A stretch of 64,000 nucleotides of DNA, from positions 2,110,001 through 2,174,000 of the forward strand of contig NC_045144.1 in NCBI RefSeq assembly GCF_008831285.2, in the 5' to 3' direction. Shown here piece after piece: positions 1 through 64,000 of the stretch. The notes under the pieces are model-generated. The model was not told the origin of the DNA and did no database searches. It saw only the letters and a list, made by a program, of their open reading frames with translations. Within the stretch, counting starts at the first letter, position 1. Each line of letters starts with the position of its first letter. This DNA comes from Nymphaea colorata (lineage: Eukaryota > Streptophyta > Magnoliopsida > Nymphaeales > Nymphaeaceae). The position numbers and the translations under genes are program-made.

Positions 1-1225
1 CGAATACCAAATACAGCATTATGGATCTAGACCTGTATCTCAAGCACAGGAAATGAATTTGATACGTAAGGGCAGCATCAGATCCATATTTTAAGTTTGG
101 ATCTCGAATAAATCGTACATGGAAAATTCATCCGCAACAAGGTCCCATCTGAATTCTTGATCAACATGATGTACGTACGTCTGATGGGTGAATTTGTGAT
201 CCTGAGAGCTACAGATTGCCTTTGAGCATAGGTCTAATAAGATCGTGACGTGGACATTATTGCACCAGAAAGTCAAATCTGGTTCCAGATCCAGTTAAGT
301 TCTGACCCGTTGACGACTCGATCTACACGTAAATAAAGAAACTGATGGGATGCAACGGACTTTCATTCAATATTTGAATTTGCTACTAAATAAATGTCTA
401 CTGTATGGGTTATGGAGGGGTGAATTTTGAGCACAGAAGTCAGCTGCACTAAGGGCGGTTGGTCATTATCCTCTGGCTTACATTGAATAAGGGTATTTTT
501 GTATTAATAAATTATGAAACAAAATTCTGGAAAAATTTTGAGAAAACTGTGGATAAAGATTTTCTTCTTTGAGCATTTACTTTTTGGAAATTAAATAAAT
601 CGAAAGGATTAATAGAGGCAAACAATTTGCTCAAGATATTGCTATAATTAATAGTCGAAAAAACTAAAAGGAAGAAGTTTTCAAAATTTAAAGGCAACAA
701 AGCCTATTTTTTTTAGAGTTATGAAAAATCCAAACTTTTGGTTTCTTTGAGGGCCAATGTGTAAACTTATATTTTTCCAAGTCAAATTTAAGTTATTATT
801 TATTTTATTGAAAAGGTAGCTACTACTACTTTTATACACGATATCTTTTAGAACGATTAATGATCAGAAGCAGAATATCTTAATTTTTTACTCAGTTAAG
901 ATAGTCAATCAGTTGATTTTGCCATCTAATATTGATCTATCTCGACCAATATCATCCATCATTTCGGCCATTTCTATATCGATTTTTTGAAATCCAGCTG
1001 CTCGGGTGGATGAGAAATGCTCAAAATTATTTGCACAAAAAAAAAAAAAAGAATCGATAAAAGTGGATGTACCAATCGCACTTCATTTATGAGGAATCAA
1101 ATTAACTCAATGCTCGTGTCGTCATCCCTGGTAGGGTCACGACCACTTGTGATTATTTCTAGTCAGCCCGGCTGGATAAGGAGCCGTGCTCGGGCTGGTC
1201 CGATACCAAAAACCCGGGCCCAAGC
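1..1225. other. Intergenic, no gene seen
   Basis: AT-rich DNA with only short scattered open frames and no recognisable domain. The last 90 bases, rich in GGGC/CCCGG words, look like part of an older element that was later split by the small hAT element starting at 1226, because similar GC-rich words resume at 1831. Confidence 0.5.
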
Positions 1226-1822
1226 CAGTGGCGGAGCCAGACAAGTTTTCTAGAGGGGGCACCCATTCATAGATTTTCACATACGAAGGGGCACTCACAA
1301 AACAAATATTTAAAGATATTAATGTAAAAATAAACAAACATTGAGGGATGTTTGGCGAAGCTTTGATCTCCTCATTCCTCAAGTGCGATTAGATCGCCAA
1401 ACAAAAATCCTTCATAAATTAGACAAATTTCAAAACTGAAACTCATTATAGGAAAATCCTATACGTTAAGTGCTACTGCTATCAGATTCACCACTTCTTC
1501 TTAATTTTCCACTAATAGTTAGGAAAAGAAACAAAAAAGCAGAAGTCAGGAGCAGCAGAGGCAGAGGAGACGGAAGCGATTAAATGCCAAACTCTCGGAC
1601 ATTTACTCCGTGGCCTGCCGCCAGCGATTTCGGTGTTGGCTTATCGAAAATCCCTGAACGAGATGCTCGCAGTAACCTCGCCTGGAGGCTGAGGAAAACG
1701 GTGGGGCGCGACCCAATTCTGGCATGGGCAACTGCCAAAACATGCCTTGAAGCTCCGCATGTGAAGCTCCTTTTCACATGGAGCTTTATTGGGCTGGCGT
1801 GGGCAGCGTAGCTCCGCTACTG
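1226..1822. mobile_element. Non-autonomous hAT-type MITE, 8-bp TSD
   Basis: A 597-bp element. It begins CAGTGGCGGAGCCA and ends with the inverse of CAGTAGCGGAGCTA, giving imperfect terminal inverted repeats. It is flanked on both sides by the identical octamer GCCCAAGC (1218-1225 and 1823-1830), the target duplication length typical of hAT transposition. It contains no transposase, so it would need one supplied in trans. Related termini occur at 11980-12155 and 56118-56278, so this is a small family. Family assignment rests on TSD length and TIR shape only. Confidence 0.7.
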
Positions 1823-1830
1823 GCCCAAGC

Positions 1831-2328
1831 TTGACCCGATCATTTAAACCTGAGCCCGAGTCTAGCTCGGGCCCGGTTCGATTAAATTAAAAAATATATT
1901 TTTAATAAAAAATAATATATAAATATAATTAATCATAATAAAATATTATATATATATATATATATAACTTAGTAAAATAAATATTACAAAAATTTTCGAG
2001 ATCACCCAGCTTTACCAGGCTCAATCGAGCTGCCTTGATAAATTATCGGCAGGCCCGTTAAATCTGGCCCATGCTCAAATCTGGCCGAATATTAGGTAAT
2101 TGCCAAGGATCCAACCCGTTACACAACCTTACTCGTCGCTCACTCAAGTATTCAAACAACCACAATGTATTTTTACTACAATTGAATCAGATAATTCTGG
2201 ACCAACCAAGGCCAATCAGACCAAATATGGCTTGAGTCAGTATCAAGTTAGGTTCCACCTCACCCAAACATTGACTCTACATAAATTTATAAGCCATTCG
2301 AGTTGACTCAACCGTTCTCAACTATGAA
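1831..2328. other. Intergenic, degenerate GC-rich element remnant
   Basis: Contains CCCGAG/GGGCCC words, an AT-rich stretch with a short (AT)n run near 1945-1965, and no credible coding frame. Probably the right half of an older transposon interrupted by the 1226-1822 insertion. Confidence 0.4.
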
Positions 2329-3075
2329 TAAGCATGGGCACCGGGCCGGGCCACCGCCAGGTACCCGGTACCCGGCCCGACTCGGGCCCGGGCCTTGAAA
2401 TTTTGAGTTTCGGGCTTTTTTTTCTGATCCCGGCCCGGCCCGGTAATTAACGGGCCAGGCTCGGGCCTCCGACTGTGATTATCGGGGGTTCGAAAAGCCC
2501 GACAACAAATTTATTTTTTTTTCAAAAATAAATAGAGTTAGGGAGTCAGGATTTTCTTCCTCTTCTTTTCGCTGTTTTGCTGAAGACCGAAGTAGATGTT
2601 TGAGGTTACAAACTTGCAAGCACTAAAGGAGGGCCGGCAAAGAGCAACATAGAAAGAAGGCCGTGGGGAGTCCGCTGTAGACGGCAGAGGTTGGTGGTGG
2701 GAAGTGGATGGCAGCGGCTGGCTTCCATTGCTCAGTTCCATATGAACTCTTTTCGATATTGGAGTTAGGGTTGGGAAGGGTTAGGGTTTTCAAAAACTTG
2801 AGAAGGGGGAAAAAATGAAGAAAAGAAAAGCCTGGCCCGACTCGGGCCCGGACCTGACCCACCCAAAAGCCCAGTCCAGCCCACCCGGCCCGTTAATAAT
2901 CGGGCCGGGCCGGGTCTCGGTTATAAATCAAAGCCCGAGGCCGATATTGCATGGGCCCGGCCCGGCCCGTTTCTAAATGGGTCGGGCCTCGGGCTGGCCC
3001 GTTTCTAATACCGGGCTTCGGTTTTTGTAATTTTATCGGGCCGGCCCCGCCGACCCGGCCCGATGCCCTACCTTA
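2329..3075. mobile_element. Non-autonomous hAT element with GC-rich ends
   Basis: A 747-bp element flanked by the direct repeat ACTATGAA (2321-2328 and 3076-3083; a ninth base also matches). Its ends are inverted repeats: the left starts TAAGCATGGGCACCGGG and the right, read inward, TAAGGTAGGGCATCGGG. The subterminal 100-200 bases on each side are dense in GGGCC/CCCGG words, the clustered subterminal motif organisation expected of hAT elements. No transposase frame is present. The centre is an ordinary AT-rich spacer. Confidence 0.7.
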
Positions 3076-3083
3076 ACTATGAA

Positions 3084-3826
3084 GCTCATCCTAGAGCAAG
3101 CCGCAGGCCACCGTAATAAAGGGAAGAAACTAAGCCCCTATTGGGAAAATAACATTATTCACCACGTTTGCCTCCTTAAGAAGTCGTTTTGTTGAAATAC
3201 GTCTAGTAGGTAGGAAAGGACATCCAAAAGCGGTGTAACCATAGTTTTGGGGGTGAGGAAAATTGCCCACACTAACTAAAAAAAACTTTTTATTTTTATA
3301 TTGACATTTTTGAGTAATTTTTTTGATTTATTGATGCTCTTTTAAAATTTTGTACCCAATGCTTCTATGGCTCCGTCACTTAGATGATGGAAGTAAGGGA
3401 CGGATAGGGAGAATGAAAAGGTGTTCTACTACATTCGTGTAACGATTTCTAGCGCACCTTACCCGTAAATGGCCGAGGGAGGTGTCGGCTGGTGTGAATA
3501 AAAAATGCCTTATTTATATGTTTTCAATTTTTATTTATTTGTACATAAGTACCCTTAAAGTTTAAAACTTCAAATTATAATTGTCATGTAGCCACAATTT
3601 TCTGGGTCCCCCAGTGACGCTCGTACTGATGATCGAACCAGCAAGTATTAGTTTTGATGCGTATCCCAAGTACATATGCTTTGTCAAGTGGGACGGCCAG
3701 AACTTTTAGTATGACCACACAAACATGTAGTTTGTAATCTGCTCACGTGCAATTATATATAATTATACGTGCGATTATATGCCAATATATGTTTTCATAT
3801 GAGGATTTTCAACGGAAGGACAAATG
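3084..3826. other. Intergenic, no gene seen
   Basis: Low-complexity AT-rich DNA between two hAT insertions. No recognisable domain, RNA gene or element terminus. Confidence 0.5.
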
Positions 3827-3834
3827 CCCCCTAG

Positions 3835-3846
3835 TAGGGCTGCACA
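3835..3846 (+). repeat. hAT left terminal inverted repeat
   Basis: TAGGGCTGCACA immediately inside the CCCCCTAG target duplication. It is identical to the inverse of 9320-9331. Confidence 0.9.
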
Positions 3847-4075
3847 CGAGCCGAGTCGAGCTCGAGCTTGCCCAGCTCAAGCTTGACTCGACTCAACGAG
3901 CTCGAGCTCGACTCGAACTCGACTCAACGAGCTCGAGCTCGAGCTCGACTCGAACTCGAGTCGAGCTGCCTAACACAAGCTCGAGCTCGACTCGATTAAC
4001 ATTGTCGAGCTCGAGCTCGACTCGATTAACATTGTCGAGCTCGAGCTCGACTCGATTAACTCGAGTACAGAAAAG
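3847..4075. repeat. hAT left subterminal repeat array
   Basis: Repeated GAGCTCGAGCTCGACTCGA words, including near-identical units containing GATTAACATTGTCGAG. Known hAT elements carry clustered subterminal motifs bound by their transposase; this block and its mirror at 9140-9318 fit that role (inference). The long open frames here are products of the repeat, not genes. Confidence 0.75.
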
Positions 4076-4291
4076 TTCTTGCTCAAAATATAAGATGAAG
4101 ACATGAAGTTAACTCGCTTAACTCGATTAGACTTTGGATGTAAACGTGGAAAATACATACATATCTAATTTATGCGACGGACATTAACGGAGACCATTAT
4201 GAATTGAGAATTACGTATTTTCAACTGAGAAATGGCACCGAAAGATGGGTCTCCTATAGTCTCGAGTACACAAAAGTTCATTTTATATCAT

Positions 4292-7200
4292 TTACACAGG
4301 TAGATCAAAATATAAGATGAAGTTATTTGCTTCATCAAGGTAGTCCACATCAAGATCACTGGAACCATCAAAATTTCCAAACATAAACCCCAGGAGTCGG
4401 TTCCCTCCATTGCCTTCTTCATATTCATCATCATCATCATCATCTGCAAAATACATGTTTGATAAATTAATAAGGAACATACGAAATACAAGCAAATCCC
4501 CACACACAAACACAAGCATGATCTTCCAAAATATTCATCATGTTCCAGCAACAAGTTACAAAAATGTCCTATTAGCACCAAAAGTTTGATATGAAACAAT
4601 AAAGTGGTCAGCTACAGGACATGCACCACATCAGTCATACTATCAGATGAAAGTTTATGTTCAGATGATGCAACCACTGAACCTGAATCGAGGCAGCTTG
4701 TGCTCCAATCAGTTTAACAGTTAAGTTCCTGGGGAGGTAGATATCGGTAATAACTACAGCAAAAAATTTTCTAACGTGGTAGATAGATCAGCAGATGCCG
4801 ACTTCATTTCTTCCTTTTATTTGAGGGTTCTTCCATTCTGTCTCGCGGTTCTTTTCTACAGGACATGCACTACATCAGCCATACTACTTGTGTATATGAT
4901 GCCAAAAAAACCACATGGTATGGAATATGATCAGGTTTCCAGTTATTGTGTTTCATCAAGTTCCCATTCTATAAATATTAGCATCACATTGCTCTTGCCA
5001 GTCTGTATAAAAGTCTATAGAAGACGTAACAGGGAAACTAGTTTTGAGCATCAAACAAAACTGCTACTGGTAATAATTATACCACATAAGCTGCAGGACT
5101 TGTGAAGAACTTGAGAAAGCAGCAGAGGGGAAGAATACTCTGAAGTAAAAGCAGTAACCTAATATTTCCTATTCTTCATGCCAACCACTCCCACTCCCAA
5201 CTTTCTCCAGTGAAGATAACCTTTCTATGTACTTTGAAGCTCTTCTAAAGGCATCTCTTTTCATCATCAGGGATTTAAAACAGAATGAATATACCTATGG
5301 CAAACTGAAAAGATAAAGCACAAAATAAGGAGTTACTTATACCTTGGAGCCTCTCCAACAGCAGGACAAAATATTTTGAACATACCCAAACCAGCACTAA
5401 AGGTAAAAAAGGGTATGGAATATCCAAAGAAAAATGTGAGTCGAAAAGCAAAAACCAACATACGAATATTTTCAGGAACATCTTTTACATCATAAACTAA
5501 AGCCTGTTCACCTTTCACCATTCATCATAAACATTATTAGAATTTAGAACCATATATTTGTATATAAGTATGTTTGCCTCAAGGTAAAAATCAAGCATCT
5601 AAGAACAAAACAATAACTGAACTTAGAACAATACCTAATATTTTGACAGGTTGTATGCATAATATGTTGGAATTGATGTTGAATCATGTCATGCAATCTC
5701 ATCTTCAGCAGTACCCTACAAAAAAAACCAACAATAGTTGATAAGTAAACAACTTCTATAACATATAAGCATAAAATAAACATGATAAAACTTAAATATA
5801 CATGCATTTTGGTACTTACCTTTAGCAATACCGGTACAAGATTCATAGGGTCCCCAAACTGTTTTATCCAATCGCCTGCACAAACTAATTCTTCTACTGT
5901 CTTCGGGCTCAATGAACTCCTAGATTTATCCACAATTCGACATCCAGTACTAAAAGCAGATTCAGAGGCAACTGTAGTGATAGGAATACACAATATATCT
6001 CTTGCCATATGTGATAAAATTGGGTATTTCAGTTCTTTATCTTTCCACCAAATTAATATATCAAACGAATCATGAGCTTTAACATCACATTTGAGCAATC
6101 CATCTTCTAAATAAATATCAAGCTCAGACTTTGAAGCTTGAAAATGAACATTGTCTGCTTTATTTAAAAAGCTAAAAAATCTTATGCTACTTCTATTGGA
6201 GTTGCTACATGATGAGTCAATTCCTCTCATAAAAGTAGTAGCATCACTTTCAACATCTTTATTTAAACCATCAATTTTTGCAGTGTAGCTGTTATAAAGT
6301 CCTTGCATTGTACTTCTTACTAATGTCATATGTTTTTCTTTTTCTTCTATTTGACAAAAAGTCTTTGAAAGACAAAGTCTGTTAAACTCAACTTTATCCT
6401 TGGATCTAGTATCGAAGCAATAGCCATTAATATGTTGCAGGAACTCCAATACTTATCAAATTTTTCTTTCATTTTGAATGCCATTCTCTTCAAAAAGCTA
6501 GACCCATTTGTAACTCCTTCTTGTAATAATTCTTGAACCCCCCAAATTTATAAGAAAAATAGGTTTGCTGTAGGATACTTCGACCCTGAAAAAAGAACAG
6601 AAACATTATAAAATGCTTCAAGAAAAGAACATATTTTTTGTACTCTCTCTCATTCTTCTGCATCTAACAACCAAGTAAAACCAACATCTTCCATAGCATA
6701 TCTATCAAAAACATGTCTATACATAAGTGCAACTTCCAACATCAAGTAAGTAGAATTTCATCTAGTTGAAACATCTAGCACCAACTTCTTTTGACCACGC
6801 ATTTTAAATTCATCAACTATAACCTGAAAGTTGTAAAGTCTTGATGGGGAACATTTTATGTATTTGACAGCCTCTCTGATCTTACCAAGTTCATCTCTAA
6901 TTGCAGACAAACCATCTTGCACCATTAGATTTAGAATATGTGCACAACAACGCACATGAAAAAATTTACCGCCTTGGTATAGACTTACACCACTTTTCTC
7001 TAAAATTTCTTTTAATGTTCTTACAAGAACATCATTGGAAGAAGCATTATCAACCGTAATTGAGATGATCTTCTTTTTTATTTCTCATTCTTGAATATTT
7101 TTAGCAATCACATTTGCTAGATTCTTTCCTGTATGAGGTGGTTCGACTTGGCTAAATCCAATTATACGCTTTTGAAGTGTCCAAGAATGATCTATGAAGT

Positions 7201-7520
7201 GAGCTGTAATGGAAATATACCCAATTTGTTGGTTAGACGTCCACATATCTGTTGTCAAAGCAACGGAAGGAACTCTTTTAAAATATTCATTCAATTTCTT
7301 TTTTTCGACCTCGTATAAATTTGTGACATCTCTGTTCACTGTTGTCCTTGAAATGGGTACCCAATTTGGAAAAGCAAGCATCATTAAAAATCTAAACCAG
7401 CAATGTTCAACCATATTGAAGGCATACTCATGACAAACTACCATCTTTGCTATTATCTCTTTATTTTTTCAGGATCAAGTTTGGCACCCTTACTCATTGC
7501 TTCCTTTGTAACCCCAAAGC
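4292..7520 (-). pseudogene. hAT transposase pseudogene (RICESLEEPER/DAYSLEEPER-like)
   Basis: Decayed transposase read right to left. 7444-7085 encodes the N-terminal core with ALTTDMWTS (first catalytic Asp region) and ISITAHFID. Across a TGA at 7087-7085 the same frame continues with ITVDNASSND and RCCAHILNLMVQDG, down to a second TGA at 6760-6758, just after LDVSTR. Both stops sit where the family usually has Trp. The DPR-type segment near 6400-6540 is in a different frame from the next block, placing a frameshift near 6360. 6449-5544 holds the hAT dimerisation domain (residues about 107-196; PITTVASESAFSTG, SLSPKTVEELVC). A further frameshift lies near 7470. An acidic last exon (4443-4292, DDDDDDEYEE) follows a good TTTTGCAG acceptor. 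No BED zinc finger was found. It is not functional as it stands. Confidence 0.85.
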
Positions 7521-7924
7521 TCAGAGTATTTTGTCTTTATTAATAGTATTTTCTCTTGGTGAAGACATTATGTAGTATTCTTCTCTTGGTGAAGACAATC
7601 TGTAATACAATAATTACCTTATATATGCCTCAAACAACATGAATACATATGCTCGTGCACACACTTATGCCTGAAAACATACACATGGGCATGCAGGAAG
7701 AAACAAATGATTCAAAGTTCTTTGAAGAAATAAAACGAAAAAATCATAAAAATTACCTTGAACATAAAATTTTTCTACAAGGAACTGTTGCATAAATTTG
7801 TCTCAAAGGAAGCATGCAATAAATCAATAACTATATAACAACTAAAGCAGATTGAATCACAATCGACTGGATTCCATTTGAACAAACATATCCGAAACAT
7901 GCCCATCTAGACATAGCCATTGAT

Positions 7925-8020
7925 ATTCCTGAAAACTGCTACATAGCACGTGAAGTAAAAGAGTAATGAAAATGAAGATAATGAATCTACTGGAAACTGC
8001 TACATAGCACGTGAAGACAA
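7925..8020. repeat. Short tandem duplication inside hAT element
   Basis: GAAACTGCTACATAGCACGTGAAG occurs in near-identical form near 7930 and again near 7991, about 60 bases apart. It lies in the presumed leader of the transposase gene. Confidence 0.6.
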
Positions 8021-8229
8021 AACAAAGAAAACAACCAAATATCAACATCAAAAAGGAATGAATCTACTGGATTTACCAAGGCAGATCAGACTTGCATACC
8101 GCAGGCTTTGCTCTTCTTCGGGTAAGTGGGTAAAGGCGAGTTCCAGGCTTCCAGCTCCACCACCTAATATTATTGCAGCAGAAGGTCTGCACATTCAAGT
8201 TTGAAACCCAAGTTAGAGCAAGTAAACCA

Positions 8230-8830
8230 GATAAGGGGAAATGCAACAGATGCCTCTGACTAAGGCAGCAGCGGGAAAAATCAGTTGGGGGGAGGAAGAA
8301 GAAGAAGAACGACAAGAAGAAGAAGAACGACAAGAAGAAGAAGAAAGGAAGGCTGAGCCGCTGAAGGGGTACCTGGCGTGAAGGCTGGAGTAGGAGTCTA
8401 GCAAGAGTGAGAGGGACGCGCCTGAGGCTGTGAGGCAGCAACAACGAGAGATGGGGAAAGGCGACAGATGCGTCGTCTGACTGAGGCAGCAGCGGCATTT
8501 GGGCAAAATCAGTTGGGGGGAGGAAGAAGAAGAAGAACGACAAGAAGAAGAAGAAAGGAAGGTTGAAGGGGTACCTGGCGTGAAGGCGGGAGCAGGAGTC
8601 CAACAAGAGTGAGAGGGACTCACCTGAGGCTCTGAGGCAGCAACAACTAGAGAAGGGGAAAGGCGACAGATGCGTCGTCTGATTGAGGCAGCAGTGGCAT
8701 TTGGGCAAAATCAGTTGGGAAGAGGAGGAAGAAGAAGAAAAACAAGGAAGAAACAAAGGTTGAAGAGGTACCTGGCGGCTGGCGTGAAGGCGGGAGTAGG
8801 AGTCCAGCAAGCTGCAAGCTGCAAGCTGTG
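8230..8830. repeat. Three-copy GAA-rich minisatellite inside hAT element
   Basis: A unit of about 200-228 bp starting near AAATCAGTTGGG (8278, 8506, 8708) and containing expanded GAAGAAGAAC tracts, GGTACCTGGCGTGAAGG and GAGGCAGCA is repeated three times. It lies at the 5' side of the minus-strand transposase gene, probably upstream or leader sequence. The length difference between copies comes mainly from the GAA tract. Long open frames on the minus strand here (Ser/Leu-rich) are repeat artefacts. Confidence 0.8.
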
Positions 8831-9139
8831 AGGTCAGGCAGCAGCAGCCAGCAGCGAGAGTGGGGCGGGGCGTGGGGGCCAGCGGCAAGAGAAGGCGCCG
8901 GCGGCACGCAGCAAGCCAGCAACGGTCGGTCTGCGACTTTGCGGAGCAGCGGAAGAGAGGGAGCCTCTCATCGATGGAAGAGGGGAAGAGCAGAGGGCGC
9001 GGGATTGAGAAGACGAGAGCCAAGGGAGAGAGCACAGTGACGGCGGGGGATTCAAAATTGAGATTAGACGATAAAGACGAGAGCCAAAGAAAAATTTTAA
9101 CCCTAAACCGCTGAACCGGTTTCGAAAACCGGTTCATCT

Positions 9140-9318
9140 AATTTTGAATTAACGAGTCGAGTCGAGTTTAAACGAGTCGAGTTCGTGCAACTCGAACTCG
9201 ACTCATTTATTGACTCGAGCTTAAGTTTCAGCTCGAACTCAACTCGTTTATAAATGAGTCGAGCTCGAGCCGAGCTTTTTCGAGCGAGTTCGAGTCGAGC
9301 CCGAGTTGGCTCGACTCG
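9140..9318. repeat. hAT right subterminal repeat array
   Basis: Clustered GAGTCGAGT, CTCGAACTCG and GAGCTCGAG words next to the right terminus, mirroring the left-hand array. Confidence 0.75.
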
Positions 9319-9319
9319 T

Positions 9320-9331
9320 TGTGCAGCCCTA
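9320..9331 (-). repeat. hAT right terminal inverted repeat
   Basis: TGTGCAGCCCTA, the exact inverse of the left terminus, followed directly by the second CCCCCTAG at 9332-9339. Confidence 0.9.
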
Positions 9332-9339
9332 CCCCCTAG

Positions 9340-10061
9340 CATATAACATCGTTACTCTCGTTTTCTATTGGGGTAATTTTTTGTTTCATAAATTAATTAA
9401 TAAATATTTCAAAATATAAAACTTATTTTTTCCAACCCCACGCGCTGGCACTGCTTAGGTTTGGAGCTGATACCTGGCTGATTCCAATAATGTAGCACCT
9501 AACTCGAGTTCTATCTTTAAATGAAAAAGCCAAAAAAGAAACATGGCAGATAAAAGAATATTCCAGAAAGGTAGGTGGTTACGAGTGAATTGATACTTTA
9601 CTTTGGGTGACAAGTGCAATAAGTTCCTTCAAGTAATTGACCGAGAGCGGTATTATAATGGTAAGTCAAACAGACATCAGGTTTGAACAAAAGGAGGGCT
9701 GCGTCGTAAGAAGAATAGTAAACCAGGCGGGCCGGAATCGTAGTGATGGTGAGTGTTGAAGTCTTCTCCTCCCCACAAAAGCTTTGGAGGTAAAACCCAG
9801 TGGGCACGTTCCTCTCCCTTCCCAATGTCTTTTCGATAACTTGTGCACTGGGTTGTGAGTTTTAACCAGGGAAGCTGCATCGGCATCTTCCCCCACCGGG
9901 CCCCTTCTATCCCGCAGCCCACCCTTTCCCTATATTTTCCTGGCAGCACATGGCCTCCAGGTCATAGCAGACCTCACCACCTCCCGGCTGCTATCTCGTT
10001 CGAACATTCATCACCATCATTCTTCAGATCTCTCCGTCGCAGATTCGCCATCGCCGGAGAC
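9340..10061 (+). promoter_or_regulatory. Upstream region and 5' UTR of the GT14 gene
   Basis: About 720 bp between the hAT target duplication and the chosen start codon. A weak TATA-like TATATTTT lies at 9931-9938. The frame is open upstream of the chosen ATG, back to 9843, but that part is rich in Pro/His/Ser and unlike the family N-terminus, so it is treated as leader. The hAT insertion ends only about 0.7 kb from the coding start. Confidence 0.45.
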
Positions 10062-13000
10062 ATGGAGAAGATCAAGAAGCCGGACCACCAACATCAAGGA
10101 GATGAGCCCTTTCAGTTCCTCATGAAGTACCAGTGGTACCCCTCTAGCCTACTGTCTTACTTTCTTCTCTTTGCCCTTGGCATCACCGTCGGTGTCATTG
10201 CCAGTTTCCATATCAGCAGCTACCTTTCCTCATTCGATCAAATCCCCTCCACTTTTCCTTCCCTTGCGCCTGAAACTAACCGTTCGGTCCTGAGAATCGA
10301 TCACGACGCCGGCCGCCTGAATTCTTCCAGGGCTGCCAGCACCGGCGGATGCAATTGCGCCACCGGTGTCGCTTCGAACCAAGAGCTTGATATGAATTAT
10401 TATTCATTAAGTTCCGTTCCACTCAAGAACAATGACACCCGGAATTCTACCGCCGGCGGTCACGACTCAGACTATAACCGTTCTTTCGATTCTTACGAGT
10501 TCATGGGGGGCGGTGCCTCCGGCATTGAGAAAGAGGAGTTGATTGGGATCGAGGATTGGGTGGAGCCCCGGTCTGCGATGCACAACATGACGGACGACGA
10601 ACTGCTGTGGAGGGCGTCTTTGGTTCCTAAGGTTGGAGGGTACCCGTATAAGAGAGTCCCCAAGGTAGCGTTTCTGTTCTTGACAAGGGGACCTCTGCCA
10701 TTGGCGCCCCTGTGGGAGAGGTTCTTCAAAGGACACGAGGGCAAGTTCTCCATTTACGTTCACACCCACCCTTCCTACAACGAGACAGTTGCAGAAGAAT
10801 CGGTCTTCCATGGCAGGCGCATACCCAGCAAGGTACGCTCGCTGTCCAACACCTACAACTTAATTTTTCTTCCTTTTAAATGAATAACTGCTTTAATTAC
10901 TAAAGAAAAATCACGGAATTAATTTGTTTTCCTTTATTAATATTGATGTGCATCATAATTTTCTTTTAATTTGACGACTTCATGTTATTACAAGAACATT
11001 TGTTCACAATTTTTTTTTTTTTTGTTGTGTTCCCTTGAAATTTTTGTTATGACCTTCCAATCAGTCATCAATTAAATATATTAATTTAACATACAGCAGA
11101 CCATGAAGTGTATGTTAGGAAATTTCATTGGGCAAATACTATTTGGTGTTCAGGAATGAGGAAAACTATCCAGCTATGTAGGACTTAGATTGCCTATAAT
11201 TGATTAAATCCAGTGTTTGTTACATAGAAAATGGGTAACAAAAGAATACACCGAATATATATTTTAGGAGCACACGCCAAGATCAGAAAAATGGAACGCA
11301 CTCCAGTAACATTTATTTTGTATTTTATTTAATTAATCTAAATCATAAGTTGCATCTGTCTTGATCACTTCATATTAATTGAGTTTGACATTTACTATAA
11401 CAATACATCCTCTTTGAGAGTTAAAAAATCAATATTGGCCATATTGCCCAATATTCTGCGCATAAGAGATTCACTCTTTTTTCTTAATGCATAAATTATG
11501 TTCGCTTTATATTGCTTTCGATAGAATACTACAAGTAATCAGATTCCTATTTATTATGTGATGATAAACTCATTATAATCTCGTATTTTTCTATTCACCG
11601 AATTAGACTAATTAATATAGATCAGGAGTTCCAATCAGCGTTGTAAAAACCGCTAAGTGTTGATTGCGGATAGCCAAAAAGACATTAAAAGAATCATTTT
11701 CGGAAAAATCAGGGATTAGAAGAAAGATTATAAAATGAGTGAAAGCGGACGTTGAGATGGGTTTGTCATTAATGACAGTGCTGTGCATGAAAAGGATGGT
11801 TGCGTGCACGGGGGGAGATGAACTGAAAAGAATAATTGGCGAAATTAAACCTTCTTTATGATTAGACAGCCATCTGATTTGTGCGATCCAACGTCCATAA
11901 AAGCAAGTCCACGTTCAGAGAAGGCCGCGAGCACGTTGCCCATGTCATCGTAAAATTAAGATCGAACGTCCTTTAATTTGAGTGGCGGAGTTAGGAGTTT
12001 TTTGGTTGAAAGAGACAAAGTAATTGTATCAAAATCTGACATGGGCATTGAAAGTTGCTAAACCCAAGTCCAAGCTCAGTGTCAATGAGCTTTTTGAATG
12101 CCTGGTGCGTGTGGGCAATGGCCTGCACCGGTTCTCACGTAGCTCCGCTACTACTTAATCCATACTACCAATATAATCATTCTTCATATGCAACGTCAAT
12201 AATTTTTTACTCTAGCAATCATACTTTTTAACTTGGGTAGATATTTTACTGATTAAGTGATTATGTATAGTTTTCCAATGGGTAGCAAAAACACACTTGT
12301 GTTTGAGTGCTTTACGTTAAGCCCCTTGAACTAGCTAGACACGCAAACAAAAGGCGCTTAAATTTAAGCCAACTAATTTTTTAAGCTTCATTCAAGTTTT
12401 TGGTTGTATCAGTAGCAGTCGTTGTCCGTTATGATCTAAAACAGCTTTCAACCGAACCGACGCCTATTTTGAATGAAAAAGTAAAAAGGAAGATTATCAA
12501 TGAGACAGTGAGCCGGCAAAGGGGCCCTCTCCCCTTCTTCAAAAAAAATTTTACATGTAAATTTTACTTAATTGTTGTATATAAAAATTCTGAAAAATGA
12601 TATTTTGACTCTTATCAAAATTTAAAAACTTTAATTTAGTTCTCATGAAAAATTTCTCTCTCTCCATCTTTCTTCTTTTTCTTTAGGTCTTGCTGATGTT
12701 ATTTTTTTAATTACAATTGTTATTTTTTTAATAATATAAATATAAGGAGCTTTGGAGATTCCTGTCGAACTTCTAATTGCTGGTAAACAAGGTATTTGTG
12801 ATGTAAATTTGAGAAGTAATTAGACGCAGTGGGGGGTTGAGGTTGACGACATGGATGGCATTAGTGATCCTTTGTTTCTATTCGCCGTTCCATTTCTGGC
12901 TTTCGAAAACATATATCAGATCACTTCCTTTTCTGGTGCCCCCACTGGTTGATTATAAAGTAACTTATTCAAGGAATTAATTGTCTTTGCTTTCAAGGCA

Positions 13001-14474
13001 AGAAAGTCCACCAAAGTGAGCTTGAATATTCTCAACTTGCTACTAGAAGCATCCAACCTAACTGCTCGGCTTCCTCCATAGCTGAATAGGCGCCTTATAT
13101 ATATATATATATATAATCAGAGTGTTACGTCAGGAATGAAAATTAAACCCTTTAAATGATTCCCAAGAGATATTTTAAAACGTATGCATTCTCAGCCACA
13201 TGACTTGTACCAAATAATTGCATCAAAGATGAAGTCTCCCTTCAGTCTCCGAACTGTCCCACATGCAGGCTTGGCCGGAAAGGAAATTAATTGCCGTGTC
13301 GAGGTGAGCATGAGGCAAGAAAGGGACCGATATATGGCCGAATCTAGAACTAAAGTTATGTGGGCACCGAGTCGTCTTCCTTGCTGGCTTCTAAAGCCAA
13401 TGTACAAGAGTTTCCAAAGGGTAAGTTCATATACAATTCCGGTCCCATCCAGACCTAACATAAAGATGGGTGCGTTTGCTTTTTTCCTTTCGCCTTTGAG
13501 CTTGCAGCCAAAATCTTGGCTGCCATAATCCCATTTATCTGTCCTTTTCTTCTGCAACCTGACCTCTTTTCTCTTTGTAATCAAAGAGGGGAAAAAAATA
13601 CAACGCCGATATATATATATATATATACATAGCTTTAAGAAGATTGTTCATTTTTCTATAAGGAATTAAGCCCGGAGCCGGAGAAAAGCTTTTGCGCTGC
13701 ATTTTTCACTGCTCGATCGCGATGAAGTACAAAACCAAGCTTTTATCCTTTTTAACGGCTCTGAAAGGCAACATGGGATTTATTCTTTCAGTTCAGAAAG
13801 CCATTAACGGGATGTTGGAGTACTTCACAAGAACAGCCTTTCTATTTTTTACTGATTTTTGGAGTTTGTCAGTTGTTGAATCATTATAATATAGTTTCTT
13901 GAACTACTTTACAATAAACCTTTTCTCATTTTCTTATTCATGTTGGTTTCTTTACAATAAACCTTTTCTTATTTTCAGAGAATACCTCGTCCCTTAAACC
14001 ATACTAAATATCAATAACTCTCAATACCATAAGATAGAGGTGTCCCTAGGAATGAAACAAGAGACATGCTCATTATATGAGATTGAGTTGCCTGCATAGG
14101 TGTGCGCACAGAGGGGTGTGCATGCATAAGTATACACAAAAAAACATGAAAAAGAAAAAAGAAAGAAAGAAAGGGGGTTGGGGTATTTTTGATTTTTTTT
14201 ATAAAGAAATGTTCATTGTAGACTTTTTAACTTTTTATAACCCCTTTGTCTTTCTGATGTATTTGTTTTTTTACTTTAAACAGGAATATTTTAGTAATTG
14301 CACATTTCTGTGCATAATTTTCCATGCACTTGGCGTGCATATAAGCCATTTCACCACTACATACCACCTAGCCCGATTAATACCATCATTTAGCAGAGAG
14401 AATGAGAGAGGGCACTTAATTTGGTTGTCTTTAAATCTTGGGGGCCACTAAATGTTGCAAATGAAGCAAAGTTG

Positions 14475-14559
<85 letters not shown>

Positions 14560-15285
14560 TAGAGCAGTGCTAAATATATATGTTCAAATGCTTGACTACC
14601 ATCTATGAAAGAATTGCTGAAGATCAAGTCTCAATTTGATTTAAACAGGAGTGTGGCTGGGGATCGATCAGCCTACTCGAAGCGGAGCGCCGGCTTCTCG
14701 CAAACGCGCTTCTAGACTTCTCCAATGAACGTTTTGTGCTGCTGTCGGAGGCTTGCATTCCTCTCTTCCCATTCGCAACCATCTACGATTACCTCATCAA
14801 CTCGAGGCACTCCTTCGTCAATGTCGTCGACGAACCAGGTCCCTGTGGCCGTGGCCGCTATTCCAACCTCATGCGCACGGCCATCAAGCCCCAAGAGTGG
14901 AGAAAGGGGTCACAGTGGTTTGAGATGGACCGGAAACTCGCCCTGGAGGTGGTTTCCGATCAGAAGTTCTTCCCGGTGTTCAAAAAGTATTGCAGACATT
15001 CATGTTATCCCGACGAGCATTATATCCCGACGCTTGTGAACGTAAAGTTCGGGAGGTGGAGCGCGAACAGGAGCGTGACATGGGTGGACTGGTCCAAGGG
15101 TGGAGCTCACCCGGCTCGGTTTTACAGGTGGGACGTAACCATGGACGTGCTGAGAAAAATGAGGGATGGCAGTCGATGCATGTACAATGGAAATGAGACA
15201 TCGGTCTGCAACTTGTTCGCTAGAAAGATGCTACCTAATTCTTTGGTCAGACTACTAAATTTTGGACCTAAGGTTCTAGGATTTT

Positions 15286-15287
<2 letters not shown>
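10062..15287 (+). CDS. GT14 family glycosyltransferase, BC10-like; join(10062..10832,14649..15287)
   Basis: Encodes a predicted 469-residue type II Golgi membrane protein of the plant core-2/I-branching (GT14, DUF266) family. Rice BC10 of this family affects cell-wall polymers; exact donor and acceptor are not known from sequence. Exon 1 (257 codons) has a short basic N-terminus, one membrane span (about residues 27-50), a Ser/Asn-rich stem, and the catalytic domain start [18 protein letters not shown] (about 201). It ends AAG|GTACGC in phase 0. Exon 2 after TTAAACAG gives [46 protein letters not shown] and [13 protein letters not shown], and ends PKVLGF-stop, a normal family C-terminus. ATG 10062 (MEKIKK) fits the family better than the upstream in-frame 9843 codon. 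No stops or frameshifts; probably functional. Confidence 0.9.
11980..12155. mobile_element. Short MITE related to the 1226 element (in intron)
   Basis: Begins AGTGGCGGAGTTAGGAG and ends CGTAGCTCCGCTACTA, imperfect inverted repeats matching the termini of the 1226-1822 hAT-type MITE. About 175 bp. Flanks CTTTAATT and CTTAATCC are similar but not a perfect 8-bp duplication, so the boundaries are approximate. Confidence 0.5.
14477..14555. repeat. (AT)n microsatellite in GT14 intron
   Basis: About 79 bases of uninterrupted TA dinucleotides shortly before the exon 2 acceptor. Likely length-polymorphic. Confidence 0.95.

Positions 15288-15314
<27 letters not shown>
15286..15314. repeat. (GA)n tract at the GT14 stop codon
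   Basis: The stop codon TAG is followed directly by GAGAGA repeats forming the start of the 3' UTR. Confidence 0.9.
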
Positions 15315-15316
<2 letters not shown>

Positions 15317-16110
15317 ATTTATTTTTTAATTTTCTTGTAATAAGTCATGTAGATAGTGAATCACCCTCGAATAAGTTGTGTAGATAGTGAATTACCCTCA
15401 ACAAGTGTGCAAACAGATCATGTGACTCAAGCTCATGATAATAAGATTCAGGAGCTATTCGTTGTTGTATTGGTCAACTCTATATATATATAGCCATAAG
15501 GGGGTTATGTATGGTGCATGAAATTTTTGTGCACCAATATAAGTAATGATGAAAATGCCTATGATTAATAAAAAACCTTTTGTAAGGACAGAAAAGAAAA
15601 CTAAAAAAGACATTTCTTTTTAAATAATTTCCAAAATATCCAGCCCCTACCCTGTTTTCTTTTTGCGTGGTGCACGCAACTCACTCTCCACACCTATAGG
15701 CACACACACACACACACAAACATATACAGACACAAACAAGAGAGAGAGGCATAATATCAACTTCTCTTTTTAATTTCAAACCAAAGGGTTCTTATGTACA
15801 CTGTCTATTTTTTATAATCATTTTTGTAAATATTGGAAACAATTTATTAGAATATAAATCACAAAGAAAGAACATAACACGTAATTCCATTCTTGTTAGA
15901 TATTACAATTGCGTCATCATGGGAACCTGCAATATAGATGCTAAGAGCATGCACCGGTCGGTTGTTATAATTTTTTGTAGATTCAGAAACAAATTCGATG
16001 ACAACGTTGATATACATACCTACACATAAACCACAAGATAGTAAGTAAGGATTTTGGTTACTTGTGTTTGTGCAGTATGTATGGTTTCCTTGGATTTGCA
16101 ATTTACCTCT
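15315..16110. other. GT14 3' flank, no further gene seen
   Basis: AT-rich sequence with an AATAAG near 15339, a duplicated AAGT.GTGTAGATAGTGAAT phrase, a short (CA) tract near 15702 and no credible coding frame. The exact polyadenylation site cannot be placed. Confidence 0.45.
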
Positions 16111-16928
16111 TTCCATGTGCTTGAAGCCAGCGGATCAATTCAAGATGCTAAGCACCAGCAGACATTGTCAGCATCCATGAGAACAAGTGAGAATGTGTTC
16201 TCTATATTGTTGGGCTTCAAATAACAGCTATCACTGACAACAACTTCATGGACTATAAAAGAAGAAAGTACTTTAAAGCCTCTTTTTCTGATTTAGAGAA
16301 ATGACAATAGACAATCAAATACCAAACCAGAAAGAATCTCTAACATAGAAAATAACATATTGATGAGGCATCTTCCTTCGTAGTCCAAATTCAAGGCATT
16401 AAATCAGCATCATGGCTAAACAGTGTTGAAAACCTGAAAATAAACACCTAATAATTAGATCATGCCTACGTATAGATGGAAAATATGTAGACATTAGCAT
16501 GTCAATAACCAGGTAATTAACAGAAATCATCATGCAAGACTGCTACAAACTGAAAATCTGACGAGGGATTAGCTAGCACATGAATAGAAGCCCACCTGGA
16601 CATAACAGGCACCATTCAAAGAGCACATCAAATTTAAGATAGAAAATAAATGCTGTAAATGCTCAATCACCATGCAGATTACACTAAAAAACACGAGTTT
16701 ATTTCCATATCCATAGTAGAGAAATTAATTAGCTATAACCAAATTGAACGGTGGGCACAATGAGGTACTTACATGCTTGAGAGAGTCAATGGGGTAGTTC
16801 GGCAGTAGAGATATTCTGTGAGTGTCTGGCCATGAATCTACTTCAAAATTAGAGCAGGTTCATGGAACAGTAGTTTTAGTATCCAATCAACCTACCTAAT
16901 CTTTGGAGTAGATTTATGAGATACTCAC

Positions 16929-17464
16929 AAAGTGTCTCTGATGCCAAAAAATCCCGTATAGAACATTAGCCAAGATTAGGAATGCGGCGTTTGAAACTAT
17001 GGTAAATGTGGTGATTGTTTGAGTGGAAAAGTAGCTAATTCTCCCAAAGTCAATAAGATTTCTAAGCTTTTTCTCAGTGGTTACTTGATCTATGTCAAAG
17101 CCAAAAAGGGCACAAGAAAGCCCACCTGAAACCTCAAAAAGAGACTCCATAGGTTCTTACAGTGCCATACTAAGTTGCTTCTATAAGGTTTCAAAGTAGC
17201 TTCTTTAACAACCAGACGCTTAGAAAGAAAAAGTCAGCATACAAGAAAAAAGTAGAGAAGAAGAGTATGGTATAAAAAATAACTAAATAAAAAAATGCAA
17301 CAGTAGCATTGAATGCTACACATGCAGACCAGCACACCTCATGCTGAGCAGTAAGTTCAACTAACTTTGCAGTGTGGACCAAAGAGATATGCCCATCAAA
17401 TTCTCTCTTGCCTTCTTCCTTCTGACGTTAAAAGGATCCCAATTGGCAAGCTTAACAGATGCAT
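16929..17464 (-). CDS. Candidate exons of an unidentified membrane protein; complement(join(16929..17125,17366..17464))
   Basis: Two stretches on the minus strand have matching splice signals and reading phase. The upstream one (17464-17366, acceptor ATATCAG, donor GTTAGTT) reads KLANWDPFNVRRKK and MGISLWSTLQ. It ends with one base that completes a Ser codon with the next exon (17125-16929, acceptor GAGGTTTCAG, donor GTGAGT), which reads SCALFGFDIDQV, LIDFGRISYFSTQ and a hydrophobic segment TIVSNAAFLILANVLYGIF. Further possible short exons follow toward 16230 (for example SWPDTHRISLLPNYPIDS near 16800 before a GTAAGT), but their phases do not all fit. I do not recognise the family. It may be a real gene, part of a larger one, or a relic. 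Confidence 0.3.
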
Positions 17465-17470
17465 CTGATA

Positions 17471-20400
17471 TCATTACAAGGAATTAGCAATAGATATTGA
17501 TTTTTTGTACAAGTATCCACATACACATGGGATAATACTAAGTCATACGAGTATGACCATCTTATGTAGCTGAAAGGCAAAGCTTTGCAAAGAAAATATG
17601 TTGAGAATACAATTGAGATCATGTTTTTTAAACATCGAAAAGAACTTTGTTTATAAGCATTGAAAATTGTTATTTTTTTAAGTACCTAGCAAGCATGCCA
17701 GATATGATAAAATAATGTCAAGATTAAGCTATAGATATAAACTGAGAAAAGAAGATCATGATTATGTTGGTCACAAGATTCCAATTAGAAAGAATCAATT
17801 TTCAGTGATGCAAGCAAAAGAGAATGTTTTTCCACCTCTTGATTGTGATCGCCACGTGAAGCCACAACAAGATCCCATATACTAAAGGTGGCTCATTAAA
17901 GATTTTACATGTTCAAAATTAACCTTTTGGTTGCCCTAACACTAGCTATTAAATGAAAGTTAGGTACTGTTTACATGCAAAATTTTTATCTTGCATATAA
18001 ACTGGTGATTGGGAAATACATGTAACTTGCCTATAAACAATTACATGGGATAAACTCAAAAGACAGGTCTCAACTTGTTGGTATGAGGTCTGCTCTTTCT
18101 TGGAGCATTTACAAGGGTAATCAGACAAAAGACTAGACTATATTAACATAATGTTGAGGTATTGACTGTCCTCCAGTTCCTATATGCATAAATATACCAT
18201 AATTTTGGAAAAGAAATCCTTTTGAATATCTACATGGCAGATATTTAGGGTTTTGGATACAACAACTCAAAAAATATTGTTCAATCATGTATTCATCCAA
18301 AGTCCATGCAAACGTAATCATATGCAAGTATGATGCATGCAACTAAGTCACATGTGATCAAAGTCTAGTCTCTAGGGTTTTAAGATTTTATGTTAGAGAT
18401 TTAGGACGTGACCCTAGAAACTCAATATAAATCAAAATTCAATCTTAGTTCAATCATAGATCAACTATCCAAGATTATGATCCAATAATTTCATTCCATG
18501 TTCACGACAGTTTAAAAATCTCATGATCTAGTGCTAGTGCAAATCTAGATCCATGCTCAAAGACCATGTTCAAATTAAAATATTATGACAAAGCCCTATG
18601 GCCATTTAAGGTTTATATTATCACAATATAAATCTAAGATCCAAATTTGAAATTTGGTGTCATCCAAAATCCTAAGATCCAAATTCGAGTGGTCTACCAG
18701 ATCCAAAGTCCTAAGATTATAATACATACTCCAGAGCTCAAGGTTAATCATCATTGAGGATCAGTCATAAGCTAGGCTTTGAGATCCAACCTCATTGATG
18801 TCCAATATCCAAATTCCTTATATATGAGAATAGCACGGTTCAAGAATTTAACCTTGGGTCAGCTAAGTTTGGGTTGACCTAAAATTGAGATGAGATAGGA
18901 CTTGGGGATTGATGTAGAGAGCTTTAATGTCAGGTCTCTTTAGACACTAAAGTTAAGGTTCATTTGGGCTTCGGAGGTTTGACCTAGGGTTTGAGGGCAT
19001 GCTCAGTTGACCATGTCGAAGACTGGTATTGAATATGCCTTAAAAGACTCACACATGGGACAATCTATGTTTAGACCTTGGTCACATATAGCCTAGGGTA
19101 TTCAAAAACATGTTTAAGGAAAGGAATTGTTTGAAATTTATTTTAAACCTATAAGTTATAAAGTGTACTAATGTAAAGGTTAAGTCAAATTAGGGTTTTC
19201 ACATACTTAGACTATTGTAACAAGGCATGGTACTAGTCCATCTAACTCAGATTCTACACAAACTATAGTGTGTGGTAGATGTGTAGTTCATAGTTCTCAT
19301 TTAAAACCAAGTGTCGATACATCATTAGATATAAACATTATAAAGAAGAGGACTATATATATGCTTCATGCAAAAAACAATGTAAAATTGAAATTAAAGA
19401 GCTAAAATGGAAAACAAAAAAAGAAGTAGGAGGCATACTTGACCTTTATGTTCTGTCCTAAAGACAACAAAATTAAATTTGTCCATGAAAGCAAGAAATA
19501 ATCTATTCTACTATATGCATGCTATTAAGAAAGGAAAGTAAATATAGCAGCAAATTAAAAAGAAAAGAGAAGAAATTACCTGACTTGTAGACTTGACCTA
19601 GACCTAGACCATGACTCCAAGTTGACTCACCTGAGCCTCGGCTGGAAAACTTGATCGACCACTATTGTAATAAACCAAGCCCCTCATTTAAACTCTTAGA
19701 GTCTTTATTAATTTTTTTCACCTAATCACAACTTTATGAGTACTGAAATAGTATTTTAACTAAACCCTTGCACTCTACAAGCAATCTAAGAATCATGGTG
19801 TCAAGGGGGTCGAATTCCTTCTTTTATAGTCATCCTTGGAAAAAAAACTTCTCTGCTCTGAACAATACATGACTAAGTTTCGCATTGAAAACCATGCTTT
19901 TCATTAATCAAGTACTAAATATTAAACTTTATTATATAATATGTATAAATCATGCATTACACAAAATTTTCTTCATTCTATGCTTGATTAAGGATGAAGA
20001 CTGATATTGTTAGATGAGGGTTAATTTACATAGAGTGATGAAAAGCTTTACACAGTTGGTCGACCTCAAGTGATTCAGAATCAATAGAATTAAGACCTAC
20101 ATTGGTGTAGAAACCGTACACTATATGACACATGAAACACAAATATTTGGCACAAAAAAATGAAGTGCCCAGGTTCAACATATCTCAACGCTAGACCAAG
20201 AAATGATTATGTGATCTAGAGCATGAACAAGATCTAGGGAAAGTTCTAAAAAACATATCTTGGGCATGACATTCTGCATATGCCGAGTTTAGAGACCTGA
20301 ATTTGAAAATATACATATCATAGATTTGGAAATTCGATAAGAGATTTTTTATTTGAATTTTTGAAATGGCATACCGTAACTAGGCTCAGTTAAGCTTCAA

Positions 20401-21329
20401 CCCACTGAATTTAGTTCATGAAGACCTTGGTTGGGTCAAGTTCTTAATTTTGCCTAGGTTTGACCAGGCATGGGCTTAGCTCCTAAGTTCATCTTTTACC
20501 TAGAGTTTGTATGTGTGGCACTAAACCAAGGTTTATAAAGAGAAAATGCATGCATTGTAAGTTGGATCATTTTACCTCTATGTGAAAACTAGGTTCGTTG
20601 ACCTTGTGGGTAAACTGACCATACCTTGACCTAGGTTAGATCAAGTTCTAAGTGTATGTCTGGTTTTAATTCAAAATTGTCCCATTTTCCATTAAAAATC
20701 ACATTTTTTCCAATTATCTGATATATAATGGTTCTACATTCCAACAACATAAAGGGTATTATGGGTAATCAAGATTTATGTCATGATATCTCCAACTAAA
20801 GTTAGAAATATTTTGATGAAGTGTCTTTGATCTTAGATCAATGATGAAAGTGGAAAATTGATGTCGAATTGATCAAAATTGAGCTCAAATGTAGAGCTGC
20901 TCACTAAGTGTTCTGTTTGGGACTAGACAACCCTTAGTGAATTTGTAGAAATGTGTTTGAGCTCAATATAGGAAGAATGAACAGGAACTGGACTAAGAAT
21001 ACTTAGATCCAACATTGAAAGATATGATTACAATTCAGTACAATTTGACCAGTTTTGGTTGAACTCAATTTACCTAACTTCTAAGGGAAAAGAATTAACG
21101 ACCAAAGAAACTATTCTATCATGCATTTATGGCTTCTAATGGCTATCCAGCCTTATTTTCCATATCGTCTACTTGTATCACCTATCCCTCTTCAGAGCCA
21201 CCTTGTCCTCAAGGTGTAAACTAAGGGAAATACTGCTGTATGTCAACAAAATTCTCTCGGGTGGTTGCATCCTCCTCGCCAATACTTGACTAAATCACCG
21301 TTTAAAAACCAGCCTGCCATCTCTTCTAA
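17471..21329. other. Gene-poor AT-rich stretch
   Basis: Nearly 4 kb with no open frame above 70 codons that resembles a protein. From about 18400 the DNA is rich in recurring words such as AGATCCAAA, GACCTAGG and TTGACCTAG; similar wording recurs around 59.9-62.7 kb. It is probably an old, decayed retrotransposon, but no LTR pair or domain could be identified. Confidence 0.4.
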
Positions 21330-21770
21330 TTTTTCTCTAATTAGTAGAAACTTAAAGGATTAGGGTTCTTTAGCACTCTGGCCTTGGAGGGATGGGTAAT
21401 TGTGCAATGTCCTCATCTCTCTTGAATTCTTTTAGGGGTGATGAAACATTGGCTATGTCCCTACATCTTGAGGTAAATATAACATATGACCAATGGAATT
21501 GATCACTTCTAGTCCTTTGAAGGGACTGCGGTATCTTGGTGAGAGTTCATTTCTCTCTTAGGGATGAACTCCTTTCAAAGCACACAAGTTTTTAAGTAGA
21601 ACTAATCGCCAGCTTTAAAGCTTTGCTTCGGCCTATTTCTATCATAGAGTTGCTTCATTCAGTTCTGAGTTTTCTCTAAGTTCCTTGAAGATGCTAAGAT
21701 TGTGCCTCGACTCCTTAGTTACTGGATCTTCATCTCCTAGACTACACCATTTATTGCTTTTCCTAGTTTT
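21330..21770 (-). pseudogene. Gypsy integrase C-terminal fragment
   Basis: Read on the minus strand, this segment gives relics of the end of a Ty3/gypsy polyprotein. LSPRY..PFK followed by a Tyr-Leu-Pro stretch resembles the module that links integrase to the element's 3' end, preceded by a helical FKELRENSE-like segment and followed by EDKVALK near 21190. Several stops and frameshifts interrupt it. It abuts the first LTR of the plus-strand array, so the array element probably landed in or beside an older gypsy copy in the opposite orientation. Identification is by motif only. Confidence 0.45.
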
Positions 21771-21778
21771 AGTAAATG

Positions 21779-21995
21779 TGTTAGACACCAGATAGGGAAT
21801 CTTAGGTTGGGTCCATTAGACTGACCCATTACATCTATAAATAGGCTCCATAGATCAGAATAGGGGTTTATCGCAGAAGTTATTGGGCATTTCTTTGGGA
21901 GGAGAAACCCTAATCTCGAGACTAGGGCTGAGTGTGTGCATGAAGTTTGAGGTTTATCTCTTGTAAGGGCTCATCAAGGTTAGCAATCGCTAACA
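21779..21995 (+). repeat. Array LTR 1 (complete, 217 bp)
   Basis: Starts TGTTAGACACCAGATAGG and ends AATCGCTAACA, with TG...CA ends. TATAAATA at 21836-21843 is a good core promoter signal. Confidence 0.85.
21836..21843 (+). promoter_or_regulatory. TATA box in array LTR 1
   Basis: TATAAATA, conserved at the same LTR position in LTR 3 (27447-27454) and LTR 4 (29599-29606). It suggests the LTR carried a Pol II promoter; present activity is unknown. Confidence 0.6.
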
Positions 21996-22340
21996 ATGGT
22001 ATTAGAGTCGGCCGTCTTTTTCGCCAAACCAAACCACCACTTCACGCTGTCCACTTGTGAGGATCAAGATCTCACAACTCTTGAATCCTTCTACAAGCAA
22101 TTGGATGAAGAGCACCAAATGATGGACAATTTCATGGAGGCGATGGAAAGGAATATTGGGAAGATCGAGCAGTCTAAAAAATCCACGGACAAGCGATTGG
22201 AAATGATAATGGCCTAGCAAAAGGATTTCAAGGGCCTACTGGAACAATTGCTCAACAGGGTAGACGGTAGCAAGAACGGAATCAAGAATAGCTCAGGGGT
22301 TCTGCGCATGGATAGTCATGCAAACCAAGCAGCAATGACA
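21996..22340 (+). pseudogene. Gag-like N-terminal frame, array unit A
   Basis: Reads FFAKPNHHFTLSTCEDQDL, then an acidic helical segment KQLDEEHQMMDNFMEAM, to an amber stop at 22215-22217. It then continues in frame as QKDFKGLLEQLLNRVDG. This resembles the helical start of plant gypsy gag proteins. The normal gag core that should follow is absent; the frame runs into the foreign segment near DFHRLEFYNTNN (about 22380). The amber codon is followed by CAA and occurs in units A, D and E. Confidence 0.6.
21997..22009 (+). other. Primer-binding site, array unit A
   Basis: TGGTATTAGAGTC one base after LTR 1, a degenerate match to the initiator tRNA-Met complement TGGTATCAGAGCC. Confidence 0.7.
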
Positions 22341-22939
22341 GCATCGGCCCCTCGAGATGAAGAAAAGGCTAAGACAGACTTCCACCGATTGGAGTTTTAC
22401 AACACCAACAACAAGCCCCCTGGTGACGAGCTCATGAAGCAAGAGATTACGAGAAGTACAAAAAGGACCTGTAGGCAAAGGGCCAAAACATCACTGATGT
22501 TGACAAAAATGGCGTGGGCGGTTCATATGGTGTGACAATGAGATCTTCACTAACCAACCTTGTCGATTGATGATGGAGGGTGCAATAGTCGATACTGGTG
22601 AGCACTGCTTAGACGATGGGGCTGTGTTCGCTCAGTCCACCATGGAATACACCCTTGTCGTATCGCCATAATTAAACAAGCAAGTTGCAAAATCCACTAA
22701 TCCTTCACAAGAGGAGTTATTGATAGAGTGCCAAGCTGCTCCAGCCGCATCCTTACGCAAGAATGGAAGGCAAGTAATGCATCCATGGAAACCCCTATGG
22801 GTGAAAGGCAAGAATAGCCAAAGGGAATTTGAGGACTCACGGTCAGTGATGCAAGGAAAAAGGCAGCAAACCATGATTCAAGAAAGAAAGAAGGAGAAGG
22901 AGACAGAAAATGAGACAAATGACTCTGGTACAAGCAATA

Positions 22940-24180
22940 AAAACAGGTTATGCTTATACGATCCTGACATCTCTCATGCGCAGTGGCTATCTTTGACCAT
23001 CCAATGGCTTGTTGACAATCCCAGTTGAGCTACAGTTCCTCGATGGATATTCATCTTCATCGCCCACACCTTCCAGTGTGTCTTGGAGGAGGTCCACTAC
23101 ACGGAACTCCGCAAAGGTACTGTTCTCAAACATGTTTTGGCAAATCCATCTTGATAAGACACAATTTGATAGCATTGGTCAATTTTACATGAATGTGATA
23201 ATGTTATGAAAAGGTTTGAAAAGAAAAAACATATTGTCCATCACTTTCATATGAAGATTACTTTGGGTGCATGTGAGCACAATATGCTTAGCTTATGTGG
23301 TTGTGGTAAAAGTTTGAGACCACCATGCATACAATTCTCAAATGCAGATAAAAATGGGGCATTATACAGTGGGTCAACAAAAAGACTCCAAAGATATTGT
23401 CCGATGCTATTTGCCTAACCATGTTGCAGACTGTTGTTCAAGGTAATCCACGAATAGGCATGGTTGACATTTTATGAGTGAATCCCAATGCAACATCTTG
23501 GGTTGAAAATCTCACGAAATCAGAAAGAGGTGGGCTGGCTCTTGAAGTCGTGATTCAGAGACGTCCTTGAAAAAATAAAGGTGATGCTTGGATAACTGGC
23601 AGGACTATTGCTTGGCTGTGATGATTGACGAGACACGTTGTATTCCATATGATATTCAACAAATTTAGGAAAGACTGGAATTTTTGTGTGTCTTAGATCA
23701 GTCAATATAGTTGTTATCATCATCTATGGGAAATATTGCAAAAGGAATGCTGAAAGCGTATCTTATTTTGGTAGGAAGCAGTTAACTTCCTTGGGTTCAA
23801 TACTACTGGCTATAGGGCATTGTTTTGCACCTTTGAAGTGCCCACATCATTAAATGAATCTATACTATATACACCAATAAGATGTTGTGAGAGAGCAATA
23901 ATAAGGGGCCACAGTGGTTCTTTATTCAGTGCCATTGGATCATGTTTTTGAGGAAATCGTGTAGCTCGGGGTACAGGAGCATCATTTGAAATCACATGGA
24001 CCGACCATTAAATGGAATGTTTAGAATTGCAGGATTATACTAGTGTGGTGGTCGAAAATTATCAACTCCATGATAATTCGAGGCCCATTCATCGGATGGA
24101 GAAATGAACGGTATGTTGTCGCCCTTGCAACATTCGTTGCAGAAATATGAAGTTTGCAGCAAATTTGAGTATCCTTGAAG
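22940..24180 (+). pseudogene. Captured RNA polymerase IV/V largest-subunit segment, unit A
   Basis: The part from about 23520 to 24170 reads, across several frameshifts, as the C-terminal end of the RPB1 domain 5 region of NRPD1/NRPE1, the largest subunits of the plant RNA polymerases that direct siRNA production and DNA methylation. Signals include LALEVVIQR, KNKGDAWITG, a degenerate IPYDIQQI and TTGYRALFCTFEVP. The upstream part (from LCLYDPDISHAQW near 22950) is presumably earlier sequence of the same gene, but I cannot verify it. Amber TAG at 23666-23668 replaces the Gln after QQI and is shared by all units with this region. No intron-like interruption is visible, suggesting capture of spliced RNA. 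Confidence 0.6.
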
Positions 24181-24241
24181 GGGGCATAACAAGAAAGACT
24201 CACACGTTGTGGACAAATTGTTTTCTTGAAGGGGAGAGTAT

Positions 24242-24295
24242 TGTTAGACACCAGATTGAGGATCTCGGGTCGGGTCCAGATTGACCCATTAACGT
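24242..24295 (+). repeat. Array LTR 2 (5' fragment only)
   Basis: TGTTAGACACCAGATTGAGG to about CCCATTAAC. It then jumps directly to sequence that lies about 300 bp inside the other units (GGGTTCTGTACATGG). The deletion removed the TATA box, the LTR end and the primer site. Confidence 0.8.
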
Positions 24296-24984
24296 GGGTT
24301 CTGTACATGGTTAGTCACACAAACCAAGCAGCAACGATAGCATCGGCCCCTCGAAGACGAAGAAAAGGCTAAGCGGACTTCCATTGGTTGGAGTTTTACA
24401 GCACCAACAACAAGCCCCTTAGTGACGAGCTCGTGAAGTGAGAGATTACATGTAGCACAGAAGAGAACCTGTAGGTGAAGGGCCAAAACATCACTGATGT
24501 TGATAAAAATGGCTTGGGCCAGTTCTTACGATGTGTCAATGGGATCTTCACTGACCGACCTTACCAACTCATGATAGAGGATCCAATAGTCGATACTAGA
24601 GAGCAGCGCTTAGGCGATGGGGGTGTGTTCACTCAGTCCACCATGGAATACACCCTTGTCGTATCATGATCATTAAACAGACAAGTGGTAAAATGCACTG
24701 ATACTTCACAAGAGGAGTTATCGATAGAGTGCCAAGCCTCTCTAACTGCATTCTTATGCATGGATGGGAGGCAGGTAATGCATCCATGGAAACCCCCATG
24801 GGTGAAAGTCAAGAATAGCCAAAGGGAATTTGTGGGTGAAAGTCAAGAATAGCCAAAGGGAATTTGAGGACTCATGGTCGGTGATGCAAGGAAAAAGACA
24901 GCAGACCTGGATTCGAGAAAAACAGAGGGTGAAGGAGACAAAAAATTAGACGAATAACTCTGGTACAAGTAATAAAAATAGGTT

Positions 24985-26236
24985 ACGCTTATACAATCTT
25001 GACATCTCTCATGTGCAATGGCCATCTCTGACCGTCCAGCGGCTTGTTGACAACCCTAGTTTTGCTACAGTTCATCAACGGAGATTCATCTTCGTCACAC
25101 ACACCTTCCATAGTGTCTTGGAGGAGGTCGACTATACAGAACGCCGCAAAGGTACTATTGTCAAACTTGTTGGGCAAATCCATCTTGATAAGACACAATT
25201 TGATAGCATTAGCCATAAAATTAGTGACATTCTACGTGAATGTGAAAACATCATGAAAATGTTTGAAAAGAAAAATCATATTGTCCATCACTTTCATATG
25301 ATTGCTTTGGATGCTTGTGAGCACTATAGGCTTGGCCTGCGTGGTTGTGGTAACAATTTGAGGCCACCATGCAAGCAGTTCTCAAATGCAAATAAAGATG
25401 GGTCATTATACAGTGGTTGCAGCAAAAAGACTGTAAAGATATTGTCCAAAGCTATTTGCCCAACCTTGTTGTAGATCGTGGTTCAAGGTGATCCACGAAT
25501 AGACATGGCTAACATTTTACGAGTGAATCTCAATGCAACATCTTGAGTTGAAAATCCCACAAAATCAGAAAGTGGTGAGCTGGCTCTTGAAGTGGTGATT
25601 TAGGGAAGTGCTTGGAAAAATAAAGGTGATGTTGGAATAACTGGCATGGACTGTTGCTTGGCCATGATGATTTATGAGGCACGTTGTATTCCATATGGCA
25701 TCTAGCAAATTTAGGAAAGAATGAAAATTTTGTGTGCCTTGGATGAGTCAATCCAGACATCATCATCATCTATGGGAAATGTTGCAAAAGGAGTGTTGAA
25801 AAAGCATTTTATTTTAGTGGGAAGCAACACGTTTGGTACTGGTAACCTCCTTGGCATCAATACTACTAGCTATAAGGCATTGTTTTGCACCTTTGAAGTG
25901 TCCACACCATTTAATGAATCTATACTATATACACCAATAAAATGTTGTGAGAGAACAACAGAAAGGGGTCACAATGGTTCTCTCAGTGCCATTAGATTAT
26001 GTTTTTGGGGAAAGCGTGTAGCTCGGGGTATAGGAGCATCATTTGAAATCACATGGTCCGACCATCAAATAGAGTGTTCGGAATTGCAGGATTATGCTAG
26101 TGAGGTGGTCGAAGATTATCAAGTTTTTGATAATTCGGGGTCCGTTCCATCAAATGGGAAAAAGAAAAACATGTTATCGTCCTTGCAGCATTCATTGCAG
26201 AAATCTGAAGTTTGTAGCAAATTTGAGAATCCTTGA
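24985..26236 (+). pseudogene. Captured RNA polymerase IV/V largest-subunit segment, unit B
   Basis: One of the best-preserved copies. 25013-25474 is open for 153 codons (QIHLDKTQFDSI, IVHHFHMIALDACEH, LRPPCKQFSNANKDG). 25721-26236 is open for 171 codons and reads VAKGVLKKHFILVGSN, INTTSYKALFCTFEVS, ESILYTPIKCCERTTERG and WGKRVARGIGASFEITW. This tracks the KGVLKEHLIL ... GFNTGGYKAL ... FTPRKCFERAAEK ... WGK-VG-TGS-F segment known from NRPD1/NRPE1. The shared stop lies at 25712-25714, with a second stop nine bases earlier that is also in unit C. The end runs into a 34-bp direct duplication (26226-26300). Confidence 0.65.
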
Positions 26237-26300
26237 AGGGGGCATAACCAGAAAGGCTCACATCTTGAAGGGGGCATAACCAGAAAGGCTCACATCTTGA
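26226..26300 (+). repeat. 34-bp direct duplication at the unit B/C junction
   Basis: CTTGAAGGGGGCATAACCAG with its following bases (34 bp in all, to GGCTCACAT) is repeated head to tail, followed at once by the truncated unit C. It marks the recombination or repair junction between two array units. Confidence 0.85.
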
Positions 26301-26303
26301 AGG

Positions 26304-27320
26304 GATTCATGACATGCTACGTGAATGTGAAAACGTCATGAAAAAGTTTGAAAAGAAAAAACATATTGTCCATCACTTTCGTGTGAAGATTGTTTTGGAT
26401 GCTTGTGAGCACTAAAGGCTTGGCCTGCATCGTTGTGGTAACAGTTTGAGGCCACCATGCATACGATTCTCAAATGCAGATAAAAATGGGGCATTATACG
26501 GTGGCTACAGCAAAAAAACTCTAAAGCTATTGTCGAAAGTTATTTGCCCAGCCTTGTTATTGGGTGTGGTTCTAGATGATCCACAAATAGACATGGTTAA
26601 CATTTTACGTACAAATCCCAATGCAACGTCTTGGGATCAAAATCCCATGAAACCAGAAAGAGGTGAGCTGGCTCTTGAAGTGGTGATTCAGAGAAGTGCT
26701 TGGAAAAGTAAAGGTGATGCTTGGTTAACTGACATGGGACTATTGCTTGGCCGTGATGATTGATGAGGCATGTTGTATTCCATATGGTATTTAGCAAATT
26801 TAGGAAAAACTGGAAATTTTGTGTGCCTTGGATAAGTCTATCCATAGGTCATCATCATCTATGGGAAATGTTGTAAAAGGAGTGCTGAAAGAGCACCTTA
26901 TTTTGGTGGGAAGTAGCATGTCTAGTACTGGTAACTTCTTTGCGTTTAATACTACTGGCTATAAGACATTGTTTTGCACATTTGAAGTACTCACAACATT
27001 AAATGAGTCTATACTATATACACAAATAAAATGTTGTGAGAGAACAACAGAATGGAGTAGAGTGGTCCTTTATTCAGTGCCATTATATCATGTTTTTGGA
27101 GAAACTGTGTAGCTCGGGGTACAGGAGTATCGTTTGAAACCACCTGTTCAGACCATCAAATGAAGTTCTTAGAATTGCAGGATTATACTAGTGAGGTGGA
27201 CGAAGATTTTCAACTCTTTGATGATTCAGAGCCTGTTTCATCAGATGGAAAAATGAACAATATGTATCATCCTTGTAGCATTCATTGCAAAAATATGGAG
27301 TTTGCAGCAAGTTTGAGTAT
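26304..27320 (+). pseudogene. Captured RNA polymerase IV/V largest-subunit segment, unit C
   Basis: Joined directly to unit B without LTR; it starts mid-segment at ATTCATGACATGC. 26446-26763 is open for 105 codons (GELALEVVIQRSAWKSKGDA). 26819-27112 is open for 97 codons (KGVLKEHLILVGSSM, FNTTGYKTLFCTFEVL). Shared stop at 26801-26803. Ends with the common tail and polypurine tract before LTR 3. Confidence 0.6.
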
Positions 27321-27370
27321 CCTTGAAGGGGAAAAATAAGTAAGGCTCACACCTTAAGGACAATTTGTTT

Positions 27371-27388
27371 TCTTGAAGGGAAGAGTAT
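27371..27388 (+). other. Polypurine tract before LTR 3
   Basis: TCTTGAAGGGAAGAGTAT directly precedes the LTR. The same tract, AAGGGGAGAGTA, precedes LTR 2 (ending about 24240) and LTR 4 (ending about 29540). Confidence 0.7.
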
Positions 27389-27599
27389 TGTTAGACACCA
27401 GATAGGGGATCTTGGTTCGGGTCCATTGGACTGAACCATTAACCTCTATAAATAGGATCCGTAGATCTGGTTTATCACATAAGTTATAGGGCATTCCTTT
27501 GGGAGGAGAAACCCTAATTTGGAGATTAGGGTTGAGTGTGTGCATGGAGTTAGGGATTTATTTCTTGTAATGGCTCATCAAGGTTAGCAGTGGCTAACA
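27389..27599 (+). repeat. Array LTR 3 (complete, 211 bp)
   Basis: Starts TGTTAGACACCAGATAGGGG and ends GTGGCTAACA. TATAAATA at 27447-27454. Preceded by the polypurine tract and followed by a well-preserved primer site. Confidence 0.85.
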
Positions 27600-27900
27600 A
27601 TGGTACCAGAGCCAGTCGTCTTTCTCAGTAAACCAAACCACCACTTCACGCTGTTTGCTTGTGAAGATGAGGATCTCGTAGCTCTTGAATCCTTCTGCAA
27701 GCAATTGGATGAAGAGCACCAAATGATGCACAATTTCATGGAGGCGATGGAAAGGAATATTGGGAAGATCGAGTAGTCCCAGAAATCCTTGGATAAGCGA
27801 TTGAAAACGATAATGGCCTAGCAAAAGGATTTTAAAGGCCTATTGGAACAATTGCTCAACAGGGTAGACGGTAGGAAGAATGGAATAAAAAATAGCTTAA
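27600..27900 (+). pseudogene. Gag-like N-terminal frame, array unit D
   Basis: Second copy of the gag-like start, with extra point mutations and an earlier stop (GAGTAGTCC near 27772). It shares the amber-CAA codon at 27819-27821. Confidence 0.55.
27601..27613 (+). other. Primer-binding site, array unit D
   Basis: TGGTACCAGAGCC one base after LTR 3. Only one base differs from the standard tRNA-Met primer site. Confidence 0.8.
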
Positions 27901-28235
27901 AGGTTTTGTCCAAGTAGCAACGATAGCATCGGCCTCTCGAGATGAAGAAACAGGTAGGACGGACTTCCACCGGTTGGGGTTTTACAGTACAAACAACAAG
28001 CCCCTTGGTGATGAGCTCATGAAGTAAGAGACTATGAGAAGCACAGAGGAGGACCTGCAGGTAAAGGGCAAAAACATCACTGATGTTGACAAAAATGGCT
28101 TGGTCGAGTTCTTACGGCGTAACAATGGGATCTTCACTAGCTGACCTTGCCCACACGTGATGGAGGGTGGAATAGTCAATATTGGTGAGCACTACTTATA
28201 AAATCCAGACATCTCTCATGTGACCCTAATACAAG

Positions 28236-29478
28236 TAACAAAAACAGGTTGTGCTTATACAATCTAGACATCTCTCATGTACAACGGCCATCTCTGACCA
28301 TTCAACGGCTTGTTGACAAGCCCAGTCGGGCTGCAGTTCCTCGACGAAGAATTATCTTAGTCACCTACTCCTTCCAAGGCATCTTGGAGGAGGTCAACTA
28401 CATGGAACGCCACAAAGGTACTGTTTGTGAACTTGTTGGGCAAATCCATCTTGATAAGATGTAATTTGATAGCATTGGTCATAAGATTCATGACATTCTA
28501 GGTGAATGTGAAAACGTCATGAAAAGGTTTGAAAAGAATAAACATATTGTCAATCACTTTCATATGAAAATTGCTTTGAATGATTGTGAGCACTCTAGGC
28601 TTGGCTTGCGTGGTTGTTCTAGTAGTTTGAGGCCACCATGCATACGATTCTCAAATGCAGATAAAAATGAGGCATTATACAATGGTTGTAGCAAAAAGAC
28701 TAAAGATATTGTCCAAACCTATTTCCCCAACCTTGTTGTTGACTGTAGTTCAATAGACATGGTTAACATTTTACATGCAAATCCCAATGCAACGTCTTGG
28801 GTTGAAAATCCTACAAAACCAAAAAAAGGTGAGTTGGCTCTTGAAGTGGTTATTCAGAGAAGTGCTGGGAAAAACAAAGGTGATACTTGGATAACTGACA
28901 TGGACTATTGCTTGGCCATGATAATTAATGAGGCACGTTGTATTCCATATGGTATTCAACAAATTTAGGAAAGACTGAAAATTTTTTGTGCCTTGAATCA
29001 GTCTATCCAAAGGTTATCATCATCTATGGGAAATGTTGCAAAAGGAGTACTGAAAGAGCACCTTATTTTGGTGGGAAGTAGCATGCCTGGTACTGGTCAC
29101 TTCCTTGGCTATAAGGCATTTTTTTGCACCTTTGAAGTGTCCACACCATTAAATGAATCTATACTATATACATCAATAAAATATTATGAGAAAGCAGTAG
29201 AAAGGGGTCACAGTGGTTTTTTATTCAGTGCCATTAGATCATGTTTTTTGGGGAAAGCATGTAGCTCGAGGTACAGGAGCATAATTTGAAATTACATGGA
29301 CCGACCATCAAATGAGTGTTCAAAATTGCAGGATTATACAAGTGAGGTGGTCGAAGATTATCAGCTCTTTGATAATTTGGGGCCCGTTTCATCAGATGGG
29401 GAAATAAACAGTATGCTATCGTCCTTTGAGCATTCATTGCAGAAATCTGAAGTTTGTAGCAAATTTGAGTATCCTTGA
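28236..29478 (+). pseudogene. Captured RNA polymerase IV/V largest-subunit segment, unit D
   Basis: 28519-28968 is open for 149 codons and gives the cleanest view: VENPTKPKKGELALEVV, then GDTWITDMDYCLAMII and ARCIPYGIQQI before the shared amber at 28966-28968. After the stop, 28993-29289 continues (MGNVAKGVLKEHLIL), with a small in-frame loss around GHFLGYKAFF compared with units B and C. The NRPD1/NRPE1 match is by motif order and spacing; a database comparison would settle which paralogue was the source. Confidence 0.65.
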
Positions 29479-29541
29479 AGGGGGCATAACAAGAAAGGCT
29501 CACACCTTGAGGACAAGGTGTTTTCTTGAAGGGGAGAGTAT

Positions 29542-29712
29542 TGTTAGACATAAGATTGGGGATCTCGGGTCAGGTCCATTGGACTGACCATCAACCTCTA
29601 TAAATAGGGTCTGTATATCGGGCTTATCGCATAAGTTATTAGGGCTGAGTGTGTGCATGGAGTTTGGGGTTTATCTCTTGTAAGGGCTCTTCAAGGTTAG
29701 CAGTGGCTAACA
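29542..29712 (+). repeat. Array LTR 4 (171 bp, internally deleted)
   Basis: Starts TGTTAGACATAAGATTGGG and ends GTGGCTAACA. TATAAATA at 29599-29606. About 40 bases shorter than LTR 3, missing the GGGAGGAGAAACCCTAAT part. Confidence 0.85.
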
Positions 29713-30000
29713 ATGGTGGTCGTCTTTCTTGCCAAACCAAACCACCACTTCACGCTATCCACTTGTGAGGAGGAGGATCATGCAGCTCTTGAATCCTTCT
29801 GCAAGCAATTGGATGAAGAGCACCAAATGATGGACAATTTCTTGGAAGCGATGGAAAAGAATATTGGGAAGATCAAGTAATCTTGGAAATCCATGGATAA
29901 GTGATTGGGAATGATAATGGCCTAGCAAAAGAATTTCAAGGGCCTACTGGAACAGTTGCTCAATAGGGTAGACGGTAGGAAGAACGAAATTTAAAATAGC
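29713..30000 (+). pseudogene. Gag-like N-terminal frame, array unit E
   Basis: Third copy. The primer site is partly deleted (ATGGTGGTCGTC). Additional stops occur, and it shares the amber-CAA codon at 29923-29925. Confidence 0.55.
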
Positions 30001-30644
30001 TCAAGGGTTCTGTACATGAATAGTCACACAAACCAAGCAACAACGATAGCGTCGGCCCCTCGAGACAAAGAAAAGGCTAGGCCGTACTTCCACTGGTTGG
30101 AGTTTTACAGCACAAACAACAAACCCCATGGTGATGAGCTCGTGAACCAAGAGATTACGAGAAGCACAAAGGAGGACAAGGGCCAAAACATCACTGATGT
30201 TGATAAAAATAGCTAGGGCCAGTTCTTACGGCGTGACAATGGGATCTTCACTGACCAACCTTGCCAACTCATGATGGACAGTGCGATAATTGATACTGGT
30301 GAGCACTGCTTAGGCGATGGGGGTGTGTGCGCTCAGTCCACCATAGAATACACCCTTGTCGTATTGCCATCATTAAATAGGCAAGTTGAAAAATCCCCTG
30401 ATCCTCCGCAGGAGGCGTTATCGATAGAGTGCCAGGCTACTCTAGCTGCATCCTTACGCAAGGATGGAAGGCTGGTAATGCATCCATGGAAACCCCTAAG
30501 GGTGAATGGCATGAATAGCCAACAAGAATTTGAAGACCTGTGGTTGGTGATGCAAGGAACAAAACAGTAGACCAGGATTCGAGAAAGACAAAAGGAGAAG
30601 GAGAAGGAAACAGAAAATGAGGTGCATGACTTTAGTACAAGTAA

Positions 30645-31062
30645 TAAAAATAGGTTATTCATATAGAAACCTAACATCTCTCATGTGCAATGGCCATCTC
30701 TGACCGTTCAGTGGCTTGTTGACAACCCCAGTCGAGCTATAGTTCTTCGACGGAAATTCATCTTTGTCGCCCACACCTTCTAGGTCGTCTTGGAGGAGAT
30801 CGACTACACAAAACGCCATAAAGGTACTGTTCTCGAACTTGTTGGGCAAATTCATCTTGATAAGATGCAATTTCATAGTATTGGTTGTAAGATTAATGAC
30901 ATTCTACGTGAAAACGTCATGAAAAGGTTTGAAAAGAAAAAATATATTGTTCATTACTTTCATATGAAGATTGCTTTGGATGCTTGTTAGCACTTTAGGC
31001 TTGTCCTGCGTGGTTATGGTAACAGTTTGAAGATGCGTATGATTTTCAAATGCAGATAAATA
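30645..31062 (+). pseudogene. Captured segment, unit E (3' truncated)
   Basis: Carries only the upstream part (QWPSLTVQWLVDN-like, QIHLDKMQFHSIG, IVHYFHMKIALDAC). It breaks off near 31035-31062 inside the CSNADK-type region. The RPB1-like end, tail and right LTR are missing, so the array has no visible right-hand target duplication. Confidence 0.55.
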
Positions 31063-32326
31063 CACATGTAAGTCAAATGCCTTCATCTACTACTTTTCAA
31101 ATCAATGTCATTTTTACAAACTTCCATATATGTGTATATGTGATGGTAAATACACATGTATGTGCATTTCTTTCTATCCCCCTTTCTTTCTTTCTTTCTT
31201 TTAAAAGCTTCCTTTTCCTCTTCTACTTAAGTTAAGACTTCATTTTCAAAAGCTTATACAAATATGTATACATACATATAGAGAATATGTATCTCCTCCT
31301 ATTTCAAAATCTTCCATTTAAAGATCTTTGAAATCTCTTTCTCTATCTCTCTTTCTTCCTATAGGAATATTTCACCTTCTCCATCCTTTCAAATATTTTC
31401 TCCCATGGTTTAAGATCATTTTTATTTACCGACTTCACTAAGACAAAAAATCAAGTAATGACCCAATATTGAATTCATGTTTTATGGTCTACAACCCCAA
31501 TCCATTTTCAAAAACTTTTCATTCTTAGATGTATGTTATGATAGGAATGTCTTATATGAATGTTGTGATAGGAATGTCTTATTTTCTTCCAATCATGTAG
31601 GATCAATGCATTCATGCATCCACAATCACTTAATATCACTTATGATCACAAGTACCTCTCCAAAAAAATTTAAACAAGATGAGATGAAGCTCTAACTAGG
31701 TAGTAACCGAATCAGAGCAAAATCTCAAACCTACTTAAAATTTTAAGAAAACACTAGTGATTTCAAAATGGTTTCTTAAACTTTTCAAATGGTCTTTACA
31801 AAGATTTTTCAATTCTACTTTTCCCTAAAATATTTCACATTCTCAAAATGATTCTTCAAGAACCTTTTCAAAAGTTTGAAACATCATACTTCCAATATTT
31901 TTCTACACCGCATATAGAATGGAAAAGATGTTCAAGCCAAAGTGAAATGCATTAATGATGAACATAACACTTGGGTTGATTACCCCCGGTAAAGGCACCG
32001 GGAACGGTCGATCCTCGTACCAATGGTAGAGTCCATTTCTCTCATTTTCAAAATAAAAACTCATTTTTCTGGAGCACTCCAAATACCAAAAATTTTAGGG
32101 ATGCGAACAAGGACCTAACTGTACAGAAAAAGAAATTGAGACACATGAATACTAGAAAACAATAATTGTAGCTATCAGCACCTGGTTACAATATTAGAAA
32201 AGAGCACCAAAATGGTAATCAGTAGCACTGCAGGTTCATCATTTAACAATAGAAGTTTTTAGTCTTTCTGTAGTAGTTCATAAACTTTTGATACAATATG
32301 GATGAAAGCATGAAAATTACCACAAA

Positions 32327-32411
32327 CCCCTACATCTTTCACTATACACATTTCCATAACCTCAACATATATCCACACTGCCAACACGAGAGTGATCCCG
32401 AGGAAAAAGAT
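32327..32411 (-). other. Isolated exon-like segment, membrane span
   Basis: Minus strand between TTTTACTGCAG and a GTAATT donor. It reads FFLGITLVLAVWIYVEV then MEMCIVKDVGVC, a single hydrophobic segment with a short tail. It could belong to the same unidentified membrane protein gene as 16929-17464, with the retroelement array inserted in an intron between them, but no direct evidence joins them. Confidence 0.2.
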
Positions 32412-32957
32412 ACCTGCAGTAAAATGAATTGAAATTATACATGACATAGGCAGCCAACAGGATAAAAGTGTTAACAAGAAACAAAAAAAAACTCCGCACT
32501 TCAAAATGGCTTAGTATACTGATCTACCCACCCACACATCTCCATCTGCTCCCAAACTTGTCGTGTTGTGTGTAAATACTGTTAGGCACGTATACAAACA
32601 AAAGAGAAAGGAAGAAAAGGTGCTGGTGCAAGTCTGGTTACTGCTGCACCTCCCTAAATCCAATTTTCAATGATGTCAAGGGTTGATTACACGTGTGCAC
32701 ATAAGACATTGTTGGATGTTTCCTAATGTGTGACAAACACACAAGTTTTATTAGGTTAGTCTTATTAACATGCAATATTTTGAAAATATCATGATGTACT
32801 CCTTACATAAAACATTGTTTGAAATGTATTTTTGTGTATGTCTCTATTTCTTGGTTTATTTTAAAGTTTTAAAGCTGTTTCGAGTTTTTATCAATATAAA
32901 AGCACAAATTATACTGAGAGATTTAGTCAATATACTTTGGTGGTAGAAAATCAAATG

Positions 32958-32958
<1 letters not shown>

Positions 32959-33043
<85 letters not shown>
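32959..33043. repeat. (AT)n microsatellite
   Basis: About 85 bases of uninterrupted TA dinucleotides. Confidence 0.95.
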
Positions 33044-33046
<3 letters not shown>

Positions 33047-33635
33047 AGAGGAAAATATTTCTAGGAAAACTATTTTGCCGTTTGATAAAAGAGGAAAATA
33101 CTTCTTTAGGATGAAAAGCTAAAGCCAAGCAAAATGCTGACATGCAAACACAAATTATAGTTCTTGTAGAACTCATAGGCGGCATAGTGCAGCGGGATTA
33201 CAAATTGGCAGTGATCTGAAGACACTAAGTAAGCATTTTTGGACAAGTGAACTTTTTATGATTGAAAAAATCAGTGAATAAAACTGGAAACCAGATTGAG
33301 GGTATTACTTTTTTAGTGCAAATCATAAAATATTTAGGCAACAAAAAAAAGTTGATAAAAAGTGTGATGGCTTTTCTTGCGATTAAGACGAAAGTTTTAT
33401 AACATCTAGAAGATGGGACAGCATCGAACCAGACAATTTGAAGATCATTGGAAATATGTTGGAGCTGAAAACTGAAGACACGTTGAAACTGCATAAGGAA
33501 ACAAGCTTAAGCAATATACAAATAAGAAAAATTAATCAAATTCAAAGATGAAAGAAATAAAACAGCTTCTCAAAACATGCAGAACTGGCACTTGACATGC
33601 AAACAGAAACATGGCTGGTGGTTATGTGTGTGCTA

Positions 33636-33700
33636 GGGCGGAGCCAAGGGGGTACCGGCAAGGGCCCTGGCCCTCCACACCCTCAATTTTTTTTAACAAT
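33636..33700. mobile_element. MITE/retroelement end fragment
   Basis: GGGCGGAGCCAAGGGGGTACC followed by GGGCCCTGGCCC resembles the GGCGGAGCCA terminus of the small hAT-type family at 1226. The other end is not seen. Confidence 0.3.
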
Positions 33701-34030
33701 TTACAATTAAATTTTAAAAAATTTACTTTTGTAAGATATATGAAATCCATGTTAATTCAACAACATCTGAAGGTAACGTCCCACTCTGCTTCAGAACTAG
33801 AATGCTCGATGGTAAGCTATTTCTTTGCGATGATGAGTTGCATTTATGTCCAAGATAAACATAGTAACCTATAGCAGATCAGCAAAGGACTGGACAGCTT
33901 ACCTAGTCGGCATTGGCAAAGCCTTGAAGCTCTAAGGATGATGTCACCTTCAATTGAATTCCATAATTTAATGTATGTCTCATATACCTCACTATTCTTT
34001 TGGGTAATTTGAAGCGAAAATCTGTTGGCC

Positions 34031-34126
34031 ATTGCATATGTTGGGAGACAGAATTGATGCTCTACACTAGGCAATGGTAATTGCATATGTTGGGAGACAG
34101 AATTGATGCTATACACTATGCAAGGC
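34031..34126. repeat. 51-bp tandem duplication in outer copia
   Basis: GCATATGTTGGGAGACAGAA with its following bases occurs twice in a row with minor differences, inside the RNase H-proximal relic. Confidence 0.8.
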
Positions 34127-34484
34127 CTGGTGAAAGTCAATTATTGTAGGCTCCCTAGTATACTCTAGAAAGATTAGATCCAGATACAATGAATCATTTT
34201 GAGAGGAACATGGCGATTCCACCATTGGCATTCGTATTAGATGGCTTGCAATCTCCCATTCGGGCTTTCTTAAGAATATTGCTAGTATGCTTAGCTTGAT
34301 TGAGATATATAGATGAATAATTTCATTGCACCTTAACACCAAGGATATGATGAAGCTATCCCAGATCATTTACATGGAAATTATTGCTGGTGGATTGCAA
34401 TGAAGGCCTTCATTTTTGGGGACTGATCTCCTATGATAAGAATGTCATCAACGTTTAATAACAAGATAATCATTCCTTGGAAGC

Positions 34485-34490
<6 letters not shown>

Positions 34491-34533
<43 letters not shown>

Positions 34534-34534
34534 A
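34491..34534. repeat. (AC)n(AT)n microsatellite inside outer copia RT
   Basis: A dinucleotide tract interrupts the copia reverse transcriptase relic just before the VDD block. It reads as Cys-Val repeats on the minus strand. Confidence 0.9.
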
Positions 34535-35910
34535 ACAATAAAATCCATAATTGAGTAAGAAATCACTGAATCAATGAAGCCACATTCCAGAAGACTATCG
34601 GAGACTGTATAGAGTTTTCTTCGATCGGCAAATCCAGGTGATTGATGCATATATGCCGGCTCATCAAAAGTGCCATGTAGGAAAGCATTTTTTTATGTCA
34701 ACTTGATATATTGGCCACTATTTGATAGAGCAATAGTGACTCTTATCGTTGTTGGTTTTATGACGGGTGAGAACGTCACAATGAATTCAACATCCGGTAC
34801 CTCTGTGTAGCCTTCGCTACAAGGCATGCCTTCAACCTGTCTAAGGTGCCTTCAGCCTTGATTTTAGTTTTAAACACCCACCGATATCCGATTATGTGCA
34901 TATTCGGAACCTTAGGAACTAGAACCCAAGTTTACATGGCCTTCAATGTTAACATTTCTTCTTCTTGCTGTTGTTCATCCTAGATCTTGTAATGCCTCAG
35001 CAACTGAGTTGCATTCTTATAGCAAAGCTGAAAAAGTAAGTGCATATCGTGGATTAGGCTTCATGGTTCCATGCATAGACTGAGTTTGTATTTACTATAG
35101 CCTCTCAAGTATGAATAGCATCTACGTCCGAAAGTTCCCATTTATCCATAATCTGACCTTGTATTATGTAAATTTTCATATGGAGATACCATACCTAAGA
35201 CTTGTGTTGGCAGCCGATTCAAAACGTATACTGGTGTAGTAAAGGCATCCACCCAATATTTTGGTGGAACGAGCGCCTGAAACATCATAGAGAAATCTAA
35301 TTTGGTAATGCATCAATGTTTTCTTTTTGCTTGCCCATTTTTACTGTGGCATATGAGGGCACGCCATGCCGTGCATAATTACATGTTGATAAAGTATTTC
35401 CTGCATTCTTTTATTTAAAAACTCAGTCCCACATTCTAAATGGAAATTTGTAGTAATTTTGTGGAACTGAGTTTTAATAAAAATTATAAATTTCTAGAAA
35501 TGGGACATAAATTCTCACTTTCCTTTGAGTCTGAAAAATCTAGCAGAAACGAGTACAAGCATCTGTCAAAATGCTACATATCGCATTCCTTATATAGACG
35601 TCACAAGCAAAGCTCCCCGTAGATCACAGTGATCAATCTTATCAAAAGGTTTAGAAGCATTTTTATTTAAACTTTCAAAAGTAGGTGACATAATTCTGCT
35701 AGTACGCATCCATGACACATGTTCCACTATTTTTATTTCAAGAACTACAAATCAGCCAATTCGTATCTAAACACTTCAAAATATCAAATTAATATGTGCT
35801 AGCTTTTGATGCCACATTTCCAAGCTCGCCATTTTTTGCCAACTTGAGAAGAAAACTGCCTCCTTGTTACTTGGCGACAACATGTATAAACCTCCTTGCC
35901 GCCTTCCTTC

Positions 35911-36606
35911 TGTTATAGCCGTTTTCTCCAAAAAGAATGCTTCAAAAACAATAAAACAGGCCAAACCACCTAGTATGATAGTCGGACATGCACAAAACTG
36001 CTGAAAATCGGAATCACAGGGCTGCGAGCATAAGATCAGGTTTCCTATACCAATGTTGCAGCAATATATGTCAAAATATATGCTAAATAATGCAAAAAAC
36101 AAGACACCATTTACATGGAAAAACCCCCAATAATGGGGTAAAAAACCACTGGGCAAGAGAGACTTTCTATATATCAAGAAAGAGAGTCAAATACACCAGC
36201 AGCAATATCCCTACTGTTTTAAGAAAAACAGTGAACTCAAGAGAACAATAACACTCTTTTATACGAATGAAAGAAAGAGCCCCAAAGATTCAAGAAAGAA
36301 ATCACCCAATGAAGACTCCTTTTATTTTCTCTTTTTTCTGTGTCTTTCCTCTCTCTTCTTGGCATGCCGATCAACCCATGAACTTTGCTGTGATTTCTCT
36401 TTCTTCTCTTCATTGCCTTGCTCTTCCCCTTCTCTTCTTACTGTGTGCAGCCATAAGAGGGAAGCCCTCTTTTCTTTTCCCCAAAAGAAAAACACGAGAG
36501 AGAGAGACGTGAGAGGCAGGGCACCATCGTGTGCCCTCCCCTTTTTCTCCACCCATCACTTAAGTGACGGGTCGGGTCCTCACTTGAGGCTTGATCTGAC
36601 CCAACA
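35911..36606 (-). repeat. Inner copia 3' LTR
   Basis: 696 bp. Plus strand begins TGTTATAGCCG and ends GACCCAACA. Matches 40634-41338 along its whole length. Confidence 0.88.
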
Positions 36607-36658
36607 AACTCTCCTTTCAGCCTCAAGAGAGGAATCATACCTGCAAAATGAATAAAAA

Positions 36659-39600
36659 TTAATACACTGCTTTAAAGGCGGTCACCCCAACTAAGTCTCT
36701 ACACTTGTCATGCTTCTCTTCAAGTAGAGACTTCGTCATCATATCTGCAGTATTCTTCTCTGTATGTATCTTCTCTAATTGAATCAGTTTTTTCTCAAGC
36801 ACATCACAAATCCAATGATATATAACATCAATGTGCTTGGTCCTTGAGTGAAATGTTGAATTGTTTGCCAAGTGTATAGTACTTTGGCTATCACAATGCA
36901 ATACATAGGTTTTCTTATTAAGGCCTATATCATAAAGAAAACTCTTCATCCACAACAACTCTTTACAAGTTTCAGTTGCTGCAATATATTCTGCCTCTAT
37001 AGTGGAAAGAGCAACACACTTCTGTAATCTGGACTGCGATGATACTGCTCCCCCTGCAAAAGTAAAGACATAACCAGAAAGAGACTTTCTAGAGTTCAAG
37101 TCACATGTTATGTCTGCATCAATAAATCTTTGTATATCTGGATTATATTCACCAAAACACAAACAGTAATTGGAAGTATGTTTAAGATACCTTAGAATCC
37201 ACTTCACTGCTGCCCAATGCTCCTTGCCTGGATTTAACAAGAACCTGCTAACTACGCCAACTGCATAGGCCAAGTCTGAGGGTGAGCAAACCATAACATA
37301 CATGAGACTCCTTACTGCGGAGGCATATGAAACATTATCCATTCATTCTTTCTCATCTGCTGAGGATAGACATTTCACATTTTCCAATTTAAAATGTGTT
37401 GCTAAAGGTGTACTTACTGTTTTGACATCTTTCATGCTGAACTTGCTAAGCCCCTTCTCAATGTATTTCTCTTGTGATAACCACAACTTTTTGGCCTTCC
37501 TATCACGAATAATCTTCATGCCTAATCTTCATATAAAAGAACGTGCCTTTTCCATCTTCAATTGGCTAATCAATTGATAGTCCTGTCTAACAATAAGTAT
37601 GTCATCTACATATAACAACAAGATAATGAAGTTACCTGATGAGAACTCTCTGATGTAGACACAATGATCTATGACTGACCTGCGATACTTTAGATTTATC
37701 ATAAAAGCATCAAATTTCTTGTACCACTGTCTAGGTGCATGTTTAAGTTCATACAAACTCTTCTTTAACTTACAAACCATGTGTTCCTTTCTCGCAACCA
37801 CAAAACCTTCTGGCTGTATCATATATATTTCTTCATCTAGATCTCCATGAAGAAAAGCAGATAAGCCACCAAATCAAGTATTACCCTGATAGATGACATT
37901 TTAATAACAAGAGAAAAAATTTCATCAAAATCAATACCTCTTTCTTGCTTGAAACTTTTCACCACTAACCGAGCTTTGTATCTCAACTTGCCTTGACCTT
38001 CATTTTTAAGCTTGTAGATCCACTTGTTTTGCAACACTTTCTTACCTTTTGGTAGCTCTACTAAATCAAAAGTGTGATTCTTATACAAAGAATTCATCTC
38101 TTCTTACATGGCATTAATCCATTCATCTTTATGCACATTATCTAGCACCTGTGCATAGGATTCTGGCTCTCCACTATTTATAAACAAAATATATTCATCA
38201 GTAGAATATCTAGTATACGTGTTCTTTTACCTCTTCCCAATTGCTCCTCAATTGGTTCTGAATGAGAAAGAAGCTCCCTCTCCAACTCATGCTCATGATC
38301 AGTTTGAGTCTCCGTAGGGCTCCCATCTCTATACTGCTCATCTGCCTCTCTTTCCTCTCCCTCTACGTTTTCATCAGTCTCACTATGCTCAGATGAAAGT
38401 TCTTTGGGTTCTGCATAGATTGGCTCATGAACACTACTAGCATTCATTTTGTTACCCATGTCATCTTCAATTGTCTGATCCTCTCTGAAGACAACATCAC
38501 GACTCTTGTAGATTTTCTCATTCTTTGGATCTCATAACTTGTAACCAAATTCATCATCTGCATAACCAATAAATATTAGAGGAATAGCTTTATCATCTAG
38601 TTTGGTTCTATGTTCTTTAGGTACATTCATAAAACTTTGCAACCAAAAACTCTGAGGTGATCATACTTAACCTTTTCATCTAACCAAACTCTCTGTGGAA
38701 TATCTCCATCTAGAGGCACTGAAGGAGACCTGTTTTTTAAATAAACTACAGTACGCATTACCTCTGCCCAAAAATACTTAGGCAATTTAGAGCTAGATAA
38801 CAAACTTCTGACTCTCCCAATTATAGTTCTACTCATCCTTTCTGCAACTCCATTATGCTATGGAGTATAGGGAACTGTCTTTTCATGTATAATACCATGC
38901 TTTAGACAATACTCTCGTAAAAAAAAAATGCTATGTACTCACTATCATTATCTGTACGCAGTCTCCTCATCTTCTTACCAGTCTCGCGCTCAACCGCTGC
39001 ATGAAAAGTCATGAAGATACTACTTACTCTACTTTTACTTTTCATTGGAAAGGCTCATACCTTCATAGATGCATCATAATGTAACAAGATAGGATGCTTC
39101 ACCTTTAGATGTCACATTTATAGGTCCACATACATCTGATAAACTAAATCTAAAACATCTTTAGTTTTTTAAGATCACTTTTTTTTAAAGGAAATTAGAT
39201 GCAACTTACTAACCAAACAATGATCACAATGAGATAACTGTGCACCATCTGCCTTTGGTAACAAATTCTTCTTGGTGAGCAAATCAATTCCTCTTTGACT
39301 CATGTGTCCTAACCTCTTATGTTAGGAATCTAACGAAGTACCATCAGTAACTGCATTTACCTTAACACTACTGATTCGAGACTTCATCCTATACAAAGAG
39401 CCAAATCTGCTACCTCTAACCAACACTAGTGCCCCCTTTGTCAGTTTTCAACCAGTCTGACTAAACAAAGTACAATATCCATCTTCACTTACTTTTCTTA
39501 TAGAAATCAGATTCATTCTAAGATCTGGAACATGTCTCACATCTCTCAAAATCAGTTTGCATCTTGTGCTCGTCTCATTGCAAACATCTCTTATCCAAAC

Positions 39601-40600
39601 AATCTTCAAAGTGTCACTGTTGCCCATGTGAACTATTCCAAGATCACCTGCTTTATTGGATAAGAACAACTCTCTATGGTGTGGCATGATATGATGCCCC
39701 AGTATCTAAAATCCATGTGGAATCACCATTCTGAACTGTAAGACAATCATTTTCTTTAAATAAAAATAACACTACCTCATTATCTGAAGCAACTGTAGTG
39801 TACTCTTTTGGCTTCACATTCTCTTGACTCTTCTTTTTCTGTTCTTTTTCTTCTTTCCATTTCCTGCAATCAATCTTATTGTAACCTGAAATACCATAGT
39901 GAAAGCATTTACCTGTCATCTTGGGTCTTGATTTAGATATAGATTTTGATCTGTCCTGCTATTTGTTACGTGTTCTTCTGTCTTCCCCTGTCTCTCATCA
40001 CTAGCATTTGTGAGCTAGTAGTACCAAGAGACTTTCTCATTGTTTCTTTATTTAGAATGTTGTTGGTTACATGTCTCATCATTAGCACACCATCTGAAGC
40101 GAAGTTGCTCAAAGAAACAACTAAAGTCTCCCAACTATCGGGAAAAGAACTAAGCAATAAGAGTGCCTGTAACTCATCATCTAATATCATTTTTATGGCT
40201 GACAACTGATTGATTATGTTTTGCACTTCATTCAGATGCTCTAACACTGGTTTTCCGTCTCTAAGTTTCAAATTTACCAATTGCCTAATCAAGAAAGCCT
40301 TGTTCCCAGTTGTTTTCCTCTCGTAAAGATCATGCAACTTCTGTCATAACGACTTCGCGCTCGTCTCCGCAGATACCAAATGAAAAACACAGTCATCTAA
40401 CCATTGTCTGATGGTGCTAATGGTTTTCCTGTCCAATAACTTCCATTTTCATCTGTCATATTCGTTGGCTTCTGGTTCTCAATTGGTGCATACAACTCTT
40501 TACAATACAACAAATCTTCCATCTTGGCTTTCCATATGGTCCAATTATTCCCATTTAGAGAGACCATCCTAGTGGGGGTCAACTCCATCCTTGAAGAAGA
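36659..40600 (-). pseudogene. Inner copia gag-pol pseudogene
   Basis: Domains in order on the minus strand. Gag: 40600-39920 (SLNGNNWTIWKAKM, HLNEVQNIINQL), with a degraded zinc knuckle CFHYGISGYNKIDC whose second Cys and His are lost. Protease: 39715-39680 (WILDTGASYHATP, active site intact). Integrase: zinc finger near 39230 (HCDHCLVSKLH) and C-terminal part 38836-38627 (KLPKYFWAEVMRTVVYLKNR). An acidic linker with GRGKRTR lies at 38459-38178. Reverse transcriptase: 38097-37529 (NKWIYKLKNEGQGKL, SLYELKHAPRQWYKK, LLLYVDDILIV). RNase H: 37342-36659, open for 227 codons (FIDADIT, STIEAEYIA, LHCDSQSTIHL, RTKHID). Stops and frameshifts separate the blocks, so it cannot make a full polyprotein. 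Confidence 0.88.
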
Positions 40601-40619
40601 ATGCACACAACCAACCTGT

Positions 40620-40630
40620 CTCTGATACCA
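40620..40630 (-). other. Inner copia primer-binding site
   Basis: Minus strand TGGTATCAGAG, matching the initiator tRNA-Met complement, three bases inside the 5' LTR. Confidence 0.85.
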
Positions 40631-40633
40631 CTT

Positions 40634-41338
40634 TGTCATAGTCATTTTCCCCAAAAAGAATGCTTCAACAACAATAAAACAAATCAAACCAACTAGTATG
40701 ATAGTCAGATATGCACAAAACTACTGAAAATCAGAATCACAGGGCTGCGAGCATAAAATCGAGTTACCAATACCAATATTGCAATAATATATATCAAAAT
40801 ATATGCTAAATAATGCAGAAAACAAGGGACACCAATTTATGTAGAAAAACCCCCAATAATAGGGTAAAAATCACAGGAAAGAGAGACTTTCTATATATCA
40901 AGAAAGAAAGCCAAATACACCAGCAGTAATATCCCTACTATTTTAAGAAAAACAGTAAACTCAAGAGAACAATAACACTCTTTGATATGAATGAAAAAAA
41001 AAACACCAAAGGTTCAAGAAAGAAATCACCCAATGAAGACTCCCTTCATTTTCTCTTTCTTCTTTGACTTTCCTCTCTCTTCTTGGTGTGCCGATCAACC
41101 CACGCACCTTGCTGCAATTTCTCCTTCTTCTCTTCCTTGCCTTCCTCTTTCCCTTCTCTTCTTGTTGTGTGCAGCCACAAGAGGGAAGCCCTCTTTTCTT
41201 TTTCCCAAAAGAAAAACATGAGAGAGAGAGAGAAGTGAGAGAGAGGGGCACCATCGGGTGGCCTCCCCTATTCCTCCGCCCGTCACTTAAATGACGGGTC
41301 AGGTCGGGTCCTCACTTGAGGTTGGACCCGACCCAACA
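40634..41338 (-). repeat. Inner copia 5' LTR
   Basis: 705 bp. Plus strand begins TGTCATAGTC and ends GACCCAACA, followed by the CCTTC target duplication. Contains a (GA)n tract near 41220. Confidence 0.88.
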
Positions 41339-41343
41339 CCTTC

Positions 41344-42490
41344 AGCTATCACTTGGCGTGAATCTCTCTACTGAATTCAAAGCCGTCACATGCAACAAGT
41401 AAGACAAATGGCTCATCCTTTGTCAATTGACTAACTGAAGCCAAACTTTTATTTATTTTAGGTATTACAAGGATGTCATTTAGCATTAAGCTTCCATTCT
41501 TAACTTTTATTTCATCTCCCCCAGTCTGAGTTGTATCAAGAAACTTCCCATTTCCTACCATGTCTTTGTCTAGTCCTTTATATTCAAATATGCATGAAAG
41601 CTTACCTGGATCTGCTGTGACATGGGAAGTTATGCTTGTGTCTGAGAGAACCACACATTCTCTTGATTGTTTGAGACTTTTGTGGCTGCCATCACCTCAG
41701 AAGTATTCTCAGCTTGATATGGGTTGTCAAACCTATGACAACACTTCAAAGCAGTATGATTTGGTTTTAAACAAATTTAGATCTTTCTCCATGGTTTTCC
41801 CTTTCTCTGAATTCTTTTGTTGATCGTTGAATTGGTTCTGCTATTGCTTTCCTTAGTTTTTTATTTGAATAGGGATTAAGTCCCTGTCCTTGTGACATGA
41901 ATGATATGCACATCTTCCTCTTTTATTTGCGCCATTATATTGCTTTAGTGTAGAAAGCATTATTATTTTGCTGCTGGCCTTGGACAAGTGGAATTATCTC
42001 TTTATATGATGGTATAGGGGGCCTTAGCATCGTCATTACGAATGACTCATAACCAGCACCCAAAGCAGTGAGTAGCTGGAAGGCGTCTGTGTTCATTGAT
42101 GGGCTTGCCTATAGCTGCAAGTTCATCGAAAGTATTCTTGAAACATGGATGTATTCAGCCATCGACGTTTTTCTTGTGCATTTGGAGCTTCTGAAGTAGG
42201 CAACACTGATTTTCTTGTGAGTCTAAAGCAAACACTTTTGTAAGGTCTTCCATACTTATTGCTTAGCCATGTCTAAGCCGACCATCAGCCCAAGCACGTC
42301 CTCTGATAGGGTTCCTGTTATCCATCCGCAAGGCAATCTTTCAGACCTTTGCCATCGTTGATATTTTGGATTTGGTTCCACACGGCCATTGACAGTTAGG
42401 CACTGATTTGGTTTTGGCACCTTACCATTAATAAATCGTTGGAGCTCTTGGCTCTCAACCAGACTCACAATTTGCGTTTTCCATAGCAAG
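41344..42490 (-). pseudogene. Outer copia element, 5' part (gag and protease)
   Basis: Right-hand half of the element split by the inner copia. 42489-42256 reads a copia gag start (MLWKTQIVSLVESQEL, FINGKVPKPNQCL, WITGTLSEDVLGL). 41654-41349 reads the protease region (TSHVTADPGKL, KDMVGNGKFLDT, LNDILVIPKINKSLASV). The active-site triad has decayed to SDTSI. The protein relic ends at the CCTTC duplication and resumes at 35910. Confidence 0.78.
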
Positions 42491-42782
42491 AGCTATGGAA
42501 GCTAATAAGGAATACAAGGAAATTTTGTGAAATAGACTCTAGCTGAAGAGGAAGAGTTTGTGTTGGAAGCCATCCCTGGATCAATAGGACGTTCTGATAC
42601 TATAAAGTAAATGATGGGCAATAGAATTGCCGGTTTTCCATAGCAAGAGCTATGGAAGCTAATAAGGAATACAAGGAAATTTTGTGAAATAGACTAGCTG
42701 AAGAGGAAGAGTTTGTGTTGGAAGCCATCCCTGGATCAGTAGGATGTTCTGATACCATAAAGTAAATGACGGGCAATAGAAA
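42476..42782. repeat. 157-bp tandem duplication around the outer copia primer site
   Basis: Copies start at 42476 and 42633 (GTTTTCCATAGCAAGAGC...). They run through CCATCCCTGGATCA and a TGTTCTGATACCA block to GGGCAATAGAA. The duplication covers the gag start and primer region, giving two candidate primer sites, the left one mutated. Confidence 0.85.
42745..42757 (-). other. Outer copia primer-binding site
   Basis: Minus strand TGGTATCAGAACA. The equivalent in the other tandem copy is mutated (ATAGTATCAGAACG). The 5' LTR should lie to the right, but no LTR boundary or partner could be recognised. Confidence 0.6.
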
Positions 42783-45625
42783 ACTTGGCGTAACATAATC
42801 GATCGAGAAAGTCGCTTAAATAGCCTAGAAGAGATAATATAATCTTGTACATATGTGTAAAATAGATGAAAGGATTTGAATGTGAAACATAACTCTTCGT
42901 CATCATCTAATTGTTACTAAATCTTCATGCTTGCCCATATCGACTATGCTATAATCACATATGTTGAATTTAGATTCTTCGTCAACACTGTGCAGATTTG
43001 TAGTTGTAACCTCCTCAACTTTAACTCCTTGCTTAATGATGTTATCTTCTCCAATAAAAATGATATATATACACTTCAGGTTAGCATGAGACATTTTCTT
43101 TTAGGATGGGAGGTTGCCCAACCCCGATATAGCCACTAGTTTGTTCATTAATGTGTCTGGAGTGTTCCTTGATGCATTGCAAAAGAAATAAGTAAGACGT
43201 GGCACAGTGAGACAAAGGCAGAGAAGACAGAGGTATGCGCAATGGGTTTCGATAGGCAGACACTAGAGTTCAATCTAACAGCAGCATTTTGCCGGATGAC
43301 AGGAAAACAGGAGGTCAGATGAAAGAAGTTGTGTGAAGTAGCTTACAATTACTCTTGTTGAGCATCTGGGCGCTAGGGCAACAAATGCCAAATCTCTTTT
43401 CTCTGCTGTTGAGGAGACTAGCGCTAGTATCATGGTACTGGCACTAAAGAACCATGTAGTGCCAGAGCTTTCCAACAAAAGAACCATGTTCATCGAGACG
43501 TCAATATATCTAATTTGGCTTGGATATCTGACTGAACCGTTCTGAAAAAATTGAATATGGAAAAAAAATTCAATATCCAATTAAGAAATTGGATCAGATT
43601 TGGAGTGAAGAAATGACATCCAATCTGAATTAGATTCAGATATACATAAATATCTGATTAGATTTAGATTGGGATTTGGATCGAATTTAGGTTTAAAATA
43701 AATAGCCTATATCCAATGTTCTTACATTTTGAAGATCGGCCATATTTGGTTCAAAATTCGAAACGAGATTCGACCGTGACTGTACAAATCAGATTCGTAT
43801 TGTGAAATCGGATTTTAGATTCAGATTCACATGTGACTTTTCTTTGATCATATTTGAATCTGAATTTGAGAATCGGATTTTAGATTCAGATTCACATATG
43901 ACTTTTCTTTGTTCATATTTGAATCTGAATTTGAGTCCGAATATGTGAATACCCGAACAAAAAAATGTTGTTAAGACCGATGTGAAAGTAGTTAGCGCAA
44001 AGTTTTCACTAGCACTTCATTTGTTAGACCCTGGAGGCTCCCCTTAATGACCATGTGCAGAGGATCGCACCAGAGCTAGCTCTTAATTTAGCCGTCCATA
44101 ATTTTGCCTATACTATTGGTGGAACTTTAGTAGGGGACCAAAAAACCAAAAAGAAAAAACAACTACTATAAATCCAAGGAGGAAGGATACCCATCAAGCA
44201 CAAGCACCAGTTTATAAATAAGATCAAGGTAGAAAACAATGAAATCTATTCAACTTTTGACTTCTATTTGGTAGAAGCATTTTGAATCATAGTTAAAATT
44301 ATACCACATGGACAAAGAAAGCACCTTACAATATCTGTTTTGGATAAGAGCAATAGTGTTTTCTTTCATTTGTGTCATGCTATAAGCAGGAAAAGTGGAA
44401 CATGTATTAGAAATTTTCATCTATTTTGGAATCATGTGTCATTTGGTCACTGCTTTTATATAACAGCTTTAGTTAGTGTTTTATGACTAGGTCAATACCT
44501 GAGTCCATCGTAGATCGTCTAGTGATGATGCACCTTGAGAGAAGATGAAAACCTATTATTAATGTCTGAATTCAGTAATGTAGATATGATAAATGTCCAA
44601 CAGGATTGTACGTCAATACTAGGTAATAGTCAATTGAATTAAGCTTGTTCAAGTTCAGCAGGTTCAAATGTTCAAATTTGCCTCTTTACTATGGTCTAAA
44701 CCATATGAACATTGCCCTGTAAGCATAATCTTAGCCATCAAAGGTAAGATGAACCATACCTAGAACATTGAGTCAATGAAAGCTTTTCAATTATTTTATT
44801 TACCTTTTGGTTATCTGGCACAGCGTGTTATGTTGCAGCCCTTGTGCATGTGTTGATGGATACGTACCTAGTGCCGATAATCTAAATCTAGACTTCTAGT
44901 AGTTGTGTTGTAGTTAACATTCAATTGCTTTGAAACTTATATTAATATTTTTTATTGCTTTTTCTGTTCGTAATATTGTTCTTTTGTTTATATGAAGTTA
45001 TAAATAAATGCACTCCATCTTTTCGAACCAAGAAAATTATTATGATATTTTCTATTTCTAAAAATTGTTTCATCCTATTTTTATAACCTCTTTCAGTTGG
45101 GCTGTTTTATGTTTCTCTAAAGACATGCTCAAATAGTCCAACCAAATACGTCACTGATTTACTTTTCCTTGCAATTTTGAAGGCCTCCTTGTGCAGCCAA
45201 AGATACTTCAAATCCCCCTCGGGACCAGCCTTGAGTGCGTCATCTAGACGGTAACCTACTAAGCTCCAAAAGAAAGAGAAATATTACCCTAATCGTACTC
45301 ATGCATATCTAATCATGGAGCTATTTTGAACAAAAGCACTAAAATGATGCTGCCACGTTGTATTGGAAGTTTTGGGATTTAATGTTGGAATGATGTAAAG
45401 GTGGGACCCGAAATTAATGTTCCAATATCGTCCTTAGCTAAACAAATAATGTGTTGGAATAACATAACCTTTTTAGTATACAAACACAAGCTAAAAAGAA
45501 TAATTTACCATTTTGACTTAAATACCCTTTAGTGCACCGATGAACATAAAATGTACTTTTCTGTCTTACCATCTGCCTTCAAATAATATTGAATGTTGTA
45601 CACTAAGAAAATTCTAAAATTATAC
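42783..45625. other. Intergenic, no gene seen
   Basis: Probably includes the decayed 5' LTR of the outer copia element near its left end. Around 43560-43960 many ATTTGGATT/AGATTCAGAT words occur. No protein domain is recognised in the short open frames, including 43275-43580 on the minus strand. Confidence 0.4.
43810..43939. repeat. 65-bp tandem duplication
   Basis: Two consecutive copies starting GGATTTTAGATTCAGATTCA at 43810 and 43875, nearly identical. Confidence 0.85.
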
Positions 45626-46250
45626 TCCATTACTCACAAGTACATGTTTTGTATGTCCGTGGATATAAGACACGCGTCTTATTGGAAAACATGGAAGAAA
45701 AATGTTAAAAATAAGTGAGTTGTTAAACACGAAAGATTGAGTTTTTTTTAAAAAATGTCAAAATAAATAAAACAAATTTATTCGGGTTTTATTCTCTTTT
45801 CTTGTGTTTTTATGGTTTTTTTGTTACATTTTCCCGTTTTTTACTTTTTTTGTGCTTTTCACGTTCTTTCACATTTTTTGATTTCCAGATTTTTGTTTTC
45901 ATTTTTTTTTAGCTATTCGAGATTTTTTCGAGAAAAACAACTTTACTATATTAAAATCAAAAGCAACTCCCCCTTTTATACCTCAAAAACGATACCCCAT
46001 GCGTCCCAAATGAAAGGGTGCCAAAAAATGGTGTTATATTCAGGTTCGCTCTTCATCGGCTTCGAATCGTTCACAAAATCGCCATTCACCTCTGCTAAAT
46101 GACATGTTTCGACCAACAACATAAGGTATAAGATTTGCAACCATTGGATCGACAATAAGCGCACAATTGAAGTCTGTCCATCTGCTGGCTTGAGAAGGCA
46201 CACACAGAAGCACAATCGATCATACAATGATACAAGCGGTTAGTTTGACA
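45626..46250 (+). repeat. Left inverted-repeat arm
   Basis: Pairs with 50690-51545 in reverse complement. Shared landmarks are AAGTACATGTTTT, GTTAAACACGAAA and CTTGAGAAG. Confidence 0.6.
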
Positions 46251-49200
46251 TTGAATGCAAACGATATCAAGTCCGACACTGTTTTCCTGGATCCTTCGCT
46301 CTCGGGCGCACCATAATTAAGGGCAGTCGGTGTTTGTAGACCGGGGTTCTTGTCTAACTGTGACATTGAATACAAGCGGTTAGTGTGGAAACATCTTTGT
46401 TGTTATCATGCATATGAGGACCATATAAAACTCAAACGGCGTACATAAAACTTGAACAAGTGATCTTACTTATGCTTATGAGTAAGAAAGTGTGAAAGAA
46501 AGCAACAGACAAATGATGGCACACAACTTCTGTTTACACCTCAAAATTTTCGCAACAGCAATTTTGAAAAACTCAATGAAATACTTCGAACTGGAGCCGA
46601 TGTCCAACCAGCCCAATCCTGGACCTGAGTCTGGGATGCACTTGCCAATTCAATTTGGAAAAATGAATTGCAAAATTAGAATTTTTGTCAAATTTGAATG
46701 AGATTTCAAATTTGACTAAAGCCCAAATTCAAATTTTGAGATCGACCCGAATCAAGATCCAAAAGCTAGAATTTTCACAATCAAAATTAAAATTCTCATT
46801 TGTGAGAATTAAAATTCTCTCTCCATTTTTTTTAAGAACAACAGGAGAAGACAGTGGCATGAGTCTCCCTCTCTTAGAATTATTCTACAATGACCAAACT
46901 AAAGGAAAATAATACAGGAATGGTTCGCCTAGAGAGAGGACTCCTAATTTTCAGAATTTATCTTCAAAGGAATCGACCCTTTCTAAGAAATTAAAAGTCC
47001 AAATTTAAAAATTTGTAAATTCTAAACTTGGAACGTCTTGATGGCCAACCAGCTCGAATCAGCCTCAACCGAGCTGATCTTCTCCATTTTAAAATGAGTT
47101 AAGAAGCTGTTTGAGGAGAGCGCACTCCTCTTCCTTCTCAAAGCTCTTTCAAAAGCTCAAGGGAAACAGACACCTCAACATACTAAGGCCGAGCCAATCT
47201 GCAGGCAAATCGAGAATTCACTCATGACTATATCGACGTTGGTGTAGATTTATTCTATATATATCAAATAAAAAGTCCCCCAAATGAGCTTGCTCTTTTC
47301 ACTTTGGACTTGTCCAGAATGGACCAACCCAATGAAGTTAACCAGTTTTTTTGAAAAATAAAGTTAAAGAGGCGTCTAAGAATAAGATGCACCCTTTTGA
47401 ACTTTTCTTAAAAATTTGCAAGGCATAAGAAAGCAGCCTGAAATGAGGCGTGCTCTTCTATCCCCTCGTTTGAAATAAAGGAGATCAAATAAAAACTTTG
47501 AAAATAAATCTAAGAACAGTCCACCTGGACGTGAGCTCCAAATCAAGTTTCCAAGAAGCCTCTCTTAAGAACAGCAAAACTCCTAAGTTCCAAGACTTGA
47601 AACCAGAAAAATCAAGTTAAAACAAAGGGGGACAGCCTTGAATGGCATATTCCCCTCTTCCTTTGATTTCTTCTTTGGAAAACAAATATGGCTGATTGGA
47701 AGTAGCACTATTGCATCTTGTTTGGCGTTAATCCAGGCGTCTTCAGCTTGGATTCCAGTCGGCCCCTATTCACTCCAAACGCCACTTGATAAAACTGCAA
47801 CCAAGGCGACTTGGTTCGACTTCAGGTCTGACGCCCTGAACCGAGCATATCAGATCAGCCTTCTCATCTTGCATTTCATTTCAATTGGTTCAAGTGCATG
47901 GCTGTTATCAAACAAGAAGGAAGGGAAAAAAGAAAAAAAAAAAAAAAAAAAGTTCTGCCGAGCAGCCCTAAGAGGCCGGCTGCAGGTGTGGCCAGACTGT
48001 CATCTTTATGGCCTGATTTGCAGCAGCCATGGTGATGCCGTCACCATCTCCTATTGAGCCAAAATCAGGGGTCCAAACGCCCCTCATCCTTAGCTTACCA
48101 ACGCCTGAATTAATGGGCATATCACTATTATTTTTCAGTAACAAGTTACACCGACCTCTAGCTTACAAAAACATTTTGGTAACATGACGCCATAAACCAG
48201 TCCCTCACCAATTCAATGGCCCTGGTCTATGACAGTCCGCCTTACCCAAATCTGTGGTTCATATGGAACTAATTTCGGCTAATCATGATCTTGGTGATTC
48301 TGTTAAGTCAATATTCAAAACTCTGCTCATAGTCTGCTAGGAATGGCCACACGTCCATTTGTCACTTCTTACTCCATACTTAATGGCAGTTTTGCTTGAT
48401 TCATGCACCTCAAAATAGCATGAGTTCAGACGTTTTCAACCAAGGCTGATGGGATTCGCCCCAAATCGACAGCCTCATTGCTGTCCTAATAATAATAATA
48501 ATAAAAAATCCTTGGCATTCTTTCCCTTAGTTCTAGTTCCTAAATAGCTATAGCATTACAATCAAATATGGCGATTTCAAACACATTACAGTCTTGCTGG
48601 AAAATGGTGAGTACTATATCTATGCTTCTCACGTGAATGACGGATGGAAATTGTCAACGCAAGTGGGTTAGGTTTTTTTTTTCTTAGTAATTATGTCCAA
48701 TTAGGTCCCCATGCAAAATGTACATGTTAAAATCGTACGTGCATGCATTCTCGCGGTTCTTGTAATCAATCTAAACCTAAGGTCTGTTTCAAAAACCAGA
48801 AAATGGCATTTTATTCCATAAAACAAAATCTGATTTTAAAAAGAGTTCCATTCGAGTGAAATCAGGATGAGAGGACCACCACAGCTTGGAACTTGGAAGA
48901 AAATGTGGCTCGTTTGACTATGTGTTGAATAGTCTTAATGATATATACGAAGAAGGCGAGAAGAGTGAAATATGAATGGTGTTTTTACCCTACGATGGGC
49001 AATGAATCAGACCCCAGAGTCTCACCAAATCAATTCCTCCAAGAATTGGATCTACTTAAGCCATAAGTGCTATCCATCTTGTAAAGAGCAATCGAATCGA
49101 ACTTATCTCAAAATACGTATTTCTGAAATATTTAGAAATTCCTATGATTTTGAAACGAAATCCCTTGACCCAAAAGCAAGGACTTTGGTCAAGTCAACAA

Positions 49201-50639
49201 CTACAAAATAAAACTGATTCTACAAAGCCCATTTGGAAATACTTATTTTAAAATCCAGCTATTTCCAAAATAAAAAAACTCCAATCAAAACCAATTTTTC
49301 AAAGTGCTTTGTCTTAAAGAAACTTAGAGGAATTCACAAATATGATTCCCTTATCTATAGAGACAAATTTTCAAAAGCTCATAACCAAATGAATTTATTT
49401 TGGCTACGTTCTAGCCAAAAAGGAGTTGAAATCAGCTTGTCACACGAATCTTGGGATTTCCAAAGCTAAAAATTCAAACCCTAAAGCTCATGGACCTTAC
49501 CTCTAAAAAGCCTTCTTCACATCAAGAATGGGCTTGGGGGACGTCCTATATTTCACATCTCTGTGGTGAACAAATGTTGTGAGGACCAATTAAATTGTGC
49601 ATGGAGGGAAACAGAGTGAAGTATGAATGAACATATAGTTTATTTCATGGATGCATTATGCACTCACTCCACAAAATGCACCGATTCACCTTGGCCATGA
49701 TCTAAGTGAGTCAAGTCGGAGTCATTACCATGACTAGGTCATACTGCGACAAAAACTTTAGCACCTCATTTATTTCAACGTGAAAACACAAAATTTCCAA
49801 AATGACAACAAAATCAGAAATTTTAATCAATTTCAAATAGATCTCATGCTTAGATTTTTATCAAAATCAAATTCTTCTTGGAATCATTTCAGTCCAAAAA
49901 CTTTTTCAAAGATCAAGTAAACTTTCATAACCTTGGCCAAAATTTCAAAAACAACTCTTCTTAGAAATCCTAGAGTCTAACCAATGTCCGAAATTCCTCA
50001 AAATCTCAAATCAAAATAACAATTTTACCATAATCAAGAGAAAAGATTTGGGTTATCCAAAATTCCCAATTCCCATTTTAGGAACAAAATTTCAAAAGCA
50101 TTGAAACCCATATCCAAAGATATTTCAAAAATTCTGAGTCCCAATCATTCTAAGCCCAAAATTTCAACCTCAAAGATTTGATTCTCAAATATTCCAAACA
50201 CAATTCCTGCTTCACCCGGTTCCATGGCTTTAGAGAATCTTCCAATCAAATTTCAAATCCCAAAACTCAAACTATATCCAAAAATCCCCAAAATCTAGTC
50301 GATCGTAGCTCACATATTCCAAGGCCTAAATTCCACAAACCCCTCGCTAAGCTTTAACTATTCAAATTCTATCCAAATGTTGATTATCAAATTAAAAAAG
50401 TTCAAATTTTGGATTAAATCAAAGTTCAATTACTAAGATCTGGGAATTCCATTCCGAAAATAGATTCAAATCTTCAAAATTCCTGAAATGCAAAAGTATT
50501 CCTAAACAAATCCAAGTGTTGTTCAAATTGAACTTCAAAAGTCCAAAATGCAATCCTTGTATAAGCATATAGGAAAATAACTTGTCAAGATTGAGGAAAC
50601 CTAGACCTTGGGTTGATTAGCAACCGACAAACAATCGCA
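46251..50639. other. Centre of the long-inverted-repeat element
   Basis: AT-rich with many AAAATTTCAAAT-type words, an A-run near 47935 and a (TAA)n tract near 48490. A 139-codon open frame (47638-48057) has no recognised domain and ends in a Lys run. No transposase seen. Confidence 0.4.
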
Positions 50640-50957
50640 CATAGCTTCGCACAACAAAACCTTATGGTTGCATGATTTAAAAAAATGTTAGGGATGATTG
50701 TATGTTTGATTGATGCTGATGAAATGCGATTTTATGATCCATCATGCTTTCACGTGCGCACTTCTCAAGCCCGCAGATGGAGGGACTCCATTTGGTGAGC
50801 GCACACAACTTCTCATAGCAAAACCTTACAATTACATGTCATAAAAAAATGTTAGGGGCGATTGCATGTCTGACTGAGGCCAATGAAGTGTGACTGTATG
50901 ACCGATTTCATGTGCATGCTTCTCAAGCAAGAAGATGGAAGGACTCAAATTGTCTAC
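50640..50957. repeat. Tandem duplication, about 163 bp period
   Basis: CAAAACCTTATGGTTGCATG near 50655 and CAAAACCTTACAATTACATG near 50818 start two diverged copies. Both contain ATGTTAGGG, CTTCTCAAGC and AGATGGA. Confidence 0.75.
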
Positions 50958-51545
50958 TTGAATGTAAATCAAATTATCGCAGGTTTTACACCTTAATAAG
51001 TTAGTCGAAACACATAGTTTAGAAAAGGCAAAACATATTTGTGTTTGATTGAAGCCAATGAAAAATGATATCTAGTACGATACTGTTTTTCGGCATCCTT
51101 TCCTCTAGAATGCACCAGAGTATCATTTTTCGGTATAGAACAACAACTTTTTTCGCGTTTAATACGACTCAAGAAAATTTTGTTAAATTTTAAAAAGCTA
51201 AAAAGCGAAAAATAAAATGTAAAAAGAAAAATTTGGTAATGAAAAAATATAAAAAATGTGAAAACAAAAATCTGGTAATGAAAAAAATATAAAAATATGA
51301 AAATACATGTAAAATGCAAAAATTGGACAAAATGAAAAAATGGATAAAATGTAAGAATAACATAAAAAAAACGTAAAAAACACAAAAAAATGGAAATGAA
51401 ATGTGAATAAAATGTTTTTGTTTAACTTGATGGTTTTTTTCAAAAAAAATGTGTTGTTTTTCGTGTTTAACGGCGGACTCATTTTTAAGGATTTTTTCAT
51501 CTCCTTTTAGTGTACAGACACAAAAAACATGTACTTTTGTGTTAT
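50690..51545 (-). repeat. Right inverted-repeat arm
   Basis: Reverse complement counterpart of the left arm. Longer because it holds an internal tandem duplication at about 50640-50957. Confidence 0.6.
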
Positions 51546-52482
51546 GGTGTGGCAGTTACTTCTGCTAGGTTTTAATCTGATTTAGCAGCTGATTCGATTT
51601 CATTTATAGTGCTGCATTAAAGATTGTAGGCAGTAACGTCTTTTAAGATATAAACTGATTGAAAAAACAGTGAGGCAGTAATGTCTTTTAAGACATAAGT
51701 CAATTCGTTGGTTGCCAATCTTGATTCCATTGTAGAATCCCAAAATCTTTTATCAACAAGTGGCGACATCACAGGCTTACGAACAATATCGTGATGTTCC
51801 CCATCTATTTGTGCACTTAGATTCCAGATCCAAAAGAAACTAATATATGTTCCTTAGTTTATCTTTAACATAGCTAGTTCTTTTTGTTTCTCCTGTGGTT
51901 TCACTCTGTTTCATGTTTTTGCTAGATAATCATTGATATTATTAACATTACTGGTAAAGAATTTCTTCGAAGCCCAGGAATTACTCTACATCATTTGGGC
52001 ATGTCCATTTATGCAGTTTAAGTAGAATTGAACTTGAGGTAATTGAGTGATTTCAATGAAGATAATCAGGCTAATTACGAGTGATTGACGTAGAGGTTCA
52101 TCATGCCATTAATTCTGGTATTGCACTTTCCTCATGTATAAATATTTGGTGGTCTATCTTACTTACTCAGCCTGAATACATGTACAGCATACTTGTTGGG
52201 TCCATAAACCCGCGCTCGCTGTGTAAAGAATGGCAGCTAGCTAAGTTTGCTAGCAAGCAAGGATTGTGCTCCCATTTCCTCACCGATTATTTGGCACAGA
52301 CAGATTGGCTATTGGAGTATTGATGGGGAATTCTTATGTCATTGAAAATTAACTTGATATGATATAATTGGATGTCTCTAACATTAATTAACAATGTTTT
52401 TCTTTTTTATTTTCTCTCAGCCTTCCATTATGAAAGGATCAGCGGCCAATATGATTCTCTACAAGTCATGCATCTACTAATG

Positions 52483-52580
<98 letters not shown>

Positions 52581-52910
52581 ATTGTTCTTACATGAAAAAA
52601 TTCGTGTATCTATCTCACTTTCAATTCTAAGTTCCTTGACAAACCTGAGTGGTCCCCAGACAAGCAAACGAAATAAATGCCCAAATCTGAAATCTTAAAC
52701 TGCCTCTATTCATCACGGGGCGGGCTATCAACCGAATATGACGAATACTCTCTGGCTATGGACAAGATCTGCAGGTCATGTTCCATAAAAGATGTCAACA
52801 AAAGTTCTCAAAATACTATTTAAAAATAAATGAAAAAAAGAGAAGCAGATAAAGAAATGCAACTTCAATGACGAGACATGTACATCCACAGAAAAGCAGA
52901 AAGAAATGTT
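51546..52910. other. Intergenic / 3' flank of the 52.9-kb gene
   Basis: No recognised domain. A plus-strand open frame at 52081-52323 is unlike any family I know. Contains the (CT)n(AT)n tract listed next. Polyadenylation of the minus-strand gene ending at 52911 should fall here, but no signal is distinctive. Confidence 0.4.
52482..52581. repeat. (CT)n(AT)n compound microsatellite
   Basis: About 45 bases of CT repeat followed by about 50 bases of AT repeat. Confidence 0.95.
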
Positions 52911-53984
52911 TTATATCACCTCGGCATCTATGTCGTCCACCTTTTCCCCAGCATGTGAGGCATGACCACTTTCTTCTTCTTTATCATCCTCTTTCAAGAC
53001 TGTCTGCAGCCAAGCAATCTGCAGAGCAATGTCGAAGAAAATGGGGAGTGGCATAAGATTTCGATCCATAGTCGACAGTAATTCTTCCCAATAACAATTT
53101 ATTGACAAACATAGCAACTTCGCAGTAGCAGTATGCATCATTAAAGCACTCACATCTTGTTTAGTTAACCCGTAATCCCAATTGTCATCTCCTGAATAGT
53201 ATGAGTACTCTCTGTTATCACACAAAGAAGAAAGTAGATCATGTCATATTGGGTATTGCACGACTCCAACTACTCATGGTAAACTGATGCATGCCTTGGA
53301 GTGTAGCGTCGCTCGTCAGGTTAATGGCTGGTAAAGAAGTAGGTCTCTTATTTGATGTACTTCTGCATTTTAAGTGGTAAGTTGTGTTACTTAAATAGAA
53401 TCATATACCGCTATCATTAGTGACACCAATACAACCCAAGACCTAAAAGGACATGGGAAATTGCAGGGCTAGAAGGGGGCATCCTCAGACCTTTTTCTAA
53501 GTACATCTTTCTAAGTAGTGGGTTGTTAACCTTTCACCTGCTACAAAGTAGACCCACGCACACCCCCACATCTTAACTACTTCAAATTATATGAACTAAT
53601 AAATCTATGTGTCGCACCAACAAATGCGTTTAATAGTAGAGGAGGTGTTATATATAATACACGCATGATATATGTATATCGTCCATATTAAAACAGGTAA
53701 CTTACGTCGGGTCAACCCCTTTGGGCGCCGGCACCTGCGGCACTGGTTGACACCCTACTGTATCGACATTTAATGGCCTTCCTCGACTTGATGATGGCTG
53801 CACTTCAGTTGGATAGGCATTTGATGGCTGCCGTTGACTCCCCACTGAACCTGTGATGGTAAAACAGGGCGCTGAATGACGTGCATACCTACGCACTTAA
53901 GATGGACAAAGTCCAAAACAATATTCAGGTTATTTTTAAATATTTTATGGCATCTGGAACAATTTGGACTCTCTCTCTCTCTCT

Positions 53985-54066
<82 letters not shown>

Positions 54067-55286
54067 AGAAGAGTTCAAATAAACCAAGATGCCAATGACT
54101 AAAAGTAAAAAAAAAATAGTTGTTTAAAAATTCTCCGAAGAAGCATTAGCATTGGTTTATTGACAAATCGGTTGCTAAAAAATAACCACTGAAGGACTAT
54201 TAGCAACCCTTGCTATAGGGATTTTTACAGTGCTCCTAATAATGGCTCTTTTATTTTTAGCCATCTGGAATGTTCATATGTATATCTAGCTTGGTTCCAA
54301 GAAGTAAAATGTACGTTTAACCACCACTTCCCTGGGTTACTATAACCTCACGCTCTTTGTTCGGCAGGGCATCCAGTATATTTATCTTTACCTATGTACT
54401 AATCTCGGAACATTGGACCGGTTGGTCCTAAGGAAATACTACTTAGTCATGCATTTTAACTTGAATCGAGAACTTTTTTGCTCAACTTTATCCTAGCTTT
54501 GCAGAGGGTGTATATATATATGTGTGTATTCGTAGGTCCTAAAACACTAGTTCAGAGACAAAAATCAGACTTCTTACATGCAATAAGTAAGGTGTTTTTT
54601 AGGTAGTTGGAACTTGTAGATATGATCTCACAAATACGTTGATGAGAAACATACGTTAAATTAACCATTTTTTTAATTTCATGGAACTTTTGTAATAAGC
54701 AAAAAATTGAACGGCTTATATAACATCAAAATTTTGATGGTGAAGAAATAACTATTTTTCATAAAAACAACTTAAACTAAGGCATGCTTATATCAAATTA
54801 GTTTTAATAAACGTTAAGCTGTTTGTATTTGTTTGAACTTTTTTTTTAGTAAAAATTTAAAGTCCCTGGATCTTATCCCTGACTTAGCTATCAGTGGGCT
54901 ACCAATTTCCATATCGACACACACAAGAGAGAGAAAGAGAGAGAGACTTAAGCATTTAAGTGTGAGATAGCACATTGTTCGAAGAACCTTAGATGTTATC
55001 GGATCATCAACAAGAGTGCTTTAGTGTATAGATTCTTATCCAAGACTTGTATCATTTGATGATGATTCCATCTGAATCGCTAGAAACATGTAACGCATAT
55101 GGCTAACCAAATAACGAATTTTCTTAAGAGGACTGAAACAGGTTACCATTAGACAAAGATCTTTTTAAAGAGATTGAGAACTATTATATTAATATGTCCA
55201 GGTCCAACATGGAAATCATTATAGAGGTTTTCCTGACGTTGTCTTGGTCAAACAAGAATTTGAAATACCACGTCTTTTTTAGAATA

Positions 55287-55325
<39 letters not shown>

Positions 55326-56876
55326 TTCCCAGTTAACATTACAAAATGCTATTTATACTAAACAGGATTTTATAATTTTCTTGGTCCAGAATCTTAGATA
55401 TTTTCACTTATAAAATTCAATCTGAACGTTGACTTTTGGTATTGTTTTTTATTCCTATGTTTTAATTCATTTTATATTCATATATTCAGTTTATGAAAAA
55501 CCAATGGTCTGGTGAGTCTTCCTTCTTGAGAGATAGACTCCTTCTCTTTTCTTTTGTTTTCCCTTTCTACAACTACAAATATTTTCCATTGTAAAATTGG
55601 TGGTCACAGGGAGGAAACGGGACTTGAAACGTAGTTTTACTCAGCATACATAGATATACGTAATCACACATACAAGTATATATATCTCTTCTATTGTGGG
55701 TGCGTGTGGCATGGTCTTAGAACTTCCTACAGCTTTATTTATTGTTCCATGGGAATTTCTTGAAAAATTGAGAAGGCAATATTCGCTAAGAATTTAAATA
55801 ATTGTTTCACAACAATCACCACAGCAATCCATTTTGCAAACTATAGTCTCTTCATCGATGCTCTCTCTCATTAACTGTTATATAAGTAGAAGAGGATATG
55901 ATAGAACACACCATAATATTGTGGATTTTTTTGCTTGTCTTTTCCCTCGTTGCTGCCCGCCTTCCATCTTCTATCCATACTGTACTTCTATCTACAACAT
56001 CAACAAATATTATAAGGAACAATAGATATGACAACGGCTCAAATGAGGACGATAAGGCTGGCTTCTTTATCTTCAAATTCAAATTACTTAATATTACTAT
56101 TTTTTAATCTGCCAGACAGTGTCAGAGCCAGGACTTTTTGTTCAAAAAGGCGCTTGAATGGCGATATAAATTTGGTATGGGCACTGCATGTAATTTTGAG
56201 TCATAACAATGTGATCTTGAGTTATTGTAATGAGATTTTTGATGGACTGGTGTGGGCAGTGAGAGTAGCTCTGCTACTAATGCAACATGCTTCTATTTTC
56301 ATAAATGTCGCAGAGTTTTAGTGGGCCAAATGATGAAATTAAAGGAATAAATGAAGAAAACTATGGGAACCACATGAATTATACATCACCGCAAATTGCA
56401 TGTAACTCGTATGGTCTTTTTGCTGTAAACGACTATTATAGAATTGGCAACATTATATAAGGGGACATGCGCAATACAGGGATGCATCTGAATATAGAAC
56501 TTGCTGCAATTCTTGTTGGCAATAGTGAGAGCACATATACAAATGCCAGTGGAGAAAAGAGGCTCAAGTTTGTCCAACCAATGCTTAAAAATGGAGTCAA
56601 GCTGAATCGAAAAGGACGGACTACAGGACTCTCGTAAGATACAAAAATGATGTCATGCATGAAAAAATGTATAGCAAGCATGTGCACAAGATTTTTGACT
56701 CTATGGAAAAGCAAAAAATAAAACAACTAACTGAGACAGCAGCTAAATGCATCAGCCGACAAAGTAAAACACCTAAGCTGTAGGATAAGTTGAAAAATCC
56801 AGAGGCATAATTTGTCTCCCTCGCTCTCTTACCTCCTCCGATGCCGTGAACAGGTTCTTGCAGAGACACCTTCAGC
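52911..56876 (-). CDS. 3' exons of an unidentified gene; complement(join(52911..53211,53706..53850,56833..56876))
   Basis: Three minus-strand exons whose splice sites and phases agree. Exon 56876-56833 (acceptor GTCTACAG, donor GTAAGA) reads LKVSLQEPVHGIGG and ends with one base. Exon 53850-53706 (acceptor CCATCACAG, donor GTAAGT) takes that base and reads SVGSQRQPSNAYPTEV then a Pro/Ser-rich stretch to PAPKGVDP, ending with two bases. Exon 53211-52911 (acceptor TGATAACAG) completes the codon and reads EYSYYSGDDNWDYGL, LLCLSINCYWEELL and MPLPIFFDIALQIAWL, with an acidic tail (KEDDKEEESG) and a stop. The first two joins restore an open frame across both introns, which is unlikely by chance. 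I do not recognise the family. The last part looks helical and acidic, not membrane-bound. Upstream exons were not found. Confidence 0.55.
53969..54064. repeat. (CT)n(AT)n compound microsatellite
   Basis: A short CT run followed by about 77 bases of AT, within the intron. Tyr-Ile open frames across it are artefacts. Confidence 0.95.
56118..56278. mobile_element. Short MITE related to the 1226 element
   Basis: Begins CAGTGTCAGAGCCAGGAC and ends GAGTAGCTCTGCTACT, a diverged version of the CAGTGGCGGAGCCA/CAGTAGCGGAGCTA termini. About 161 bp. No clear target duplication. Confidence 0.45.
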
Positions 56877-56943
56877 CTGTAGACAATATCAGACAATGAT
56901 AAGAGAAATTAATACAACATATATAAAGAGTAAATCCAATTCC

Positions 56944-57136
56944 CAGTTCATTGCTTTATGGCAGTACTAGATTGCCGTAGGCATTTATAGAAATTTTCTT
57001 ATCACAATCTTATTTTGGTGTAGGCGATTTCCAAAAGTATGAATTATCATAAATTATATTGAAATCAGATTTGCTGAATCGGAAACTGCTATAAGGGAAC
57101 CTCCTACCTGTGCAGGATGCATTGGCTCTATATGGT
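56944..57136. repeat. Dispersed duplicated segment, copy 1
   Basis: Similar along its length to 63682-63888: TTTATGGCAGTACTAGATTG versus TTTATGGCAATACTAAATTG, CCAAAAGTATGA, and AGATTTGCTGAA. Both end in TGGATGCAATGG-like sequence. On the minus strand both copies keep a splice-donor-like GTAGG/GTAAG at the same place (near 57118 and 63872). Confidence 0.7.
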
Positions 57137-57752
57137 ACGTTAAAAGACAAGGGAGACATCAATAAAACATTTAGTGACATTTTTCTGGCATGTAACCAAA
57201 TGTTAGTCCCAACACAGTTACTGAATGGTTTTTTCGCATATAGCTCAATGTCAGTGAAGATTTAGCATTATTGATGGGGGCTCAACTAATTTCTACAGAA
57301 AAAATCGTCCAAAATTCATTGGCGATTGAGCTATGATACCTTCATTTGCGTGAAAGAAAATAAACATCAGTAAAGCCAATAGCGCAGCCATAGATATTTA
57401 GGTGAGAGGCAATCACAGTATATTTAAGGGATATAGGTAAACATATGAAAATTCACTATATATTTATGGGGCATTTTATATGCAAATATGCATAAATTTA
57501 GAGTTAACCAATATATAAATAAGAACTTTTTATTTGGCTGTGTGGGCAACTGCCCACACATGCCCACGTCTGCCCCTAGTGAACATTGAAGTGCCACTAA
57601 CGCGGTTCCGGGTTAATGAAAGGCTAGTCACTAAAGTTGATAACCTTCCTTCGGCAAAAACGAGCCACTTTCACTGACATTTTGCGCACACCATTGAAGA
57701 TTTCTTTTACTGATGCATATTTGGCTGCATCAGTTATTATTTCCCTTTTCAC
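57137..57752. other. Intergenic, no gene seen
   Basis: AT-rich. Near 57530-57590 repeated GCCCACAC/GCCCACG words resemble a decayed retroelement or MITE end (GTGGGCAACTGCCCAC also occurs in part near 1730 and 12110). Confidence 0.35.
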
Positions 57753-58296
57753 TTAGGGGCCGTTTGATGGTCTGAAAATATATTTCTTGAAAAAACGAAA
57801 TGGGAATATATTTCTTGAAAAAACGAAATGGGAAAAATATTTCAGATTCCCATTTTGATGTGTGTGTGATGATTGAGAAATATATTTTCAGAAATATATT
57901 TCTTTGTTTGATGAAAAAAATATGTATTTCCAGGTTTAGGCGGTAGACATGCTTCCTCCTCCCTCCTTCCCTTCTTCTTCCTTTCCGTCTATTCTTCCTC
58001 CAATGGCCACAAAAAAAATTCTGAAAAAATTTTTCCACCCTTATGGCTGGAAAAAATTTTCCGGAAATATATTTCTGGAATCACCTCCAACAGTCAAAAA
58101 AATTTCTCCACGTTTGATGGAATGAGAAAATTTTTAAAAATTTGAATTTTTTTCTTTTGCTACAGTGTTTTTCCAGCCCATCAAACGGGCCCTAATAGAG
58201 ATCTCCACGTTTGATGGAATGAAAAAAAATTTTAAAATTTGAATTTTTTTTCTTCTTCTGCTACAGTGTTTTTCCAGGCCATCAAACGGGCCCTAA
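57753..58296. mobile_element. MITE with TTAGGG(G/C)CCGTTTGATGG ends and duplicated right end
   Basis: The left end TTAGGGGCCGTTTGATGG (57753) faces an inverse right end CCATCAAACGGGCCCTAA at 58195, giving a 443-bp element. The last 95-100 bases, from TCTCCACGTTTGATGGAATG through CTACAGTGTTTTTCCAG, are then repeated, giving a second right end at 58296. The GGGGCCGTTTG start resembles Harbinger/Tourist-type MITEs, but no identical target duplication is seen. A partial second left end with CGTTTGATGGAAT is part of the duplication. Confidence 0.6.
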
Positions 58297-58297
58297 T

Positions 58298-58473
58298 AAA
58301 GATATTGTTTACACACTGAAAAACCACATAAAAATATCAAAAGAATGAGTCCTGCCACTGCTGCTTATGTCTTCCTTAGTCACATGCGTTCACTTAAAGA
58401 TATTGTTTACACACTGACAAACCACATAAAAATAGCAAAAGAATGAGTCCTGCCACTGCTGCTTATGTCTTTC
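58298..58473. repeat. 98-bp tandem duplication
   Basis: AAAGATATTGTTTACACACTGA starts at 58298 and again at 58396. Both copies include GAGTCCTGCCACTGCTGCTT and are nearly identical. Confidence 0.88.
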
Positions 58474-58791
58474 TTCGTCAATTTCTCTGCCTGAAATCAA
58501 AGCAAATAAAATACTGAAAGAACATCAGACTGTAATAAATGACTATAAGTATGTGGCCCAAATTCAGTCTTAATAACAATGACGATAACAACAACAACAA
58601 CAAACAAACAAAATTCACTCACAAGGCAACATATTTACAAGAAAGAATTGAGAATTGAGAAAAAAAGTGACATCAATCACTTTTCCTCAAGTGGTTATCT
58701 CTTGTGATTGGATCAAACTTACTCAAACTACATGATAATGTATAAGGAATTAGTAGGGGTACAGACACCATGGACATGTAAAGCAACTTTA

Positions 58792-59100
58792 TTATTGCAT
58801 GTTTACCTTGTCAAGAGGTTCAATAATTACATCACTCTCATAGGTAAGTCCCGATGAGGTAATCACAGGATCATGGAATATATCAAAGTTGATTTTACAA
58901 CAAAGATATTTAGCCTGGATCCAATTGAAGTTCCCATAAGTTTTTTGCTGTCGGTTTCTAATTGTACTTTCAATATAAGTAGTTTGTAACACAAATTTGT
59001 AGATATTATAACTGACTCAGTTGGGATATTGGCCTCGGCTGCGTTTATGAAAATCTCAGCAAGGCCCTTTACCTGTTCATCATAGGGAATCATGTTAGGG
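58792..59100 (-). pseudogene. CHIP-type U-box E3 ligase fragment
   Basis: On the minus strand 59055-59000 reads GLAEIFINAAEANIPTE. After a shift of frame, 58900-58795 reads KYLCCKINFDIFHDPVITSSGLTYES...LDKV. In plant CHIP (the co-chaperone ubiquitin ligase with N-terminal TPRs and C-terminal U-box) the same two blocks are adjacent: a KAAE-D-PTE linker, then YLCC-ITL-IF-DPVI-PSG-TYE at the U-box start. Here about 95 bases separate them in another frame, and the match stops after LDKV, before the rest of the U-box. It could be a pseudogene or exons of a decayed copy. An exon-like start at 59240-59160 (MAKGRNPIPSTASEAA, donor GTACGT) lies upstream but is not CHIP-like. Confidence 0.6.
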
Positions 59101-62100
59101 AAGCCATAAATCAGATGCAAACATACAACGACTTTCATAGCGTGAAGGAAAAACGACGTACCTGTGTCAGTCATGATCGCGGAGTAAATAGCAGCTGCCT
59201 CTGATGCAGTAGAAGGAATAGGGTTTCTACCCTTTGCCATCGCACATACAGCTGAAGGTTCGCAGGCTGTGATGGTGGCTGAGAAGAAGCGTCTTTACCC
59301 AAGGCGGTTGTGTCTGCAACATGTCCCTCTCATCATGGGGCACTATTATTATATACATCATGTGATTAGTCGGTTTACTTGCTTATTTGTATTGACACAG
59401 GGCTATTATGGTGGGTCTAGATCCAATACGACCCATCAATCTTCAGTTAGTCCTGATCAACACGGGTGGATATATAAATTATGAATGGATTGACCTTAAG
59501 ATCTATTCCACGGTCTTTAAATCATTTTTATACATTCCTTAAACAAGGATTAAGGAAAACTTTATGTAAAATAGACAATCAAATTTTATGTAAATCAACA
59601 AATTGTATGTGATCACTATATTACATATGGTGTGTTTTATATTGATTTATCACGTATAAATCAATACTTCCTTAGTTCAGTTTGAATTCATTCCTTGTTA
59701 TTTGAGTTCAATTCAGTCTCAAAGGACATAGAGCTCATTCCTATTACTTTCTATACTCTATAAACTGCTGTCAGGCTAAATTTTATAAAATTAAAGTGAA
59801 TTTCTTTCACCTTTTAGCGTGTCCTTATAGATAAGGAGCTTGTCCAAGCACCCTCAGGTCAACTTGTGAAAATTCCAATAAAATTATATTTTTATGGCCT
59901 CAAGCTCAATCAGCTCAACTTGTGAAAATTCCAATAAAAATTAGATTTTTATGGCCTTCCTCTATTTCCTTTTATAAACGTGTTGCATATGGCTTGGTAA
60001 AAATATGTTTTTGACTTTTAGAACAAGTTAGGAGGAATTTTTCAGCAAGATTTTAACCAGAGCATAGCCACAAGCTGGTTCAATATCGAGAAAATTCATC
60101 TAGAACTCTAAAAATAAACATAGGAGCAAAATGGACATTTCTTTTTTAGTCATATTCTTATGCATATTCACAGGGTGTATGTCCCATATACCTTGATTTA
60201 TGATATTCTTTCATTACTACAACCCTAGTTCAAGCCAGTCTTGTCATTTGAACTCATTTTAGCCTAAAACCACACAAGGGTATTTTTGATATTTGTTTCC
60301 TTGTATGTATTTTCAGAAAACCTAAGTTAGCTTTTCATATACATTTCATGGTTTAGTAGTCAACCTACTCCAATTTCACATTAAAACTAAATTTTTCAGA
60401 GACAGCACTTAGTTTGAGCCTATGCAGAGCCTAAGTCTGAACATAACCCAGGTACAATCCATGTCTTGCAGCTTGAACTCACCTAACCCAACTTGAGCCA
60501 GTCTAGGTTCATGCTATTTTCATATCTCCATTTCAAAGTTCTAATGCAGTTCCTATATCCAAGTCTTATTTCCATGTCAAAATCTTATATCCAAGTCTCA
60601 TAACTGATCTATCTTTATAGATCCAGATCCATTATTTTTATTTCAGATCTTGGATATGAGACCATAATTTAAATTTCAATACCTTATCTAGATCCATCTT
60701 GTGGAATTTTCCTTGGATATGGATCTGGATCTAGGTCTTAGCATTAAACCCAGATCTAAGATCCACATGTGAGCATAATGTGCATTATATCTAAGAAATG
60801 TATCGTGATTTTCTCATGTCTTGCTTAATGTCATTCACACATAAACACTTGAAATCTGTGAAATTCTTGGTTGAGTGCTCTGACACAGATGAAATCAAAA
60901 TCAATATCCATATATAGCTGGAATGAACATTTTTCTTCTTTATATCAAGTTTTAGAATAAGGTTTAAAAATTAGTTTTCTCCTCTTCATATTCTCACATC
61001 ATTTATCATCCACACTTGATGTATGAATACTTTATCAAGAATCGATCAGCAATTCTGTGTGTAAGCATGGAATTTAGTGGAATCAACTTTGGAGTCCAAA
61101 CGAGATCATAACAAGCAAAAATATGATTTAAAACTTTTTGAGCTTTGGAAGGGGGGGGGGGAGACAGAGGGAGAGCAAAATGTTGAATCATGTACTGAAA
61201 ATCTCAAAGGGTTTTTCCCCTTCTCTCTCCAACAAATAGGGCTCCTCCCTCCCTTTTGGTGCTAAACACTTGAGCTATTCCTAGAGAAGCCCAAAAAGTT
61301 GATAACATTCTGATTGGGTACCCAAAAGAAGCACTAGCTTAAAACAAGTTAAATTGTTTAGTCTTAGTCTAAGTCTTAGTTCAGACTACATTAGCACTCA
61401 ACCTAGACCTAGCCAGACTCGGTGTAGAGGTTGTGGGAGTGGGTTCAGCTAGGGCACCAACTTCAGGTAATTGTTTATCCTTTTCTTTCTTTTCTTATTT
61501 GTAATTGATTTTTTTTTATGCATGTTTGGCTTAGTTTCTTTTTTTTTCTTTTAACATGTTTAGTTTAATTTTCTTTCTGTTTTTAGCATGTTTATTTTAG
61601 TTTATTTTTTCTTAATTGTGCTAATAATGTTGTAGTCTAGCATGTTTATTTTTTAAATTAGATTTCTTTCAATGCCTTTTGGGGTATGCATAGGGGTCAA
61701 GTATGCCCCTCTCTTCCTTGTCTCTTACTTTTAAATTATTTGCTCTCGTTACTTAAAGCATGCATATAGAATATAGTTTTTTTCATGTTTTCTTTAAGCA
61801 TGCATTGCACCTCAGTTTTAACATGCACTAAACCACCTTACACCCACTTGCACCCCTTGTTTCGAACGAAATTGGATCAGCCTAGTAGCATTGCTTATGT
61901 GCATCAGTACAGTATGTAAAAACCTAAATCTAGTCTGGTCTTCATGCAAAAATAATGTCAAATCATAGTTTTCACTAAAGTGCTTTTAAAAGAAATTTTT
62001 TTGAAGATTTCAAAAACCCTAGGTCTGATATGCATGGAGTCCAAACCTAGCTTAGTCATGTAAAACCTAGCTCAGTTTTGTAAGGCCTAAATCAGGTCAC

Positions 62101-62394
62101 TCTTAGAGTCCACTACTTGGAAACCTAGTCCAATGGCCTAGATCTAATCAAATCTCTTTAAAATTCATTTCATATGAAATGAATGAAGCTTTATCATGGT
62201 TTGACTAAGATCAAATACATTACTACAGTCAAACCTAGCCCTAGGTAGGATTAAACCTAGTGTAGGCAAGACTGAACCCAGTTCTCTTGATTGACCTATC
62301 CCTAACCTATTTGGATCTTGGATCTCAATTCAAGACATTGGATTCAAACCATGCACCCTACAACTGATTTGGACATTGATATTAAACCCAAATT

Positions 62395-62660
62395 CTAGTA
62401 TATGAGATTTGAACTTCAATTATTGGATTTTAGATCTCAGATTATGGATCTCAGACCATGGATATTGCATTATGGATCTCAGATTATGGATCTTGGATTT
62501 TAGAGTTTGGATTTTTCAAATTTCACAAAATGAAACTTGAATCTCATATTATGGATATTGGATTATTGATCTTGGATTTAAACCCTAGATTCTGGATTTT
62601 GGATTTTGAATTTTAGATCTTTGATCTCATATTTTAGATCTTGGATCTTGAAATTTCAAA
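62395..62660. repeat. Degenerate TTGGATYT/TATGGATCT repeat block
   Basis: Many imperfect copies of an 11-14 base phrase (CAGATTATGGATCT, TTGGATTTTAGATCT) in tandem. A low-complexity, microsatellite-like block. Confidence 0.6.
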
Positions 62661-63585
62661 GCAAATACGTATTTGGTCATCATCCTTGGATCAATTTCCA
62701 CATAATCAGACCCAAATGCCATATTTTAGAACCATGTTAATCATCAGATGTGGACTAATTCTCTCAGACTTTTGATTTTAGAATATCAAATTACATGAAT
62801 ATAAGATCAAACCTACTGGATTGTTAAACCTGTGATTTTAGATCATGAGTCTCAATTGCATGATATGACATTTTGGATTTTTATAACATCTCATATTTCA
62901 AATTTATACAAGAATTATATAAAACTTCTCAGATTTTGATAACAAGTCTTGGATTCATATCTGGTTTTCTCCTATAGGTCCATGTTCTACACCCAAGTCC
63001 TAGTAGAGACCAGACTTCAGTCTACATGACCTAGTTTTACATGCCTCATAGTAGGTTTAGGATCATGATTTGCATTGGTATATGATGATCCAGACATGAA
63101 ATGACATGAAAATTTAATTCTCCTCGTTCATAAGTCTTTTTTAAGATCTACTTAGATTTTGATACATGCATGATTTCCAAATTACGATGTTTGCTTTCTT
63201 ATGTTTGGACAACATTTAGACTTAAAAAATAAAACATTTAGGAGGTGTTTGATATATCTAGAATCATGGAATTTATAATCAAAATTCTCATTTTTTAAGA
63301 AACTGGAATTATTAAACAAACATGGTATTCTGTTTTTGGAATTAAGAAACTGAAACCTGGAATACTGATTCCACTCCAATTTGAGGAGGAATTATGATTC
63401 TGGAATTTGTATTCTTGAATCAAAATTCTAAACCATCAACCACCCCCTTAGTCTAGACCTCGTACCGACAGGTCGGGTTCCATATCTCGAAATCCTGGAC
63501 AAGAAATGGAGGCGAGTATAGGTAATAATATCTCATCTATTACGATCTACATTTAAGATTTGTGAAAATTTTATGCATGAACAAG

Positions 63586-63670
63586 CAATATATGTAGAAC
63601 ACCCTGATCGCACTTATAGAAGAAAGGCAATATATGTAGAAGACATAATAAAGGCAATATATGTAGAAGA
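63586..63670. repeat. GCAATATATGTAGA short repeats
   Basis: Three spaced copies of GCAATATATGTAGAA just before the duplicated segment. Confidence 0.75.
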
Positions 63671-63681
63671 TTTAATTCATA

Positions 63682-63888
63682 TAGTTTCTTGTTTTATGGC
63701 AATACTAAATTGTTGTAAGCATTTATAGGAATTTTGGTATCCCAATCTCAGGAGTTAGGATGGTGGAGACTGCAATTCCCAAAAGTATGAGTTATGATCA
63801 TAATTTATTATGAAATTAGATTTGCTGAAACTGAAACTACTGTATGTTAACCACTTACCTATGATGGATGCAATGGCACTAAGTGGTA
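63682..63888. repeat. Dispersed duplicated segment, copy 2
   Basis: Counterpart of 56944-57136 in the same orientation, about 6.7 kb away. The GTAAGT donor-like site on the minus strand (near 63872) is better preserved than in copy 1. The window ends soon after, so any associated exon cannot be judged. Confidence 0.7.
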
Positions 63889-64000
63889 CCTAGCCGCATG
63901 TAGGATTCTTGCATCAACTAAGACATCAGCCATCTAGTACTCAAATACAATTCTCCTATTACAAACCAAATGCTATATATGTGTGACAACACTAATCCAA

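Follow-up and report, generated by a model that had tools for sequence, protein, structure and literature searches.

The question raised by this locus is whether a retroelement has captured and amplified part of a gene belonging to the machinery that silences transposons. Pol V is part of that machinery, and a sequence-only reading of the window (the whole stretch of 64,000 nucleotides analysed here, C7:2110001-2174000 of a 408-Mb assembly) had placed such an element at 21779 to 31062, limits that we find correct to within a few bases. By self-comparison of the window, the span 21779-31060 consists of five head-to-tail units of a decayed LTR element, the first LTR beginning at 21779 with TGTTAGACACC and the homology stopping at 31060. 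Among the matches listed, 12 of 13 self-matches show 80.6-84.5% identity between units, and the remaining one is 106 bp of LTR at 74.5%. The interior order, 5' to 3', is primer site, gag-like region, middle region, third-gene remnant, NRPE1 piece, MA3-gene piece, polypurine tract and LTR, and no pol was seen in the window units. The features are as follows:

21779..21995, plus strand: LTR of unit 1 (TGTTAG...GCTAACA), from self-matches and LTR alignment
21997..22008, plus strand: primer-binding site of initiator-Met type, 10/12 bases, by pattern match
22010..22400, plus strand: gag-like start region (end approximate), which alignment also places at the C6 and C12 loci and inspection by eye at C1 and C5
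22400..22960, plus strand: middle region, the C6 version of which has matches at C1, C5 and C6:14.08 Mb
23181..24011, plus strand: NRPE1 capture of unit 1, spliced exons, decayed
24024..24104, plus strand: MA3-gene (presumably NOM1/SGD1-like) piece of unit 1
24242..24295, plus strand: truncated LTR between units 1 and 2, polypurine tract before it
25165..26068, plus strand: NRPE1 capture of unit 2
26081..26162, plus strand: MA3-gene piece of unit 2
26304..27160, plus strand: NRPE1 capture of unit 3 (end approximate)
27172..27248, plus strand: MA3-gene piece of unit 3
27389..27599, plus strand: LTR between units 3 and 4
27601..27612, plus strand: primer-binding site, 11/12 bases
28371..28412, plus strand: probable third-gene remnant (donor C7:2982092-2982150), assigned through the C6 copy
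28417..29311, plus strand: NRPE1 capture of unit 4 (end approximate), including most of ORF 28465-28965
29324..29404, plus strand: MA3-gene piece of unit 4
29542..29712, plus strand: LTR between units 4 and 5, with internal deletions
30823..31060, plus strand: NRPE1 capture of unit 5, truncated

The long non-retroviral region had been counted in four or more copies, in agreement with the five units found, four of which hold most of the NRPE1 segment and the fifth about 0.24 kb. The units had also been described as LTR-bounded; the LTRs are indeed present, but neighbouring units share single LTRs, at 24242 (truncated), 27389 and 29542, within a tandem array and are not separate insertions. The border between units 2 and 3 is a deletion joint instead of an LTR, at which unit 3 lost its LTR and 5' part, and the start of its NRPE1 segment is absent. 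The right outer end of the array, looked at for a target-site duplication, is lost. The LTRs are about 0.21 kb long (0.2 kb in the earlier estimate), with TG...CA direct repeats at 21779, 27389 and 29542, a pairwise K80 of 0.12-0.14 among the three longer ones and at least 41 related LTR matches across the genome. When scored against TGGTATCAGAGC, which we take to be the pattern of an initiator-Met-type primer site, the bases following LTR1 and LTR3 match at 10/12 and 11/12 positions respectively, and those following LTR4 at 7/12, where the site is not recognisable. The polypurine tract GAAGGGRAGAGTAT precedes LTRs 2, 3 and 4.

For the source of the non-retroviral segment, both the Pol IV and Pol V largest subunits had been proposed. 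The largest subunit of Pol V is matched by ORF 25715-26233 over residues 953-1115 of 8hil_A (E 3.3e-25) and by ORF 28465-28965 over residues 1119-1235 (E 4.8e-12), both far beyond chance. Against Pol IV (NRPD1), the first ORF gave only E 1.6e-4 and the second no match up to E 1, while the ORF of a further copy on C6 matches Pol V at E 5.6e-39 over residues 991-1162 and Pol IV at 8.9e-9. The best match is therefore to Pol V, and the segment is a host-gene piece from NRPE1, not from the Pol IV gene. Within a chain of 2032 residues it corresponds to ~953-1235, where the core region ends, and not to the C-terminus of the protein, which corrects its assignment to the C-terminal RPB1-domain region. 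A protein database search with the 173-aa ORF, of a design that cannot find full-length NRPE1, returned nothing at E 0.001, and the 207-aa ORF of the C6 copy returned one unnamed 121-aa protein (47% identity over 57%).

The host NRPE1 gene itself bears introns and lies elsewhere on the same contig, on the minus strand near C7:12.22-12.23 Mb, ~10 Mb from the window. The captured stretch comprises exons of 76, 128, 170, 275, 174 and 141 nt and the first bases of a seventh. All six intervening introns are of the GT..AG type, and no copy that spans them retains any (6/6), which indicates that a spliced NRPE1 mRNA was captured. As seen in the C6 copy, the capture starts inside the first of these exons; units 1-4 and a second copy on C7 show that it ends ~14 nt into the seventh.

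Querying the genome with 771 bp of the capture gave at least 12 matches. Of these 12, four lie in the window, one at C7:13.097 Mb and one at C6:19.322 Mb; the rest are four host-gene exons, one C2 donor and one tail of the second C7 copy. The NRPE1 capture thus occurs together with element sequence in at least three loci, namely the window, C6:19.32 Mb and C7:13.10 Mb. At the C6 locus a separate primer site is present, and the gag-like and middle regions stand upstream of the capture as in the window units; this copy is cut after NRPE1, where an integrase-end-like stretch follows. The second C7 copy is internally inverted and cut at its 5' side, and its capture is followed by the window-type tail, polypurine tract and LTR. 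The search for other LTR-bounded copies, suggested by the sequence-only reading, therefore yielded two more loci with element sequence, although neither shows the capture between two intact LTRs, and at none of the three loci was it seen in an element complete from LTR to LTR and flanked by an unambiguous target-site duplication. Linkage to common element sequence at all three indicates that the chimera belongs to the LTR element, and the two further loci suggest that it probably moved after capture.

NRPE1 is not the only gene represented. On its 3' side lies a match (84%) to C2:10611253-10611333, which sits within a 299-aa open exon; in a protein search this exon hit best a hypothetical Nymphaea thermarum protein (65% identity over 26% of the query, E 1.7e-18). 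About 4 kb downstream of the C2 match, an ORF contains an MA3 domain (E 8.9e-12), and we infer that this ORF and the donor exon are one gene, which we take to be NOM1/SGD1-like. In the second C7 copy the captured part of this gene is much longer and extends to either side of the inversion breakpoint; here two of its exons adjoin at the splice points, the intron between them being absent and one base beside the joint being different. The precise loss of introns from two donors requires an RNA intermediate. In the C6 copy, the 59 bp directly upstream of NRPE1 match C7:2982092-2982150 at 86%; the exon holding this match had no Pfam match (E 0.5) and no PDB match (E 1). Fusion of the NRPE1 piece to one other host gene is thus shown, and to a second it is probable. 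Two further cargo candidates were considered. For a putative MSI1-like histone-binding piece in ORF 24950-25471 the Pfam match stays below threshold (E 0.012, and 0.16 for the C6 version), and a DNA search with the C6 version placed all five of its matches in element copies and none in a donor. A likeness of cargo in the C5 relative to S-formylglutathione hydrolase was not borne out by Pfam or PDB.

We therefore favour, at a probability of roughly 90%, capture of spliced host mRNAs by an LTR element, spread to at least three loci and subsequent neutral decay. The earlier proposal that a retroelement captured and amplified a piece of a silencing-polymerase gene is in this respect supported by the NRPE1 matches, the intronless copies and the three loci. 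A non-autonomous LTR retrotransposon would have packaged host mRNAs, and template switching during reverse transcription would have joined the pieces, a spliced NRPE1 piece to a spliced MA3-gene piece with a third-gene piece upstream; switching between co-packaged RNAs is a route described in section 6 of PMC13317346. The chimera is present at at least three loci, presumably through transposition. The array in the window probably arose later through unequal recombination via the LTRs, a process that the single LTRs between units would fit. Substitution patterns suggest that the copies then decayed neutrally, probably while methylated, and the NRPE1 piece would now be a passenger without protein function.

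The divergence of the copies bears on this history. In a tree that leaves out unit 5 as too short, units 1-4 of the window cluster together (99), with the second C7 copy as sister (99), and the C6 copy falls with the host side. Measured as K80, the distance to the host is lowest for the C6 copy (0.09), followed by the second C7 copy (0.14) and the window units (0.18-0.21); among units 1-4 it is 0.15-0.19. Plant substitution rates are 0.7-1.3e-8 per site per year, which would give the array an age, very roughly, of 6-13 million years. At host C sites, taking both strands of six copies and with the host only a proxy for the ancestor, C-to-T changes affect 42/141 CG (30%), 76/352 CHG (22%) and 199/1645 CHH (12%) positions, the pattern expected of long-methylated DNA.

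Could the captured piece, while the element was active, have lowered Pol V, as siRNA or antisense or as a chimeric protein, and so have aided escape from silencing? Were this true, a transposon would have attacked its own silencer with a stolen piece of that silencer. We consider it very unlikely, and none of the results of this analysis speaks for an anti-silencing gain for the element. As a counter-defence at the RNA level, transcripts or siRNAs of the capture would have lowered host NRPE1 and weakened RNA-directed DNA methylation of the element. Sense-strand NRPE1 exon sequence in the copies does reach ~0.9 kb; its identity to the host gene is 82-92% today and was presumably higher when the element moved. 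For maize, section 11 of PMC13317346 reports captured pieces as sources of siRNAs against their donor genes. However, no burst is seen (at least three loci were found) and the copies bear the methylation-like signature of decay, so that we regard an RNA counter-defence as decidedly unlikely.

A chimeric transcript might also have left an ordinary processed pseudogene, intron-free and fused to a second gene, which later came to lie beside LTRs by chance, the more so as related LTRs are common (at least 41 matches). Yet the C6 locus has the matching gag-like and middle regions upstream, the second C7 locus has the matching tail, polypurine tract and LTR, and the units of the array alternate with LTRs, which makes such a coincidence very unlikely.

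Capture by the LTR element could in turn have yielded an in-frame chimera whose Pol V fragment poisoned Pol V assembly. Each of the two gene joints still reads in frame in one of the copies, the upstream one (third gene/NRPE1) in the C6 copy and the downstream one (NRPE1/MA3 gene) in unit 2, where ORF 25715-26233 spans it, and the piece covers the NRPE1 core residues ~953-1235. Seven sites distinguish the host from all six agreeing copies, falling 1, 1 and 5 by codon position. The in-frame joints and the seven sites are each a mild hint of a past coding phase, the chance of both joints being in frame being about 1/9, and the seven sites being few, with a contribution from the host lineage. Against a dominant-negative protein, none of the 21 pairs compared departs from an even spread of differences across the three codon positions (p 0.06-0.97, unit 5 left out), and the host compared with five agreeing copies (C6 left out) gives 4, 11 and 13, with no clear constraint. 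Stops at host-codon columns number 6, 5, 3, 3 and 2 in units 1-5, one in the second C7 copy and none in the C6 copy; frame-breaking indels occur in six of seven copies, unit 2 being exempt and the C6 copy having two. All seven copies thus carry stops or frame-breaking indels, the capture is not open throughout in any of them, and there is no conserved open reading frame. One stop is common to units 1-4 and absent from the second C7 and C6 copies, which indicates that the break in the frame predates the local expansion or happened in its course. A dominant-negative fragment is accordingly highly improbable. A last reading, for which its position on one contig with the host gene would speak, takes the segment for the NRPE1 locus of the host or for a copy of that locus made at the DNA level. 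It has virtually no probability, being refuted by the missing introns (6/6) and by the exon-intron gene ~10 Mb away.

The host-gene pieces in the maize LTR element Bs1 are spliced. Like the element described here, Bs1 holds sequences of more than one host gene (PMC13317346, PMC7264820). The cargo here differs in including the Pol V largest subunit and in its five-unit tandem array, and no copy here is open. Bs1, by contrast, gave rise to a chimeric gene for which transcription and translation are described there. Many cases of host gene pieces in LTR elements are likewise reported from rice and sorghum (PMC3726574), in a survey that relied on full-length elements, unlike the decayed array here; in the main text of that paper the term 'RNA polymerase' does not occur. 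In VANC/KIU of the Vandal DNA transposons, too, a transposon has taken up a host domain, there in connection with anti-silencing (PMC13317346, section 11), but VANC is a working protein, while here no open frame is kept and an anti-silencing role would be hypothetical. Host gene capture by LTR elements is therefore of an established kind, and the NRPE1 cargo appears unusual within the literature covered: no LTR element with NRPD1 or NRPE1 cargo appeared among the open-access titles and abstract openings listed, a set that mostly excludes subscription papers. A captured piece of a methylation-guiding polymerase would allow a direct test of whether cargo feeds back on silencing, and the spliced multi-gene chimera shows cleanly that capture went by way of mRNA, the host probably being an early-branching angiosperm.

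The element is probably a non-autonomous LTR retrotransposon of the Ty3/gypsy class. Its gag-like region, in the C6 version, had no Pfam gag match, and the 71-aa ORF directly after the NRPE1 break in the C6 copy had no Pfam match, although it presumably is integrase-like. The C6 copy further shows a Tf2-1-like SH3 (integrase-end-like) match at E 1.6e-6 (28.6 bits, below the Pfam cut-off of 30). The C6 version of the middle region matches C1 at 65%, C5 at 72-73% and C6:14.08 Mb at 75% over 126 bp, and among the matches listed in the genome search these relatives are without NRPE1. A genome search with the interior of the C12 relative gave at least 46 matches.

The second copy of the capture (the spliced NRPE1 piece fused to a piece of the MA3 gene) on C7, at 13.10 Mb (L020 4251-7930), is split by an inversion, and around it are reverse transcriptase remnants which, from their motifs, we take to be copia-like. 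On C12, at 4.66 Mb, a relative (L024 4953-8101) has similar LTRs flanking both sides of a different, 2.3-kb interior, for which we found 46 matches in the genome.

Within the window, a copia-type element is represented by remnants (35911-41175), with a gag (39966-40343, E 1.3e-22) and direct repeats that lie 4.7 kb apart and share 88-90% identity. The following features were also observed in the window:

5544-6452, minus strand: end of a hAT-family transposase (Dimer_Tnp_hAT, E 1.4e-29)
10059-10883, plus strand: ORF with a Branch match (E 2.2e-14)
14640-15287, plus strand: ORF with a Branch match (E 9.4e-58)
14427-14601, 32909-33077, 52461-52621 and from 53932: similar arrays at four places, each built from a short repeat that recurs in steps of 8-12 bp (family D1)

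The two ORFs with a Branch match are probably exons of a single gene for a Core-2/I-branching-type glycosyltransferase.
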